Below, one piece after another: positions 1 to 64,000 of a stretch of DNA of 64,000 bases. The position numbers and the translations under genes were made by a program. Below the pieces are notes generated by a model. That model did no database searches. It was not told the origin of the DNA and saw only the letters and a list, made by a program, of their open reading frames with translations. How positions within the stretch are numbered: the first letter of the stretch is position 1; each line of letters begins with the position of its first letter. The stretch comes from Aliikangiella coralliicola (GTDB taxonomy: Bacteria; Pseudomonadota; Gammaproteobacteria; Enterobacterales; Kangiellaceae), in NCBI RefSeq assembly GCF_007004725.1, contig NZ_ML660163.1, positions 452,915 through 516,914 of the forward strand. The letters run 5' to 3'.

Positions 1-627
1 AAAACCTTGCTTTATCTGTTCAAATACCGGGGCATAATCTAAGGTGCCAAATATCATGTAGACACCGGCAATCCCGAGCAAGAAGCCAAAGTCACCGACT
101 CTATTAACTAAAAAGGCTTTCAAGTTAGCAAATATTGCCGTCGGCTTTTTGTACCAAAACCCGATTAACAAATACGAAACCAGACCTACAGCTTCCCAAC
201 CAAAAAATAATTGAAGGAAATTATTCGCCATCACTAAAACCAGCATCGCGAATGTAAATAACGAAATATAAGAGAAAAAGCGTTGATATCCCGGATCTTC
301 TTTCATATACCCGATGGTATACACATGAACCATCAGTGATACAAAAGTCACCACCGCCATCATGGTTGCGGTCAGTGAATCAATTAAAAATCCGACTTGT
401 AAATTAAGGCTGCCTATTTGCGCCCAGGTGTACAATGTTAAGTTCAAGGGTTCACTATCACCGATGACATAACCGAGCGCTGTATTAATAGACAAGGCAC
501 AAGACACACCAACTGCAGCAATGGTCAGGCGATGTGCCCAGTTTCGACCGATAAATTGACCACCTAATCCCACAATAATTGCTGCAGCAAGTGGTAGAAG
601 AACGATAGCGAGCAGTATATCTTGCAT
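1..627 (-). CDS. nuoL: NADH-quinone oxidoreductase subunit L (partial, N-terminal 209 residues)
   Basis: This is the N-terminal third of the antiporter-like membrane subunit of complex I, which takes part in proton pumping; the rest lies left of base 1. The translation shows successive hydrophobic segments. The conserved Nqo12/NuoL stretch follows, with VHVYTIGYM, FFSYISLFTFAMLVLVM and FFGWEAVGLVSYLLIGFW; its Glu is the conserved antiporter-type glutamate. The ATG at 625-627 is the first plausible start and lies 15 bp after the nuoK stop, so the gene belongs to the nuo operon. It is the last nuo gene visible; nuoM and nuoN would follow outside the window. The family and orientation are clear; only the length is unknown. 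Confidence 0.96.
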   Translation of the reverse strand, partial: MQDILLAIVLLPLAAAIIVGLGGQFIGRNWAHRLTIAAVGVSCALSINTALGYVIGDSEPLNLTLYTWAQIGSLNLQVGFLIDSLTATMMAVVTFVSLMVHVYTIGYMKEDPGYQRFFSYISLFTFAMLVLVMANNFLQLFFGWEAVGLVSYLLIGFWYKKPTAIFANLKAFLVNRVGDFGFLLGIAGVYMIFGTLDYAPVFEQIKQGF

Positions 628-642
628 AGTATTAAACCTTGG

Positions 643-948
643 CTATCCTTTTAGTTGATTAAGTTGTTCAACATCAATAGTGGCTCTATTGCGAAATAAT
701 ACGACAATAATTGCCAATCCTATCGCGGCTTCAGCGGCAGCTACTGTGAGAATAAAAAATACAAAAACCTGCCCCGCGGTATCCTCAAGAAAATGAGAAA
801 AAGCGATAAAGTTAGTATTCACTGCTAGTAACATCAATTCGATACACATTAACAACGTAATTACGTTTTTACGGTTGATGATAATACCCGCGACACTAAT
901 GGCGAACAAAATGGCGCTTAATAATAAATAATCGGATAAACCTATCAT
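643..948 (-). CDS. nuoK: NADH-quinone oxidoreductase subunit K
   Basis: Small MrpC-like membrane subunit of complex I, 101 residues, the usual family size. It has three transmembrane segments (about residues 3-23, 29-49 and 60-84). The conserved acidic residues of TM2 ([13 protein letters not shown]) and TM3 ([13 protein letters not shown]) are present; these Glu residues belong to the proton-translocation path in the family. Its start overlaps the nuoJ stop by 4 bp in an ATGA arrangement, which indicates translational coupling. It lies directly upstream of nuoL. Confidence 0.98.
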
Positions 949-1583
949 TCCTCAGCTTCCTCATTACTCTCAGACTTTGGAGCGGTTTTGACGGCATCCA
1001 TTTTCAATACCTTCAGACGGTTTTTCTTATTCGCCGCGAGCTGTTTACTAATAACCTGCGCCTTACGACTGCGACGCCCGCGGAAAGTTAGCGCGATAGC
1101 GGCGATAATAGCCACCAGTAAAATTACCGCAGCAATTTCAAAGGCGAGAACATAATCGGTGTAAAGCACTCGGCCCAATTCTTTAATATTGGAATAATCT
1201 TCTGGTTTTGGTGCGGGAGACGCGTAAGCTTCTCCAGAAAAATCGCCATGGGTAATAAAGCTGTATAAAATTGCAAAAAAACCAAGTGCAATTATCAAAG
1301 CGAGCGGCAACTTTTTCACAAATCCTTGTCTGAGTGCTGCATAGTCAACATCTAACATCATCACCACAAATAGCAACAGCACCATCACCGCGCCGACATA
1401 GACAACAATCAAACTAACCGCTAAAAATTCAGCTTCCAGCAACATCCAGATTCCAGAGGCCGAAGCAAAAGCCAGTACTAAAAATAGTGCTGCTTTTACC
1501 GAATGTTTGCTACTAATGACCATCAATGCAGCAAAGATAAGCCAGGCAGCAAAACTGTAAAAAACAATAACTTGAAAACTCAT
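945..1583 (-). CDS. nuoJ: NADH-quinone oxidoreductase subunit J
   Basis: Integral membrane subunit of complex I (ND6 homologue), 212 residues. Five hydrophobic segments are visible. The conserved TM3 region reads [20 protein letters not shown], which in the family carries the pi-bulge important for proton coupling. After the last membrane segment (to about residue 168) there is a basic, then acidic, hydrophilic tail of about 45 residues ending in NEEAEE. That makes it somewhat longer than the E. coli protein (184). It overlaps nuoK by 4 bp and is separated from nuoI by 109 bp that contain a small CTCTC/GAGAG hairpin but no obvious gene. Confidence 0.97.
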
Positions 1584-1692
1584 TAACTAGTCTCTAATTG
1601 TGTTGTTTCTCCCCCCTCTCATTAGGAGAGTAAGGAAATCGAATAACTCAAAATCTGTAGTGATTCATTTTTCTTATCTAATCGTCTTTCTA

Positions 1693-2184
1693 TCATCGAT
1701 ATTTAGCGTCGGCCTCACGATCAGCTGCAATCTGTTCCTCGTTAAGTCTGCCAACTTCCAGCAACATTTCTTTTGTCATGATATGTTCGCCACGATTTTC
1801 AAAGTGGTAATCAAAAATTCTGGTTTCCACAATGGAATCTACTGGACAGGACTCCTCGCAAAAACCACAAAAAATACATTTAAATAAATCAATTTCATAT
1901 TTTGTGGTTCGACGCGAACCATCTTTTTCTCTTGGGCCCGCTTCAATCGTAATCGCAGAGGCGGGGCAAACAGCCTCGCATAATTTACAAGCAATACATC
2001 GTTCCTCACCATTGGGATAAGAACGAAGCGCATGCAATCCTCTAAACCTGGGAGACTGAGGTGTTCTCTCTTCAGGAAACTGTACGGTTACTTTTCGCCG
2101 AAACATATTTGCCCAGGTCACTCGTAACCCCTTGAGCAACTCAACCAACAAAAAGCTATTGAGAAACTGTTTAACGGTTTTCAT
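1693..2184 (-). CDS. nuoI: NADH-quinone oxidoreductase subunit I (two [4Fe-4S] clusters)
   Basis: Peripheral-arm ferredoxin-like subunit (TYKY homologue) that passes electrons through clusters N6a and N6b towards NuoB. It has 163 residues, the normal length. Two ferredoxin motifs are seen: [12 protein letters not shown] near residue 63 and [12 protein letters not shown] near residue 103. The N-terminal amphipathic helix that rests on the membrane ([17 protein letters not shown]) is present. It lies between nuoH and nuoJ, as in other nuo operons. I see nothing unusual in it. Confidence 0.98.
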
Positions 2185-2255
2185 CAGAATTTTCCATTGT
2201 CACTGTTTTCTATCATCAAAACTTTCACTGGTAATCTTCACCTGAAAAATCATTA

Positions 2256-3308
2256 TTAATTAAAAGGCCACACGTTGGACTTTATCCAGATCGCAACAAC
2301 TGGTAACCAAACGAGCGTAACCGGGATAAATACTTTCCAACCCAAGCGCATAATCTGATCGTATCGAAACCGAGGAAACGTCGCTCGGATCCAAAGTAAG
2401 CCAAATAAGAAAATAGATGCTTTTATCAATAACCAGATAGTCCCGGGTATCCATGCGGTCATCTCATCCAGCATGCCGTAGCCTTCAAATGGCGATAACC
2501 AACCACCAAAAAAGAGCAAGGCAGTCAGAAACGAAATCAAAATCATATTGGCATATTCAGCGAGGAAAAATAACGAAAAGGCCATACCGCCATATTCAAC
2601 ATGAAACCCCGCAACGATTTCTGATTCGCCTTCGGCCATATCGAACGGTGCACGATTAGTTTCAGCGACACCTGATATCCAATAAACCACTAAAAGCGGG
2701 AATAACGGAATCCAGAACCATTGGAAAATTCCTCCTGACTGCGAAAGGACAATTTCTCCAAGGTTCATGCTTTGCGAACACATCAATACACCAACCAACG
2801 CAAATCCCATGGCTAATTCATAAGAAACAATTTGTGCAGCGCTTCGCATTGCGCCTAAAAATGCATATTTTGAATTCGATGCCCAACCGGCGATGATGAC
2901 GCCGTAAACACCAATTGAAGTCATTGCCAAAATATAAAGCAGTCCGGCATTCACGTCGGCCAGAACAACACCAGCGTCAAACGGAACAACAGCCCAAGCC
3001 GCAAACGATGGGCCAATAAAAAGAATCGGTGCCATCACAAACAAAGTTTTACTCGCACCGCGCGGCACCACAATTTCTTTCATGATCAACTTAACGGTAT
3101 CAGCGATTGGTTGCAGCCAACCTTTTGGGCCAACTCTGTTCGGGCCTAAGCGGAGTTGCATATAACCAATAATCTTTCGTTCTGCATAAGTCGTGTAAGC
3201 AACAGCTAAAATTAGCGGGATTAAAATCGCTACAATTTTCAGCAAGATCCAGAACGCCGTCTCTGCCCAGACCATCAAATCGCTAAACATAAATTCAGAT
3301 TCCGTCAT
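2256..3308 (-). CDS. nuoH: NADH-quinone oxidoreductase subunit H
   Basis: ND1 homologue, the membrane subunit that forms most of the quinone-binding channel at the junction with the peripheral arm. It has 350 residues and at least eight transmembrane segments. Family signatures are clear: [20 protein letters not shown] near residue 42 and [20 protein letters not shown] near residue 215, the latter with the acidic residues of the quinone chamber. The ATG overlaps the nuoG stop by 4 bp (ATGA), so translation is probably coupled. It is about 25 residues longer than E. coli NuoH, mostly in the N-terminal segment before the first helix. Confidence 0.98.
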
Positions 3309-5497
3309 ATGGTTTTTACTCTCGAAATACTGATAGGATGCGTTGAAGCTTTGGGTGTCTGTTGAAGCGCTTTAGCCCTTCTTACCATGGGGTCGACCAT
3401 GTACAAACCTAAACACTCGCGGCTGGCCTCTTGTTCACTGACTTGCATAAGTGGTGGTGGCACTTTTCTAGCAACGCGTATATCCCCTACGGCTTCAAAC
3501 TTTTCGTGCAATTCATCAATGACTTGCTTTGACGACTCATAATCAAACCCGCTCAGTTCAAATAAGTTGGCCAAAACACGCAGCACTTTCCAACCAGGAC
3601 GCGCATCTCCCGGCGCCGAAACAGACGCAGCAAAAGATTGCCACTTTCCTTCCACATTAATGTAAGTTCCTGAGGTTTCGTAGCATCCAGCGATCGGTAA
3701 CATAATATCGGCATACTCTGGCACCCGACCGTCAGCAAATGGCGTTAACGCTATGACACACTCAGCATTTTGTAAATTCTGCAGCGCTTGTTTAGACCAG
3801 ACACTTTCCACATCAGGTTCACAATTAATCAGGAAATAGCTTTTTAAACCCGAGGTCAGCATTTGTTTTGCATTTTTTCCAGGTTCAGATTTACCTCCGG
3901 CAGCCGACTGCATAGGCACTGCGCCCGCAATTTTGTTGCCTGCTGCGTTGCATCCTAAAGTCATGTATCCCCAATCAGACTGAGTGACACTGGCCAAAGA
4001 TTCTGCCAGCCAATTAATAATTTCTGCTTGTGGGTGTTCTTGAACATAAACCCCCATTAAAATGCAAGATGCTTCGTTATCAACCAGGTTTTTTGCAATC
4101 TGTTGATGAGTGTCGTTGGCTTCAATTCCGTTTAGCCACTCTTTGGCCTCAGCACTCAACACATCAGGATTTATTGCGTCCGCCGCCACCAAAACCGCAG
4201 CAAATTCTTGTGCGAGCATCTTGGCCTCAGGCTGTAACTCCTGGGTCAGTCGAAAGTTATATTCGCCATCAAAAGGATTGATCGCCATCACTTTCCCAAA
4301 ACCAGTGGACTTTCTAACTCTGAGAGAAGTGAGTGGTTGCTCATGACGCAAGTCTGCGGCAATTAACAATGTGGCATCCATGTGATCGATTTTTTCCATC
4401 GGGAAATTAAATCCCGACCTAACGCTCCCACGACCATCTCCTGAAAAGTCTCGCCGTCGAACTCGAAAATCGATGTTATTACAGCCAACACCGCGAATAA
4501 ATTTTTGTGCCAGGTAACTTTCTTCGGTAGTAATATTATTACCAACCAGAACGCCGAAATCTTCGCCGTTCGAAGCCCCGATGATTCGTTTCATTTCGCT
4601 CACAACGGCGTTGAGCGCAGTTTCCCACTCGGTGTCTTGCCATTCACCATTTTGTTTTATCCGCGGCTTTAACAGGCGTTCGCTGTCCGTGAGTGCCTGG
4701 TAAGAAAAACGATCTCGATCGGAAAGCCATACTTCGTTGATTGATTCATTTTCTCTCGGTACAACCCGAATAATCTCACGCCCACGATGATGAACATAAA
4801 CATTCGATCCTAAACAATCATGAGCCGCAATTGACGCTGACTGTCTCAATTCCCAGGCGCGGGCTTTGAACAATGAAGGTTTGGCGGTTAGCGCTCCTAC
4901 GGGACAAAGATCGATAATGTTGGCGGAAACTTCTGACTCGATAGCCCCCTCAATATAGGTGCCAATCTCAACATGTTCCCCACGACCAGTAGCACCCATT
5001 TCACGAATGCCGACCACTTCCTGTCCAAATCGAACACAACGAGTGCAATGAATGCACCGAGTCATATCCGTGGCTATTAACGGCCCGAGATTTTTATCTT
5101 CAACAACTCTTTTGCCTTCGGTAAAACGGCTGATATCTTCACCATAACCAACCGATAAATCTTGTAACTCACATTCCCCACCTTGATCGCAAACAGGACA
5201 ATCAAGCGGATGATTAATTAATAAAAACTCCATCACTGACTTTTGTGCATCAATAGCCTTTGGCGTCTTAGTTTGAATAATCATTCCCTCAGCCACCGGC
5301 GTAGCACAAGCAGGCACGGCTTTAGGTATATTACTAACATCAACCATACACATACGACAATTAGCAGCGACAGACAGTTTTTTGTGGTAACAAAAACGTG
5401 GAATATCAATTCCAACTTTATCCGCAACCTCAATAATCATTGAGCCCACTTCGGCTTCTAACTTATTGCCATCGATTTCCAGATGCACTTTACCCAT
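3305..5497 (-). CDS. nuoG: NADH-quinone oxidoreductase subunit G, short form without N7 ligands
   Basis: Largest peripheral subunit of complex I, carrying the electron-transfer clusters between NuoE/F and NuoI. In order: an N-terminal [2Fe-2S] domain ([18 protein letters not shown], residues 37-54), the His-ligated N5 region ([20 protein letters not shown]), the N4 motif ([10 protein letters not shown]) and then a molybdopterin-oxidoreductase-like domain. At 730 residues it is close to mitochondrial NDUFS1 and much shorter than E. coli NuoG (about 908). At the start of the molybdopterin-like domain only one cysteine (AHDCLGS) is visible, so the extra N7 [4Fe-4S] cluster of the E. coli/Thermus type is absent. 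It overlaps nuoH by 4 bp; 112 bp separate it from nuoF. Confidence 0.97.
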
Positions 5498-5609
5498 AGT
5501 GTTCGACTTTTTGTATACCGTTAGGTTGTTTATCGTTAAACTGTTTTTTGGTTAACTGGCTTTCCGTCTACCATTCATAAAAGACAATTACATATTCGCG
5601 CATGACAAA

Positions 5610-6881
5610 TTAAGCTTCAACCATGCTCCGTTTATGTTCAATCATATATTCAAATTCATGCCGGTAATGCTTTAAAAAACCCTGGATTGGCATTGCCGCG
5701 GCATCGCCTAATGCACAAATAGTACGGCCCATAATATTTCCAGCCACTCGATCCAGATTATCAATATCCTCTGCTCTTCCCTCGCCTTTTAATATGCGAT
5801 GGATCACTCGAGACATCCAGCCAGTTCCTTCACGGCATGGAGAACATTGACCACAAGATTCTTCATAATAAAAGTGAGCCGTTACCGCAGCCAATTGAAC
5901 AATGCAGGTGGTTTCATCAAGCACCATAACCGCCCCCGACCCCAACATCGAACCGGCTTTACCAATCGAATCATAATCCATGGTCAATTCCATCATCACT
6001 TCCGCCGGCAAAATTGGCGATGAGGAACCACCCGGAATAACGGCTTTTAACTTTTTACCACCTAAAACTCCCCCTGCCATTTCTAACAAATCGGCAAATG
6101 GTAATCCCATGTTAACTTCAAAATTGCCCGGGTTATTAACGTGTCCTGATACAGAGAAAATTTTTGTTCCGCCATTATTCGGTTTTCCGAGATCGAGAAA
6201 CCATTGCCCGCCGTGTTGCAAAATGGCCGGTACAGATGCATAACTTTCAGTGTTATTAACATTAGTGGGGCGACCAAAAACACCATAGTTTGCTGGGAAG
6301 GGCGGTTTAAATCGAGGTTGTCCTTTTTTACCTTCAAGCGATTCAATCAGGGCAGTTTCTTCACCACAAATATAGGCACCTGCGCCCATATGATTGTGTA
6401 GCTCAAAATTAATATCGGACCCTAAAATATTTTCTCCCAGGTACTGCTTTTCTTTTGCTTCCGCGATTGCCGCTTCCATTCTCTCAAAGGGCTCGTAAAA
6501 CTCGCCGCGCATATAGTTGTAACCGACAGTGGCGTTCATCACATAGCCAGCGATAATCATACCTTCGATTAATTGATGCGGGTTATAACGCAGAATATCT
6601 CTATCCTTAAATGTCCCAGGCTCTCCTTCATCGGAATTACAAACAACATATTTTTGACCCGGCATATTGCGCGGCATAAAACTCCACTTCAAGCCAGTCG
6701 GAAAGCCCGCACCACCGCGACCTCGCAAAGCCGAAAGCTTTAGTTCATCAATGATAGTGTCGTGACAAAGATCGCCGGCAGCAATACGTTTTAACATACT
6801 ATAGCCACCGACGCTTTCATAAGCTTCTAGTGACCAGGGAGTATCCAGGTGGAGCGTTCTAAAACAAACTTCATTGGTCAT
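5610..6881 (-). CDS. nuoF: NADH-quinone oxidoreductase subunit F (NADH- and FMN-binding)
   Basis: The 51-kDa subunit, where NADH is oxidised at FMN; 423 residues. The glycine-rich NADH/FMN region [13 protein letters not shown] is near residue 54, the FMN-binding [14 protein letters not shown] near residue 81, and the N3 cluster motif [13 protein letters not shown] near residue 346 with the distant fourth Cys in RTICALGD. It starts 2 bp after the nuoE stop and works as a heterodimer with NuoE. Length and motifs are standard. Confidence 0.98.
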
Positions 6882-6883
6882 GT

Positions 6884-7486
6884 TTAGTCCTGCGCCTCCC
6901 CGGAAAATTCGTTGCTGGAATCAGCGTCGTTTTCATGTTGCTTGCTTGAACTATTTTGTGTTAATTCCACCGCCGCAATATCAGAAAGGATTTGATCGAT
7001 TTTTTCTTCAGTTAAATTCTCATGATAAACTTTGTCAACTTCAAGCATCGGAGCCCCGCCACAAGCTGCCATACACTCAACGGTTTTGATCGTATAAAGT
7101 CCATCTTCTGTGGTTTCACCAACTTTAATATTGAGCCGATTTTGTAAGTGTTCAATAACCTTGTCAGCGCCGCGCAGCGAGCATGAAATATTGTTGCAAA
7201 CCGAAATAACGTGCCTACCCACTTTATCTAAATGGAACATCGAATAAAAAGTTGCGACTTCGTAAACTGCAACATGAGGAACGTCCAGATATTCTGCAAC
7301 CGCCTGCATCATTTCTTCAGTTAGATAGTTTCCATTGTGATCTTGCACCACTTTCAACGCAGCGATAATTGGTGGGCGTTTACGCTCCGGTGGATATTTT
7401 TTTATCCAGTTATCAATTGCCGTAATTTCTTCTGCCGGAATTAATTTTTTGAGGTGGCGAGTCTGGTCGTAATTAAAGTCAGTCAT
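6884..7486 (-). CDS. nuoE: NADH-quinone oxidoreductase subunit E ([2Fe-2S])
   Basis: The 24-kDa thioredoxin-like subunit holding cluster N1a; it pairs with NuoF in the NADH dehydrogenase module. The [2Fe-2S] ligands are in CNNISC (near residue 97) and CMAACGG (near residue 138). The family core ends near residue 170. It is followed by a 30-residue polar, Ser/Asp/Glu-rich tail that the shorter bacterial homologues lack and that is probably disordered. The start overlaps the nuoD stop by 1 bp. Confidence 0.97.
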
Positions 7487-8739
7487 TAGCGATCGATCTC
7501 CCCAAAAACAATATCCATAGTACCAATAATCGCCACCACATCAGCCAGCATATGCCCTTTAGTTAATTCATCCATCGCTGAAATATGAGCAAACCCAGGC
7601 GCTCTTATTTTCAGTCGATAAGGTTTATTCGCTCCATCTGAAAGAAGATAAATACCAAATTCTCCTTTGGGGTGTTCAACCGATGCATAGGCTTCGCCTT
7701 CAGGCACACAGTAGCCTTCAGTAAATAATTTAAAATGATGAATTAACGATTCCATATCATTCTTAACATCGGCGCGTTTGGGCGGCGCGATTTTGTGATC
7801 ATCGATCATGACCGGGCCAGGATTGTTTTGCAGCCACTCAATGCACTGACGAATAATCTTGTTTGATTGACGCATTTCTTCAACACGAACCAGGTAACGG
7901 TCGTAGCTATCGCCATTTCTGCCAACTGGAATATCAAAATCCAGGTCGGCATACACTTCATAAGGCTGCATTTTTCTCAAATCCCAGGCGACTCCCGATC
8001 CTCTCAGCATTGGCCCGGTGAGTCCCAGTTGAAAAGCTCGCTCAGGAGATACAACACCAATACCAACCAGGCGTTGTTTCCAGATTCTATTTTCTGTCAG
8101 CAATGACTCATACTCGTCAACACTAGCATCAAAATTCTCACTAAAGTCCCACAAAAAATCCAACAACGAGCCCTGTCGGTTCGCGTTTAATTCTTTTAAC
8201 TTTTTTTCATTGCGCCAGGGAGATTTTTCATACTGAGGCATAACTTCGGGTAAGTCACGATAAACGCCACCCGGACGATAATAAGTCGCATGCATGCGTG
8301 TGCCGGAAACGGCTTCGTAAGCATCCATCAAGGGTTCGCGATCTCGAAAGCAGTACAGGAACATGGTCATCGCGCCAACATCTAAACCATGTGCGCCCAA
8401 CCACATCAAATGATTGAGTATACGAGTAACCTCGGCAAACAAGACTCTGATATATTGCGCACGTTTCGGCACTTCAACGCCTAACAATTTTTCTATTGCC
8501 AGAACGTAAGCGTGTTCATTACACATCATTGACACATAATCGAGACGGTCCATATAACCAATGCTGTGGTTATAGGGTTTGATTTCGGCCAATTTCTCAG
8601 TGGCGCGATGTAATAACCCGATATGAGGATCAGCGCGCTCGATGGTTTCGCCATCCATTTCGAGAATCATCCGCAAGACACCATGCGCGGCAGGATGTTG
8701 AGGCCCAAAGTTTAATGTGTAATGTTCAATTTCAGCCAT
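7486..8739 (-). CDS. nuoD: NADH-quinone oxidoreductase subunit D
   Basis: The 49-kDa subunit (hydrogenase large-subunit fold), which forms the quinone site together with NuoB; 417 residues. [13 protein letters not shown] (residues 11-23) is the conserved loop whose His contacts the quinone head group. The C-terminal [14 protein letters not shown] is diagnostic. It is a separate gene from nuoC, unlike the fused nuoCD of enterobacteria. A 189-bp spacer with an inverted repeat separates it from nuoC, so the ribosome must initiate afresh; a weak purine-rich stretch precedes the ATG at 8737-8739. Confidence 0.98.
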
Positions 8740-8829
8740 ATTTTAATTCTATATTTTCTTAGGGTCTGTTTTAAAACACGCTTTTATTAATACACGCTCA
8801 GATTTTTATCATTTTATTTTTTCTGTGGT

Positions 8830-8890
8830 AAGCCGCCAATTCCTGGCCTTAGTTTTTGCTCAGCCTAACGCATACCGAAGTTAGCGGCTT
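8830..8890 (-). repeat. Inverted repeat in the nuoC-nuoD spacer
   Basis: In the minus-strand transcript, bases 8890-8881 and 8839-8830 can pair over 10 positions with a single G-U wobble, closing a loop of about 41 nt. There is no U-run after the stem, so it is not a standard terminator. It could be a processing or mRNA-stability element in the 189-bp gap between nuoC and nuoD. The pairing is visible in the sequence; the function is a guess. Confidence 0.4.
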
Positions 8891-8928
8891 TGACAAATTT
8901 TTCTTAATTAAGAATAAAGTTTGAGTAA

Positions 8929-9582
8929 CTAATTTACCGGTCCAGTTGTTTCCTTACGAATAACTTTTGGCACAGAAACTCTTTCTTCTATTGTTACTGG
9001 TTCATAAATACATTGTTTTTGTTCTTCGTCGTATCGCATTTCCAATTCACCGATAACTGGAAAATCTTTTCGAAATGGGTGACCGATAAAACCATAGTCT
9101 GTCAAAATTCTTCTTAAGTCGGGGTGCCCTTCAAACAGGATGCCGAACAAGTCAAATGCTTCGCGCTCAAACCAGTTTGCGCCGTTCCAAATTTCGACAA
9201 CACTCGGAATCATCATATCTTCTTCAACAAATACACGAACTCTAATGCGGTGATTCAAAGTGACTGATAGTAAGTGATAAACCACCGCATAACGTGGTTT
9301 ATCCCAGGTCTGCGAAGGCTGGATAGATTCTCTTCCACGTTCAAATCCGCTGCTTGTTGCTTCGCTGGTTGACCATTCGTCCTGGCCATAGGTAAGGTAA
9401 TCGACTCCACAAAGATCAATGAGTTGTTCAAACTGGAAATCATCGTGATCGCTTAATGTAGATAAAACCAACAACAAATTTTCTTTACTGACTTCAACAG
9501 TGATTTCATCAAGATATTGCCTGGTTGAAAGAACTTTATCCTCTAGATGCTTTTCAACCGCTTGTAATAATTTTTCGGTCAT
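8929..9582 (-). CDS. nuoC: NADH-quinone oxidoreductase subunit C
   Basis: The 30-kDa peripheral subunit that bridges NuoB/I and NuoD. I take the ATG at 9580-9582 (protein start [13 protein letters not shown], 217 residues). It is preceded by AGGGAACC and lies 10 bp after the nuoB stop, whereas an upstream in-frame start would run back into nuoB. The family signature is clear: [31 protein letters not shown], residues about 138-168, followed by HPFRKDFP. It is not fused to nuoD. Confidence 0.97.
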
Positions 9583-9592
9583 TTGAGGTTCC

Positions 9593-10177
9593 CTAAACCT
9601 GTCGCGCAATCGTATTGGTACGTTTAATTTTGTTCTGAAGTTGAATGACGCCGTAAATCAGCGCTTCAGCAGTTGGCGGGCAGCCAGGGACATAAATATC
9701 AACGGGAACGACCCGATCACATCCTCTGACAACTGCATAAGAATAGTGGTAATAACCGCCACCGTTAGCACAGGACCCCATAGAAATAACCCATTTAGGT
9801 TCTGGCATCTGATCATAAACTCGCCTTAATGCCGGTGCCATTTTATTGGTGAGTGTGCCGGCCACAATCATTACGTCCGATTGACGAGGACTCGGTCTGA
9901 AAACAACGCCAAAACGGTCAAAATCATAGCGAGAGGCACCTGCCTGCATCATTTCAACCGCGCAACAAGCCAGACCGAAAGTCATTGGCCACATAGAGCC
10001 GGTTCTCGCCCAGTTGACTAATGTGTCAACGCTTGTAACCAGATAGCCTTTGCCGGCCTGCTGTGGTTGCGCGCCCGGCGCTTCCGTTGGAAGTTTGATG
10101 TTAGACGATTCGATATTATCTCGCTTTTGGGTTTGCGCATTTTGACCATTCATCGTGATAGTGCTTTCTACTCCCAT
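9593..10177 (-). CDS. nuoB: NADH-quinone oxidoreductase subunit B (cluster N2)
   Basis: PSST subunit, carrying the terminal [4Fe-4S] cluster N2 that reduces quinone. The motif [11 protein letters not shown] with its tandem cysteines, GSCANGGG and [11 protein letters not shown] supply the four ligands. An ATG 21 bp further upstream is in frame, but the ATG at 10175-10177 is preferred because AAAGGGGC lies 8 bp before it; this gives 194 residues. The start overlaps the last codons of nuoA. A polar, Gln/Asn-rich N-terminal extension of about 35 residues precedes the conserved core. Confidence 0.97.
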
Positions 10178-10524
10178 TCTAACGCCCCTTTTTTCCATTC
10201 ATAAATAAAACCGACAACCAGCAAGCCAAGAAATACGCCCATAGCGCCAATGGCAAACCAACTCAGTTCTTGGAAAACAACCCCCCAGGGAAACAGGAAA
10301 GCGACTTCAAGGTCGAAAATAATAAATAGGATAGCAACCAGATAAAAACGAACGTCAAACTTGTGACGTGCATCTTCAAAAGCATCGAAACCGCATTCAA
10401 ACGGAAGTAGCTTGTCTTCAACGTCTTTTCGTGGAGCGGCGAAGAAACCTACCAGCTCCAGAAACGTACCAAAGCCCAGCCCGATCACAATGAATACAAG
10501 TATAGGTAAATAGTTCTCTAACAT
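10168..10524 (-). CDS. nuoA: NADH-quinone oxidoreductase subunit A
   Basis: First gene of the nuo operon; ND3 homologue with 118 residues and three transmembrane segments. The loop [20 protein letters not shown] (near residue 39) contains the conserved Cys of the quinone-site loop, and the TM2 acidic pair appears in [15 protein letters not shown] strong Shine-Dalgarno sequence (GGAAGGGGA) abuts the ATG. A candidate promoter lies about 54-83 bp upstream. Confidence 0.97.
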
Positions 10525-10577
10525 TCCCCTTCCCAGATTCTCTTATCGCTATGCCTTTTTAAAAGACTTTCTAAAAA

Positions 10578-10607
10578 ATAGCAAGCCGTCCCAGTGATAT
10601 AAGTCAA
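10578..10607 (-). promoter_or_regulatory. Candidate sigma-70 promoter of the nuo operon
   Basis: On the minus strand, TTGACT (10607-10602) is followed after 18 bp by TGCTAT (10583-10578), about 55 bp before the nuoA start codon. The -35 box is good and the -10 box is weak. It is the best candidate I found between nuoA and the MITE-like element. Confidence 0.4.
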
Positions 10608-10739
10608 GATTACAGCGAATAACGGGTTAACTTATCTCAACCTAACATAAATCAATCAGAAACAGTTGATTTTATTCAACTTTTATTAACTATTGTTCTT
10701 TAACTTGTGTCTTTTAAGTATACTCTGTTTAATTGATTT

Positions 10740-11214
10740 GTGATTATAAAAGTGATTTTTTCTTATGATTTTTTTTACTTTGGACATCCACGGAATATTG
10801 CACTGCAAACTAGAGCTGAATCAATATAAAATGACATTAGGAAAATCGAGAGATTTTGGTGGCTGATTAGGCGCTCATTGCAGCGCATAGTCATCTATGG
10901 GCAAAATGAGCAACGACATCAGACATCAAAATAGCCGATTTTATACTGTCATTTTATATTGATTCAGCTCTATAAGCGGTCCCACAGCGACAATTGGCTC
11001 AGGCACCTTATTACAATCGATAGTCTTATCAGCGACGAAATCCCCCCTATTAAAAGAGTGGCTTCCTGATTTTAGAGACGAGATAAACGGCGTTGCAAAC
11101 GGCAAATATTGGGAAGAATCTATAGCTTTAACTTATAGCTATCACGAACCCTTAGTTTTTCGATACCAGACTGATAAAACAATAAAAACGCTGGAAATCG
11201 CCAACAGGGTATAA
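10740..11214 (+). pseudogene. Open reading frame interrupted by the MITE-like element
   Basis: If bases 10813-10972 are removed together with one TA copy, an uninterrupted frame runs from a GTG at 10740 (or 10752) to the TAA at 11212-11214. The restored product has about 100-104 residues, including LLKEWLPDFRDEINGVANG and KYWEESIALTYSYHEPLV. As the sequence stands, the frame is broken inside the insert. The last 73 bp run antisense to the 3' end of lnt, and no clear ribosome-binding site precedes either GTG. I do not recognise the protein. It could be an inactivated small gene, a 3' remnant of a longer gene, or a chance open frame. Confidence 0.35.
10811..10972. mobile_element. MITE-like palindromic element flanked by TA
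   Basis: Bases 10813-10836 and 10947-10970 are perfect 24-bp terminal inverted repeats beginning GAGCTGAATC. Each is bordered by TA (10811-10812 and 10971-10972), giving a 160-bp element. The interior is also imperfectly self-complementary (for example GCTCATTGCAGCGCATAG against CTATGGGCAAAATGAGC around 10872-10911), so the transcript would fold into one long hairpin. TA target duplication with a short non-coding palindrome is typical of MITEs mobilised by IS630/Tc1-mariner transposases. No transposase is present here and I see no second copy in this window. Removing it restores an open frame, which supports recent insertion. Confidence 0.7.
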
Positions 11215-12719
11215 ACTCCAGCAAGCCCCCAACGTCGATAATAAGTAGCAAAATTAGTCATGGGAACCGACATGCGTAGGCTACTCTGTTGATACCGAGG
11301 AAGCTGCTTTATTAATGTTCCCCTGGCATCAACAACTGCGGTAATGCCATCATTGGTAGAACGAACCAGGGGGATCCCCAATTCAAGCGACCGCATTCTG
11401 GCCATCTGCATATGCTGATAGGGTCCCAGTGATTCTCCAAACCATGCTTCATTGCTAACCGTCACGATAAGCTGAGGGCTCGCTTTGTTTGCAGACTGAT
11501 TAACAGCAGATAATTCGCGGATAATTTCCGGGTAAGCAATTTCATAACAAATTGCAGGTATCACAGTAAAATTGTCAAACTGCATGGGAACTTGAGGCAC
11601 ATCTGCCGGCGTAAATCCGCTCATTGGCAAATCCAAAAACTTAATCAAGCCACGTAACCATTTTTCCAAAGGAACATACTCACCGAAAGGAACGAGCACT
11701 TGCTTGTGGTAGGTTTGTGATTGCTCACCAAATGACTTCAATGCTACAAAACTAAGTTCTCTCGCTTGATCATACTCAGGAATACCGAGAATCAGGTGAG
11801 AATTGTTTTGAATCGCTCTTTGTTGGAGATCGTAGGTAATATCCCTCACTTGATGCGCATAGGCGGGAATTGCTCCCTCAGGCCAAACAACCAGATCTGC
11901 AGACCACAGCTGTTCAGATTCTTGAAAAAGAATCTCGATAATTTCGGCAAAGTAACGCCTGTCCCACTTTTTCTCCTGCGCAATATTCGGTTGAACTAAC
12001 GCAACATCTAACGAGTTTTTCTCATTCAACGCTGTTTGTTGTTTAATCGCCGCCGTATCGGTTAGCGTTACTCTGGCAATTAGCGCAACCCCCATTAGCG
12101 TCGCCGCGACTCCCCAATACAAACGCCCTTCGGGCCGAGTTAGCCCACAAACAATCGCTGCTGCAATAGCAACAACAAACCAACTAAGACCATATACGCC
12201 AAACCAGGTCGCCAATGAAGAAAGCGGTGAGTCGATCTGACTGTATCCTGCCAGTAACCAGGGGAAACCGCTAAATATACTCGATTGTAAAAACTCACTT
12301 AGAACCCATAGCGTAGGCGCAATTAATATCACCATTGAGCGTGATGACATTTGGATCGTTTTAATAACTAAATAACTGAAAACGCCCTTAAAAAACGCCC
12401 AGAAAACGACAAATAGCAGCGTTAATGACGCAGCGCCTAGCACTGGAACATAGCCGAACTCATGAATGCTGACATAAACCCAACTAACGCCAACGAGAAA
12501 ACAGCCAAGCCCCCAGTAATAACCGATTTTAAATGGTGATAGCGGGACTGAACGAATTAAAGCCGTAACAAAAAAGAAAAATGAAACAAAAATCAGCGGC
12601 CACAAATTCACTGGCGCAAATGCTAGTGGGAAAAGCGCACCACTTAAAAACAAACTAATTCGGCTTTTCAGCGGCGTTTTAAAACACCAGTCTAGCCAGG
12701 ACTGAATTAATGTAAGCAA
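11142..12719 (-). CDS. lnt: Apolipoprotein N-acyltransferase
   Basis: Inner-membrane enzyme that adds the third acyl chain to the N-terminal Cys of outer-membrane lipoproteins; 525 residues. About six hydrophobic segments (residues 20-215) are followed by a nitrilase-type domain. The expected Glu-Lys-Cys triad is visible: E in VVWPEGAIP, K in HKQVLVPFGEYVP and C in PAICYEIAYPE; a final membrane segment lies near the C-terminus. The start is a TTG at 12717-12719 with AAGG 10 bp upstream; no better in-frame start was seen. It follows corC, the usual order in gammaproteobacteria. The APE-locus, S41-like and other lipoproteins in the window would be its substrates. Confidence 0.96.
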   Translation of the reverse strand: MLTLIQSWLDWCFKTPLKSRISLFLSGALFPLAFAPVNLWPLIFVSFFFFVTALIRSVPLSPFKIGYYWGLGCFLVGVSWVYVSIHEFGYVPVLGAASLTLLFVVFWAFFKGVFSYLVIKTIQMSSRSMVILIAPTLWVLSEFLQSSIFSGFPWLLAGYSQIDSPLSSLATWFGVYGLSWFVVAIAAAIVCGLTRPEGRLYWGVAATLMGVALIARVTLTDTAAIKQQTALNEKNSLDVALVQPNIAQEKKWDRRYFAEIIEILFQESEQLWSADLVVWPEGAIPAYAHQVRDITYDLQQRAIQNNSHLILGIPEYDQARELSFVALKSFGEQSQTYHKQVLVPFGEYVPLEKWLRGLIKFLDLPMSGFTPADVPQVPMQFDNFTVIPAICYEIAYPEIIRELSAVNQSANKASPQLIVTVSNEAWFGESLGPYQHMQMARMRSLELGIPLVRSTNDGITAVVDARGTLIKQLPRYQQSSLRMSVPMTNFATYYRRWGLAGVYTLLAISSVFIVLSVWYRKTKGS

Positions 12720-12726
12720 CGCTAAG

Positions 12727-12786
12727 TAACCTTATTTTTGTTGATCTTATTTTTAGTGATCTTTTCTGTTGTGATCTTATTTGTAG
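12727..12786. repeat. 15-bp tandem repeats between corC and lnt
   Basis: Three contiguous 15-bp units (12742-12756, 12757-12771 and 12772-12786) share the form TGATCTTnTnTnTnG. A fourth, degenerate unit (TAACCTTATTTTTGT) lies at 12727-12741. They fill most of the 81-bp gap between corC and lnt. On the minus strand the AAGG of the last unit is the ribosome-binding site of lnt. Confidence 0.65.
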
Positions 12787-12800
12787 TATTTCGGATTAGA

Positions 12801-13670
12801 TTATTCGCTGACTTTAGCCAGACTCTGACTTTCGACAAAACTAATACGCAAAAGTTTTATTCTTCGAGTGTCAGCCGAAACGATTTCAAACTTAAGATTA
12901 TCAATCGTAATCGATTCACCTCTTGCAGGCATATGCCCGAAAGCTTGCATTAAAATACCGCCAATCGTGTCATACTCTTCGTTACTTAGCTCGCAACTGA
13001 AATATTCATTGAACTCTTCAATCTCGGTTCGAGCTTTGACGTTATATCGATTGTCAGCAATTTTATGGATATTGTCTTCTTCATCGTCGATATCAAACTC
13101 ATCTTCGATTTCACCCACAATTTGCTCTAACACATCTTCGATAGTCACCAAACCAGCTACACCACCATATTCATCGACAACAATTGCCATATGATTGCGA
13201 TTAGCGCGAAATTCTTTCAATAGTGTGTCGAGGCGCTTACTTTCTGGAATGATAACGGCAGGACGTAAATAATCCTTTAAGTTGAATCTGCTGACAGGAT
13301 CCGCTTCTGATTGAGAGGAAAAGTGAAGCAGGTCTTTGGCTAATAAAATCCCTTCAATATCGTCACGATTATCGCCAATAACTGGAAACCGCGAGTGGCC
13401 AGACTCTACTACAGTGGATAACATCGATGAAAAGTCCATTTCTTCGTCAATCACCACCATTTCAGGACGAGGGATCATAATATCTCGCGCTTGAAGCTCG
13501 GATATGTGCATGACACCAAGCATCATTGAAAGAAGTTCTGGATTGATTAGGGCATTTTCTTCAGCAACTTTCAAAATTTCGACCAGTTGCTCTCTGTCTT
13601 GTGGGGTATCTTGAAAAAGATAAACTATTTTCTCGAACCAACTCCTCGAGGGAGGTTTATCATCGCTCAT
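12801..13670 (-). CDS. corC: CorC/YbeX family protein with tandem CBS domains
   Basis: Cytosolic protein of the CorC/YbeX family, in E. coli linked to magnesium/cobalt efflux and ribosome function. It has 289 residues from the ATG at 13668-13670, which matches the E. coli start (MSDD...). An in-frame start 30 bp upstream is possible but has no better signal. Two CBS domains span about residues 62-185 (DIMIPRPEMV, HSRFPVIGD, EGILLAKDLL, MAIVVDEYGGVAGLVTIEDV). An acidic linker (EDEFDIDDEED) and the CorC_HlyC transporter-associated domain (about residues 205-280, with DTIGGILMQAFGHMPARGE) follow. It lies upstream of lnt, but a TonB receptor separates it from ybeY. Confidence 0.95.
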   Translation of the reverse strand: MSDDKPPSRSWFEKIVYLFQDTPQDREQLVEILKVAEENALINPELLSMMLGVMHISELQARDIMIPRPEMVVIDEEMDFSSMLSTVVESGHSRFPVIGDNRDDIEGILLAKDLLHFSSQSEADPVSRFNLKDYLRPAVIIPESKRLDTLLKEFRANRNHMAIVVDEYGGVAGLVTIEDVLEQIVGEIEDEFDIDDEEDNIHKIADNRYNVKARTEIEEFNEYFSCELSNEEYDTIGGILMQAFGHMPARGESITIDNLKFEIVSADTRRIKLLRISFVESQSLAKVSE

Positions 13671-13774
13671 TGAGAACTTTGCTCTTGTGGCTACAAACAA
13701 CAGAATTGTAGCAAAGGAACCGGGGAGTTTGGAAGGGATTTGTCAACGTCTGAAGTAAAACTCAATGAAAACAA

Positions 13775-13799
13775 AAACTGGCGCATAATGCGCCAGTTT
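13775..13799 (-). terminator. Rho-independent terminator after the TonB receptor gene
   Basis: A perfect 11-bp stem (13775-13785 pairing with 13789-13799) with a 3-nt loop lies just past the TonB receptor stop codon. On the minus strand it is followed by a T-rich run (TTTTGTTTTC). It would end the receptor transcript before corC, making the receptor a monocistronic unit. Confidence 0.8.
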
Positions 13800-13826
13800 C
13801 TTAAGAAATATCTAATTGCCTGAACT

Positions 13827-16466
13827 CTAGAAAGAATAGTTGGCTTTTAGATATAGGAAGCGTCCGTTGAATCCCATTGGAGAGGTTGGTGGAAACTGAG
13901 AACCAACAACTGTTGCCCAAGGGTTTAGGTCAGGCTCTTCGTCAAACAGGTTTTTAGCACCTATCGCAAGACGAAGACTTTCATTAGCATTAAAACCAAA
14001 TTCAGCATCTACTGTCACTGCAGAGCCAGCATCAATCGGTAACGTCGGATCATCGAGGTGTGGCTCGAAATATTCGCCGTAGTAATTTAAGCGGGCTAAA
14101 AGATCCCAGTTATCCTGAGAGTGATTGTAAGTAATTGTTGCTCGATCTTCCGGAACATTCTCTTCCAATTGTCTAACTCTTGTATCGTCGATAATGTCAG
14201 GATTACGAGAATCAACCTCTGTTGATGTGTGGTTTATCGCAAAGTTTAAGTCATTGTCACCACCGAAACCATCCCACGAATAGCTGATAACTATATCTAT
14301 ACCCTGTGTTGTGGTATCGAAGTCATTGGTGAAGTATCTGATTCCAGTAAAACTGGTCGCATCGTTGATACCTTGTGCTAACAACGCCGTAATATCATCT
14401 TGTGTTAACAGTAAAGTAGACGTTTGAGCAATTCGATCAGTCACTTCAATCTGGAACAAGTCAATCGTAACAAACAAGTCTTCATGTTCCCAAACAGCAC
14501 CAATCGTGAAACTTTCAGATTCTTCTGGTGTTAATGCTTTACCACCTTTTTGAACTGAAATCGGGTTAGTCGGCGGTAAGGTCGCCTGATCAGCGAGTGC
14601 ACCGTTGGTAAACTGTGTTGATACGTTAATTACGTTAGATTGACCAACAGTCGGCGCTCGAAATCCTGTCGAGACAGAACCACGGAACGCGAATTCATCG
14701 CTGGCTTGAAAGTGGCCCGATAATTTCCAGTCAGTGGTATTACCAAAATCACTGAAATCTTCGTATCTAACAGCAAAATCAATCATAAGTGCGTCATTAA
14801 CGTAGGTTTCTAAATCAATATAAACACCAACGTTACTGCGACTAAACACGCCTGCGGCTTCGGGTTTAAAACCTGGGAATCCGTTTGAACCGATGCCGAA
14901 TCCTTGAGTTGCGCCATTTCCATTGTTAGCCGCCGGATCGAAGCCCAAAATACCAACTTCGAATGACTTCAAGTCGCCCGGCTTGATTTCAAAGGAATCT
15001 TCTCGCCACTCAACACCAGCAGAAAATGTTAGCAATTCAACCACATCAGTTTCTATTTCTTTAGAAATGTCATAGTTTAGCGCTTTTTCTAATTGAATAT
15101 AGCTTCCAGGCTCAAATGAGGTTGGTGTATTTGGTCCCAGAGAAGCGTTAACCGTGTTACGAATGGTAAAATCAACTGCGTTACGACCTACACTGAAACT
15201 CAGATCGTATAACATACCGCTTTCAAACTCACCTTTAGTCCCTAATACAATGGAAGTATCAACTACCTGACCACCAAACCTGGGCGTAAAACCGCCAGGG
15301 AACATTGAATTGAATGCAAAACAGTTAGCGCCGGGAAGAGATGCTAGCGCAGCAGGATCGGGTACATTGTTTACTATTTCAACTAAAGGACAGTTGATCT
15401 GTTGGTCTGCGCCGGCAAGTGAACCAACAAGCAAAGTCGGTGTTGCATTGTCCCAGGCAGCAGCTCCAGCGGCATCTACTTCTGGATCAGGACGCAGCAT
15501 TATCGTGCCGTTAACATCCCTGTATATACCAGCAAAGACGCCAGGTCGAGTATTTGGATTACGGAAGAAAAAACCACCGTCGACAGTTCTTTCGGCGTAG
15601 TTTCCGAACATATAGGCTTCTTTGTTGTTACCTAAATCAAGTCCGAAATTCCCGAAAAATTTAATATCGTCTTTTACTTCTGGAGAACCCCAAATTTGGG
15701 CAGGATCAGCAACATTGGTATTTCCGGCCGCAATCAGCGTTGCAGCATCGCCACGCTGTACACTGCGGCTGGTTGCCTCAGCATCTTTTAGTTCAAAGGT
15801 AAAATTTGCAAAACCCCGCTCGCTCAATGGAAGACCGAGGTTTCCAGAAAAAACAGCCGTATCGCCGTCTCCTTCAGCATATTCACCCCAACGGGCTTCA
15901 AACTCTCCGCCACTACTATTATCTTTTAGTACAAAGTTAAGTACACCTGCGATTGCGTCTGAACCATATTGAGCAGATGCACCATCACGAAGTATTTCTA
16001 CCTGTTTTAATGCCATTGCAGGAATGACAGAGACGTCAGGCCCTTGAGAGCCGTCAGCAATACCACCACCAAGGAAAGTAATGACAGCAGAACGGTGACG
16101 GCGTTTGCCGTTAACCAGTACAAGTGTGTTATCTGGTGGAAGTCCACGTAAGTTAGCAGGTCTGGTAATGGTTCCAGCGTCACTGATAGGTTGTTCGTTA
16201 ACATTAAATGAAGGCGCGACCGCTGCCAACAGGGAGGTCATATCGGTCGAGCCATTTTTTGCCATCTCATCCGCTGAAATAACATCAACTGGTACAGGAG
16301 AATCTCCAATTGAACGTGGAGCAGCTCGAGACCCTACAATTACCATCGTTTGAGCTTCTTCCTCGCCATCATCGTCTTGCTCTTCCTCAGCAGCATATAA
16401 AGGCGTCGAACTAAGCGCGAGCCCCATTGCCAAGATTAAGCTTCTTTTTCTGAAGTTGTTAGCCAT
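13827..16466 (-). CDS. TonB-dependent outer-membrane receptor, substrate unknown
   Basis: Outer-membrane gated transporter of 879 residues. A signal peptide (about residues 1-25, cleaved after PLYA) is followed by an unusually acidic stretch (EEEQDDDGEEEA) and a TonB-box-like segment (TMVIVGSR). The plug domain comes next (about residues 50-170, with ITRPANLRGLPPDNTLVLVNGKRR) and then the beta-barrel, ending in the canonical C-terminal Phe (KANYSF). The pattern FRAPTVGQS and the C-terminal GAKNLFDEEP are typical of the family. The ATG has AAAGGA 9 bp upstream. A strong promoter candidate and a terminator frame the gene, which interrupts the usual ybeY-corC adjacency. No ligand can be assigned from the sequence. 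Confidence 0.93.
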   Translation of the reverse strand: MANNFRKRSLILAMGLALSSTPLYAAEEEQDDDGEEEAQTMVIVGSRAAPRSIGDSPVPVDVISADEMAKNGSTDMTSLLAAVAPSFNVNEQPISDAGTITRPANLRGLPPDNTLVLVNGKRRHRSAVITFLGGGIADGSQGPDVSVIPAMALKQVEILRDGASAQYGSDAIAGVLNFVLKDNSSGGEFEARWGEYAEGDGDTAVFSGNLGLPLSERGFANFTFELKDAEATSRSVQRGDAATLIAAGNTNVADPAQIWGSPEVKDDIKFFGNFGLDLGNNKEAYMFGNYAERTVDGGFFFRNPNTRPGVFAGIYRDVNGTIMLRPDPEVDAAGAAAWDNATPTLLVGSLAGADQQINCPLVEIVNNVPDPAALASLPGANCFAFNSMFPGGFTPRFGGQVVDTSIVLGTKGEFESGMLYDLSFSVGRNAVDFTIRNTVNASLGPNTPTSFEPGSYIQLEKALNYDISKEIETDVVELLTFSAGVEWREDSFEIKPGDLKSFEVGILGFDPAANNGNGATQGFGIGSNGFPGFKPEAAGVFSRSNVGVYIDLETYVNDALMIDFAVRYEDFSDFGNTTDWKLSGHFQASDEFAFRGSVSTGFRAPTVGQSNVINVSTQFTNGALADQATLPPTNPISVQKGGKALTPEESESFTIGAVWEHEDLFVTIDLFQIEVTDRIAQTSTLLLTQDDITALLAQGINDATSFTGIRYFTNDFDTTTQGIDIVISYSWDGFGGDNDLNFAINHTSTEVDSRNPDIIDDTRVRQLEENVPEDRATITYNHSQDNWDLLARLNYYGEYFEPHLDDPTLPIDAGSAVTVDAEFGFNANESLRLAIGAKNLFDEEPDLNPWATVVGSQFPPTSPMGFNGRFLYLKANYSF

Positions 16467-16944
16467 GTCTCTATATCCTTTGATTAGATTAGGTTATTTT
16501 TATTTTGCCCGGATACTACTTAGATTCTCGAAGCACTTCGTTTATAAAACAGTTATCGCCCAATTGCAAGCTAGAGGAATGGCTGCATATACTAATAAGA
16601 TATAAGAGAATTAGGGCTGGATATTAATCGAACGGTTAAAACGATGTTAGCAAATAACGCCGAATTTTATGCATTTTTAGCAACAATTCTAAACAGAAGG
16701 CAGTGAATAAGCCGCTAATAATGACAAACAAACCATCGTGGAATTAACCAAACTCAGGCCAATGTTGAGAGTGAATATTCAAGCTAATAACATCGGAATT
16801 TTACCATTTTTTCGGTTGTTGAGATTTAGAGTAACTCGACAACTAAAAATAAATTAGCCTGAGATTTGGATAAGAGAATTCAACGGCTTTCTCAATAGAT
16901 AGTTATTTGAATAAGTTAAAATGATTTTTGATGAATTGATTAGC
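16467..16944. other. 478-bp intergenic region between the TonB receptor gene and ybeY
   Basis: It holds the receptor promoter near its left end and a 9-bp imperfect stem (16815-16823 with 16835-16843, one G-T wobble), which has no U-run on either strand. I see no gene, tRNA or repeat family in the rest. The ybeY stop codon is at the right border, so the 3' end of the miaB-ybeZ-ybeY transcript must fall here. Confidence 0.6.
16541..16569 (-). promoter_or_regulatory. Sigma-70 promoter of the TonB receptor gene
   Basis: On the minus strand TTGCAA (16569-16564) and TATAAA (16546-16541) are 17 bp apart, with the start codon about 75 bp downstream. Both boxes and the spacing are close to consensus. 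I see no convincing Fur-box palindrome overlapping it. Confidence 0.6.
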
Positions 16945-17403
16945 TCAATTATAGGGATCAGCAATTCCAAGAGACGCTAAAATCGAAACTTCCAGCGACT
17001 CCATTTCATCTGCTTCATTGGGATCAATATGATCAAAGCCTAACAAATGCAATGTGCCATGAATTAACATATGAGCCCAATGATCTTTGATTGATTTATT
17101 TTGCTCAGTCGCTTCCAGTTTCACCACTTCGTTGCACACAACCAGATCACCGAGTAGATCGAGCGGTACTTCTGGCGGAGCTTCGAACGGAAAAGAAAGA
17201 ATATTGGTTGGTTTGGCTTTATTACGGTAGGTGTGATTTAAATGTTCGCTTTCAGACTCATCGACAATGCGAAGTGTCACTTCAGCCCTTTCTGCAGCAT
17301 ATTTGGCGTGCTCTAAAGCGGACTGAATCCACTTAACAACTTCATCTTGTGCAGGAATGTTCTGAAATTGCTGCGGATTTTGAATATCAACCTCGACAAT
17401 CAT
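16945..17403 (-). CDS. ybeY: Endoribonuclease YbeY (rRNA maturation, ribosome quality control)
   Basis: Single-strand-specific, metal-dependent RNase needed for 16S rRNA 3' processing in the family. The zinc signature HGTLHLLGFDH (about residues 113-123) supplies the three histidines. I take the ATG at 17401-17403 (152 residues, MIVEVDIQNP), which lies 4 bp after the ybeZ stop. Upstream in-frame starts would overlap ybeZ and add a non-conserved N-terminus. It forms the conserved block miaB-ybeZ-ybeY, but corC does not follow directly. Confidence 0.95.
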   Translation of the reverse strand: MIVEVDIQNPQQFQNIPAQDEVVKWIQSALEHAKYAAERAEVTLRIVDESESEHLNHTYRNKAKPTNILSFPFEAPPEVPLDLLGDLVVCNEVVKLEATEQNKSIKDHWAHMLIHGTLHLLGFDHIDPNEADEMESLEVSILASLGIADPYN

Positions 17404-17407
17404 AGAC

Positions 17408-18463
17408 TCACGCCTGACCCGCATCTTGGGTTTTATCGTCTTGTGATTCAAAAGTATTTTCGTCGTTTAGCTCAAATCTTTCATTACGATTTTGCGGCTT
17501 TTTTTGAGCAAGCTCATCATTAGCCTCATAGGCACGGACAATCCTCTGAACAACAGGATGTCGCACCACATCGGCAGATTGAAAAAAGGAAAACTTCACA
17601 CCTTTAACATTACTCAAAATATCGATAGCTTGTCTCAACCCAGAGGTTTTTCCACGAGGTAAATCAATTTGAGTGATATCGCCGGTTATCACCGCTTTTG
17701 AATTAAACCCTATTCTGGTTAAAAACATTTTCATTTGCTCGATGGTCGTATTCTGACTTTCGTCCATAATAATAAATGCGTCGTTCAGGGTGCGTCCTCG
17801 CATATAGGCTAGCGGGGCCACTTCAATCACATTACGCTCAATCAATTTGGCTACGCGCTCAAACCCGAGCATTTCATATAATGCGTCATATAGTGGTCGC
17901 AAATAAGGATCAACTTTCTGATTCAAATCGCCAGGCAAAAAACCGAGCTTTTCACCTGCTTCTACCGCCGGGCGAGTCAATAAAATTCGTCTGATTTCCT
18001 GACGCTCAAGCGCATCGACTGCCGCCGCCACAGCAAGATAGGTTTTACCCGTTCCGGCAGGTCCGACACCAAAAGTCACATCACTGGAGAGAATATTTTC
18101 AACATAAGTTTGTTGATTAATTCCCCGCGGTCGAATCAATCCTTTTTTGGTCGTGATAACAATGTCTGATGGCTTCTCACTAATGCTATCTGAGAGCTTT
18201 TGACAACCTGCCTGAACAATCAAGTGAAGTTTTTCAGTGGTTAAACAACGGTTATCTTCAATTTCCTGATAAAGTTGTTGGATAATTTCCAGCGCGGCCT
18301 CTACGTGTGCATCCTCGCCAATAATTTTAAAAACATTAGCACGATTATTAATTTCTACACCGAGACGTTTTTCCAATAGACGAAAATTTTCGTCAAGGTG
18401 TCCACTCAGAATCGCCAGATACTGATTGTCATAGGGGTCGAGAATAAATTCCTTGGTTACCAT
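17408..18463 (-). CDS. ybeZ: PhoH-like ATPase YbeZ
   Basis: PhoH-family ATPase that works with YbeY in RNA metabolism. The N-terminal half is KH-like; the Walker A motif GPAGTGKTYLA is near residue 134 and the Walker B-like DAFIIMDESQN near residue 231. It has 351 residues from the ATG at 18461-18463, with GCGGAA about 10 bp upstream. The C-terminal 30 residues are polar and rich in Asn, Glu and Asp, probably disordered. It lies between miaB and ybeY with short gaps, consistent with co-transcription. Confidence 0.95.
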   Translation of the reverse strand: MVTKEFILDPYDNQYLAILSGHLDENFRLLEKRLGVEINNRANVFKIIGEDAHVEAALEIIQQLYQEIEDNRCLTTEKLHLIVQAGCQKLSDSISEKPSDIVITTKKGLIRPRGINQQTYVENILSSDVTFGVGPAGTGKTYLAVAAAVDALERQEIRRILLTRPAVEAGEKLGFLPGDLNQKVDPYLRPLYDALYEMLGFERVAKLIERNVIEVAPLAYMRGRTLNDAFIIMDESQNTTIEQMKMFLTRIGFNSKAVITGDITQIDLPRGKTSGLRQAIDILSNVKGVKFSFFQSADVVRHPVVQRIVRAYEANDELAQKKPQNRNERFELNDENTFESQDDKTQDAGQA

Positions 18464-18482
18464 CAATGATTTTCCGCTTTCC

Positions 18483-19808
18483 TTAGTTAGCTAAAACTCC
18501 ACGCATTGAATTAGGCAACACTTCAGTAATCACCACATCAACAAATTGGCCAATCATTTTTGGTTGTCCGTCAAAATTAACAATTCGATTATTTTCTGTT
18601 CTTCCACACAGTTGCATCGGATCTTTCTTTGAAGGGCCTTCGACTAAAATTCTCTGAGTCGTGTTCAGCATACGTCGAGCATGGGCCAGGCCCTGTTGAT
18701 TAAGCCGTTGTTGCAGTAAAGCCAAACGCTCTTTTTTAGTTTCCATTGGCGTGTCGTCAACCAAATCTGATGCAGGTGTACCTGGTCTTTGGCTGTAGAT
18801 AAAACTAAAGCTTAAATCAAAATCAATGTCCGCGATTAAATCCATAGTGTTGCGAAAATCTTGGTCAGTTTCTCCAGGAAAACCGATGATGAAATCAGAT
18901 GACATGCTGATATTCGGACGAATTGCTTTAAGTTTTCGGATCTTAGATTTGTATTCGAGTACTGTATGGCCTCGTTTCATCATATTTAAAACGCGATCAG
19001 ACCCGCTTTGAACCGGCAAATGCAAATGACTGACTAATTCGGGGACTTTGGCGTAAACATCAATTAGTCTCTGAGAAAATTCTACCGGGTGTGACGTGGT
19101 GAATCGAATTCTGTCGATACCTTCTATCGCGGCGACCAATTCAATGAGATCGGCGAGGTCTGCGTGCCCGCCATCGTGTGTTTTTCCACGATAAGCGTTA
19201 ACATTTTGCCCCAGCAAATTCACTTCTCTGACGCCTTTTTCAGCAAGGCCGACCACATCGGCAATGATATCGTCGAATGGTCGACTTACCTCTTCCCCTC
19301 GGGTATACGGAACCACACAAAAAGAGCAGTATTTACTACATCCTTCCATGATTGAAACAAAAGCAGTGACACCTTCCACTTGCTGTTCAGGCAAAACATC
19401 AAACTTTTCGATTTCAGGAAAGGTAATATCAATAACTGGTGATTTTTCCTGGGAAACTTCATTAATCATGTTGGGCAATCGGTGCAAAGTCTGAGGCCCA
19501 AACACCATATCAACGTATGGCGCTCTTTGGCGAATCACTTTTCCTTCCTGGCTGGCAACACAACCACCAACAGCGATCAGCAGGTCAGGCTTGCTCTGCT
19601 TAAAGTTTTTCCATTGGCCCAGCTGTGAAAATACCTTTTCTTGCGCCTTTTCTCGAATGGAACAAGTATTCAAAACCAGAACATCAGCCTCTTCAGGCTC
19701 ATTGGTTAGCTCCAGTTGATGAGTTTTGTTCAATAGATCGGCCATACGAGATGAATCATATTCGTTCATCTGGCAGCCCCAGGTTTTAATGTACAGCTTT
19801 TTGGTCAT
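18483..19808 (-). CDS. miaB: tRNA-2-methylthio-N6-dimethylallyladenosine synthase
   Basis: Radical-SAM methylthiotransferase that adds the ms2 group to i6A37 of tRNAs reading UNN codons. The N-terminal UPF0004 domain carries three cluster ligands ([29 protein letters not shown]). The radical-SAM motif CSKYCSFC is near residue 155, and a C-terminal TRAM domain covers about residues 375-440. I place the start at the ATG 19806-19808, matching the [13 protein letters not shown] start of E. coli MiaB; a TTG two codons upstream is the alternative. It is the first gene of the miaB-ybeZ-ybeY unit. Confidence 0.97.
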
Positions 19809-19875
19809 GCTCAATCGTAATTTCCGGTGGTTTAAAGTGACAAACAGACTGATTCCACGAAAAATCAGGGCGCGG

Positions 19876-19907
19876 ATTATACCACTGGTTAAAACCTAAA
19901 CACCAGT
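19876..19907 (-). promoter_or_regulatory. Extended -10 promoter of miaB with inverted repeat
   Basis: On the minus strand, TGGTATAAT (19884-19876) is an exact extended -10 element about 70 bp before miaB, without a good -35 box. ACTGGT (19884-19889 on the plus strand) and ACCAGT (19902-19907) form an inverted repeat across the -15 to -35 region. The repeat could be an operator or a coincidence. Confidence 0.5.
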
Positions 19908-20083
19908 TAGTCTGCATCAATTGCCCACAGAGTCAGTCTGTTTTCAGGGTGGTATATTGAATTAATGATTAAAAGGAAATCTACTTGAGGGGAACGGGGA
20001 AAGTAGGCTCACTATAGAGATCGGACAATAGCGCCCTTGTACCAGCAATAAAACCAATACAAGCGCTAGCGTATGGCTCAAAA

Positions 20084-20359
20084 CTACCGAATTGGACGCA
20101 ACCGAGTCAATTCATCGGCAGTAGAGTCTTCTTTTTTGGATTTCTTCTTCTCAGCTTCAGCCTCAACTGCTCCATCCAGACTCCAACCTCGCATTTGAGA
20201 ACGAGTTTTAGTCGCAGCCTTTTCCATCGCAGCATTGTTTAGCCTGGCAAAACCATTCATCAAAATAGATAATTGTTTTCTGTCTCGATCATCAGTAAAT
20301 GGAACTTCATTAATTTGATGAAGTAACTCTTCGAGCTGTTCTGTCACCCACTTTGCCAT
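20084..20359 (-). CDS. Small soluble protein of unknown function
   Basis: I do not recognise this family. The predicted protein has 91 residues from the ATG at 20357-20359; AAGGAG lies 12 bp upstream, which favours this start over an in-frame ATG 36 bp earlier. The N-terminal half (KWVTEQLEELLHQINEVPF) looks helical. A mid-section (LSILMNGFARLNNAAMEKAA) is followed by a Lys/Glu-rich segment (EAEKKKSKKEDS). There is no signal peptide or membrane segment. It lies alone between miaB and an S41-like lipoprotein gene, both also on the minus strand. Confidence 0.6.
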   Translation of the reverse strand: MAKWVTEQLEELLHQINEVPFTDDRDRKQLSILMNGFARLNNAAMEKAATKTRSQMRGWSLDGAVEAEAEKKKSKKEDSTADELTRLRPIR

Positions 20360-20534
20360 AATATCTTTCGTCTCCTTGACCGTATAAAACACCAATAAAC
20401 TCGCTTAAAGACACCCTTTTAAGTGTAGCGCCTTTTATGCTTCGCTGCCTAATTAACCTAAGCCAACCAACAAAAATCTCAAATAGAGATTATCGTAAAT
20501 TAAATAACAATGATATGGGAAAAATTACTAGTTG

Positions 20535-22061
20535 TTAGAACTTTTGTTTATTCACGCTTTCTGCGTCCCGTAATGCTCGGTTCAAAACTGGGTCGCGACG
20601 AGAGGCAATATCTTCTTGAGTTCTGCGAATTTGCTCTTGCGGCATGATTAAATCAGGCAGGTTGGTTTTGGTAAAATCCAGGCGCATTGTTGGTAGCGTT
20701 AAGGTCAAACCACTATGGGGCAGTTCAATGTTGACCGGATAAGCAAACTGAAATTTCGCCAAACTACCAGGTTTCTCGCCTAGTGTTTTGCCTAGCTGAT
20801 GGTGGTTAACGCTTGCCACGAAAAAGCTGCAGGCGGAGTAGCAATAACCATTAGTAAGTACCCACACACCTGAAAGGTTCTTGCTGGAGTTAGGTTCAAT
20901 TGCATTAAGCTCAAGGTTGATAACTTCACCCGGTTCAGACCACCAGATAGAGTGTTGTAAACTGTCAGTCCACTCAAACGGCAGCCACTGGAGTCCCCAG
21001 GAGTATTTGTCCTCTCTTCGCTGACGGGTTTTCGTCAGGTGGTTTTTCTTGAGGCTTTCACTAATTTTGATGACACCGCGCTCAGCCCAGTGGATGGGCT
21101 TATGGGTCAGTCTAGACAACAAAGCTTTCAAGTTTTCCGACAAACCGCCACTGTTGTAGCGCAAATCAAGGATCAGGTTTTTAATGCCTTGTTCATGCAT
21201 TTGGGTAAACTTTTCGTCAAGATAAGCCTCAAACACTTCGGGGTTTTCGTTAAAATCGTTTAACCAGAACAACGAAGTATTCGGCGTTAACTTGGAATAC
21301 CCATAAAAAGAAACCGGTGATTCGCCATTTGACAAGCTTTTTGGAAGTTTTAGCCCAGCTAACTCAAGCTCAAACGGCTGATCTTGCCAGAGATATTGAA
21401 CTCGGTAGGTATCACGCGCATAACCCATGGCTGATAATAACCAGGTAAAATCCATCTGAATACGGCGATTCTGGCCTGTCGGAGTTTCATTAACAGTTAA
21501 CGAGCGCATTTTATCTAGTAAATAAGACACTGGGGCCTGATTAATAGAAATAATTTCAGCGCCATTAGGCACCATAGGTTCTGCAGACAAATCTGAAGCA
21601 ACGAATATTTTTTTCTGATGCAAAATAACCGCCAGAGGAAACAGTTTCTCCCCTCGTCTGCGAAAATCTCCAAATTGATCTTTTGGTAAGTTAACGTAAC
21701 TATGGACATCATGCATATTTGCTAATAAGGGAGCAACACGTAGAAAAAACTCGCCCCGCGAGAGCGGATAGTTAAGTTGCTTTTTCAATTGACGAATATG
21801 AGTTTCAAATTCTGCTTTTGACCAGCGCGCAAATGGCTGAGGATGAATGGTTAATATATGCTCTCGAATTAAATCAAGTTCTTCCTTAAGCAATTCAGGG
21901 CTAATTTGAGTGCTTGCTTCCAGCACTGGCGTGTCGTCCAAATCAGTGACAATCACTTTGCCCGAATCTTCTTTGGAAGTAGAATCTCGCAGCAATGAGG
22001 CGCATCCAGACACCAATAAAATTAAACTATAACAAAACAATAGCCGTAACAAATGCTTCAC
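20535..22061 (-). CDS. S41 (tail-specific) peptidase-like lipoprotein
   Basis: Exported lipoprotein of about 508 residues with a peptidase S41 C-terminal processing domain. The signal sequence ends in the lipobox VSGC (Cys about residue 20). The domain shows LILDLRYNSGG (near residue 290) and the segment with the likely nucleophile Ser, TNGYCYSACSFFVASV (near residue 415), followed by GEKPG. No PDZ domain is evident. The start is probably the GTG at 22059-22061, with AGGGA 8 bp upstream; a TTG codon immediately before it is the alternative. The substrate is unknown. The gene is transcribed away from ribA. Confidence 0.85.
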   Translation of the reverse strand: MKHLLRLLFCYSLILLVSGCASLLRDSTSKEDSGKVIVTDLDDTPVLEASTQISPELLKEELDLIREHILTIHPQPFARWSKAEFETHIRQLKKQLNYPLSRGEFFLRVAPLLANMHDVHSYVNLPKDQFGDFRRRGEKLFPLAVILHQKKIFVASDLSAEPMVPNGAEIISINQAPVSYLLDKMRSLTVNETPTGQNRRIQMDFTWLLSAMGYARDTYRVQYLWQDQPFELELAGLKLPKSLSNGESPVSFYGYSKLTPNTSLFWLNDFNENPEVFEAYLDEKFTQMHEQGIKNLILDLRYNSGGLSENLKALLSRLTHKPIHWAERGVIKISESLKKNHLTKTRQRREDKYSWGLQWLPFEWTDSLQHSIWWSEPGEVINLELNAIEPNSSKNLSGVWVLTNGYCYSACSFFVASVNHHQLGKTLGEKPGSLAKFQFAYPVNIELPHSGLTLTLPTMRLDFTKTNLPDLIMPQEQIRRTQEDIASRRDPVLNRALRDAESVNKQKF

Positions 22062-22307
22062 CAATGTATCCCTGTTTCAGTATCCCGGTGGAGAAATTAA
22101 GCTCAGAAGTCGCATTGTACCTGCCTGAATCGATAAATTGAATTGATCGTACAATTTTTAACAATTAGATTTTTTTCTGAGCCACAATATTGAATGAATC
22201 GACAGCGATTATTTTTAACGCATATTAATCCTTTGATAGATAAGCTAAAATAGACACAGATGTAGTAACCAGACGGCGATTTACGCTAGCGAAGCAGACC
22301 GCAAAAC

Positions 22308-22898
22308 ATGAGTAAAAAATCAACAGTACACGCAAAGCTCCCTACAAAATGGGGCCATTTCACCATTTATGCCCTGGAAAAATCATGTGATGGAAAAGAA
22401 CATGTTGCTTTGGCCATGGGAGAACTCGATCAAGAAGAACCGCTTTTAATAAGAATTCACTCAGAATGCTTAACAGGTGACGCCTTTTCGAGCTTACGCT
22501 GCGACTGTGGACCGCAACTGGAAGCTGCAATGAAGAAAATATCTGAAGTTGGGCGAGGAATGATCGTCTATTTGCGCCAGGAAGGACGAGGCATTGGGCT
22601 AGTGAATAAAATTCGCGCCTATGCATTACAAGACGAAGGACAAGATACCGTTGAAGCCAATATCAACCTGGGATTTCAAGCAGACCATCGAAGTTTTGAG
22701 GTTGCGGCAGAAATTCTAACATCTCTGAACGTTTCTAAAGTGAAATTAATGACAAATAATCCACGTAAAGTAGAGGCACTTCAGGAAGCCAATATCGATG
22801 TTGTTGAGCGAGTTCCATTACAATACGGCCGAAATCCGCATAATGAAGACTATCTATCAACCAAGCACGGTAAACTTGGTCACTTTCTCGACCAATAA
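22308..22898 (+). CDS. ribA: GTP cyclohydrolase II
   Basis: First committed step of riboflavin synthesis: opens GTP to the diaminopyrimidine. It has 196 residues, the stand-alone form without a fused RibB domain. The zinc ligands are seen in CLTGDAFSSLRCDCG (about residues 53-67); RQEGRGIGL and the C-terminal MTNNPRKVEAL are diagnostic. No clear ribosome-binding site precedes the ATG. I see no FMN riboswitch in the short upstream region. Confidence 0.97.
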   Translation: MSKKSTVHAKLPTKWGHFTIYALEKSCDGKEHVALAMGELDQEEPLLIRIHSECLTGDAFSSLRCDCGPQLEAAMKKISEVGRGMIVYLRQEGRGIGLVNKIRAYALQDEGQDTVEANINLGFQADHRSFEVAAEILTSLNVSKVKLMTNNPRKVEALQEANIDVVERVPLQYGRNPHNEDYLSTKHGKLGHFLDQ

Positions 22899-22975
22899 AT
22901 CATTAACTAATAACAACTTGCGTGTGTTTTAATAGGCTAACGCAACAAGAATAGTCACTAACAAGGGAAAATTAA

Positions 22976-24277
22976 ATGAGCCAAACTTTACAGGTTTTAT
23001 TATCCTCAGCGCCAATTGGTGAATCGTGGGGCCAAAATAATGACTTATCATTTAATGAAGCCGGCGCAACGATTCATATGCCAGATTTAGTTGAATCACA
23101 ATCTGCACTACAAAAAATACAAAAATGCGCTCGAACTCTCCAAGCAATGAAAATACCTGCTGTAAACCTGGTTGGTGATTGGTCTTTGGAATCACAGTGG
23201 CATTTCTGGCTAGGGTCTTACAGCCCTAAAAGCCAACTTAAAATAGATTTCGCTGAGCTCCCGGCGCAGGAAAAAGACGTTTTGCAAAACCGGATTTCTG
23301 CTTACTCCTGGGCTAGAAAAATCATTAATGAGTCACCTGAAGATTTGGCACCTGTCGGCCTTGCAACGCAAGCGGGAGAATTTATCAGCCAGCTTGCCCC
23401 CGACCTTGTCAGTTACCAGATTATCAGTGGTGAAGAATTAAAAGATAAAGGCTATGTTGGGATACACGGTGTCGGCAAGGGTAGCGATAAGCCACCGGCA
23501 TTACTCGCGCTGGACTTTTGTCCCAAAGATTGTTCCGACTCCCCTCCCGCTGCTGCGTTAGTTGGTAAAGGAATCACGTTCGACAGTGGCGGCTACAGTT
23601 TAAAGTCTTCCACTGGTATGTTGCATATGAAATGTGACATGGGCGGAGCAGCGACAGTCGCGGCTTCTTTAGCACTGGCCATTATGAACGGCTTGAAAAA
23701 GCGAGTGCAGTTATTTCTCTGCTGCGCAGAAAACATGGTGAGCGGTGACGCTGTCAGACTGTCTGATATTTTCGACTATCGAAACGGTGTTTCTGTTGAA
23801 ATCGTCAACACAGACGCTGAGGGCAGATTAGTGTTAGCGGATGGTTTAATTGATGCTAGTGCAACGGGCGCGCCTATCATTATTGATGCAGCAACGCTAA
23901 CCGGCGCAGCAATCGTTGCAGTGGGCGAAGATTATAACGCGCTATTTTGCATGAATGACGAACTGGCAGCGCAATTTTCCTCTATGGCAGAATCTGAATT
24001 TGACCCAGTATGGCGTCTTCCCTTGACCCCGGCTCATCAGAAAAATTGCCCTTCTGAATTCGCAGATACCGCCAATAGCAAACCAATACCAGGCGGCGGA
24101 GCTGGTGGAGCGAGCAATGCAGCAGGTTTCCTATCTCGTTTTCTACCGTCACCTGAAAGTGGATGGATACATCTAGATTTAGCCGCATGCTACAAGAGTT
24201 CGGCCAATAGTTTATGGTCAGCCGGTGCTACCGGACGCGGTATCCGCAGTGTCGCAGCTTTCCTGAATAACTTATAA
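22976..24277 (+). CDS. pepB: M17 leucyl aminopeptidase (PepB type)
   Basis: Cytosolic two-metal aminopeptidase of 433 residues, the length of peptidase B rather than PepA (about 500). The catalytic C-terminal domain shows GKGITFDSGGYSLK (near residue 198), the active-site signature NTDAEGRLVLAD (near residue 280) and DAATLTGA. The weakly conserved N-terminal 150 residues fit PepB. AAGGGA precedes the ATG. The gene follows ribA with a 77-bp gap. Confidence 0.93.
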   Translation: MSQTLQVLLSSAPIGESWGQNNDLSFNEAGATIHMPDLVESQSALQKIQKCARTLQAMKIPAVNLVGDWSLESQWHFWLGSYSPKSQLKIDFAELPAQEKDVLQNRISAYSWARKIINESPEDLAPVGLATQAGEFISQLAPDLVSYQIISGEELKDKGYVGIHGVGKGSDKPPALLALDFCPKDCSDSPPAAALVGKGITFDSGGYSLKSSTGMLHMKCDMGGAATVAASLALAIMNGLKKRVQLFLCCAENMVSGDAVRLSDIFDYRNGVSVEIVNTDAEGRLVLADGLIDASATGAPIIIDAATLTGAAIVAVGEDYNALFCMNDELAAQFSSMAESEFDPVWRLPLTPAHQKNCPSEFADTANSKPIPGGGAGGASNAAGFLSRFLPSPESGWIHLDLAACYKSSANSLWSAGATGRGIRSVAAFLNNL

Positions 24278-24299
24278 GCGTCAGGGATTACTCCAGTTA

Positions 24300-25673
24300 A
24301 TGATCACAAAAATTTGGCGGCGAATTTTTAACGGTAAAAATAGTCAAGAGACACACGAGCCGGAAATTATTCCAAGAGAACAGCATTCAGTCTCTCGCGG
24401 AAAAATGAGCAAAAACGCGGTAAAGGTTTTACACCGATTGAATAACGCAGGCTACCAAGCCTATCTGGTCGGCGGCGGCGTTAGAGATATGCTGCTGGAT
24501 TTGTCGCCAAAGGATTTCGATATTGCAACGGATGCAACACCTGAGGAAGTGCTCAAACTATTTAAAAACTGCCGTTTAATCGGTCGTCGCTTCAGATTGG
24601 CACATATATTATTTGGGCGCGAAATTATCGAAGTAGCAACCTTCAGGGCCGGCCACGAAGAATCACACCACGCTCATGCTAAAACCAACGCTCAAGGGCT
24701 ACTGGTTAGAGACAATGTTTACGGGAATCTTGAAGAAGATGCGTTTCGAAGAGACTTTACCGTAAACGCTATTTACTATTCCGCGCAAGATTATACTTTA
24801 ATCGATTATGTGGGCGGTATGGATGATCTGGACAAAAAGCAACTCAGACTCATTGGTGATGCCGTCACTCGATATCGCGAAGATCCGGTCAGAATATTGC
24901 GGGCAATTCGACTATCCGCAAAGCTCGATCTTTCTATTGAACCAAGTACGGCCGAGCCAATTGCCGAGTTGTCAGAAATGTTAGAGCACGTTTCTCCTGC
25001 TCGCCTGTGGGATGAGAGTAGTAAACTTTTTCTTGCCGGTCATGCCCGAAAAACCTGGGAGCAATTGGTCGACTTCGACGTCGCACCACACCTTTTTAAA
25101 GCAACGACTAACGCACTCAACCAAGATAGCGATGGTAGCTTTAGACTGTTTATTGATGCAGCATTGAAAAGCACAGATAATCGCATTGCACAGAAAATGC
25201 CGGTAACGCCGGCTTTTCTATTCGCAGTTTTTTTATGGCATCCTTTACAGTTACACACTCAACAGCTCATCAGAAAAGGCATGGCTCCTTATGAGGCGAG
25301 TCAAAAAGCTGCCAATAAAATTCTCGAAAAACAGCGGCAAACGATTGCAATTCCTAAACGCTTTTCAATGGTTGTGCGAGAAATATGGGGCCTGCAACCC
25401 CGACTGAGTAATCGACGTAAGCGTAACATTGACAGCCTGATACAACATCCGCGATTCAGAGCCGCATATGACTTTTTGTGTCTGCGCGCAGGAAACGATC
25501 AACAGTTATCTGAAATTGCCAATTGGTGGACCGAGTTTCAAGATTCTGATGACAGTAAAAAAAGTCAAATGGTAAACCTGTTGTCGAAACAACCTAGAAA
25601 TAAACGCTCAGGCGATAAACCGAATCGACGTACTAAGAACCGACGTTACCGAAAACCTAAAAATAATCAATAA
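24300..25673 (+). CDS. pcnB: Poly(A) polymerase I
   Basis: Adds poly(A) tails that mark RNA for decay. Class II nucleotidyltransferase of 457 residues. The head-domain motif VGGGVRDMLLDLSPKDFDIA (near residue 57) contains the catalytic DxD, followed by GRRFRLAHI and RRDFTVNAI. The C-terminal tail is strongly basic (RNKRSGDKPNRRTKNRRYR), as in PcnB, and that together with the downstream folK favours PcnB over a CCA-adding enzyme. The ATG at 24300 directly follows GTTA without a strong ribosome-binding site. Confidence 0.94.
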   Translation: MITKIWRRIFNGKNSQETHEPEIIPREQHSVSRGKMSKNAVKVLHRLNNAGYQAYLVGGGVRDMLLDLSPKDFDIATDATPEEVLKLFKNCRLIGRRFRLAHILFGREIIEVATFRAGHEESHHAHAKTNAQGLLVRDNVYGNLEEDAFRRDFTVNAIYYSAQDYTLIDYVGGMDDLDKKQLRLIGDAVTRYREDPVRILRAIRLSAKLDLSIEPSTAEPIAELSEMLEHVSPARLWDESSKLFLAGHARKTWEQLVDFDVAPHLFKATTNALNQDSDGSFRLFIDAALKSTDNRIAQKMPVTPAFLFAVFLWHPLQLHTQQLIRKGMAPYEASQKAANKILEKQRQTIAIPKRFSMVVREIWGLQPRLSNRRKRNIDSLIQHPRFRAAYDFLCLRAGNDQQLSEIANWWTEFQDSDDSKKSQMVNLLSKQPRNKRSGDKPNRRTKNRRYRKPKNNQ

Positions 25674-25678
25674 ATTTC

Positions 25679-26194
25679 ATGAACGAATCTTCAACCTACA
25701 ACCCCCAATCAACAGGGAAGATCGCCTTTATTGGACTGGGCGCGAACTTACAACAACCGCAACAACAGCTAGAACGAGCGCTAAAAGCCCTCTCAATAAT
25801 AGAGCGTACCCACTTGAATACTTGCTCAAGTTTCTACCAAAGCAAACCGATGGGGCCACAAGATCAAAATGACTTCACCAACGCGGTTGCGATGTTAACC
25901 ACTCATTTGTCACCGCTAAAACTGCTCGATCAATTACAAAAGATAGAAAATGATCAGGGGCGTGTCCGCAACTCTGAAAGATGGGGACCAAGAACACTAG
26001 ACCTGGACCTGCTACTGTACAATAATGACATTATTAACGAGCCAAGACTGACAGTGCCTCATATCGGATTGAAACAACGGAGCTTTGTTATTTTACCATT
26101 GTTCGAAATATCACCCGACCTTGTCCTTCCTGACGGAACTGCGGTAAAAAGCCTGGCGGAATCAATTGATAAACAAGGAATCTTTAAACTGTGA
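25679..26194 (+). CDS. folK: 2-amino-4-hydroxy-6-hydroxymethyldihydropteridine pyrophosphokinase
   Basis: Transfers pyrophosphate from ATP to hydroxymethyldihydropterin in folate synthesis. It has 171 residues. IGLGANLQQPQQQL near residue 18, the FYQSKPMGPQDQNDF segment and the signature RWGPRTLDLDLLLYN (about residues 100-114) are present; the Asp pair of DLDL binds magnesium. It begins 5 bp after pcnB and overlaps the next gene by 4 bp. Confidence 0.97.
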   Translation: MNESSTYNPQSTGKIAFIGLGANLQQPQQQLERALKALSIIERTHLNTCSSFYQSKPMGPQDQNDFTNAVAMLTTHLSPLKLLDQLQKIENDQGRVRNSERWGPRTLDLDLLLYNNDIINEPRLTVPHIGLKQRSFVILPLFEISPDLVLPDGTAVKSLAESIDKQGIFKL

Positions 26195-26850
26195 TAGATG
26201 CCGACCAAACATTAAACAAAAAATCATTTATCGCCGTAGAAGGCCCGATTGGCGTCGGTAAAACAACACTGGCGAAAAAACTCGCTCAAACCTTTCAAGC
26301 AGAATTAATTCTGGAAGGTGCCGAAGAAAATCCATTTTTAGAAAAGTTTTACCAAGATCCTAAAGCAGGCGCATTACCAGCACAGCTCTTTTTTCTGTTT
26401 CAACGAATTCGACAATTAAAAGAGTTGATACAAACAGATATGTTCATCGAGTGTCGCATGGCTGACTTTTTGATGGACAAAGATCGTCTATTTGCACGCG
26501 TCACTCTAGACAATGATGAACTGAATTTATATGAGCAAGTTTATCAAAACCTCACCATTGATGCGCCGACACCTGATCTTGTTATTTACTTGCAGGCACC
26601 AGTCGAAGTTCTGTTGAAGAGAATACGTAAACGAGGCGTAAAAATGGAATACTCGATTACCGAAGAATATCTCACAAAGTTGAGCAACGCATACACAGAT
26701 TACTTTCATTACTATGATTCTTCACCACTCCTGATTGTTAATGCGTCGGGAATGGATTTAGTGAATAATGATCAACACTATCAACAACTGTTAGAACGCA
26801 TTGAAACGACAACCAGCGGTCGACATTATTTTAACCCGACCGTAATATAG
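26191..26850 (+). CDS. Deoxynucleoside kinase family protein
   Basis: P-loop kinase of the dNK/dGK family that phosphorylates deoxyribonucleosides; 219 residues. Walker A is EGPIGVGKTTLAKKL (about residues 18-32). The adjacent ILEGAEENPFLEKFYQDP and the lid-like RIRKRGVKMEYS match the family, in which the Glu after the P-loop acts as general base. The start is a GTG overlapping the folK stop (GTGA), so the two are translationally coupled. The nucleoside specificity cannot be read from the sequence. Its place between folK and panB is seen in several gammaproteobacteria. Confidence 0.88.
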   Translation: MIDADQTLNKKSFIAVEGPIGVGKTTLAKKLAQTFQAELILEGAEENPFLEKFYQDPKAGALPAQLFFLFQRIRQLKELIQTDMFIECRMADFLMDKDRLFARVTLDNDELNLYEQVYQNLTIDAPTPDLVIYLQAPVEVLLKRIRKRGVKMEYSITEEYLTKLSNAYTDYFHYYDSSPLLIVNASGMDLVNNDQHYQQLLERIETTTSGRHYFNPTVI

Positions 26851-26892
26851 TCAGTAACAACATAATCAGTCACAAAGTATCCTGGAAGAACG

Positions 26893-27693
26893 ATGAAGTC
26901 TCAAACACTACATTCAATTCAGTCGCTAAAAAATAACCAGCAACCTATTGCAGTATTAACTGCATACGACTCCTCTTTTGCGAAACTACTTTCTGAAAAC
27001 GGCGTTGAGATTATTTTAATTGGCGACTCCCTGGGAATGGTTATTCAAGGTCAACAAACCACAGTTCCGGTTACGCTTGAGCAAATGTGTTATCACACTC
27101 GTTGTGTTGCCGCTGGAAACAATGGCGCACTTCTCGTGGCCGACTTACCCTATATGTCTTATGCAACTGAAGCTCAGGCAATTGAAAATTCCGCGGCGTT
27201 AATGCAAGCCGGCGCCAATATGGTAAAACTAGAAGGTGGGGAATGGCTGCTATCGACGATTAAGAAACTATCCGAACGTGGGATCCCAGTTTGTACTCAT
27301 TTAGGACTTACGCCGCAGTCTGTTGATGCGCTAGGTGGCTTTAAGGTTCAAGGAAGAGAAGAACAGCAAGCACAACAGATGATCAACGATGCGATTGAAT
27401 TGGAAAAAGCAGGCGCAAAGCTTCTAGTCCTGGAATGCGTACCGCAAAAATTGGCCAAAGAAATTTCACAGAAACTAACGATTCCCACCATCGGGATTGG
27501 TGCAGGGAAAGAAACAGATGGACAAGTTCTCGTATTGCACGACATGCTAGGTCTGAATGATTCTTTTAGACCAAAGTTTGTGAAAAACTTTATGCATGAC
27601 GACTCCGTTCACTCAATTGCAGATGCGATAAAAAATTATGTTGAACAAGTTAAAAACAAAACTTTTCCAGGTAGCGAACATAGTTTTGATTAA
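26893..27693 (+). CDS. panB: 3-methyl-2-oxobutanoate hydroxymethyltransferase
   Basis: First step of pantothenate synthesis: makes ketopantoate from ketoisovalerate and methylene-tetrahydrofolate. It has 266 residues and a TIM-barrel fold. ITV-type signatures are visible as [20 protein letters not shown] near residue 19, [11 protein letters not shown] and the C-terminal PTIGIGAG. It follows the kinase by 42 bp and comes before panC. Confidence 0.98.
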
Positions 27694-27776
27694 ATATTGG
27701 TTTCTATTAAGATCACAATTGAAACGATAAACTGAAAACAGAAACAAAAATCGACAGTTATAATTAATATTGAGTT

Positions 27777-28631
27777 ATGAAATTAATCAAGCAACCAAAA
27801 GACTTACAACGGGAAATACTGAATCTAAAAAGTAAAGGGAAGACTATTGGTTTTGTTCCAACCATGGGTAACCTTCACCAAGGGCATCTATCACTCATTG
27901 AACAGGCTAAAAAGACAGCCGATATTGTAGTCTGTAGTATTTTTGTTAATCCAATGCAATTCGGCCCCAACGAAGATTTTGACAGCTATCCACGAACGCT
28001 CGATGATGATATTGCAAAACTGAAAACACTTGATACCGATTATCTGTTTACCCCCACTATCAATGATATTTATCCTCAGGGAAAAGAAATTCACACCAGT
28101 GTCGAAGCAAACCGCATGACCGATAAACTATGTGGTGCTAGCCGGCCAGGTCACTTTCGTGGAGTCACCACTGTTGTCAATATTTTATTAAATATCGTAC
28201 AACCCAATTTCGCGGTGTTCGGTAAAAAAGATTACCAACAATATCAAATCATTCGAGCAATGGTTAAAGATCTGATGATGCCAATAGAAATCGTCGGCGC
28301 TCCTATCGAGCGGGAAGCCAACGGGCTTGCGATGAGCTCGCGCAATGGTTATTTGACGACGCAGCAGAAAGAGCAGGCCAGTGTACTCAGAAAGACAATT
28401 TTATCTGTAGCAGACGGCTTACAGCAGCAACAGCCGATTGCTCAATTAAAAGAACGAGCCATTGAAACTCTGACCGAAAATGGATTTAAGATCGATTATT
28501 TTGAAATCGTGCGCCAAACCGATCTGGAAACAGCATCACTCTCGGATAAAAAACTCTTAATTGCGGCGGCAGCCTGGATGGGAAAACCTCGCCTGATTGA
28601 TAACTATGAAATCGATTTGCAAACGAGTTAG
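27777..28631 (+). CDS. panC: Pantothenate synthetase
   Basis: ATP-dependent condensation of pantoate with beta-alanine; cytidylyltransferase-like fold, 284 residues. PTMGNLHQGHLSLI (about residues 28-41) contains the HxGH-type motif. FVNPMQFGPNEDF, GKKDYQQYQII and MSSRNGYL (KMSKS-like) follow. The 83-bp gap after panB has no clear terminator, so co-transcription is likely. Confidence 0.98.
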   Translation: MKLIKQPKDLQREILNLKSKGKTIGFVPTMGNLHQGHLSLIEQAKKTADIVVCSIFVNPMQFGPNEDFDSYPRTLDDDIAKLKTLDTDYLFTPTINDIYPQGKEIHTSVEANRMTDKLCGASRPGHFRGVTTVVNILLNIVQPNFAVFGKKDYQQYQIIRAMVKDLMMPIEIVGAPIEREANGLAMSSRNGYLTTQQKEQASVLRKTILSVADGLQQQQPIAQLKERAIETLTENGFKIDYFEIVRQTDLETASLSDKKLLIAAAAWMGKPRLIDNYEIDLQTS

Positions 28632-28833
28632 CCTATAGTCAACTCTAGCTTAGAGACATCAAACCGCGCATCTCCGTTAATTTTCTGAGAATACCTTGCC
28701 AAGGTTAGCAACATTTGAAAAAATAACCTGCTCTTGAAAAGTGCGGCAGTGAATCACAAACCAGATTGCTGATATTTCTGACTGACTATTTTCAAGAAAA
28801 CTCATCTATAAAAACACAACAAAAGGAATTCCT

Positions 28834-29436
28834 ATGTCTATTTTTCGCGTATTAATTTTATCCATGGCTATGATAATGGTCGGTTGTGCATCCAACCCCA
28901 TGCAAATTAAGACCAATCAAACTATCCAGAAAGCCAATCAAAATGAATCACAAGTTATTTTTATGCGATCGTCATTTGTGGGGAGTGCGATTAACGGTTC
29001 ACTTTACGATATTATCGATGGTCAACCCAAATTTATCGGGATCATCGCTAATGGAACCAAGATCGCGTATAACGCCAAACCGGGCAAGCATTTATTTATG
29101 GTGGTATCAGAAGCCGCGGATTTCCTCGAAGCAGATCTAACTGAAGGTAAAACTTATTACAGTCTCATTACCCCACGTATGGGATTTTGGAAAGCTCGCT
29201 TTTCAATGTGGCCGATAAAAAATGATGAAAATGCCGAGTATTCTTTGAATTCTTCAGACTTTAAAGAATGGTTACTAGATACAAAGTTAGTTGAAAACTC
29301 AGCAAAGTCTAACCAATGGTTTGAAAAAAACAAAAATAGCGTTCATAGTAAATACTTGGAATATCTTCCTGTCTGGAAAGAAAAAACACCTCAAGATCGC
29401 GCTAAACGTACTCTTCACCCTCAGGATGGAAATTAA
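28834..29436 (+). CDS. Predicted lipoprotein, DUF2846-like
   Basis: Lipoprotein of 200 residues with a short signal sequence and lipobox MVGC (Cys18). The mature part has a beta-rich segment (VIFMRSSFVGSAINGSLYDI, KPGKHLFMVVSE, LTEGKTYYSLI) resembling DUF2846-type lipoproteins; this family call is tentative. The C-terminal 70 residues are polar and helical. AAAGGAATTCCT precedes the ATG. It lies between panC and the convergent APE operon. No function can be assigned. Confidence 0.8.
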   Translation: MSIFRVLILSMAMIMVGCASNPMQIKTNQTIQKANQNESQVIFMRSSFVGSAINGSLYDIIDGQPKFIGIIANGTKIAYNAKPGKHLFMVVSEAADFLEADLTEGKTYYSLITPRMGFWKARFSMWPIKNDENAEYSLNSSDFKEWLLDTKLVENSAKSNQWFEKNKNSVHSKYLEYLPVWKEKTPQDRAKRTLHPQDGN

Positions 29437-29565
29437 AAAAACAGGAAATAAAACGCTGCCCTTCCACCTTATTCGTTAGGGCATATCAGTGTTCAATATT
29501 AGTTTCAAACTGTTCAGTATGACTTGCTCAACCAAGAGCGGCTTGAACTAAAACATGGTCTTATC

Positions 29566-29599
29566 CGAAGCTCAGAAAAATGACTCTTTCTGAGCTTCG
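29566..29599. terminator. Perfect 13-bp hairpin between convergent genes
   Basis: Bases 29566-29578 pair exactly with 29587-29599 around an 8-nt loop. It lies 130 bp after the plus-strand lipoprotein gene and 7 bp past the stop of apeR, the last gene of the APE operon. The T-run after the stem is poor on both strands, so termination would be weak or factor-assisted; 3'-end protection is the alternative role. Confidence 0.55.
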
Positions 29600-29605
29600 A
29601 TTAAA

Positions 29606-30832
29606 TCAAGTGGCTTTTTTAAATATCAGCGAAGTATTGATGCCGCCAAAAGCAAAATTATTACTCATAACATACTCGCAGTCTAACACTCGATCACTTT
29701 CTGTGATGTAATCAAGTTCGCCGCATTCCGGGTCCACCTCGTCTAAATTAGCTGTCGGCGCAAACCAGCCACTATTCATCATTTCGATCGTCAACCAGGC
29801 TTCAAGTGAACCACATGCGCCCAGTGTATGACCAAAATAGCTTTTCAGAGAACTGATGGGAACATTGCGACCAAATACCGAGCGAGTAGCATTTGACTCA
29901 GCAACATCGCCACGATCCGTCGCCGTGCCATGGGCACTGACATAACCAATTCTAGCCGCCTCTACCTGCGCATCTTGAAGCGCTAACTGCATTGCGGTGG
30001 CCATAGTTTCCTGTTTGGGTTGGGTAACATGTGCGCCATCGGAATTACATCCAAAGCCAACCACTTCAGCGAGAATATTGGCGCCACGCTGCTTAGCATG
30101 GTCATAATTTTCTAAAATTAGCGTACCGGCTCCTTCGCCTATCACTAAGCCGTCGCGGTTTTTATCAAAGGGTTTTGGTGAAAGTTGCGGTGAACTATTT
30201 TGAGTAGAAGTTGCAAACAAAGAGTCAAACACCGCAGCCTGGGTAATGTTTAACTCTTCAGCGCCACCGGCAATCATTACTTGTTGCTTTCCATATTTTA
30301 TCGCTTCATAAGCGTAACCAATTCCTTGACTGCCAGAAGTGCAAGCGCTGCTAGTGGGAATAATTCGACCTTTACACCCAAAAAAAACGCCCATATTTAC
30401 TGGTGCAGTATGACTCATCATTTCAACATACGAAGTGGATGTAAAGCCTGTCATGGAGCCAGTGTTAAGCATATTAGAAAAAACAGTGATCGGCGCCATA
30501 CTGCCAGAAGAAGAACCATAAGCAATACCGGTTCTGCCGTCTGTTAGTATTTCTGAAGTAAGCAAGCCTGCCTGCTCCAATGCGGTTTGAGTTGCACACG
30601 TCGCCAACAGCGAAACACGCCCCATACTGCGGACCTTCTTGCGAGGAAATTTTGGAAAAACGTAATTTTCAATGGGTGCGGCAAGCCGGGTTCGAAGGTC
30701 ATCACTACAATCCCATTCAGTCATGTAGCGTACGGCATTTTTCTTCGACTCTAGTTGAGGACGGATTTTCTCCCAGGTATCACCAAAAGCAGTAATTCCA
30801 CTCATCCCGGTAACGACAACACGGTGACTCAT
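29606..30832 (-). CDS. apeR: Beta-ketoacyl-ACP synthase of the aryl polyene cluster
   Basis: Thiolase-fold condensing enzyme (FabF type), 408 residues, one of two full-length ketosynthases in the locus. The Cys-His-His triad is intact: SSACTSGSQG, SAHGTATDRGD and FGHTLGACGS. The order ketosynthase-dehydratase-ketoreductase-ketosynthase matches apeO-P-Q-R of the E. coli/Xenorhabdus clusters, which is the basis for the symbol. The ATG at 30830-30832 overlaps the apeQ stop as TGATG. In described APE systems this enzyme is accessory to the main elongating pair. It is the last gene of the operon. Confidence 0.88.
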   Translation of the reverse strand: MSHRVVVTGMSGITAFGDTWEKIRPQLESKKNAVRYMTEWDCSDDLRTRLAAPIENYVFPKFPRKKVRSMGRVSLLATCATQTALEQAGLLTSEILTDGRTGIAYGSSSGSMAPITVFSNMLNTGSMTGFTSTSYVEMMSHTAPVNMGVFFGCKGRIIPTSSACTSGSQGIGYAYEAIKYGKQQVMIAGGAEELNITQAAVFDSLFATSTQNSSPQLSPKPFDKNRDGLVIGEGAGTLILENYDHAKQRGANILAEVVGFGCNSDGAHVTQPKQETMATAMQLALQDAQVEAARIGYVSAHGTATDRGDVAESNATRSVFGRNVPISSLKSYFGHTLGACGSLEAWLTIEMMNSGWFAPTANLDEVDPECGELDYITESDRVLDCEYVMSNNFAFGGINTSLIFKKAT

Positions 30833-31557
30833 CAAGCCATTCCTCCATTGACTGAAATCACCTGACGAGTTAAATAAGCTGCTCCATCTGAAAATAGATA
30901 GCTAACCAAACTGGCAACTTCTTTAGCCTCGCCTAACCTTTTAGCCGGAATCATTTTCATTGCTTCACTGACTAGTTCGTCAGACAACATCTCAGTATTA
31001 ATTAAACCGGGAGCGACACAGTTGACTGTAATCTTTCTTTTTGCAAGCTCAACGGCAAGCGCCTTAGTTGCACCAATTAAACCTGCTTTTGACGCGCTAT
31101 AATTGACCTGACCGCGATTTCCCACGACGCCAGATACCGATGACATGGCAACAATTCGCCCCCCTTTTCGAGCTTGAATCATCGGCATTACAGCTGGATG
31201 AACCACATTATAAAAACCGTCCAGATTAGTGTGGATAACCTGGTCCCAATCTTCCCCGGTTATTGAAGGAAAGGCATTATCTCGAGTGATCCCCGCATTA
31301 CAAACAATGCCATAGTATGCGCCTTTCTCTTTAACATCTTCAGTAATAACCGTCGAAACTTGTTCTCTGTCAGCAATATCAAATTGTAATAAATAACTAT
31401 CGCTGCCAAGGGCTTTAAGCGCTTCGATAACCGATTGAGCACTATCGACGCCAGAACGGCAATTAACAACAACGTCAAATCCATCCTTAGCTAAGGATAG
31501 TGCGACCTCTTTTCCAATTCCACGACTGGAACCGGTTACTAAAACTCTTCTTCTCAT
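30832..31557 (-). CDS. apeQ: 3-ketoacyl-ACP reductase of the aryl polyene cluster
   Basis: Short-chain dehydrogenase/reductase (FabG type), 241 residues, that would reduce the beta-keto group after each condensation. TGSSRGIG (NADPH binding), CNAGITRDNAF and the Ser-Tyr-Lys catalytic residues (MSSVSGVVGN...YSASKAG) are complete. The start ATG at 31555-31557 shares its A with the apeP stop (TGATG). It is the only ketoreductase in the cluster, so it must act in every elongation cycle. Confidence 0.92.
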   Translation of the reverse strand: MRRRVLVTGSSRGIGKEVALSLAKDGFDVVVNCRSGVDSAQSVIEALKALGSDSYLLQFDIADREQVSTVITEDVKEKGAYYGIVCNAGITRDNAFPSITGEDWDQVIHTNLDGFYNVVHPAVMPMIQARKGGRIVAMSSVSGVVGNRGQVNYSASKAGLIGATKALAVELAKRKITVNCVAPGLINTEMLSDELVSEAMKMIPAKRLGEAKEVASLVSYLFSDGAAYLTRQVISVNGGMA

Positions 31558-32075
31558 CAATCAGTCTCTAATACTTTTCTCGCATCGTCAGTTTCGAATA
31601 CGTTTAGTTTTGCCCTGGCATAAAATTCATCACCGTGTTTAATGTCGCAATCGAAACTGGCAAGCCCCGAATCATCCATATAAAGCTGAGTGACATTAAT
31701 TTGGTAGGTTTGGTTACCCTCTAAATATTTCTTATCGATATGGTACTTACGGGTGCCGAGTAAAAATCCGAGCTTGATTGGCTGTCCTTTCAATTTTGCT
31801 TTTATACCGGCGAATAAAGCGATAGCCTGAGCCATATACTCTATTCCAACCCATGCAGGTACGCCATTATTACCGACATCAAAAAATTTGCTGTCTTCGT
31901 GCAAATCAATTTCAGCGCTCAAACTCTGCTCGCTATATTTAACAATTCTATCGAGTAATACCATTGGTGGCGAATGAGGAATCAGCTCAGCCACTGTGAA
32001 TTGCTCTATGATCGAACTCGCCTCACCAAAAGACTTACCAGTTGATTGTGATTTTACTGTGTCTAGCTTCACCAT
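31557..32075 (-). CDS. apeP: Hot-dog 3-hydroxyacyl-ACP dehydratase of the aryl polyene cluster
   Basis: FabA/FabZ-like hot-dog protein of 172 residues, family COG4706 by pattern. The catalytic His lies in LIPHSPPMVLLDR and the catalytic Glu in WVGIEYMAQAIAL, the usual pair. It would dehydrate the 3-hydroxyacyl intermediates to build the conjugated double bonds. About 15 residues precede the conserved core. A 95-bp gap separates it from apeO, the largest gap inside the operon, and it is coupled to apeQ. Confidence 0.88.
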   Translation of the reverse strand: MVKLDTVKSQSTGKSFGEASSIIEQFTVAELIPHSPPMVLLDRIVKYSEQSLSAEIDLHEDSKFFDVGNNGVPAWVGIEYMAQAIALFAGIKAKLKGQPIKLGFLLGTRKYHIDKKYLEGNQTYQINVTQLYMDDSGLASFDCDIKHGDEFYARAKLNVFETDDARKVLETD

Positions 32076-32170
32076 TGTTTATCGATACTCATAATGACTA
32101 ACATCTATAAACGACTCTCTTCTCGCAAGCATTCTAAATTCAAACCGTTCACCTGCCCACTCTGTCAATT

Positions 32171-33418
32171 TTAATCTCCGTCAACGCCCAATATGACGCT
32201 TACATTATTTCCACCAAATGCAAAAGAATTGCTCATAGTTTTAGACAAAGGACCAGAACTCGAACTCGTTTGACAAAGCGTAATTTTACTTAATTTGGGG
32301 TCGTTATGGCCATCATAAATGTGCGGAGCCAGCACTTCTTGTTCTCTATTGTTAAGTAACAACCAGCAAATACCGGCTTCAGTAGCACCGGCAGCACCTA
32401 AAGTATGGCCAGTTAAAGGTTTGGTCGAGCTCGTTTGCACGCGACCGCCAAAGATTTCGAAAACGGCTTTACTCTCCATCTCATCGTTTAATTTAGTGCC
32501 AGTTCCATGGAGATTAATATAGTCTATATCAGCAGCTTCTATTGTCGCATCAGATAATGCATTTCGCATAGCTTCAATGGCTCCCAGGCCTTCCGGATCA
32601 GGGGCCGACATATGGTGAGCATCCGATGACTCTCCGACCCCAAGTAGCCTGACGTTGCTAAGCCTGTTAGTTGCATCTCCTTTTTCACTCGCTTCTAGTG
32701 TTATAACCTCTTTTGTCATTACGAAAATAGCCGCCGCCTCACCAATATTAATGCCATCTCGATTGGCGCTAAAAGGATTCGTTAAGCTATCAGCGGTTGC
32801 TTCTAATGCGGAAAAACCGCCAAGTGTCATTTCACATAATGAGTCGGCTCCACCGACAATCACGGCGTCACATATCCCGAGCTCAATCAACCCTCGGGCA
32901 GAAGCAAATACTTTACCGCTCGATGAGCAGGCTGTAGAAATGACATATGCAGGACCTGAAATTCTCAAATATCTGGCCAAAAACTCAGAAACCGTGCCTA
33001 TCTCTTGTTGCTGATAATCAAACTGCTCGGGAAACTTGCCTTCCCTGTTTTTATGGGCAACAGCCACTTCCGATTCCGCAACGCCGGATGTACTGGTTCC
33101 CATAACAACTGCGACACGCTCGGAACCGTATTTTGCCACAACTTTCTCAATAACTGGCTTAATCTGCTCGATTGCAGCCAACGCAAGCCTGTTATTTCGA
33201 CAGTCAAGCTTGCTCAGTTCGGGTGGCACTTCAGGCAGTGCTTGTTGCACTTGACCAACATAATAGTTTTTGTTGCTTAACGGAGACACTATTCTGCCCA
33301 TACCCGGAGAGTCGGCTGAAATTAGATGCTCAAAAACAGCTTCTTTACCACTTCCCAGAGCATTTACAATTCCCAAGTCTGCCAAATAATAAGTATTTTC
33401 AGTCATCGTTTTGCTCAC
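32171..33418 (-). CDS. apeO: Beta-ketoacyl-ACP synthase (main elongating ketosynthase) of the aryl polyene cluster
   Basis: Second full-length ketosynthase, 415 residues. The catalytic residues are in STACSSSGKV (Cys), LHGTGTKLND (His) and LTGHTLGAAG (His). In characterised APE systems ApeO pairs with the truncated ApeC as a ketosynthase/chain-length-factor-like heterodimer; an ApeC homologue is encoded at the front of this operon. A GTG at 33416-33418, 3 bp after the preceding gene, gives the longest product. An ATG four codons later is equally plausible. Confidence 0.88.
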   Translation of the reverse strand: MSKTMTENTYYLADLGIVNALGSGKEAVFEHLISADSPGMGRIVSPLSNKNYYVGQVQQALPEVPPELSKLDCRNNRLALAAIEQIKPVIEKVVAKYGSERVAVVMGTSTSGVAESEVAVAHKNREGKFPEQFDYQQQEIGTVSEFLARYLRISGPAYVISTACSSSGKVFASARGLIELGICDAVIVGGADSLCEMTLGGFSALEATADSLTNPFSANRDGINIGEAAAIFVMTKEVITLEASEKGDATNRLSNVRLLGVGESSDAHHMSAPDPEGLGAIEAMRNALSDATIEAADIDYINLHGTGTKLNDEMESKAVFEIFGGRVQTSSTKPLTGHTLGAAGATEAGICWLLLNNREQEVLAPHIYDGHNDPKLSKITLCQTSSSSGPLSKTMSNSFAFGGNNVSVILGVDGD

Positions 33419-33421
33419 TCA

Positions 33422-34024
33422 TCAAAATTCTTCTATCGCTAGCGGTGAAATCTTCAATCCATAACCACGTAAGTGATGTTTGAACTCTAGCTGATGCTTA
33501 TAACTTGGCGTTCCGCGGTAGCTTATACTGATAATTTCTTCGCCATCCTTCATAAACCGACGCCGATTTCCTTCATTTGAATTCAGTAATTCGCATTGTC
33601 CAGATTTAAAACAATCAGAATGCTGTTTTAAGTGCTCGCGTAAGATCTTGTCCGGCCATAATGATAATTGAATGTCAGCAATGAGGTAACCAGGTTTAAT
33701 TTTTTCAATAACTTTGCTGATACCTTCACTGGTAATTTTTTCACCATCAAACTCAATGGTAAATAAGCGAGTGCCACTCGCCAACAATCCTACCACGACC
33801 ATTTTTTTCGAAGTGATTTCCGCTTGAAATAAAAGTTCATGTTGGTTGTTGTCGAAACTGATTTCTGCAGCTTGAGTAAGCGCTAACTGTTTACCCAAAC
33901 TGGCAGGCGTTAACAATGAAAAAGGAACTCCAGCGCTGATATCGATTGACTTGTCAGCGAGCTTGCGACTAACGCAACTACACAAACAAGTGATTGCTAT
34001 AATTAAGATAATTAACTTTTGCAT
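33422..34024 (-). CDS. DUF3261-type lipoprotein of the aryl polyene cluster
   Basis: Predicted lipoprotein of 200 residues with lipobox LCSC (Cys17). The mature domain, with FQAEITSKKMVVVGLLASGTRLFTIEFDG and YLIADIQLSLWPD, matches the DUF3261 lipoproteins commonly found in APE clusters. Its start overlaps the flavoprotein gene by 13 bp. It is probably an outer-membrane partner in pigment transport or anchoring; this is inferred from context only. Confidence 0.8.
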   Translation of the reverse strand: MQKLIILIIAITCLCSCVSRKLADKSIDISAGVPFSLLTPASLGKQLALTQAAEISFDNNQHELLFQAEITSKKMVVVGLLASGTRLFTIEFDGEKITSEGISKVIEKIKPGYLIADIQLSLWPDKILREHLKQHSDCFKSGQCELLNSNEGNRRRFMKDGEEIISISYRGTPSYKHQLEFKHHLRGYGLKISPLAIEEF

Positions 34025-35250
34025 ATTTCGGCCAAAACATTCAATCTTCGTTCCGGTTGTGCGACATAAGGGTTATTCTCATCCCACGCATATCCCGCTA
34101 AAATCGCACATATCATTTTTCTAACCTGCTGCGATGAATCCTGATAAAAAATAATGTCTTGAAGTCTTCCATCATACCAGGCATTAACAAACGCACGAAA
34201 AGTGTTAACACCTTTCAACAAACTATCGGAATAATCTTTTTGCCAACAAACTGTTTCACCTCGCTTCTCCTTAATTAAAAGCGACGTGGCCAGTTCTGCG
34301 GATTTAAATGCGATTGTTACGCCAGATGAAAAAACCGGATCTAAAAACTCTCCGGCATTCCCTAGCAAAGCAAAATTATTACCAAATAGAGACTTAACAT
34401 TTGCAGAGTAACCTTTAATTTGTTGCACTTCCGTGATGATTTCAGCCCTTTGTAATAACTTAGCTAAGTCTGGTTCAGCGGCAACAGCGCTGAGTAATTT
34501 ATCTCTCGGCTCTCCTGATAGTTCGGCAAAAAATTCAGGTTTACCAACCACGCCCAATGAACAGGTACCATCGGAAAATGGTATCAACCAATACCAAACA
34601 TCATTGTCCTGAGGATGTACGCTAATTAGTATTTTGTTCCGGTCATAGTCACCATCAGAAATCCCATCGCGAATATGACAAAAAATAGATTGCCTTTGAG
34701 GTAAATCAGATGGGTACTCCAAATCAAGCAAACGAGGTAAAACTCGGCCAAAACCGCTTGCATCTAAAACAAAACCAGCTTTAACCTCATAAGCCTCTCC
34801 TTGAGAGTCCTTAACAACAACCTCACTATAATCATCTTTCTCTTCAATTGAACAAACTTCGTGTTGGTAACGAATTTCCACTCCTAACTCTTCTGCCCTG
34901 TCAGCAAGTCTCTTGTCAAAGTCTGCTCGCTTTACTTGATAAGTAGTACCAGGCCCTTCAGAGTATTTCTGATTAAAATTGAATTCACTATAAACACCAT
35001 TTTTTCTAAATGCTGCCCCATCTTTAAATTGATACCTGGCCTCGTCTACCACCTCTCGCATATCGGCTTTTTCTAAAAACGACATAAGCTGAGGTAATAA
35101 ACTCTCCCCAATCGAAAAGCGAGGGAATTTTTGTTTTTCTAATACTAAAACATTAATTTTGTTTTGTTTTAGTAATGCTGAAGCCAAGCTCCCCGCTGGT
35201 CCAGCGCCTATTACTAAGACATCGACAGTTTCTTTTTTTAATTGTGTCAC
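34012..35250 (-). CDS. FAD-dependent oxidoreductase, halogenase-like
   Basis: Flavoprotein of 412 residues with an N-terminal Rossmann motif VIGAGPAGSLAS (residues 13-24) and a GESLLPQ segment. It carries W219-Y-W-L-I-P224, an exact WxWxIP signature of flavin-dependent halogenases. FDPVFSSGV-type residues (FLDPVFSSGVTIAF near 320) and K76 in FKDGAAF, where phenolic halogenases have their catalytic Lys, are also present. Such proteins are common in APE and xanthomonadin loci, and related oxidoreductases that do not halogenate share parts of these motifs. A role in halogenating or oxidising the aryl head is therefore only likely. The GTG start overlaps the preceding stop as TAGTG. Confidence 0.82.
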   Translation of the reverse strand: MTQLKKETVDVLVIGAGPAGSLASALLKQNKINVLVLEKQKFPRFSIGESLLPQLMSFLEKADMREVVDEARYQFKDGAAFRKNGVYSEFNFNQKYSEGPGTTYQVKRADFDKRLADRAEELGVEIRYQHEVCSIEEKDDYSEVVVKDSQGEAYEVKAGFVLDASGFGRVLPRLLDLEYPSDLPQRQSIFCHIRDGISDGDYDRNKILISVHPQDNDVWYWLIPFSDGTCSLGVVGKPEFFAELSGEPRDKLLSAVAAEPDLAKLLQRAEIITEVQQIKGYSANVKSLFGNNFALLGNAGEFLDPVFSSGVTIAFKSAELATSLLIKEKRGETVCWQKDYSDSLLKGVNTFRAFVNAWYDGRLQDIIFYQDSSQQVRKMICAILAGYAWDENNPYVAQPERRLNVLAEICKS

Positions 35251-37574
35251 TATGTATGTTTTCCGAGTTTAATAACCAAACTTCCTATCACAGGAGATAA
35301 AACCAATGAAGTACCGATACCAAATAGCATCGTCACACCAAAAGCATGAATAGCAGGCGTTTCACTAAGCGCCAATAAGCCAAACGAAAACAAAGTCGTC
35401 ATCGCAGAAAGCACAACGGCTAGTAATGTGTTAGCGCTCGCTTCTCGCGACTCCGCAAAAAATAAGCCATAATCGATCCCAATTCCGATCACCAAAAACA
35501 ACGCTAACGTATTAAATAAACTCAGTGGAATGTTAAACAAAAATAAACCGAGTAACGCACTGGCAATAGCAATGACTGGTGATGATATGATTAGTAGCGC
35601 TTTAACCACAGGATATCGAAAACTAAGTAATGTAAAAATTAAAACTAGCGCAACAAGTAATAACCATGAAGCTCTGGTTTCATATATCTGAAACAACTCA
35701 GAAATTCTTGAAACTTTATCGACGAATACAACATTTGCATCGATATCTTCTAATTTTTCAAGCTGATTAATTCCCTCAATAGAGATTATGGCCGCATACT
35801 GTTGATTGATATCGCCCAACCATAAATACGAGAGAGATTTTCCAAGGGGAGAACTTAACCAGTTTTCTGAAGAGATAATCTGACTTTTTGTTTCAGCAAA
35901 GTCGCGACGAAATTTATCAATGTCCTTCTCTTCAATTATTCCAGTGTTCGCAAGATTTATTAGCGCATCCGATTGATATAACCGTTGATAAAGCTGATAT
36001 ACTTGCTGCTGACGGCGAAGGCTGGGTAGCCATTGAGAAATGCTCTGGTAACCTTCGATGACTCCAGATTCAACTAATCTATCAAGTGCAGGAACCGCGT
36101 TTTCCAGACTCTCCAACATTTCTTCGAGCGTTTTTCCCTTGACCAGATAAAACTGGTTTGCAGCTGGCGTCAGCAGAATCGATTGAATCGCTTGTTGCTG
36201 TTGTGTCAATTCAACGCTACTATTTTGAAATTGACGAATATCGCTGCTTTCTTGAGGACTAGAATAAAAAGTAACTAGTGCGACTGCCGGAATGAGTAGT
36301 GTCATTAGCCAAATTCGCTTTGTCACCCCACTCTGTGCAAAGTTAATAATTTTATCGCAAACCAGAAGAACATGCCCTTGAATACGGCTTTTTAATGGTA
36401 TTGATGGCAGTAGTAAAACAACCGTAAGATAAGCAGCGACTAGTCCACTGATGCAGAATGTAGCCATTTGCTGTAATCCAGGAAACGGTGTGGTTAATAG
36501 CGAAAGATAGCCAATGACACTAGAGATCAAACCCAGGGTAATTGCAGGAAATACCTTGCTTAATCGACTGCGAGTCTCCGAACCTTGTTCAACAGAAAAA
36601 TAGTGAAAGGAATAATCAACAGCTACACCAATTAAACTTGCACCAAATACAATTGTCAGTAAATGAACTGACCCAAAAAGATAGTGAACAGTCACAAATC
36701 CACTACAGACACCAACAAAAATCGTGGTAGTCACCAACAATAACGGCTTGATACTCAAAAAAGCTAAACTGACTAAAGCGATTACGAGTATCAATGATCC
36801 CACACCAATTGTAGAAACTTCATTACGCGCTGTTTCCTGCGCATGTGACGCAAAAAACACTGCCCCAGTCCGCAGCAGCTTCGTACCAACTGAAGCATTA
36901 TGCCAATCAGATTCAACTTCACCTATAGCACTTAAGACCTTTTGCTGTACCTCCGGCGAAAATGCGCTTCGCTTTAAAGTTGCAGTGACTAAAACATAAT
37001 AAACATCATTCACTTTGGCAATTAAAAAACCTTCGTCAAGCCGCAGGTTTCGTTCACTATTGCTTATAGAAGATGTGAACCGATAAGACAAAAGAAATGG
37101 ATCTTTAGGAATTAGTTCTGCCAGGCTGCCGGACAAAGGCGAATAGAGTTGTTGAATGACTCGGTCAGAAAAGTCATCAAATTTTTTTTCATTCAATAAT
37201 TTTTCGTCGTTTTTCGAAACCAGGCGATGTCTATATAAGTAGCTAAACAACCCTTGTACTTTTTGCTCACTCGACGACATGCCAAAGCTAGCAGACTGAA
37301 TATCGTCAAGCGACTTTATTTTTTCAACAAGTTGCTCAGCTGACTTTTTCGCCTTCACTCGACTCTTATTGGCTACCAAAAACACCAAGCGCTGCATACT
37401 TTGTTGCGAAAATTGTTCAAACGCCTGCTCGCTAAACGGATCCTGCTGAGAAGATGGAAGCAACTTAAGAATATTGCTTTCGATATTGACACCATTCCGA
37501 AATAACGAAGAGGCTAGCGCTACTAGCAACGCCATTCCAACACACCACGCTAACAAGCCAAACTTATTATTCAA
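35250..37574 (-). CDS. RND/MMPL-family exporter of the aryl polyene cluster
   Basis: Inner-membrane transporter of 774 residues, built of two homologous halves. Each half has a TM1-periplasmic domain followed by a five-TM bundle (TMs near residues 7-25 and 255-400, then 420-440 and 640-765). The segments GASLIGVAVDYSFHYFSVEQ and VIGIGIDYGLFFAE carry the Asp residues typical of MMPL proton relays. It probably exports the finished polyene-lipid from the inner membrane together with the LolA-like protein, whose gene it overlaps by 8 bp. Confidence 0.9.
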   Translation of the reverse strand: MNNKFGLLAWCVGMALLVALASSLFRNGVNIESNILKLLPSSQQDPFSEQAFEQFSQQSMQRLVFLVANKSRVKAKKSAEQLVEKIKSLDDIQSASFGMSSSEQKVQGLFSYLYRHRLVSKNDEKLLNEKKFDDFSDRVIQQLYSPLSGSLAELIPKDPFLLSYRFTSSISNSERNLRLDEGFLIAKVNDVYYVLVTATLKRSAFSPEVQQKVLSAIGEVESDWHNASVGTKLLRTGAVFFASHAQETARNEVSTIGVGSLILVIALVSLAFLSIKPLLLVTTTIFVGVCSGFVTVHYLFGSVHLLTIVFGASLIGVAVDYSFHYFSVEQGSETRSRLSKVFPAITLGLISSVIGYLSLLTTPFPGLQQMATFCISGLVAAYLTVVLLLPSIPLKSRIQGHVLLVCDKIINFAQSGVTKRIWLMTLLIPAVALVTFYSSPQESSDIRQFQNSSVELTQQQQAIQSILLTPAANQFYLVKGKTLEEMLESLENAVPALDRLVESGVIEGYQSISQWLPSLRRQQQVYQLYQRLYQSDALINLANTGIIEEKDIDKFRRDFAETKSQIISSENWLSSPLGKSLSYLWLGDINQQYAAIISIEGINQLEKLEDIDANVVFVDKVSRISELFQIYETRASWLLLVALVLIFTLLSFRYPVVKALLIISSPVIAIASALLGLFLFNIPLSLFNTLALFLVIGIGIDYGLFFAESREASANTLLAVVLSAMTTLFSFGLLALSETPAIHAFGVTMLFGIGTSLVLSPVIGSLVIKLGKHT

Positions 37575-38217
37575 GACGACTCTCTTTTGAATGTTTTTTA
37601 TCGAGGCGACTTACTTCGAGGTATTTTTCTAAAACCTGTGGAGCTTGCTCTTTTAGCGCGGTCAATCGAATTTTAGTCAGATCTCCCCGGCTTTCTTCAA
37701 ATAAAATACTTTCTATATGCACTTGGCCGGTGAGTTCAATTGTTTTAAGTAATTTAGAAAACTCATTTTTAATTGGCGACAGTTTAATACTCCACCCCAT
37801 CTCATTACATTGCTTTGTGATCGTAAAATGCGATTTCAATGATTCGAGATTACCGCTTAATAAATTAAAAAACAACGTAGAAATTTCGTTAGCAATTGCA
37901 TTCGGTGGTATTTCAACAGGCAAATCGTTTTTATCAAACTGGTACATTTCTCCTGCGCCAATCACCATTGTCGATTTAAGTGGCGACGAAACTTGCCAAA
38001 TCAATTTGTTACTCGGACTCAGCCATATTTTCCCGCGTGAAATAAGCGGTCGTGATAGCGCCTTAATCTCTTTTGTTTGAATAAAATCTGAATGCAGCTC
38101 GCTCTTAGCAATTTTCTGGCTAATTTGTTTAATTTGACAAGTCGATGCGCTCGCCCCAATAACAGCATTCGCCCCAAATAAAAAACTCAGTATCAATAAT
38201 GAGTTAACAATTTTCAT
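37567..38217 (-). CDS. LolA-like periplasmic carrier of the aryl polyene cluster
   Basis: Secreted protein of 216 residues with a signal peptide (about residues 1-24, cleaved near GASAS). The outer-membrane lipoprotein carrier fold is recognised from DFIQTKEIKALSRPLISRGK and IWLSPSNKLIWQVSSPLKST, a pattern typical of LolA. Its position between a thioesterase and the MMPL exporter suggests it carries the polyene-lipid through the periplasm rather than lipoproteins. It overlaps the thioesterase gene by 14 bp. Confidence 0.85.
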   Translation of the reverse strand: MKIVNSLLILSFLFGANAVIGASASTCQIKQISQKIAKSELHSDFIQTKEIKALSRPLISRGKIWLSPSNKLIWQVSSPLKSTMVIGAGEMYQFDKNDLPVEIPPNAIANEISTLFFNLLSGNLESLKSHFTITKQCNEMGWSIKLSPIKNEFSKLLKTIELTGQVHIESILFEESRGDLTKIRLTALKEQAPQVLEKYLEVSRLDKKHSKESRLE

Positions 38218-38629
38218 TTTGCACTCCGAGTTTTTTTAACAATATTTCAGGGGACACCAAAAGCATTTCTCGTGTGTTAATATCAACTGCAACCTGAGTT
38301 GTATAACCTCTTGTTAAACGCTTGCCTGTCTCATCACAAAGAATCTGATATTTAATTTTCAAGCGATTTTCAAATTCAACAATCGTTGCTTTACAACGCA
38401 ACTTTTGACCAAAACTGGCAGAATTTACGTATTTTAATCGCATATCGACTATTGGCCACATATATCCAGACTCTTTCATTTCTGGGTATCCATAGTCAAA
38501 CTTTGCAAGTAACGCACAACGAACTCTTTCAAAATATTTTACATAGTTTCCGTGCCACACGACTTCCATCGGATCGAGATCGTAAAAAGGTACCTCAATG
38601 ACTAATTCGGCCGACAGTTCATTTTTCAT
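38204..38629 (-). CDS. Hot-dog acyl thioesterase (YbgC-like) of the aryl polyene cluster
   Basis: 4HBT-family thioesterase, 141 residues. The signature YDLDPMEVVWHGNYVKYFE (about residues 16-34) contains the catalytic Asp. It could release the product or clear misprimed chains from the acyl carrier proteins. The first residues are non-conserved and it lies 18 bp after the ammonia-lyase gene. The exact substrate is not readable from the sequence. Confidence 0.87.
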   Translation of the reverse strand: MKNELSAELVIEVPFYDLDPMEVVWHGNYVKYFERVRCALLAKFDYGYPEMKESGYMWPIVDMRLKYVNSASFGQKLRCKATIVEFENRLKIKYQILCDETGKRLTRGYTTQVAVDINTREMLLVSPEILLKKLGVQNENC

Positions 38630-38647
38630 TATAGTTCCAACTCTAAA

Positions 38648-40216
38648 TTAGTAGGTCGACCAGACTTGCAACTGAATTAAATCAACAAATTTTCGCAATT
38701 CTTTATCCAGAGGTCTATCTTCAGTCAATATTTCAAAATGCTCAAAAACTTCATTATGAGTTTGTAGGATAGAATCAGAGAGCGAACTCTTTTCCAGTTC
38801 ATTCTGTCTCATTCTGAGCTCTAACCCCTGAGTACTTGCCATCAACAACGCAGAAGCAATTTGTTCCGTCAACTCTAACACTCTGACACAATCTCTGGCA
38901 GCAATGGTTCCCATGCTCACTTTGTCCTGATTATGGCACTCGGTTGAACGAGAGAAAACGCTCGCGGGCATAGTGTTTTTTAATGCTTCAGCGGTCCAGG
39001 CGCTAACAGCGATCTGTACTGCCTTAAACCCATGATTCAGTGGTTTTCGATCTGAAACTGCGGCAGATAGATTATTCGGTAATCCATTATTAAACTTGTT
39101 ATCAACCAACAATGCCATTTGTCGGTCCATTAAGTCTGCCAAATTGGCGACACAGTTCTTAAGGGAGTCCATCACAAAAGCAATATGGCCACCGTAAAAA
39201 TGACCGCCATGGAGTACATGCTCTCCTGCACCATCAATGATTGGATTGTCATTAGCGCTGTTGAGTTCAATTTCAATCATTTGCCTCATCCAGGGAAGAG
39301 AATCTCGAAGCACACCAATCACATGTGGCGCACAGCGGATTGAGTAGCGATCTTGCAATCTCGAAGAGTTGCGTGGATGATGATCGTGATGCAAATCTTC
39401 TCTAATCCAGGTGGCAATTTGTCCCTGTCCGGGATGTGGTTTTACGCTAAATAATATATCATCAAAATGATTGCTATTACCTTTTAGCGCTAATGAGCAA
39501 AGTGAAGTAATCCGCGTGCATAAACGGGTGAGGTATTCAGCTCTTGAATAAGCTAAACAAGCCAAGGCGGTCATTACTGCTGTTCCATTCATCACAGCTA
39601 GTCCCTCTTTAGGTTTAAGCTTTAACGGAGTAATATCCAACTCCTCAAAAACTTCGGCTGTGGCTCTTTTTTCTTTCTCAAAATAAACATCTCGCTCGCC
39701 AATTAAAGTTGCCGCAACATAAGACAAGGGGGTAAGGTCACCGCTCGCACCAACCGAACCTTCTTTGGGAATTACGGGAACAATATTTTTATTCAGCAAT
39801 GTTTCAAATTGGCGCAACATTCGCCAGCGTACTCCTGAGACTCCTTGACTCAGAGAAGCTAAACGTACGGCTAAAATCGCTCGCCCTTCCAATTCGTTAA
39901 AAAATTCACCAAGCCCACATCCGTGAAACCGAGTCAAATGTAGCGGTAATTCGTCAACTTTATCCAACGGTACCTGTACTGTACATGAATCACCATATCC
40001 AGTAGTAACACCGTAGATAACACCATCTTCTTTTAACAAACGCTCAAGAAATTCTGCGCCAGAAGTAACTTTCTCATAAAATGATTCGTCATCGCTTAGG
40101 CAAACGTCAGCATCGTTGTGTGCAATCGCGTTGACGTCTTCAATCGTTAGCTTTTCCTTACCAAAAAGGATGGTTTTACTTGTACGCTTTTCTTCCACTT
40201 TCTTTTCAATCAACAT
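38648..40216 (-). CDS. Aromatic amino acid ammonia-lyase (HAL/TAL family)
   Basis: MIO-dependent lyase of 522 residues. The Ala-Ser-Gly triad that cyclises to the MIO cofactor is A157-S158-G159 in GSVGASGDLTPLSY. YGVTTGYGD supplies the catalytic Tyr loop. At the substrate-selectivity site the sequence is F97-H98 (LTRFHGCG); His there is typical of tyrosine/histidine lyases, not phenylalanine lyases. In an APE locus tyrosine is the expected substrate, giving 4-coumarate as aromatic starter. A true histidase is unlikely because no other hut gene is nearby. Confidence 0.88.
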   Translation of the reverse strand: MLIEKKVEEKRTSKTILFGKEKLTIEDVNAIAHNDADVCLSDDESFYEKVTSGAEFLERLLKEDGVIYGVTTGYGDSCTVQVPLDKVDELPLHLTRFHGCGLGEFFNELEGRAILAVRLASLSQGVSGVRWRMLRQFETLLNKNIVPVIPKEGSVGASGDLTPLSYVAATLIGERDVYFEKEKRATAEVFEELDITPLKLKPKEGLAVMNGTAVMTALACLAYSRAEYLTRLCTRITSLCSLALKGNSNHFDDILFSVKPHPGQGQIATWIREDLHHDHHPRNSSRLQDRYSIRCAPHVIGVLRDSLPWMRQMIEIELNSANDNPIIDGAGEHVLHGGHFYGGHIAFVMDSLKNCVANLADLMDRQMALLVDNKFNNGLPNNLSAAVSDRKPLNHGFKAVQIAVSAWTAEALKNTMPASVFSRSTECHNQDKVSMGTIAARDCVRVLELTEQIASALLMASTQGLELRMRQNELEKSSLSDSILQTHNEVFEHFEILTEDRPLDKELRKFVDLIQLQVWSTY

Positions 40217-40235
40217 AAACTATTTCTCTTCAATA

Positions 40236-41942
40236 TCACTCGAATTTTCTTTGGACTTCTTTCGAGTTGTCCGCCTGCCAAAAGTCATAAAAATTAAACC
40301 ATTGCAATGGCGCTTTTTTACAATAATACGTGAGACGTTGTGCAAATTTCTGCACCACACCTTCTAACTCTTGTTTGCGCGTACTACGCGAAAACTTTAA
40401 TGAATCTGCAAAGTGTTCAAGGTAAATGTTATGTACACCTTGTTCTTTAATACAAAATAACAAATAGACAGGGCACTCTAAAATACCGGCCAAAATATGT
40501 GGCCCTTCGGCAAAAGGTGCTTTTTTACCGAGAAAGTCGACATATTGAACACGACCGATACTACTGACCGATGTACGATCACCAACAATAATAACCACTT
40601 CTCCCTGCTCTACTTTTTGCTTTAAGAGAATTGCTGTATCAATGCTAATTTTTTCGACATGAATTAGATTGACTTCTACATTTGGATTGCTCTTACTAAG
40701 AGCTTGTTGAAACTTAGATGCATGTTTATTAAAAACTATGGCATTAATTTTAAGCTCGTTATTTTTCACGCCAACGGCCCGGCAAAGTTCCAGGTTGCCC
40801 AAGTGTGAACCGATAAATACAGCACCTTTTCCTGATGCCGCCACCTTTTCAAATAAGTCTTTACCGTGTACTTTAATTTCGCTTTCATCAAGGTCGCCCA
40901 TCCAGCATGCAATTTTGTCAATTGCGGAAACACCAAATTGGTAAAAATGTTGGTATATTTGACGTAATTTAACGTCAGTTGGTTCTCCCTGATATTTGGC
41001 TAATTGCTGCAAATAAGTTCTGGAGGACTCCCGCGCTACTTTCGAGGTTAATACAAAGTAGCTAATTACAGGATGCAATAAAATCAGAAAAATATTACGT
41101 CCAAATACTTTATAAACCCAAATCAAGAAGTTTAACCCGTGGAGACTTCCTTTTTCTTTTTCCGCCCCCCAATGTTTGACACGCATTTTTGATTGTTTTT
41201 CCGAGCGAAATTTACGCACCAATAATGATGGGAACCGTCTCAACATACCGAAAAATAAACGCGTATGCATTTTACTTATCAGCCAGTTATCTCGAAATAA
41301 CTGAAAATGCGAGACACCATCTTCGGGGTAAATCACTTTTGTCGGTATGAATTTTATGTCAACAGATTCCCAATAAAGCCGAACCAAAATTTCGACGTCA
41401 AAATCCATTCTTTTACCTAGCTTATTGTTCTCAATTATTTCTATACAGCTGGCAAGTGGGTAAACTCGAAACCCACACATCGAATCTTTGATCTCAAAAC
41501 TCAATGTTTCGACCCAAACCCAGAAATGAGTAATATATCTAGGTAGCAACCGACCTAATGGTACAGATTTGTCATATACCGGATATCCGCAAATAGTGTC
41601 CCGCGGAAAACGCTCGCTGCATTCAAGAAACTTTTGAATATCTTCCAGGTTATGTTGCCCGTCAGCATCAACCTGCAATGCGTGTGAAAAACCTTGATTA
41701 AAAGCGTGTCGCATCCCAGCCATCACCGCACCACCTTTACCCTGGTTTTCAGGCAAATGTAAAACAGTAATAGCTTCGTTAGATTCGCCTATCTTCTTTA
41801 AAAGCTGAGTCGTATGCTCATCACTACCATCATTAACCACAATAATAGGAATGTTGAAATCGCCAAGCTCTTTGAGCATGGGCTCAAAAACAGCTGTGTG
41901 ATTGTAGTTAGGTATAATAAAACAGGCGGAGTATTGGGTCAT
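40236..41942 (-). CDS. Glycosyltransferase-acyltransferase fusion of the aryl polyene cluster
   Basis: Two-domain protein of 568 residues. Residues 1-235 form a family 2 glycosyltransferase with the nucleotide-sugar/metal motif VDADGQH (D92, D94) and VVNDGSD. A membrane-associated linker (about 255-300) follows. Residues about 310-560 form an LpxL-type acyltransferase with the HX4E motif in GSHLGNLE and VIIVGDRTS. The fusion is common in APE loci and would assemble the glycolipid anchor. It begins directly after apeI. Confidence 0.87.
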   Translation of the reverse strand: MTQYSACFIIPNYNHTAVFEPMLKELGDFNIPIIVVNDGSDEHTTQLLKKIGESNEAITVLHLPENQGKGGAVMAGMRHAFNQGFSHALQVDADGQHNLEDIQKFLECSERFPRDTICGYPVYDKSVPLGRLLPRYITHFWVWVETLSFEIKDSMCGFRVYPLASCIEIIENNKLGKRMDFDVEILVRLYWESVDIKFIPTKVIYPEDGVSHFQLFRDNWLISKMHTRLFFGMLRRFPSLLVRKFRSEKQSKMRVKHWGAEKEKGSLHGLNFLIWVYKVFGRNIFLILLHPVISYFVLTSKVARESSRTYLQQLAKYQGEPTDVKLRQIYQHFYQFGVSAIDKIACWMGDLDESEIKVHGKDLFEKVAASGKGAVFIGSHLGNLELCRAVGVKNNELKINAIVFNKHASKFQQALSKSNPNVEVNLIHVEKISIDTAILLKQKVEQGEVVIIVGDRTSVSSIGRVQYVDFLGKKAPFAEGPHILAGILECPVYLLFCIKEQGVHNIYLEHFADSLKFSRSTRKQELEGVVQKFAQRLTYYCKKAPLQWFNFYDFWQADNSKEVQRKFE

Positions 41943-42281
41943 TTATTCAATCACTAATTTGCCTGAAGAGTGTTTCTTGCCATCCGACTCAAACGCAAAC
42001 CAAAGTTTGCCTTGCTTATGCTCGACTCTCAAACTAATTTTGCAATTTGGCTGAATCACGTGCTGATATTTAATGGCGTCCATTCGGTTAACTTCAATTG
42101 AGTTTAATTCCGAAAAGTAGCGTTTTGTGAACTCAATGACCCATTGAATTTGCACGACTCCGGGAATGATAGGTACTGAGTCAAAATGACCTTCAAAGGC
42201 CTGGAGTTTCTCATTAATGTCCAATACCAGTTGCATGGTAGAGTCTTCTTTAATTACTTCAACTACTTCTGGAAATTCCAT
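41943..42281 (-). CDS. apeI: FabZ-like hot-dog protein ApeI, predicted acidic residue replaced by Gln
   Basis: Small hot-dog dehydratase-like protein of 112 residues. GHFDSVPIIPGVVQIQW (residues 31-47) aligns with the FabZ active-site helix: His32 is kept. Fourteen residues further, where FabZ has its catalytic Glu and FabA an Asp, there is Gln46. In described APE systems ApeI dehydrates together with ApeP on the ApeE/ApeF carriers. Here it may have altered chemistry or use another acid. The ATG overlaps the apeH stop as TAATG. Confidence 0.85.
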   Translation of the reverse strand: MEFPEVVEVIKEDSTMQLVLDINEKLQAFEGHFDSVPIIPGVVQIQWVIEFTKRYFSELNSIEVNRMDAIKYQHVIQPNCKISLRVEHKQGKLWFAFESDGKKHSSGKLVIE

Positions 42282-43651
42282 TAGCTCGCTTTCTCACTAT
42301 GACAGAATAATTGTAGTAACGAATCTGTGTCGAGTTTACTTTGAGAAGTCAACGGTATGCACTCAACGATTCGCCATTTTCTCGGGATGGTAACTGGTTC
42401 AAACCTCTGCCGCATTTGCCGTTTCCAGTGTTCAACCAAATACCGCTTACCTTTTTCTTCTAAAAGCAATTGCCCTTCGGAAGATAAAACGATCACAACA
42501 CCTAAAACATGACGCTCGCCGGAAAGTAATAAAGCAACAGAGTTCTCAACAGAAGTCATAGTTTCCAGATAGGATTCAATTTCTGTTAACGAAACTCTCT
42601 TTTCTTCCAGCTTTACCACGCGATCTTTTCGGCCTTTTAAAATAAATTGGCCATCTGAAAAAATCTCTAATTGATCATCTAATACAATCCCATATTTTTC
42701 AGCGATATGGGGGGAACGCAATATTGTGTCAGTATTATTGATCTCTAGTACGACTTTTTTAAACGGCTTCCATGGCGTAGTCAATTCCGTCTGTTGCCTA
42801 TGTGCAATTCCTCCAGTTTCGGTACTACCATATATTTCAATTGGAACATTCTTAAAATAATTCTTCGCCAACTGTGCCGCCGCAAGCGACAGAGGCCCAC
42901 CCGACGAAAAGGTCACAGTGGGTTCTATTCCATTAAGGTCAAGATCTATTCTTGAAAGAAAAGCGGGGCTCGAAACAAAGACAAACGGTCTCTCAGAACG
43001 CTTCGCCATTAGTAGCTGCTCAGGGTACTCAATTTGCTGTTCAGCCCAACTTCTACCGGTAACAAAGGGCCATAGTAATTTAAACAAAAGACCATAAATA
43101 TGCGAATGAGAAACACTGGCGACAACGGTTTTATTTTGAACTAGCAAACCGAAGGCTTCTTCTAGAGTTTCTACTTCATTCAACAATGATATTAGCTTTT
43201 TCTTAATAGCCTTTGGTGCTCCGGTAGAACCCGAAGTAAAAAATGTAATAACTTCAGCTCCACTCAATTGATACTGAGACTCGTTAAATGACTCAGTACC
43301 ACAATCGAGATTAATCGATAATTTATTATCAATATCCAAGTCACTTTCACTGATTATTGCATCATACTCACTATTAATTTCATCCAACCACCTAGGCGTT
43401 CTGTTAGCACAAATAATGACTTCTTTTTTTTGAGTCAACAATGCGAATAATGCAACCAAAAACCAATAAGAGCTTTCAATGCTTAATAGCCATTTTGATG
43501 CACTATTTAATGAGATTTTATTAGAAAGTCGGGCAAGATCCTGACGAAACTTATCTGAACTAATTGTTTTATTGGAGGATAAATCAAAACAAACATCGAA
43601 ACAGCCACTTTGATGTTTTTGACTCAAAATTTGATTCAATTGACTTAACAT
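42281..43651 (-). CDS. apeH: Acyl-ligase (AMP-forming) of the aryl polyene cluster
   Basis: ANL-superfamily adenylating enzyme of 456 residues, shorter than typical acyl-CoA ligases (about 520-550). The P-loop TFFTSGSTGAPKAIKKK (about residues 133-149), the A5-like EIYGSTETGG and the hinge LKGRKDRVVKLEEKRVS near residue 345 are visible. It would activate the aromatic acid made by the ammonia-lyase and load it on an acyl carrier protein. It lies 3 bp after the small membrane-protein gene. Confidence 0.88.
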   Translation of the reverse strand: MLSQLNQILSQKHQSGCFDVCFDLSSNKTISSDKFRQDLARLSNKISLNSASKWLLSIESSYWFLVALFALLTQKKEVIICANRTPRWLDEINSEYDAIISESDLDIDNKLSINLDCGTESFNESQYQLSGAEVITFFTSGSTGAPKAIKKKLISLLNEVETLEEAFGLLVQNKTVVASVSHSHIYGLLFKLLWPFVTGRSWAEQQIEYPEQLLMAKRSERPFVFVSSPAFLSRIDLDLNGIEPTVTFSSGGPLSLAAAQLAKNYFKNVPIEIYGSTETGGIAHRQQTELTTPWKPFKKVVLEINNTDTILRSPHIAEKYGIVLDDQLEIFSDGQFILKGRKDRVVKLEEKRVSLTEIESYLETMTSVENSVALLLSGERHVLGVVIVLSSEGQLLLEEKGKRYLVEHWKRQMRQRFEPVTIPRKWRIVECIPLTSQSKLDTDSLLQLFCHSEKAS

Positions 43652-43654
43652 TTT

Positions 43655-44215
43655 TTACTTAACTAAGAATAGCTTCCGATATATGAATTCTCCGCCAAAT
43701 ATACAACCCATAATCAAATACGAAATTAAACCATTATATAAGGTCCAAAACTCAATACTTGAAAAAAAAGTAGTAAATAGTGAGAAGAGTCCATTTAGTA
43801 GAAAAAATACGCACCATATTTGCGTAACTAAGCGAGTATACTCAATTGCCTCTTGCGGCAATTCAGGTTCACTCAGTCTGGCAATTCGCTCTATGGCTGA
43901 GGGCGGATTTTTCAGGCTATACCCAAAAGCGACAAGAAACGAAAAACTAACGATAGTAGGATAAAGTTTCAAGCCTTGAACAGAATTGCTAATTACTGTA
44001 ATTACAACGAGCGTAATCCCGAGAAAAGTAACAATAATTAGCGTATTGCTCTCAGCATTACTTCTCATTTTTTTTCTTGAAAAATATCTTAATACTAAAA
44101 TAGCCGCAAGAATGATAGCCATGAACTTAGGCTCAAAATGATTGAGCCCAAAATATATAACCAAGGGATATAATACTACCAATATGGCTGCAAAAGCAGT
44201 CGCGGCAATTTTCAT
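43655..44215 (-). CDS. Integral membrane protein of the aryl polyene cluster (COG4648-like)
   Basis: Membrane protein of 186 residues with about six hydrophobic segments (starting at residues 6, 32, 57, 86, 128 and 155). The pattern FSFLVAFGYSLKNPPSAIERIARL followed by EYTRLVTQIWCVFFLLNG is typical of COG4648 proteins encoded between the carrier proteins and the ligase in APE loci. Its biochemical role is unknown. The start overlaps the apeF stop as TAATG. Confidence 0.82.
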   Translation of the reverse strand: MKIAATAFAAILVVLYPLVIYFGLNHFEPKFMAIILAAILVLRYFSRKKMRSNAESNTLIIVTFLGITLVVITVISNSVQGLKLYPTIVSFSFLVAFGYSLKNPPSAIERIARLSEPELPQEAIEYTRLVTQIWCVFFLLNGLFSLFTTFFSSIEFWTLYNGLISYLIMGCIFGGEFIYRKLFLVK

Positions 44216-44463
44216 TAGCTATTAATTAATTGGTCTACTGCATCAACAACGTCATTCACTGTTCTTACAGACTTAAAAGTTTCAGGTTGTATCTTTTTGC
44301 CTGTTATTTCCTGCAATTTAATGACTAAGTCAACAGTGTCAATACTATCAAGATCGAGCTCTTGGTAAAGATTTGCTTCCAAGGTTATTTCTTCTTTTTC
44401 AATTTCAAACTCTTCAACCAAAATGCTTGTTAGCTGTTCGAGTATTTCTTTCTTATCTTTCAT
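44215..44463 (-). CDS. apeF: Acyl carrier protein of the aryl polyene cluster (second)
   Basis: ACP of 82 residues. The 4'-phosphopantetheine site is Ser40 in ELDLDSIDTVD. The protein is acidic and of normal ACP size. Its start shares a base with the apeE stop (TAATG). APE systems typically carry two ACPs, one of which may be favoured for starter loading and the other for elongation; the sequence does not say which. Confidence 0.93.
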   Translation of the reverse strand: MKDKKEILEQLTSILVEEFEIEKEEITLEANLYQELDLDSIDTVDLVIKLQEITGKKIQPETFKSVRTVNDVVDAVDQLINS

Positions 44464-44726
44464 TAAGCTATTTCTCTCTGCTCTTTAACAAACGCGGCCA
44501 GACTAGCCACGGAATAAAAATGTTTTTTCGACTCTTCTGAACTTGCTTCTAATTTAATGTTATATTTTTTCTTCAAAGCTAATCCTAATTCCAAAGCATC
44601 GATTGAGTCTAAACCTAATCCCTCACCAAACAACGCTTCTTCGGACTCAATGTCCTCGACGGAAATGTCTTCCAATTCCAGTGATTCAATAATCAGGGAT
44701 TTTATTTCAACTTCTAACTCATGCAT
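44463..44726 (-). CDS. apeE: Acyl carrier protein of the aryl polyene cluster (first)
   Basis: ACP of 87 residues from the ATG at 44724-44726, which overlaps the acyltransferase stop by 8 bp and has GAGG upstream. The phosphopantetheine site is Ser41 in GLGLDSIDALELG. The central helix is well conserved. It is adjacent to a second, sequence-divergent ACP, so these are not recent duplicates. Confidence 0.92.
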   Translation of the reverse strand: MHELEVEIKSLIIESLELEDISVEDIESEEALFGEGLGLDSIDALELGLALKKKYNIKLEASSEESKKHFYSVASLAAFVKEQREIA

Positions 44727-45501
44727 AATTTTTGTTTTCCTCAACAAAATAGTCTTGAATAAAGGATGTCATACGCCTGGCACTAACCGATAAGCTTTGT
44801 TCTGAGCTCACAAAATTATCAACCTCTACCGGTTTACCCACCCTAACTGAAAAATCGGCTTTTTTATAAGGGATACTATACCATGGCTCATTTTTAGTAA
44901 GCGTTGACGGATGGCAGTGAATAACAACTGGCACTAGATCAACACTGCATCTGATAGCGATGTTACTCGCACCACGCTGGAACTTAAGCGGTTGTGTAGG
45001 TTTAGTGCGAGTTCCTTCCGGAAAGATAATCAGTGAATACCCCGACTGCAACGATTTGCTACAAGCGCTAAATAAACGCTCTGGATCTTCGGTGTTCTTA
45101 ATATAACCGGCAGCTTTGACAACTCCCTTTAAGAAAAAATTATCCCACAAACCTTTTTTAACAATACAATCTGCTTGTGGCAATATCGCAATTAAAACAA
45201 CCACGTCGATTAGCGAAGGATGATTGGCAATAATTAGCTTTCCATGAAATTTGGTTAACTCTTGCTCCGCTTTTTCGATGTCGAAGTGAAACATTCCAAA
45301 GTTGGACATCATCGTGATAAAAAAGCGAAAACTCTTATGGATAATATGCCTGGCGAGTTTGGTTCTCTTTTGTTTATTTTTGCAAAATATATTGAGTGAT
45401 GGGAACACAACTAACGTTAACAGCAGCCCACCAACTCCGAAAGCAAAAAAACTAAACGCAGTCGCTATCAACCGCCAGACATAGTTTATAGAACTAAACA
45501 T
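44719..45501 (-). CDS. 1-acyl-sn-glycerol-3-phosphate acyltransferase-like protein
   Basis: PlsC-family membrane acyltransferase of 260 residues from the ATG at 45499-45501, which overlaps the apeC stop (TAATG). The HX4D motif is NHPSLIDVV (near residue 76) and the second motif is IIFPEGTRTKP. An N-terminal membrane segment (about residues 8-35) is present. It presumably transfers an acyl or polyene chain during formation of the lipid-linked pigment. Confidence 0.88.
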   Translation of the reverse strand: MFSSINYVWRLIATAFSFFAFGVGGLLLTLVVFPSLNIFCKNKQKRTKLARHIIHKSFRFFITMMSNFGMFHFDIEKAEQELTKFHGKLIIANHPSLIDVVVLIAILPQADCIVKKGLWDNFFLKGVVKAAGYIKNTEDPERLFSACSKSLQSGYSLIIFPEGTRTKPTQPLKFQRGASNIAIRCSVDLVPVVIHCHPSTLTKNEPWYSIPYKKADFSVRVGKPVEVDNFVSSEQSLSVSARRMTSFIQDYFVEENKNYA

Positions 45502-46247
45502 TACCGTCCCCAAACCCATTGTCGAGACTGACCATCTACGACAGAGTTTTCAGCACCCGATAAATAGTGTTTTAGAAAGCTCTCTCCTAAATCACGCTCT
45601 TCATCACTGCCAGTTGCTCTTTCTTTCATAGACATGCTTACATTAGTATTAGCGCCAGATAGCACATTCTCGTTCCAAGACAATAGTAACGCAATACATA
45701 TCGACTCCTTCGGGCCAAACTTAAATTCAGAATACTTATCGGGTAATGGTTCATCATGATAGACAAATAGCACTTTGCTATCAGGAAAACGAGACATAAG
45801 AACGCAAGATTCTAGCAACCCATAGCCAAATGTATCTACACCACCAGCTACGGTAGTAGCCGGTTGCTTATTCTGAGTAAGAATTGAGAACAAACCAAGC
45901 GAAGTATTATGTACCGAAAGACTAAAGTCAGTAGGTGATATATCCTCTTGATTTGCAATTGATTCTAATATTTTAACCGTTCGAGTTAACTCTCCATGCC
46001 GGGAAGCAAATACACATTTTGGATGTGATTGGCTTTCGCTTAAACAGTTAATCCCGGTTGTAACAGCCATTTTGCTTAAGCTGCTCATCCGACGGCGCTT
46101 CATCGCTGGTATTTGAGAGAAATCAGGTGGTATAGACGAAGTTGAAAAGCTATTTCCGCAAGCCCAGTCTATCCAATCCGATCGCAGCCTTTTCGACGAG
46201 GACCACGCGGACCACGATTCTATGGAAAAATTGATTTTTTTACTCAT
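45501..46247 (-). CDS. apeC: Truncated ketosynthase-like protein, chain-length-factor type
   Basis: N-terminal ketosynthase-fold protein (Ketoacyl-synt_2 type) of 248 residues, first gene of the cluster. The stretch VAGGVDTFGYGLLESCVLMSR aligns with the active-site region of ketosynthases, but the nucleophilic Cys is missing, so it cannot condense on its own. ApeC is described as the partner of ApeO. I take the ATG at 46245-46247; a GTG start 36 bp upstream is possible. AGAAG lies upstream. Confidence 0.83.
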   Translation of the reverse strand: MSKKINFSIESWSAWSSSKRLRSDWIDWACGNSFSTSSIPPDFSQIPAMKRRRMSSLSKMAVTTGINCLSESQSHPKCVFASRHGELTRTVKILESIANQEDISPTDFSLSVHNTSLGLFSILTQNKQPATTVAGGVDTFGYGLLESCVLMSRFPDSKVLFVYHDEPLPDKYSEFKFGPKESICIALLLSWNENVLSGANTNVSMSMKERATGSDEERDLGESFLKHYLSGAENSVVDGQSRQWVWGR

Positions 46248-46297
46248 TTTGCCGACTTCTTGCAGAAAACGCGCAATTTTCACACAATTAGTAGACT

Positions 46298-46325
46298 ATT
46301 ACAATAGATTTGAGTTGTCTAACAA
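46298..46325 (-). promoter_or_regulatory. Candidate promoter of the aryl polyene operon
   Basis: On the minus strand, TTGTTA (46325-46320) and TGTAAT (46303-46298) are 16 bp apart, ending about 51 bp before the apeC start. It is the only good promoter candidate in front of the 18 coupled genes and would therefore control the whole locus. Confidence 0.5.
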
Positions 46326-46396
46326 GCGCTATGGACCATTATTGTTGCAGCTAAAAACAACAGGTAAGTAGTCAATTTATGCTTAATAAATAGTAC

Positions 46397-46425
46397 TTTA
46401 CATTGAAAAAAAGCTCCAATATGAT
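46397..46425 (+). promoter_or_regulatory. Promoter of the 46464 lipoprotein gene
   Basis: TTTACA (46397-46402) and TATGAT (46420-46425) are separated by 17 bp, both one or two bases from consensus. The downstream gene starts 38 bp further on. It diverges from the APE promoter across a shared region of about 70 bp. Confidence 0.6.
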
Positions 46426-46463
46426 CCAATCAACTAGAAAGATTAAACAAAAAGGAAATTAGT

Positions 46464-46856
46464 ATGCGAAAAGTTTCATATTTTGGCTTGTTTTTACTGA
46501 CCATGACGCTTCTGGGATGTAAAAAAACAATGCTAGTTCAAGATTACCCAGGGCAACAAATTCCGCATTATGCACAGGAAAAATCAACTGTCGAAAGTGT
46601 AGAAAAAGCCATCATGAGAGCGGCCATATCTTTGGGTTGGAAGACCGAAGTGATCGAAAAAGGAAAAATCCTGGCGACTTTGAATATAAGAAAGCACCAG
46701 TTAGTGGTTGATATTACCCATGATGATAAATCCTACTCAATTAAATATAAAGACTCTGTCAATTTGAAGTATGATGGCAAGAAAATCCATCGGCAATATG
46801 GCAACTGGGTCAAAAACCTGATTAATTCTATTAACGCATTTTCTGTTTCTGATTAA
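46464..46856 (+). CDS. Predicted lipoprotein of unknown function
   Basis: Lipoprotein of 130 residues with lipobox LLGC (Cys19) followed by Lys-Lys. The mature part is small and basic (SVEKAIMRAAISLGWKTEVIEKGKILAT, then RKHQLVVDITHDDKSYSIKYKDS), suggesting an alpha/beta fold like small periplasmic BON- or DUF-type domains. I do not recognise the family. It is divergent from the APE operon, with AAAGGA before its ATG and a terminator-like hairpin behind it. Confidence 0.78.
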   Translation: MRKVSYFGLFLLTMTLLGCKKTMLVQDYPGQQIPHYAQEKSTVESVEKAIMRAAISLGWKTEVIEKGKILATLNIRKHQLVVDITHDDKSYSIKYKDSVNLKYDGKKIHRQYGNWVKNLINSINAFSVSD

Positions 46857-46901
46857 TTCCCAGGTCGTCTTCAAAATCAATTAAACACTCGACCTAAGAT
46901 T

Positions 46902-46928
46902 GGCTGCCCAGAGCATTAATGGGTAGCC
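46902..46928 (+). terminator. Terminator-like hairpin after the 46464 lipoprotein gene
   Basis: Bases 46902-46910 pair with 46920-46928 over 9 bp with one G-U wobble and a 9-nt loop. A T-rich stretch (CATTTCTTTCTAGTTTTTTC) follows. It separates the lipoprotein gene from acs. Confidence 0.55.
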
Positions 46929-47081
46929 CATTTCTTTCTAGTTTTTTCAATTCGACTACAAAGTCATTTTCATCTTTTCAAATAACCTGTTTTCCGTATT
47001 TAAATGAGATAATCTCTAATTGGACAGGATGTCGAATATTATTTAAAGTAAATAATAATATTTTCGAAAAGGAACTTATAA

Positions 47082-49010
47082 ATGAGTCAGGTACATCTCC
47101 ACCCAACAAAAGATAATTTCGTTGAAAAATCCTTAGTCGACAATCCAAAATACCAAGCAATGTATCAGGCATCAATTACCGACCCTGATAGATTCTGGGC
47201 GGAGCAAGCTGAAAAGTTTATAAGCTGGTATAAACCCTGGGATACAGTTAGTGAAGTTGATTATCATCAGGCGAGTATCAAATGGTTTGAAGGCGCAGAA
47301 CTTAATGTGAGCTATAATTGCATTGACCGACACCTTCCTGAAAAAGCCAATCAAACCGCAATTATATTTGAAGGCGATGAACCGGGTAACTCTCGGCATA
47401 TCACCTATCAGGAGCTACATGATGAGGTTTGTCGATTTGCCAATATTCTGAAACAACGGGGAGTCAAAAAAGGTGATCGCGTATGTATTTACATGCCGAT
47501 GATTCCCGAAGTCGGTTACGCCATGTTGGCTTGTGCACGTATCGGTGCCGTTCACTCGGTTGTGTTTGGCGGCTTCTCACCGGAATCTCTCAAAACCAGA
47601 ATACTCGACTCTGATTGCAAAGTGGTGATTACTGCTGACGAAGGAGTCAGAGGCGGCAAGAAAATACCTTTGAAGAAAAACACCGACGAAGCTATCGCCG
47701 GTTGTCCTAATGTTCATACAGTATTAGTGATTAAACATACCAATAATGCGACAGATTGGAATAGTGACATTGATGTTGACTACAAACAGCTTCATCAATC
47801 CGCTTCAACTGAATGTGCACCTGAAATCATGCAAGCAGAGGATCCTCTTTTTATCCTTTACACCTCCGGTTCCACAGGGCAGCCCAAAGGCGTTTTACAC
47901 ACATCTGGCGGATATATTCTCTATGCAGCCATCACTCACAAATATGTTTTTGATTATCAAGAAGGCGATATCTATTGGTGCACTGCTGATGCAGGATGGA
48001 TAACCGGCCACTCCTATATTTTCTATGGGCCTCTGGCCAACGGCGCGACAACACTGGTGTTTGAAGGTGTACCTAACTATCCGAGTGCATCCAGATTTTG
48101 GGAAGTAGTAGATGAGCATAAGGTTTCCATTTTTTACACAGCGCCAACAGCCATCAGGGCGCTGATGGCTTTGGGCAACGAACCTGTAGATCTAACTTCC
48201 CGAAAAAGTTTAAGGCTACTCGGTACCGTTGGTGAGCCAATCAACCCCGAAGCTTGGGAATGGTATTACAAAGTTGTCGGCGGCGAAAATTGCCCAATAG
48301 TTGATACCTGGTGGCAAACAGAAACAGGTGGTATTTTAATTACTCCACTGCCCGGCGCTCACGCATTAAAACCGGGCTCAGCGAGTAAACCTTTTTTCGG
48401 CGTTAAGCCAATGTTGTTAGATAACGACGGTCATCCTCTTGAGGGTGAAGCAGCAGGAAGTCTGGTGATGGCTCAAAGCTGGCCAGGTCAAATGAGAACT
48501 GTTTATGGCGATCATAAACGATTCTTTGATACCTACTTTTCTCAATTTCCTGGTTACTATTTTACTGGCGATGGTGCCAGAAGAGACGCCGATGGCTATA
48601 TCTGGATAACAGGCCGTATGGACGACGTACTCAATGTGTCAGGTCATCGGTTGGGAACCGCAGAAATAGAAAGCGCGTTAGTTCTTCACCCTAAAGTGGC
48701 AGAGGCCGCTGTAGTTGGATTTCCTCATGAAATAAAAGGAGAAGGCATTTACGCTTATGTGACTTTAATGATTGGTGTTGAGCAAACAGACTCTCTCAAA
48801 CAGGAGCTGACTCAATTTGTCGCAAAAGAAATTGGGCCTATTGCCAAGCCGGAAGTCATTCAATGGGCGCCCGGACTTCCCAAAACGCGTTCAGGTAAAA
48901 TTATGCGAAGAATTTTACGGAAGATAGCAGCCAATGAGTTTGACAACTTAGGCGACACTTCGACATTAGCCGATCCTTCAGTGGTCGAACACTTAACAAA
49001 AAACAGGTAA
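47082..49010 (+). CDS. acs: Acetyl-CoA synthetase
   Basis: AMP-forming enzyme that converts acetate to acetyl-CoA; 642 residues, the usual length. The P-loop [15 protein letters not shown] (near residue 262), WQTETGG (near 413), the hinge [18 protein letters not shown] and the regulatory acetylation motif SGKIMRR (near 609) are all present. AAAGGAAC precedes the ATG, and a strong terminator follows. It is monocistronic; its proximity to the APE operon need not be functional. Confidence 0.98.
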
Positions 49011-49055
49011 CTTAGCCTTTCTTTTTTTATTTGATAATCGATAAATAATTAACCT

Positions 49056-49089
49056 AAAAAGCGGTATGTTTTTTGATATACCGCTTTTT
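49056..49089 (+). terminator. Rho-independent terminator after acs
   Basis: A perfect 12-bp stem (49056-49067 with 49078-49089) has a 10-nt loop and ends in a run of five T. Because the left arm begins with A-runs it could also work on the minus strand. Confidence 0.85.
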
Positions 49090-49292
49090 GCTACTTTGCT
49101 CATCTCTAATTCAATAAAAATTCCAAGTTTAACCATTTGAAGCGGAGTTTTTGTTGTCATGCAGCATCAGTTCGGGTTACACTCAAAAGGCTGAAAAATC
49201 AAATAATAAGAATTCCTAAGCACAGGTAACAAGTTGTCAGCTATAAATAATCAACTAGTGCAATAACTCATAAAAACAACAGGATCAAAACT

Positions 49293-49760
49293 ATGTCTGA
49301 AATGAGAGTTATTAAGAAATACCCCAACCGACGTTTATACGATACCCAAATCAGTAGCTACATAACTCTTAATGACATAAAAGATCTAGTCATGTCCTAC
49401 ACTGACTTCAAAGTCGTTGATGCCAAAACCAACGAAGATTTGACCCGCTGCACCTTGATGCAAATTATTGCAGAGGAAGAAACCAACGGTCATCCAATAA
49501 TGACGTCTGAAATTTTAAAAGAATTTGTTCGTTTTTATGGTGACTCAATGCAAGCAATGATGAGCCGCTTTCTTGAGCACAGCATCAAATTGTTTATGGA
49601 GCGGCGTGCCGGGCTTAAAAGCCCGCTAAATACAATTCTCGGAGCCAACCCAGTTTCTCTTATGCAGAATATTGCTGAACAAAATATGGATTCATGGAAA
49701 GCTAAATCAACAACGGTAGAAGAAAAGGAATCTTCGACAACACAAGCAAGTCATTACTAA
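49293..49760 (+). CDS. phaR: PhaR-type polyhydroxyalkanoate synthesis regulator
   Basis: DNA-binding regulator that in its family senses PHA granules and controls phasin and synthase genes; 155 residues. The N-terminal signature IKKYPNRRLYDTQISSYITL (residues 6-25) and the PHB-accumulation regulatory repeat (about 70-110, EILKEFVRFYGDSMQAMMSRF) are clear. The C-terminal 40 residues are polar. No phaC, phaP, phaA or phaB lies in this window, so its targets must be elsewhere if PHA is made. CAGGATC precedes the ATG. Confidence 0.93.
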   Translation: MSEMRVIKKYPNRRLYDTQISSYITLNDIKDLVMSYTDFKVVDAKTNEDLTRCTLMQIIAEEETNGHPIMTSEILKEFVRFYGDSMQAMMSRFLEHSIKLFMERRAGLKSPLNTILGANPVSLMQNIAEQNMDSWKAKSTTVEEKESSTTQASHY

Positions 49761-49939
49761 AAAGACGAGCCGATCACCGCCGTTACAAAAAGCAATTTGC
49801 TTGCAGATAAGAATTGAGCAAACTAATTTCTGAACGGCATGTCTTCATATTTGATTAGAGTAACGTTTATTTCGCTAAAAGCTTATATTAAGCTGAATAT
49901 CGACTAGTGCATTAATCCACACTATCTCCCATCTGTTCA

Positions 49940-50686
49940 TTATAACTTATCGAGCACAATTGAAAGAATGTCGGTAAACAAATTCCAATAGGGGCTGCGA
50001 ACAAAAATCAATAAAGATACTAAAGCGATACACCACCAGAGTGCAGGCTTAAGGACAGAGGCCAACGTGTCATCATTATTGTATCTTTCTCGCCAATAGG
50101 ATTTACTTGCTTTAATCGCGAAACCAAGAGTCCCCACAATGATAACTAATATGAAGATCAGCTCGTAACCCTGACTTTTGTCTAGTGAAAAGGCAGCGCC
50201 AACTAAAATGCCCGGAATTAAATATAATGGCGCCCAAATAATCCCAGAAATAAGATTTACCCAAAAAAAGGTCACTTTGTTCATTTCTGAAATGCCGGCG
50301 ATTAATGGAACAACCGCTCTTGTTGGCCCAAAGAAACGGCCAATAAACACACCACCGACACCGTGCTTTTCGAAAAAGACTCGACTTTTTTCGATAATCT
50401 TTTGGTGCTTAGCGACAAATGACCAGCTGAGTATTTTTTCATGATAATGGTATCCAGCATAAAAACTAATATACTCGCCAATGACTGCGCCGAGATAAGC
50501 GGCAAACACTACGGGATAGAATGAGAGTGCATCGGCACCTATCATGGTCCCAATACCGACCAATAAAATCCACCCTGGGATCAATAGTCCGACAATCGCC
50601 ATTGACTCTAAAAATGCGACTGAAAATATGATGACGCCAGCCCAGTGGGCATTTTGCTCAACAAAACTTAGAATATTCTCTATCAT
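49940..50686 (-). CDS. DedA family membrane protein
   Basis: Inner-membrane protein of 248 residues with five or six transmembrane segments and the SNARE-associated (VTT) core. FLESMAIVGLLIPG near residue 25 has the essential Glu, and GRFFGPTRAVVPLIAG (near residue 117) has the essential Arg residues. DedA proteins act as undecaprenyl-phosphate or phospholipid flippases and need the proton gradient. Members differ in substrate, which cannot be assigned here. It is a single gene with its own 5' region. Confidence 0.92.
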   Translation of the reverse strand: MIENILSFVEQNAHWAGVIIFSVAFLESMAIVGLLIPGWILLVGIGTMIGADALSFYPVVFAAYLGAVIGEYISFYAGYHYHEKILSWSFVAKHQKIIEKSRVFFEKHGVGGVFIGRFFGPTRAVVPLIAGISEMNKVTFFWVNLISGIIWAPLYLIPGILVGAAFSLDKSQGYELIFILVIIVGTLGFAIKASKSYWRERYNNDDTLASVLKPALWWCIALVSLLIFVRSPYWNLFTDILSIVLDKL

Positions 50687-50827
50687 AATAAGTTAATAAT
50701 ATTTCGTGATTAGCGTAACAATCACGAACTCTTCCCTCAAAATAAGAAATCAAACTAGTAAGTAGCTGATATTCGTCGCTTAAGCCATGTAACAAAATTT
50801 TTGGTTAATTTTGTCGAATTGTAGTGA

Positions 50828-52003
50828 TTAGGCAAAATAAGCACTCACCAAAATAGTGGTAATAAACCCGACTGTAATCAGAAGGATGTAAATAGTCCCT
50901 AACACACCACTTTTCAGCAGAGTTAAAGGCCATCCTTGACGATAAACTTTTTTCATCGCCAATAAAATATATATTAGAATCCAAAAACCTAAAACCATGG
51001 CAATAAAAGCCGACAGCGATGCAATGCTTTCTAATAGCCAGTGCGAACTATTCTTAAATTGCTCTTCAACTAACCATAAGCTCATCTGCAACATTATCGC
51101 CACATAAATAAAGCAGTGATTATGAATAAGAAAAATTAGATGCTCTACGTAGAATCGCTTTGAAAACAGATAAAATACCTTTAACACGACAGCAAAAATA
51201 GGCAATAAAATAAACATCATATAAGGGAGAAGCTCGTAGATCTCTTTGATTAAAGGAGAGGGATCTTTTTTCCAGCTTTCCCATTTCAAAGTGACGTTGT
51301 CTGCAAAATCCTTGAGAAAGCCATCTTGTTTAAATTCTTCCCCCTGAAAGGAAATATTTTCCCCGTTTATTTGAATTCCGAAGTTTTCACTTTCTTTTTT
51401 TATATTATCCTTCGCAGGTGTTTTATCAGTAACCTTCCCTTCAGTTTCATCACTATTTTTCTTGTTCGCTACAAACTGATTTTCTGGTGGGCTTATTGGG
51501 TCACTACCCGGAATTACTGTCTCTTCTGGTAATTCTATATTTTTAATTGATTCACTCACTTCCTCGATGACTTCCGCTTCCTTTTCGCTAGTTTTTATAA
51601 CAGTAGAAGGATCTGTGTTAAATTTTAAAAATAGAATGAAAAGGAGACTGGTAAATAAATAAAGCCTTAAGGGCAACACATAAAAAAATCGCTTACCATA
51701 AATGTAATCAATGGTAATTTTTCCTGGCTTAAATATAAGAGGCGCAATTGTATGTTTAAGTCGAGAGTCAAATCCAATAACATCAACTGTTAGTTCTCGC
51801 ACTAATTCACCAAAGAATTTAATCATGCTGCGAGACGACTGACCACATTCGTGGCAGAAGCGACCCGCAAGCCGGGTGCCGCAATTAGAACAAACTTGAT
51901 CTTCACCAGTCTCTGAGTCCGGCGAGTCTACTAAGGACTTCGATAGTTCCTTATTTGGTTGAATCGAACTCACTATTAATTGTTCCGAATCTGTGTCAGA
52001 CAA
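50828..52003 (-). CDS. DUF3667 zinc-ribbon membrane protein
   Basis: Protein of 391 residues. An N-terminal zinc ribbon (C38-x2-C41-x8-C50-x2-C53, reading CSNCG...CHECG) is followed by the conserved DUF3667 segment FDSRLKHTIAPLIFKPGKI and a membrane helix (about 110-125). A polar, acidic insert of about 110 residues comes next, rich in Glu, Lys and Asn and probably exposed. Four C-terminal membrane segments (about residues 265-385) complete it. DUF3667 proteins have no established function. It stands alone between dedA and the HigBA module. Confidence 0.85.
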   Translation of the reverse strand: MSDTDSEQLIVSSIQPNKELSKSLVDSPDSETGEDQVCSNCGTRLAGRFCHECGQSSRSMIKFFGELVRELTVDVIGFDSRLKHTIAPLIFKPGKITIDYIYGKRFFYVLPLRLYLFTSLLFILFLKFNTDPSTVIKTSEKEAEVIEEVSESIKNIELPEETVIPGSDPISPPENQFVANKKNSDETEGKVTDKTPAKDNIKKESENFGIQINGENISFQGEEFKQDGFLKDFADNVTLKWESWKKDPSPLIKEIYELLPYMMFILLPIFAVVLKVFYLFSKRFYVEHLIFLIHNHCFIYVAIMLQMSLWLVEEQFKNSSHWLLESIASLSAFIAMVLGFWILIYILLAMKKVYRQGWPLTLLKSGVLGTIYILLITVGFITTILVSAYFA

Positions 52004-52347
52004 AAAATGCTCCTACAACGGACAGAATTAGCTGAATAACAGTTGCTTAAATTGAAACTGCGAAACCGAAGATAATAGCATAATCAATATTTTTATCTAA
52101 CTCGGGCGCTTTTTGATGTTTCAAGCGATTAAGAGAGTTTAAAACAAGTGGGAAATTCGAATTGACATATTGGAGCCACAGTTATTTCTTTAACTAGCAA
52201 TGACGGATTTACTTTTAAATGGCATTCCTACATCAGCGCGGATAAATGAATCAAATCTTATTCATTCGGGAACTGAATACCCAAACTGAGCTTATTCTGT
52301 TTTCGTAGAATAGTTGTGACTACCCTTCAATCTGAAACGAAACAAAT
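52004..52347. other. 344-bp region without a recognised gene
   Basis: AT-rich spacer between the DUF3667 gene start and the higA stop. I see no conserved motif, no tRNA and no clear terminator hairpin on either strand; the promoter of the DUF3667 gene should lie near its left end. Confidence 0.6.
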
Positions 52348-52764
52348 TTAATCGTCAATAAAAACATTTGGAGAGACATTAAACTTTTTTGACAATTCAC
52401 GAACATGGCGAATAGTTAATGAACGCTTTCCGCTTAAAACTTCTGACACCACGCCCTGGCTCCCTATTTCCTTGAGTTCAGATTGCTTAATTCCATGTAA
52501 CTTGATCAAATACTTTAAAGCTAACAAAGCGCCGCCAGCAATTTGCTGGTGTTCAGGCATAAAATTTCGCTCATATTCTTGCGCCGCGGTAGCCATCGCT
52601 TTAATTAAACCTGACAAAGGGCTATTCCCTCTGTTCTCCACTAGTTCAATTGCATCTCTTAGATTCGTCAGCAATACTTCATAATCATCGGGAGTTTTAG
52701 GAGTGTCTACAACTGGAGCAACCATATTCCAATGTTGTACAGCTTTTTCTAAGGCTTCTTGCAT
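52348..52764 (-). CDS. higA: HigA-type antitoxin with Xre helix-turn-helix
   Basis: Antitoxin of 138 residues. A C-terminal helix-turn-helix (about residues 85-135: LKYLIKLHGIKQSELKEIGSQGVVSEVLSGKRSLTIRHVRELSKKF, Xre family) would bind the operator and repress the operon. The N-terminal half would wrap the toxin. It is 16 bp downstream of the toxin gene, in the toxin-first order that is typical of HigBA. A free-standing Xre regulator is unlikely given the partner. Confidence 0.9.
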   Translation of the reverse strand: MQEALEKAVQHWNMVAPVVDTPKTPDDYEVLLTNLRDAIELVENRGNSPLSGLIKAMATAAQEYERNFMPEHQQIAGGALLALKYLIKLHGIKQSELKEIGSQGVVSEVLSGKRSLTIRHVRELSKKFNVSPNVFIDD

Positions 52765-52779
52765 TTTATCGTTCCCTCA

Positions 52780-53049
52780 TTAGTGATTTCCGGGCTTGAT
52801 GTCTTCAATAAAGGCAACCTGAGATTCGAAATTAATCAAAGTGTGCACTAATAGCGTTGTTTCAGGTATTGGAAATTTATATTGATAATTAAATCCGCGC
52901 ATATCGCCAAAAGTCGCTCTTAGCGCTTTCTCCGAGAAAAAATCACCATGCCGTAATATCTGATACCAGCCATACAAGTGCCTGTGAGCAGCAGGATATT
53001 TGATTTGGGCTTCTTTAAGCCTGTTTATGGCAACAACTTTCAACTTCAA
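52780..53049 (-). CDS. higB: HigB-family mRNA interferase toxin
   Basis: RelE-like toxin of 89 residues. The family pattern RLKEAQIKYPAAHRHL, LRATFGDMRGFNYQYKFPIP and FESQVAFIEDI matches the HigB_toxin family, which cleaves mRNA at the ribosome. The usual conserved basic and aromatic residues are kept and it looks intact. It is the first gene of the two-gene operon; TATTC/GAATA (53091-53107) in front of it is a possible operator. Confidence 0.9.
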   Translation of the reverse strand: MKLKVVAINRLKEAQIKYPAAHRHLYGWYQILRHGDFFSEKALRATFGDMRGFNYQYKFPIPETTLLVHTLINFESQVAFIEDIKPGNH

Positions 53050-53380
53050 CCTCCATGTTATTTTAGATCTGTATTTGGCACATTGGTAAGTATTCTGGTA
53101 TTGAATAAGGCTATTGTTATCTGAGAGCCCAATTTTTATAATAATAAAGAATATAAAAATAGCCTATTAATATTCATATTTCAAATAAATAAGTCTCAAA
53201 ACTGGAAGTTAATTATACCCATTCGCAATTACAGAAGCATTACTTAAAGCTCATAACCAATAACGACAGTAAACTGTAATATCTAACTGGATCAAGCAGA
53301 TAACTCACTAACGGGTAGTTATAGTTTACAAGCGGGTGGTGTCGTTCTACACTCTGATGCTTTAGCCATATTAAAAGCAA
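53050..53380. other. 331-bp region between higB and the Lgt-like gene (divergent promoters)
   Basis: It contains the divergent 5' ends of higBA and the Lgt-like gene. TTGAAA and TATTTT, 17 bp apart on the minus strand in the 53150-53180 region, is a promoter candidate for higBA. I see no gene, tRNA or repeat. The TATTC/GAATA inverted repeat near 53091-53107 lies just upstream of higB. Confidence 0.5.
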
Positions 53381-54142
53381 ATGTATCCGTATTTATATCA
53401 ATCTAATACTCTGACTATCGGTACCTACGGTGTGATGTTAGCGCTAGCCTATCTGATAGGCCGCCATATGTATATTGTGCGTATCAATGAAGTTTCAAAG
53501 CGTCCGATCAATACCGAAATACTGATTATTTCTCTGCTTATTTTTGGCGTGATCGGCGCAAAATTAATGTTCATGGTTAAAAATCCCCACGAAGCTGACT
53601 TTTCTGATTGGAGTTCTCTATTATCTGGAAGCGGTTTTTCCAGCCAGGGTGCGATTGTCGCAGCAATCCTGGTAACAGTATTATTTTCACAATTAAGCAA
53701 AATTAAGTTAAGTCTTCTTCTGGATGCAGCAGCTCCTGCCGCTGCTTTCGCATATGCGATAGCCAGAATAGGATGTTTTCTAGCAGGAGATGATTGCTAC
53801 GGCGTTAAATCAGAACTTCCCTGGGCAATGAGCTTTCCTCACGGCGTTGCCGCAACTAATGACAAAGTTCACCCGGTTCCGCTTTACGAAGCTTTGTACT
53901 CATTAGTCATTTGGTACTCGCTGAAGAAATATCAGCTAAAAAAACCTAAACCTTATTTCGTCTTTTTTACTTTGCTATTAACCTGGGGGGTATGTCGCTT
54001 TCTGGTTGAATTTATTAGCACTAACCCAGTAAAAGTACTAGGAATGTCTGGTTCGCAATTCGGTGCTTTACTAATGCTCCTGTCTGCATGCACATTCTTT
54101 GCTGTTAGTTACTTTCAAACGGGCAAAAAAAAGCCGGGATAA
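53381..54142 (+). CDS. Lgt-like protein (divergent prolipoprotein diacylglyceryl transferase family)
   Basis: Seven-TM-like inner-membrane protein of 253 residues in the Lgt family, whose canonical members attach diacylglycerol to the lipobox Cys. ARIGCFLAGDDCYG (128-141) corresponds to the Lgt signature, with Arg129 kept, but Cys132 replaces the essential Asn146 of E. coli Lgt. The HGG motif region reads SSQGAI, without the His. VCRFLVEFIS matches the conserved RFxxE region. It may be a paralogue with altered or lost activity; a canonical lgt presumably lies elsewhere. Its stop codon overlaps the terminator of the ribosomal operon. Confidence 0.85.
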   Translation: MYPYLYQSNTLTIGTYGVMLALAYLIGRHMYIVRINEVSKRPINTEILIISLLIFGVIGAKLMFMVKNPHEADFSDWSSLLSGSGFSSQGAIVAAILVTVLFSQLSKIKLSLLLDAAAPAAAFAYAIARIGCFLAGDDCYGVKSELPWAMSFPHGVAATNDKVHPVPLYEALYSLVIWYSLKKYQLKKPKPYFVFFTLLLTWGVCRFLVEFISTNPVKVLGMSGSQFGALLMLLSACTFFAVSYFQTGKKKPG

Positions 54143-54151
54143 ATCCCGGCT
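54132..54151. terminator. Terminator of the alpha operon, overlapping the Lgt-like gene stop
   Basis: A 9-bp GC-rich stem (54132-54140 with 54143-54151) and AA loop. On the minus strand it is followed by a run of eight T (from 54131), giving a strong terminator behind rplQ. On the plus strand only CAAAAATTC follows, so it is weaker for the Lgt-like gene, whose last codons form part of the stem. Confidence 0.85.
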
Positions 54152-54169
54152 CAAAAATTCGTTTAATAC

Positions 54170-54568
54170 TTATTCTTCAGTTTCTTCAACTTCTTCAACT
54201 TCTTCGATAATTGGGCGGTCAACTAACTCCACGTACGCGACCGGCGCTTTATCACCAGCTCTAAAGCCAGCTTTAACTATTCGAAGGTATCCTCCAGGAC
54301 GCTCCTGATAACGAGGACCTAGCTCATCGAACAATTTGCCGACAGCAGCTTTGCTTCTTGTACGAGAAAAAGCTAAACGGCGATTAGCAACTGAATCTTC
54401 TTTAGCTAAAGTAATTAGTGGCTCAACCACTCGGCGAAGTTCTTTCGCTTTAGCAACTGTAGTTTTAATCAGTTCATGTTCGATTAAAGAAACTGACATA
54501 TTACGAAACATAGCCTGACGATGGCTAGAATTTCGATTTAATTGACGACCACTTTGACGATGACGCAT
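54170..54568 (-). CDS. rplQ: 50S ribosomal protein L17
   Basis: L17, 132 residues, starting [20 protein letters not shown] with the conserved basic core. The C-terminus is a repetitive acidic tail ([13 protein letters not shown], coded by a GAAGTTGAAGAA tandem), a few residues longer than in E. coli. It is the last gene of the alpha operon, but is separated from rpoA by 168 bp containing a hairpin. It is followed by the operon terminator. Confidence 0.98.
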
Positions 54569-54680
54569 TTTAAATTACCTTTTTTACTTACCAGCCTGCA
54601 TTAGTACTGATATTCTTTGGTTTATGTTATTAACAAATAGATTTTTTGAGCAAACCTATCTGTGTTACTACTTAAACAAT

Positions 54681-54709
54681 AAAACCCTACTCAATCTGAA
54701 TAGGGTTTT
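54681..54709 (-). terminator. Hairpin in the rpoA-rplQ spacer
   Basis: Bases 54681-54689 pair exactly with 54701-54709 around an 11-nt loop. The minus-strand stem ends in TTTT before ATTG. It resembles a weak terminator or attenuator between rpoA and rplQ; the spacer here (168 bp) is longer than the E. coli one. Confidence 0.5.
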
Positions 54710-54736
54710 ACCGAATACTTCTTAAAAGATTAGTGC

Positions 54737-55723
54737 TTAGGCTTCGTCAAGAATACTTGATGGTGGCCAATTCTCCAGGCGCATGCCCAGTGACAAACCA
54801 CGAGAAGCTAAAACATCTTTAATCTCTGTTAGCGACTTTTTACCCAAATTAGGTGTTTTAAGCAGCTCAACTTCCGTACGTTGGATAAGATCACCAATGT
54901 AGTGGATATTTTCAGTCTTAAGACAGTTAGCACTTCTAACCGTTAACTCAAGATCGTCAACCGGACGAAGAAGAATTGGATCAACTTCTGGCTCTTCTTT
55001 TTCTGGTTCACTTTGTTTTTCATCTTTCAAATCAACAAAAGCAGCTAATTGTTGCTGAAGAATAGTTGCACATCGGCGTATTGCTTCTTCAGGCTCAATT
55101 GTTCCATTTGTTTCCAAATCAATGACTAGCTTGTCAAGATTGGTGCGCTGTTCTACACGAGCGGAATCAACAACATAAGATACTCGGCGAACAGGGCTAA
55201 ATGAAGCATCAAGCTGAAGACGTCCAATGCTCATGTCATCTTCATCACTACCTTTACGAAGTGCTGCTGGCTCATACCCACGACCCTTCTTGATATAAAG
55301 CCGCATATTTAATGCACCTTTCTTAGTCAAAGTCGCGATATGGTGGTCAGAATTGATTATCTCTACACCAGCTTGCTCTTCGATATCTGCAGCGGTAACA
55401 GCGCCTTCGCCTTTCTTTTGAAGAACAAGAGTCGCTTCGTCTCTATCTTCTAATCGAATTGCCAAACCTTTAAGGTTTAGCAATATATCGATTACATCCT
55501 CTTGAACACTTTCAATCGTTGTGTATTCGTGAAGCACTCCGTCAATTTCAACTTCGACTACCGCACAACCAGGCATTGATGAAAGTAAAATTCTACGAAG
55601 TGAGTTACCTAAAGTATGACCAAATCCTCTTTCAAAAGGCTCTAATACGACTTTAGCTTTTCTCTCACCAAGATTTTCCACTTTGATCTGACGCGGAGTC
55701 AGAAGCTCAGTGACATTGCCCAT
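54737..55723 (-). CDS. rpoA: DNA-directed RNA polymerase subunit alpha
   Basis: Alpha subunit, 328 residues. The N-terminal assembly domain contains [19 protein letters not shown] (about residues 33-51) and the C-terminal domain the DNA/UP-element contact segment [19 protein letters not shown] and [14 protein letters not shown] (about residues 268-305). It is essential and lies in the standard rpsM-rpsK-rpsD-rpoA order. Confidence 0.99.
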
Positions 55724-55742
55724 AAATAATCCTCTTCAAGTG

Positions 55743-56363
55743 TTACTTAGAGTATAATTCCACTATTAGATTTTCGTTAATGTCAGATGGTAAATCAGAA
55801 CGCTCAGGAGCGTTTTTGAAAGTCCCTTCCATCTTTTTATCATCAACTTCAACCCATGTAGGACGCTCTTTTTGCGAAGCCAGTTCTAAAGCCGCTACAA
55901 TACGAGCTTGAGTTCTTGACTTTTCACGAATAGAGATCACATCCGATGCAGACACGTTATAAGACGGAATGTTAACGGTTTTCCCATTAACCAACACCGC
56001 TTTATGACTTACCAACTGACGAGCTTCAGCTCTAGTTGTACCAAATCCCATTCGGTAAACAACATTGTCTAATCGAGTCTCTAATAGTTGAAGCAGGTTT
56101 TCACCTGTCGCACCTTTAAGGCGAGCAGCTTCTTTATAATAATTTCGGAATTGCTTTTCTAATACGCCGTAAATTCTGCGTACTTTTTGCTTTTCACGTA
56201 ATTGTAGACCATAGTCCGAAAGGCGAGCACGTTTTCCGCCGTGAACTCCTGGTGGTTGATCAATTTTACACTTATCTTCAATAGCACGTACGCCGCTTTT
56301 CAGCATCAGATCGACGCCTTCACGACGTGCTAACTTAAGCTTAGGTCCAATATATCTTGCCAT
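55743..56363 (-). CDS. rpsD: 30S ribosomal protein S4
   Basis: S4, 206 residues, the 16S rRNA primary binder and, in enterobacteria, the translational repressor of the alpha operon. The S4 domain is visible around residues 93-158 ([42 protein letters not shown]). Zinc-binding N-terminal cysteines are absent, as in most gammaproteobacterial S4. It lies 20 bp before rpoA. Confidence 0.99.
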
Positions 56364-56390
56364 CTGTTAATTCTCCAGCAATACCTAAAG

Positions 56391-56777
56391 TTACACGCGT
56401 CGCTTTTTAGGCGGGCGACATCCATTGTGAGGGATCGGCGTAACATCAGTGATGTTAGTGATCTTGAATCCGGCATTGTTTAATGCACGAACTGCTGACT
56501 CACGACCTGGTCCAGGGCCCTTGACGAATACTTCCATATTCTTCATGCCCATTTCTTTAACCATTTCTGCAACTCTATCAGCGGCAACCTGTGCGGCGAA
56601 TGGAGTGCTTTTTCTAGATCCGCGAAATCCAGAACCACCGGCAGTGGCCCAAGCAAGTGCGTTTCCTTGACGGTCAGTTACTGTCACGATAGTGTTATTG
56701 AATGACGCGTGAATATGAGCCATTCCATCAACTACGTGCTTTTTGACCTTTTTACGAGAACGAGGTGATTTTGCCAT
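56391..56777 (-). CDS. rpsK: 30S ribosomal protein S11
   Basis: S11, 128 residues, part of the platform of the small subunit. Signatures [19 protein letters not shown] and the C-terminal [18 protein letters not shown] are complete. It follows rpsM with a 6-bp gap. Confidence 0.99.
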
Positions 56778-56783
56778 AGTTGT

Positions 56784-57140
56784 CTATCTCTTAATTGGTT
56801 TACGCGGACCTTTTCGCGTACGCGCATTAGTTTTAGTGCGCTGTCCACGAACAGGTAAACTTCTTCTGTGACGAATGCCACGAAAGCAACCTAAATCCAT
56901 CAAACGTTTAATATTCATGGAAACTTCACGACGCAAGTCACCTTCAACAGTGAATTTTGCAACTTCGCCACGAAGTGATTCAATTTCAGATTCGGTCAAA
57001 TCTTTTATTTTGCGATTTTCTTCGATTCCAGCGCTACCACATATAGCTTTAGCGCGAGAACGGCCTATGCCATAAATCGACGTCAATGCAATTACCGAAT
57101 GCTTGCTAACTGGAATGTTAATACCAGCGATACGGGCCAT
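56784..57140 (-). CDS. rpsM: 30S ribosomal protein S13
   Basis: S13, 118 residues. [14 protein letters not shown] and the C-terminal [21 protein letters not shown] are standard. It is the first gene of the alpha operon; the leader of about 70 nt between the promoter candidate and its start is where S4 autoregulation would act if it is conserved. Confidence 0.99.
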
Positions 57141-57214
57141 TTAACTAACTCCCAAATTTCAGTTTCAAGTGCTTTATATTCTCTAATCTAAAACACCTTA
57201 TAAAAAGGCGCGAC

Positions 57215-57243
57215 ATAATAGCCTTGAAACGATTAAAAATCAA
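57215..57243 (-). promoter_or_regulatory. Promoter of the alpha operon (upstream of rpsM)
   Basis: On the minus strand, TTGATT (57243-57238) and TATTAT (57220-57215) are exactly 17 bp apart, about 75 bp before rpsM. It lies in the 150-bp gap after rpmJ and makes rpsM-rpsK-rpsD-rpoA a unit separable from the spc operon. Confidence 0.6.
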
Positions 57244-57290
57244 CCTGTTAATTTAATCTCTCTAACAAGATATAGTAAGGAAGTCTTTTC

Positions 57291-57404
57291 TTATCCCTGA
57301 CGCTGTTTATGGCGAGGGTCAGAACAGATAACTCTTACACTGCCGTTTCTGCGAATTATTTTACATTCACGACAGATTTTTTTAACAGAAGCTCGAACTT
57401 TCAT
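57291..57404 (-). CDS. rpmJ: 50S ribosomal protein L36
   Basis: L36, 37 residues ([19 protein letters not shown] then [18 protein letters not shown]), read directly from the minus strand between secY and rpsM. It has the zinc-binding set C11, C14, C27 and H32, the usual C+ form. The gene lies 26 bp after secY, at the 3' end of the spc operon. Confidence 0.97.
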
Positions 57405-57430
57405 CTTCGTACTCCAAATAAAATAGCGCT

Positions 57431-58768
57431 TTACCGGATACCGGTTGCGCCATAATTTTTAAAATTGGCCTTTTTCAATACTGACTCATAATCGCGAGAT
57501 ATTAGATGCGCTTGTACTTGCGACATAAAATCCATAATGACGACCACGATTATCAACAATGAAGTTCCACCAAAGTAGAAAGGCACTTGCCAGAATAAGA
57601 TCATGAACTCAGGAAGAAGACAAACTGCAGTGATGTAGAGTGCTCCAACCAAAGTTAGCCGCGTCATAACCTTATCAATATATTTAGAGGTCTGCTCGCC
57701 AGGACGAATGCCGGGAATAAACGCTCCAGATCGTTTTAATTGATCTGCTGTATCACGAGGATTGTAGACCAATGCGGTATAGAAAAAACAGAAGAACATG
57801 ATACCTGCACCATATATCAATATATATAGTGGATTACCAGGCTGCATCTGCTGTGCAACATTTTGCAACCACAACCAGTCATCACCTTTACTTGCACCTA
57901 TCCATTGAGCAATTGTGCCCGGGAATAGAATAATACTTGATGCAAATATTGCGGGGATAACACCAGCCATATTAACTTTTAGCGGTAAATGAGAGGATTG
58001 TGCCTGATACATGCGGCGACCTTGCTGTTTTTGCGCATAATTTACAACGATTCTTCGCTGTCCACGCTCCATAAATACAACAAATGCTGTAACCAACAAA
58101 ACAACTGCAAGAATTAACAACAGCGCAAGAACATTCATATCGCCTTGTCTTGCCTGCTCAAAAGTTTGTCCTAAAGCAGTCGGCAAGCCAGCCACGATAC
58201 CGATAAAGATCAATACCGATATACCGTTACCAATACCACGCTCATTAATCTGCTCACCTAACCACATTAAGAACATGGTTCCAGTTACCAAACTAACAAT
58301 GGCGCCGAAGTAAAAACCAAAATCAGGATTTGGAACCAATCCTGGCATCAAATTTGGAAAATTCGTTGCAATTCCAATCGCTTGTACGCAAGCCAGGAAA
58401 AAGGTCAAATACCGAGTGTATTGGTTTATCTTACGTCGCCCAGCCTCACCTTCTTTCTTAATTTCCTGAAGTTTCGGCTCAACAAAACTCATTACCTGAA
58501 TGATAATGGATGCGGTAATGTATGGCATAATTCCCAGAGCAAAAACACTCGCTCTTTCCAATGCTCCACCAGAAAATACATTGAACAAAGCCAAAATTGT
58601 ACCTGATTGCTGTTCCATTAATTGGGCCAGAACGCCCGAATCTATTCCTGGAACAGGAACAAAGGATCCCAAACGGAAAATAACAATAGCAGTGAGCACA
58701 AACAACAAGCGTTGTTTGAGCTCAGTTAATCCGCCGCCTGATTTTTTTTCTACTGGAGCTTTAGCCAT
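57431..58768 (-). CDS. secY: Protein translocase subunit SecY
   Basis: Channel subunit of the Sec translocon, 445 residues and ten transmembrane segments. The SecY signatures are present: [31 protein letters not shown] near the N-terminus and the plug/loop regions, plus [24 protein letters not shown]. It follows rplO in the spc operon. Confidence 0.99.
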
Positions 58769-58807
58769 TTCTTTTGTTAACCCTTACACTTACGTAGTTA
58801 AACAAGA

Positions 58808-59245
58808 CTACGCTTGAACCTTCCCACCAGCAGCTTCAATAGCTGCTTGAGCGCCTTTACTCACTCTAACTCCATCACCAATGCTTACAGATCGGTCGAT
58901 AGAACCAGATAACATTACTTTTACTTGCTGAATGTTCTTATTAATAAGGCCAGCAGCACGTAAAGACAAGAGGTCAACCGTTTCACCTTCAATTTTATTT
59001 AGTTCACCAAGTCGAACTTCAGCTGAAACCAAAGATTTTCTCGATGTAAAACCGAATTTTGGTAAACGCTGTTTCAAAGGCATTTGACCGCCTTCAAAAC
59101 CAGGTTTTACTTTTCCGCCAGAGCGAGACTTCAAACCCTTATGGCCTCTACCACAAGTTTTACCTAGTGTAGAACCAATACCGCGACCAACTCGCTTTGC
59201 TTTCTTTTTAGCACCTTCGCCAGGGCTTAGAGTATTTAATCGCAT
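58808..59245 (-). CDS. rplO: 50S ribosomal protein L15
   Basis: L15, 145 residues from the ATG at 59243-59245 ([15 protein letters not shown]), with GGAGGATT upstream; a longer start (TTG) inside rpmD is less likely. The glycine/arginine-rich N-terminus ([25 protein letters not shown]) is typical. Confidence 0.97.
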
Positions 59246-59247
59246 GA

Positions 59248-59433
59248 TCAATCCTCCACTCGAATCATATAGCTTATAGTATTAACCATACCTCGAGTTG
59301 AAGGTGTATCTTCAACCTCAACCGTATGGCCTATGCGACGCAATCCTAAACCCATCAAACAAGCCTTATGGTTCTTTAACCGACCGCTTGACGATTTGGT
59401 TTGAGTAACTTTCATGTATTTCTTAGCGGCCAT
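59248..59433 (-). CDS. rpmD: 50S ribosomal protein L30
   Basis: L30, 61 residues. [32 protein letters not shown] is the family core. Its stop is 2 bp before the rplO start. Confidence 0.98.
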
Positions 59434-59436
59434 GAT

Positions 59437-59943
59437 TTACTCCATAATTTCAGCAACAGATTTACCGCGTTTTGCTGCGACTGCCTCTGGAGAGAACATT
59501 TCGCTTAAGCCACGGATTGTTGCACGCACGATATTAATTGGATTTGTTGAACCGATGCTTTTTGCCAAAACATTTTCAACACCAACTACTTCAAATACAG
59601 AACGCATCGCACCACCGGCGATAATACCTGTACCTTGAGACGCAGGCTGCATATATACTTTTGAAGCCCCGTGTCTTGAGTTAATAGGATGTTGTAACGT
59701 GTGACCATCTTTTAATTCAACTTGAATCATATTACGACGAGCTTGTTCCATCGCTTTTTGAATTGCAGCAGGAACTTCACGCGCCTTACCACGACCAAAA
59801 CCGACTTTACCATTACCATCGCCAACTACCGTCAAAGCTGTGAAAGAGAAAATACGTCCACCTTTAACCACTTTTGAAACGCGGTTAACGTTAACTAATT
59901 TCTCTACAAGACCTTCGGTATTATTTGCTTCTTGTCTAGCCAT
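59437..59943 (-). CDS. rpsE: 30S ribosomal protein S5
   Basis: S5, 168 residues. The S5 signature [30 protein letters not shown] (about residues 25-54) is complete. It lies 3 bp before rpmD and 10 bp after rplR. Confidence 0.99.
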
Positions 59944-59953
59944 TTTTTAACCC

Positions 59954-60307
59954 TTAAAACTGAAGACCATTTTCGCGTGCAGAATCAGCTAATGCTTTAA
60001 CACGACCATGGTATTTAAAACCAGAGCGATCAAAAGCTACTTTTGATACGCCCGCTTCAGTAGCTCGTTTCGCAACCAATGCACCAACAGCTTTCGCTGT
60101 ATCTACATTTCCTGTTGCACTACCGGCTGCCTTGATGTCTTTCTCAACACTTGATGCAGTCGCTAAAATCTTTCCGCCTTCTGCGGAAATAACCTGAGCA
60201 TAAATATGGCGAGGTGTACGATTAACAACTAAACGAGTGGCACCTAGCTCTTTCATTTTCATTCGACCTTTAGTCGAACGACGAATTCTAGCTTGTTTCT
60301 TATTCAT
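59954..60307 (-). CDS. rplR: 50S ribosomal protein L18
   Basis: L18, 117 residues, binds 5S rRNA. The basic N-terminus ([26 protein letters not shown]) and the C-terminal [28 protein letters not shown] are standard. Confidence 0.99.
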
Positions 60308-60316
60308 GACGCTGCC

Positions 60317-60850
60317 CTACTTTTTCTTAGCTTCTTTACGACGGATAGTTTCGTCCGCGTATTTCACACCTTTACCCTTATAAGGCTCTGGTGGACGATA
60401 AGCTCGGATGTTTGCTGCAACCTGACCAACTAATTGCTTGTCAACACCCTTAACCAGAATCTCTGTATTAGAAGGTGTTTCAACCGTAATACCTTCTGGT
60501 AGTTCGTAATTCACAGGGTGTGAAAAGCCAAGTGTAAGATCGAGAACTTTACCTTTAGCTTTAGCTCGGTATCCAACTCCCACTAACAACAGCTTCTTTT
60601 CAAAACCTTGGGAAACCCCTGTAACCATATTATTGACTAATGAACGCATAGTTCCTGACATCGCTTTTGCTCCGTCAACACCATCTCGTCCCGCAAATGT
60701 TACCTGGTTGTCTTCAACATTGACGTCAACTGAAGTATGAATATCTTGCTTCAATTCACCTTTTGCACCTTTAACTGCAATAGTTTGACCTTTAAGGTCA
60801 ACAGTTACACCTGAAGGAATTGCTACTGGATTTTTTGCTACTCTAGACAT
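60317..60850 (-). CDS. rplF: 50S ribosomal protein L6
   Basis: L6, 177 residues, two similar domains. The start is [22 protein letters not shown]. The C-terminal signature [24 protein letters not shown] near residue 153 is conserved. Confidence 0.99.
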
Positions 60851-60861
60851 AATGGTTCTCC

Positions 60862-61257
60862 TTAAGACACGATACAGAGAACTTCGCCGCCGTGACCTTG
60901 CTTACGCGCAGCTTGATCGGTCATAACTCCTTTAGAAGTAGACACGATAGCGACACCTAAACCATCTAGTACACGAGGTAGCTCAGTAGACTTTTTATAA
61001 ATACGTAACCCAGGGCGACTAACACGTTTAATTGTGTCGATAACTGGACGGCCTTGGTAGTATTTTAATTCAATTGATAATTCTGCTTTCCCACCGTCTT
61101 CTGATCGAGAAATTTCGGTGATATAACCTTCTGCTTTCAATACTTCAGCGATAGACACTTTGAGTTTTGAAGAAGGCATGGAAACAACTTTTTTGCCTGC
61201 TGATTGTCCGTTACGGATGCGAGTCAGCATATCAGCAATAGGATCTTGCATGCTCAT
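60862..61257 (-). CDS. rpsH: 30S ribosomal protein S8
   Basis: S8, 131 residues, from the ATG at 61255-61257 ([17 protein letters not shown]). The C-terminal [26 protein letters not shown] is diagnostic. In E. coli S8 is the translational repressor of the spc operon by binding near rplE. Confidence 0.99.
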
Positions 61258-61275
61258 ATTGATTCTCCCAACAAA

Positions 61276-61581
61276 TTACCAGCTAGCTTTAACCAAGCCG
61301 GGTACATTACCTTTCATCGCTTGCTCTCGTAACTTATTTCGGCATAAACCGAACTTACGAAGGTAAGCATGAGGGCGACCAGTGACACGACAACGATTAC
61401 GTTGACGTACGGGGCTTGCATCACGAGGTAGTTTTTGCAACGCTACCTGTGCTTCCCAACGCTCTTCATCACTTTTGCTGAGGTCAGCAATAATTGCCTT
61501 TAGTTCAGCACGCTTCTTAGCGTACTTTGCAACCATACGTGCGCGTTTGTTTTCGCGCTGTACCATTGATACTTTAGCCAT
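61276..61581 (-). CDS. rpsN: 30S ribosomal protein S14
   Basis: S14 of 101 residues, the zinc-free long form (no CxxC pairs). The conserved [24 protein letters not shown] (about residues 61-84) is present. Confidence 0.99.
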
Positions 61582-61591
61582 AAATTACCCC

Positions 61592-62131
61592 TTAGCTCTT
61601 AAGCGGGAAGTTAAACGCGCTTAAAAGTTCGCGTCCTTCTTCATCTGTAGTCGCAGTGGTAGTGATAGTGATATCCATACCGCGTATCTTATCAACCTTA
61701 TCGTAATCGATTTCAGGAAAGATAATCTGCTCTTTAACACCCATGGAATAGTTACCACGGCCGTCAAACGACTTAGGATTTAAACCTCGGAAGTCACGAA
61801 TACGAGGAATTGCTATAGAGATTAAGCGCTCCATAAACTCCCACATACGCTCACCGCGAAGTGTTACTTTTGCGCCAATAGGGTAGTCGTCACGAATTTT
61901 AAAACCAGCAATTGATTTGCGAGCTTTTGTAACAACAGGCTTTTGGCCCGAGATTGCTGTCAGATCTCCGCAAGCGTTCTCTAGAACTTTCTTATCCCCA
62001 ACAGCTTCACCCAGACCCATATTTAATGTGATCTTGGTAATCTTAGGGACTTGCATGACAGACTTGTAGTCAAACTTTTCAGTTAAAGCGCTGACTACCT
62101 TTTCTTTATAGTGGTCTTGCAGTTTCGCCAT
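61592..62131 (-). CDS. rplE: 50S ribosomal protein L5
   Basis: L5, 179 residues, contacts 5S r[24 protein letters not shown] near residue 33 and [25 protein letters not shown] near residue 130 match the family. Confidence 0.99.
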
Positions 62132-62159
62132 TTCTTACACCAATTAATGAAAAACTAGA

Positions 62160-62477
62160 TTAATCGATCAATTCGCCGTTCGATTTAAAAATACGAACGC
62201 GCTTACCGTCTTCTTCAACTTTAATTCCAACACGATCAGCTTTGCCGGTCTTGGAATTAAAAATTGCAACATTGGAAATATCCATTGCAGCTTCTTTTTC
62301 AACGATGCCGCCTTGAATACCTGCCTGTGGGTTAGGTCGAACATGTTTTTTCATCATGTTAACACCTTCCACAACTACACGGTTCTTGTCAGTAATGATT
62401 TTAGAAATCTTACCGCGTTGGCCGTTACTCTTACCTGTAAGAACGATGACTTCATCGCCAGTTTTTAACTTTTGCAT
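62160..62477 (-). CDS. rplX: 50S ribosomal protein L24
   Basis: L24, 105 residues with a KOW domain. The start is [22 protein letters not shown], and [19 protein letters not shown] is the conserved loop. Confidence 0.99.
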
Positions 62478-62488
62478 GTCAATCTCTC

Positions 62489-62857
62489 CTACAGTACTTC
62501 CGGAGCCAAAGATACGATCTTCATGAACTTATCACCGCGAAGTTCGCGAGTAACAGGTCCAAAAATACGAGTACCGATAGGCTGTAAGTTAGTATTAAGA
62601 AGAACCGCAGCATTGCCATCAAAACGAATCAAAGACCCATCAGGACGACGAACACCTTTTCTGGTTCGAACAACAACCGCGTTAAGAACATCACCCTTCT
62701 TCGCTTTACCACGAGGAATAGCTTCTTTAACACTGACTTTGATCACATCACCGATTCTTGCGTAACGGCGGTGTGAACCTCCAAGAACCTTAATACACTG
62801 AACTCGACGCGCACCGCTGTTATCAGCAACGTCAAGCGTAGTTTGCATCTGGATCAT
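62489..62857 (-). CDS. rplN: 50S ribosomal protein L14
   Basis: L14, 122 residues, first gene of the spc operon. [27 protein letters not shown] and [25 protein letters not shown]-like segments are complete. GGAGAAAACC precedes the ATG; the promoter candidate lies about 70 bp upstream. Confidence 0.99.
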
Positions 62858-62927
62858 TGGTTTTCTCCAATAGTTCCCGCACTAAATATACGCACACTTT
62901 ATAGTAGTGCCGCGCAAAAGGAGCGGG

Positions 62928-62936
62928 AGTATACCA
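62928..62936 (-). promoter_or_regulatory. Extended -10 promoter of the spc operon (upstream of rplN)
   Basis: The minus strand reads TGGTATACT (62936-62928), an extended -10 element, in the 124-bp gap between rpsQ and rplN. No good -35 box lies at 16-18 bp, which fits the extended -10 class. The position matches the spc promoter of E. coli. Confidence 0.55.
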
Positions 62937-62981
62937 TCATTCAATTGATTCAGCTAACGAAAATATACTAATTCCGTATCT

Positions 62982-63242
62982 TTAGTTAGCTTTTTCAACT
63001 ACCTCAACTAACTGCCAGGATTTGCTCTTTGAAAGCGGTCTGCTTTCAACAACAGTGACAGTATCGCCTATTTTGCACTCGTTAGCTTCATCATGAGCAT
63101 GAACCTTAGTAGAACGCTTAATAAATTTCCCATAAATAGGATGCTTTACTTGGCGCTCAACTTTGACGGTAATGGTTTTATCCATTTTGTCGCTGATGAC
63201 TTTACCAGTCAGAGTACGCTTAATTACTTTCTGCTCACTCAT
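62982..63242 (-). CDS. rpsQ: 30S ribosomal protein S17
   Basis: S17, 86 residues, OB fold. [23 protein letters not shown] and [17 protein letters not shown] are conserved. It is the last gene of the S10 operon and overlaps rpmC by 1 bp. Confidence 0.99.
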
Positions 63243-63469
63243 TAGTTCTGCTCTCCATTAGAAGGCGCTTCATTTGCTGAAGTACCAGCCTTCTGATTTA
63301 GTACAGTTTTAACGCGTGCAATATCACGACGCACATTTTTTAATGTGTGAGTCTGGTTCGACTGACCAGTCGCTTTCTGCATACGTAAGTTAAACTGCTC
63401 TTTACGTAGTTCAAGCAGCTCATTTTGGAGCTCCTCAACACTTTTATCTCTCAACTCAGAAGCATTCAT
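63242..63469 (-). CDS. rpmC: 50S ribosomal protein L29
   Basis: L29, 75 residues. The core [26 protein letters not shown] is standard, while a polar C-terminal extension ([17 protein letters not shown]) makes it about 12 residues longer than E. coli L29. It overlaps rplP and rpsQ by 1 bp each. Confidence 0.98.
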
Positions 63470-63876
63470 TACAATACCGTCCGCTTAACAAAAGTTGTTT
63501 TAAAAGGAAGTTTAGCTGCAGCTAATGCAAATGCTTCGCGCGCTAAATCTTCAGCAATACCTTCAACTTCGAACAACATACGTCCTGGTTGAATTTGTGC
63601 AACCCAGTATTCCACACTACCTTTACCTTTACCCATACGAACTTCTAATGGCTTTTTAGTAATAGGCTTATCAGGGAATACGCGGATGTAAACCTTACCT
63701 TGACGACGCATATGACGAGTCATAGCACGACGTGCGGCTTCGATTTGTCTAGCAGTCATTCGTCCGCGAGCCGCAGACTTAAGACCAAACTCACCAAAGC
63801 TAACATTGTGGTTTACAACACCACGGTTACGGCCGGTGTGCTGTTTACGAAATTTCGTTCTTTTTGGTTGTAACAT
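63469..63876 (-). CDS. rplP: 50S ribosomal protein L16
   Basis: L16, 135 residues. [19 protein letters not shown] and [24 protein letters not shown] are family signatures. It follows rpsC in the S10 operon. Confidence 0.99.
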
Positions 63877-63887
63877 GGTCTATTCCC

Positions 63888-64000
63888 CTACTGTTTCTTA
63901 GCTCGGGAAGGCTTCTTTTTTGGTTTTTCTTCAGCAATAGCTTGCGGTTGATCACCAAATACCTCACCTTTGAAAATCCAGACCTTAACACCAATAATTC
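63888..64000 (-). CDS. rpsC: 30S ribosomal protein S3 (partial, C-terminal end)
   Basis: The last 37 codons of rpsC are present (IIGVKVWIFKGEVFGDQPQA then a Lys-rich tail KPKKKPSRAKKQ); the rest lies beyond base 64000. The sequence GVKVWIFKGE is the conserved C-terminal signature of S3. It lies 11 bp upstream of rplP. Confidence 0.95.
   Translation of the reverse strand, partial: IIGVKVWIFKGEVFGDQPQAIAEEKPKKKPSRAKKQ

Follow-up and report, generated by a model that had tools for sequence, protein, structure and literature searches.

Gene organisation of the locus

The window, the whole 64,000-nucleotide stretch of Aliikangiella coralliicola DNA that was analysed, carries an 18-gene operon for a yellow aryl polyene (APE) pigment on the minus strand, and a gene for a halogenase-like FAD flavoprotein sits between the apeM- and apeN-like genes of this operon. 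The gene (34012..35250) is read on the minus strand from 35250 down to 34012, begins with GTG and encodes 412 amino acids; it was identified by its open reading frame, Pfam and PDB matches and predicted fold, and frame 1 of the plus strand contains many stops. The apeM-like RND exporter gene (35250..37574) overlaps the flavoprotein start with the last base of its stop codon (TAGTG), and at its other end the flavoprotein gene shares 13 bases with the start of the gene for the apeN-like DUF3261 (LolB-like) protein, identified by Pfam (33422..34024). Given these two overlaps, the flavoprotein gene is an integral gene of the operon.

Beyond the apeN-like gene lie genes for an apeO-like ketosynthase (32171..33418), an apeP-like dehydratase (31557..32075), an apeQ-like ketoreductase (FabG2; 30832..31560) and an apeR-like ketosynthase (29606..30835), identified by Pfam and NCBIfam or, for apeP, by Pfam. 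On the other side of the exporter gene, Pfam and NCBIfam matches define an apeL-like LolA-type carrier (37567..38217), an apeK-like thioesterase (38204..38629) and an aromatic amino acid ammonia-lyase (38648..40216). Domain matches identify an apeJ-like glycosyltransferase/acyltransferase (40236..41942), an apeI-like dehydratase (41943..42281), an apeH-like AMP-forming acyl-ACP ligase (42281..43651), an apeD-like acyltransferase (44719..45519) and an apeC-like ketosynthase or chain length factor (45501..46283), and also two PP-binding proteins between 44215 and 44747, the apeF-like (44215..44463) and apeE-like (44463..44747) acyl carrier proteins. The apeG-like membrane protein (43655..44215) was assigned mainly by position, its Pfam IspA match being below the cut-off. 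All of these genes are on the minus strand.

The core apeC to apeR genes occur in the same order as in the apeA-R cluster of Escherichia coli CFT073, as given in Table 1 of PMC8253772, and, together with the gene overlaps, this confirms the preliminary description, made from the sequence alone, in which the flavoprotein gene was placed inside an APE operon. That table lists neither the flavoprotein nor the ammonia-lyase for CFT073, and the flavoprotein gene is therefore dispensable for making an APE. By analogy with FlxA (PMC3992019), the ammonia-lyase probably converts tyrosine to a 4-coumarate starter.

Sequence motifs and family matches

The flavoprotein scores 85.6 bits against the Pfam Trp_halogenase model, for which the cut-off is 21, and its likeness to halogenases is therefore greater than chance. 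In a sequence search of the PDB, 3nix ranked first (E 7e-107), each of the next nine entries (E 1e-37 to 3e-29) is a halogenase according to its molecule name or its title, and after 3nix halogenases preceded any reductase or hydroxylase. The best 25 NCBIfam models listed all score below their own cut-offs (the CmlS model gives 139.9 bits versus 900). These matches include several monooxygenases, and the geranylgeranyl reductase model TIGR02032 gives 119.5 bits, below its cut-off of 158.8, which leaves the flavoprotein outside that family. At least one member of the flavoprotein clade is labelled tryptophan 7-halogenase in its public record (H6).

K76 (codon at 35023..35025, minus strand) was proposed earlier to stand at the position of the catalytic lysine of flavin-dependent halogenases, and it aligns with the lysine of PltA, ChlB4, Mpy16, CndH, CmlS and 8zop. 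The WxWxIP signature, W219-Y-W221-L-I223-P224 (34579..34596, minus strand), and the FLDPVFSSG segment, F302-G310 of the form FxxPxxSxG (34321..34347, minus strand), were likewise found as first described. A Lys-Glu pair had also been named as a feature to check, and here the lysine is in place while the glutamate is not: F307 occupies the position of the catalytic Glu of tryptophan halogenases (FxEPLE), a column that we take to correspond to PrnA E346, and the equivalent residue is also Phe in PltA, ChlB4, Mpy16, CndH (3e1t) and CmlS.

K76, W219, W221, I223 and P224 are invariant in an alignment of 150 distinct relatives (150/150), these being the ones fetched that passed the score and length rule. 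The search patterns for named loci left out these five positions, and the FxxPxxSxG motif formed part of the search by which 80 of the loci were retrieved, at least in some of its positions. N298 is equally constant (150/150), such that residues G297-N298 (34357..34362, minus strand) form part of a GNA motif in place of the GDA, with Asp, of the carrier-protein halogenases compared. In a LodB-like relative from the same superfamily, GWWYTAIR replaces WxWxIP and the lysine is absent at the place of K76 (442-aa frame). The host genome also encodes six PrnA-like tryptophan halogenases which share the superfamily and the lysine column (three of the six aligned) but are distant in sequence, larger, and carry the glutamate within FxEPLE (E in L105, L106 and L110).

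Predicted fold and nearest structures

The AlphaFold2 model of the flavoprotein has a mean pLDDT of 92.8, and among solved structures it lies closest to 3nix (Z 55.5 over 401 residues). Next come the halogenases ChlB4 (Z 44.1), PltA (43.9), Mpy16 (43.9), Bmp2 (42.8) and 8zop (42.3) and, with RadH and CndH included, the halogenase matches cover Z 39-44 over 358-397 residues. The best p-hydroxybenzoate hydroxylase reaches Z 35.9, and the digeranylgeranyl reductase 3oz2 falls far below in both the sequence and the fold comparison. The preliminary description had looked to superposition on PrnA/PltA-type enzymes for a decision; the predicted fold agrees with a halogenase insofar as 3nix and then the carrier-protein halogenases rank above the hydroxylases, and disagrees in that the halogenase CmlS (Z 35.5) is level with them.

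The 3nix protein, a structural genomics target from Cytophaga hutchinsonii, belongs to the same clade as the flavoprotein (support 99/99), shows 40-41% identity to it and shares the lysine, WxWxIP, GNA and FLDPxFSSG, differing in its Bacteroidota origin. It has no assigned function and therefore transfers none to the flavoprotein. PltA, Mpy16, ChlB4 and Bmp2 resemble the model at Z 43-44 over 383-394 residues but show 24-27% identity and carry GDA. The first three also share the lysine, WxWxIP, the FSSG motif and the Phe that replaces the tryptophan-halogenase Glu, and they form a clade apart from the flavoprotein in the tree, which does not include Bmp2. These four enzymes act on a pyrrolyl-S-carrier substrate and not on a phenol. 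Halogenases of the CndH (3e1t) and SgcC3 type act on carrier-bound tyrosine-derived phenols, chemically the nearest to an APE head; they have the same motifs but carry GDA and fall in a separate clade (98/99), where the Streptomyces globisporus C-1027 sequence is presumably SgcC3 itself.

Phylogenetic placement

In the tree, the clade of the flavoprotein (support 99/99) includes 3nix and a protein from Aureispira, and no characterised halogenase falls inside it. The tree does not resolve the fork between this clade and the characterised halogenases. The phylogenetic comparison envisaged earlier, with halogenases and with geranylgeranyl-reductase-type proteins, thus came out favourably in that the clade is free of the 'GGR-like' and LodB-like sequences, and unfavourably in that it is equally free of characterised halogenases. 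The comparison with non-halogenating relatives is weak: the sequences in the tree were two GGR-like proteins, L228 and L229, which match TIGR02032 only below its cut-off, and a LodB-like fragment of 321 amino acids; all three have long branches, their placement is not to be trusted, and we take L228 to resemble kynurenine monooxygenase.

Among the best 80 of at least 593 named loci, the same clade occurs in Duganella, Cupriavidus, Pseudomonas, Stenotrophomonas, Acinetobacter, Methylobacter and Corallococcus. Many of these genera inhabit soil or freshwater, and the availability of marine bromide, invoked earlier for a halogenated pigment, is therefore no argument. A recognisable APE core was not found around the gene of the Bacteroidota member from Aureispira (L115). 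The flavoprotein is a member of a widespread family that is tied to the APE pathway and has no characterised members.

Association with aryl polyene genomes

Of 295 genomes sampled from the order, 133 carry an APE marker and 68 of these have the gene, compared with one of the 162 that lack such a marker. Within Aliikangiella both states occur, G000 and G002 having the gene and G005 lacking it. Its position is also conserved: for the best 80 of at least 593 named loci, 57 copies lie between apeM/apeL and apeN/apeO and a further 17 elsewhere in, or beside, the APE cluster. The gene accompanies the ammonia-lyase starter gene, occurring in 65/92 genomes with that gene versus 3/41 APE genomes lacking it, an association which is weaker when counted by family (Fisher p 0.056). 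Seven neighbouring proteins of stand-alone copies (L088, L090, L095 and L168) belong to unrelated Pfam families or to none and give no functional clue. Very probably, then, the flavoprotein tailors APEs as an optional enzyme of the pathway.

Proposed function and alternatives

Our preferred reading, to which we assign a probability of about 0.6, is that the gene product is an optional APE-tailoring FADH2-dependent halogenase of the carrier-protein type which halogenates the ring on a carrier protein. We infer every catalytic step, as well as the halide, the substrate and the ring position. FADH2 would be supplied by a reductase encoded elsewhere in the cell, and the enzyme would form a flavin hydroperoxide with O2 that oxidises chloride or bromide to HOX. 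The HOX would travel through the tunnel to K76, from which an electrophilic halogen would pass to the 4-hydroxyphenyl head of the coumarate-derived chain, most likely ortho to the OH, while the chain is held on one of the two acyl carrier proteins of the operon. A flavin reductase was not recognised in the operon, and the sole PF01613 match in the genome scores 23.5 bits against a cut-off of 27. No halogenated product tied to the flavoprotein clade was found in the literature searched, and PMC9966250, PMC3838355, PMC11964084, PMC11839114 and PMC11021962 do not alter this assessment.

The same fold could also serve a flavin monooxygenase that places an OH on the aryl head or on the polyene, a reading that we consider rather unlikely. 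It draws on the closeness in fold of p-hydroxybenzoate hydroxylases, which are level with CmlS, on the several NCBIfam monooxygenases among the sub-cut-off matches and on QhpG, a proven hydroxylase that shares this fold and likewise has tryptophans in that channel (PMC7876137). Against hydroxylation stand the lysine and WxWxIP, unvarying in all 150 relatives, and the scores of ChlB4, PltA, Mpy16, Bmp2 and 8zop, the five characterised halogenases closest in fold, which lie 6-8 Z above the best hydroxylase. We judge it improbable that the protein is a dehydrogenase or reductase, or a former halogenase, engaged in redox upkeep of the polyene or its anchor. The deposition of the closest structure, 3nix, as 'flavoprotein/dehydrogenase' would suit such a role, as would the TIGR02032 match, albeit under the cut-off, and the departure of GNA from GDA; however, retention of K76 and both tryptophans throughout the 150 relatives is hardly expected after loss of function, and 3oz2 ranks much lower in sequence and fold.

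The preliminary description drew on the brominated xanthomonadins as an analogy, and the flavoprotein might accordingly be an orthologue of the xanthomonadin-cluster halogenase, brominating the pigment as in Xanthomonas. Halogenase-like genes do occur in aryl polyene clusters on both sides, and according to PMC3691225, Xanthomonas clusters with a halogenase gene go with brominated pigment, while in Lysobacter enzymogenes the gene is missing and the pigment shows no bromine pattern. However, the halogenase-like proteins encoded in clusters of xanthomonadin/arcuflavin-like content (L074-L078, L080 and Azospirillum L217), although sharing the pathway type, the lysine and the motifs, form a separate clade (98/90) with about 30% identity to the flavoprotein, GDA and another position in the cluster. 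Moreover, Azoarcus arcuflavin is nonbrominated despite the presence in its cluster of ArcA, called a halogenase (PMC3949708). The analogy is thus unsupported, and orthology was rejected as highly improbable on clade and synteny, in a tree without a named Xanthomonas or Azoarcus sequence; neither genus appears among the best 80 of at least 593 named loci. The gene order around Azoarcus ArcA resembles that of the xanthomonadin-type clade.

Against halogenation itself we count the fit of CmlS, N298, the sub-cut-off NCBIfam scores, the context in Aureispira, the lack of a characterised halogenase in the clade, the negative outcome of the literature and reductase searches, QhpG, Azoarcus ArcA and the association p value by family.

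Wider significance

Few bacterial pigments are as widespread as aryl polyenes, whose gene clusters make up one of the commonest families in bacteria. In the literature searched, the halogenated representatives are limited to xanthomonadins and some flexirubins. We suggest tentatively, at somewhat below even odds, that a large and overlooked share of APEs carries a halogen on the phenolic head, put there by carrier-protein halogenases that form a clade of their own, with 3nix as its first structure. This clade would span terrestrial and marine members of the Pseudomonadota, Myxococcota and Bacteroidota, and in many lineages its gene would be gained or lost cleanly as a cassette between apeM and apeN. 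If the clade does halogenate, about half of the sampled APE genomes in the order (68/133) would belong to producers of a halogenated pigment that has perhaps gone unnoticed, ideas about the photochemistry and antioxidant action of these pigments would change, and a new halogenase for phenols on carriers would become available for biocatalysis. If it does not, the clade would provide a clean example of accepted halogenase sequence marks misleading annotation.

The neighbouring methyltransferase gene

In some genomes a methyltransferase gene adjoins the flavoprotein gene; its product, for which Pfam was checked on one copy (L087), is probably another head-tailoring enzyme. Mutual exclusion between the flavoprotein and the head methyltransferase, as would be expected from competition for ring positions, was tested and proved not significant: among the ammonia-lyase genomes, the flavoprotein gene is present in 35/55 with and 30/37 without the methyltransferase (Fisher p 0.10). 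The host genome yielded no match to the head methyltransferase at E 1e-30. Counted by hand from coordinates, the two genes are no more than 100 bases apart and share a strand in 16 of the 35 ammonia-lyase genomes having both, and these 16 include all carriers of one family, f21 (14/14).

Gene and operon context

The halogenase-like flavoprotein gene (34012-35250, minus strand; 412 residues, GTG start) lies within an operon of 18 consecutive genes on one strand (29606-46283) which matches the aryl polyene (APE) core of E. coli CFT073 from apeC to apeR. Compared with that core, as listed in Table 1 of PMC8253772, the operon has two extra genes, encoding the flavoprotein, which is absent from the E. 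coli cluster listed there, and an aromatic amino acid ammonia-lyase (38648-40216, same strand). At its start the flavoprotein gene shares 1 base with the apeM stop, and at its end 13 bases with the start of apeN; it is therefore considered an integral operon gene. Its nearest named relative in the 80 top-scoring loci (of at least 593) is from a Kangiellaceae bacterium (63%). Genes for ribosomal proteins (S4, S5, L6, L5, L14 and L16; Pfam), rpoA and secY occupy 54737-63876, beginning about 8.5 kb past the operon, which places the APE cluster in a core chromosomal neighbourhood.

Distribution and gene order

Flavoprotein matches were found in 28/61 near relatives (E 1e-3) and in 69/295 genomes of the order (1e-30). 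Of these 295 genomes, 132 carry an apeR relative (1e-120) and 93 an ammonia-lyase match (1e-100), reduced to 92 by leaving out that of genome G062 (390 bits, 43%). The APE link proposed in the preliminary description was borne out: besides its place inside the operon, the gene occurs in 68 of the 133 genomes with either APE marker (apeR relative or ammonia-lyase) versus 1 of the 162 with neither (Fisher 4e-28, uncorrected for kinship). It is present in 65/92 genomes with the ammonia-lyase versus 3/41 APE genomes without it (Fisher 3e-12, likewise uncorrected), a contrast which, counted per family by hand, becomes 11/14 versus 2/7 (p 0.056). Across the phylum, 62/398 genomes yielded a match at 1e-20, and the matches at about 30% identity fall in other clades, as far as they were placed in the tree.

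In the set of 80 named loci (the best of no fewer than 593), the gene lies between apeM (or apeL) and apeN or apeO in 57 and elsewhere in, or beside, an APE cluster in 17, with two loci partial and four showing at most two APE genes in the stretch; the ammonia-lyase gene shares the stretch in 58. In Vibrio and Photobacterium loci, it lies beyond apeC. Seventeen of 27 ammonia-lyase clusters lacking the flavoprotein were fetched, and apeM directly adjoins apeN in 14 of the 17; this junction, with the flavoprotein absent, is seen in a genome of the same genus (G005, locus L196). Two flavoprotein-free clusters, L199 and L205, carry an unrecognised ORF of apeN size at this place, and the arrangement in L207 is ambiguous. 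The picture is of a putative optional head-tailoring gene of APE clusters.

Copies that have unrelated neighbours and few if any APE genes in the nearest 10 kb or so occur at L043/L095, L015/L090, L008/L088, L141 and L168; L015/L090 belongs to G062, in which neither APE marker passed its threshold. Aureispira (Bacteroidota; L115) carries a copy, with no APE core recognised within 24 kb.

In 35 ammonia-lyase genomes the flavoprotein gene is accompanied by a methyltransferase gene, and in 16 of these the two are same-strand neighbours no more than 100 bases apart, including 14/14 flavoprotein carriers of one family (f21), as judged from gene coordinates, with Pfam identity from a single case, L087. 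The latter (7814-8881) encodes a 355-residue protein with an O-methyltransferase domain, likely a head methyltransferase. Methyltransferase matches at E 1e-30 are closely tied to APE, 78 of 80 such genomes having a marker.

Sequence and fold relatives

The flavoprotein matches Pfam Trp_halogenase at 85.6 bits (cut-off 21); among the best 25 NCBIfam models listed, none exceeded its own cut-off, the top model being CmlS (139.9 bits versus 900). Searching the PDB placed the Cytophaga hutchinsonii protein 3nix far in front (E 7e-107), followed by nine chains (8zop, CmlS, Mpy16, PltA, CndH, ChlB4, two Bmp2 entries and RadH) that are halogenases as judged from molecule name or entry title, and a profile from 17 relatives gave the same picture. 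An AlphaFold2 model (mean pLDDT 92.8) had 3nix as its nearest structural neighbour (Z 55.5), then ChlB4, PltA and Mpy16 (about 44) and Bmp2, 8zop (FasV), RadH and CndH (39-43). These halogenases ranked above p-hydroxybenzoate hydroxylases (35.9), although the halogenase CmlS reached just 35.5, level with the hydroxylases.

K76, WYWLIP (219-224) and FLDPVFSSG (302-310) lie exactly where the preliminary description had placed them. Invariant in 150 distinct relatives (window included; fetched loci exceeding 300 bits and 350 aligned residues, which excludes broken or short copies, for instance in G034 and G037) are K76, W219, W221, I223, P224, G297, N298, F302, P305, S308, G310, W358 and Y359. 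For the FPRF[SV]IGES and FLDP[VI]FSSG segments this invariance is partly built in, because these patterns found the 80 named loci in the source set, while they have no bearing on K76, the tryptophans or N298. There are two genuine departures: the Asp in the GDA motif of the carrier-protein halogenases compared is Asn here, and the Glu position of tryptophan halogenases is Phe, as it is in PltA, ChlB4, Mpy16, CndH and CmlS. Halogenase marks can disappear in relatives not taken for halogenases, since the LodB-like L219 (256.6 bits, under the curated family cut-off of 400) lacks the lysine and has GWWYTAIR where WxWxIP is expected.

In a 53-row tree, the flavoprotein falls in a 22-row clade (support 99/99) that also contains 3nix, Aureispira and, from Pseudomonadota and Corallococcus, APE-type proteins. 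Forks joining this clade to the xanthomonadin-cluster, PltA, CndH/SgcC3-like, CmlS and 8zop lines lack resolution, and the protein is therefore placed inside neither the characterised halogenases nor any non-halogenating group; the non-halogenating side was represented by few rows of poor quality. The deposit label of 3nix, flavoprotein/dehydrogenase, is probably misleading, given its membership of a halogenase-like clade.

L079 (G412) and L083 (G363) each carry two different halogenase-like flavoprotein genes, close together on opposite strands and adjoining ketoreductase/dehydratase genes; the copies pair across both genomes as two separate lines. Alphaproteobacterial plasmids of Azospirillum ramasamyi (L217) and Roseomonas haemaphysalidis (L233) have aryl-polyene-like clusters, each with its own halogenase-like gene.

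Proposed function

The best-supported reading is that the flavoprotein would halogenate a carrier-bound 4-hydroxyphenyl chain, because the operon encodes two carrier proteins, the closest folds presumably act on carrier-bound aromatics and the lysine is intact. FADH2 would be supplied by a reductase encoded elsewhere; a PF01613 search of the genome gave a single match, below cut-off. A halogenated pigment is plausible (probability about 0.6). Of the original interpretation, the halogenase-like character and the APE link stand, but both supporting arguments are weak: halogenase-like proteins from clusters with xanthomonadin-like gene content form a different clade (98/90), and carriers of the flavoprotein also occur in soil and freshwater genera, so that bromide is no likelier a halide than chloride.

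PMC3691225 describes Xanthomonas clusters with a halogenase gene and brominated pigments, and a Lysobacter enzymogenes cluster without the gene whose pigment lacks a bromine pattern; the legend of its Figure 5 points to halogenase genes next to related ketosynthase pairs in a number of genomes, and halogenase-like genes were thus already known from these clusters. Azoarcus arcA is annotated as a halogenase, yet arcuflavin has a nonbrominated aryl heptaene (PMC3949708). QhpG hydroxylates on the same fold (PMC7876137). Flexirubins, with variable ring methylation and chlorination, start from tyrosine-derived 4-coumarate via an ammonia-lyase (PMC3992019), a starter logic common to this operon. In the open-access literature searched, outside which the main APE and flexirubin papers sought fell, no halogenated product was tied to the clade. 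The clade is widespread and hitherto uncharacterised; since enzyme kind and pathway are already known, the advance is modest.

The 7.04 Mb genome, presumably of a marine organism, carries six further genes strongly matching Trp_halogenase (411-447 bits; L105-L110), at C1:726361-727827, C2:131194-132582 and C2:536054-547433, the last 11-kb stretch holding four. The three aligned (L105, L106 and L110) retain the lysine and the EPLE glutamate.
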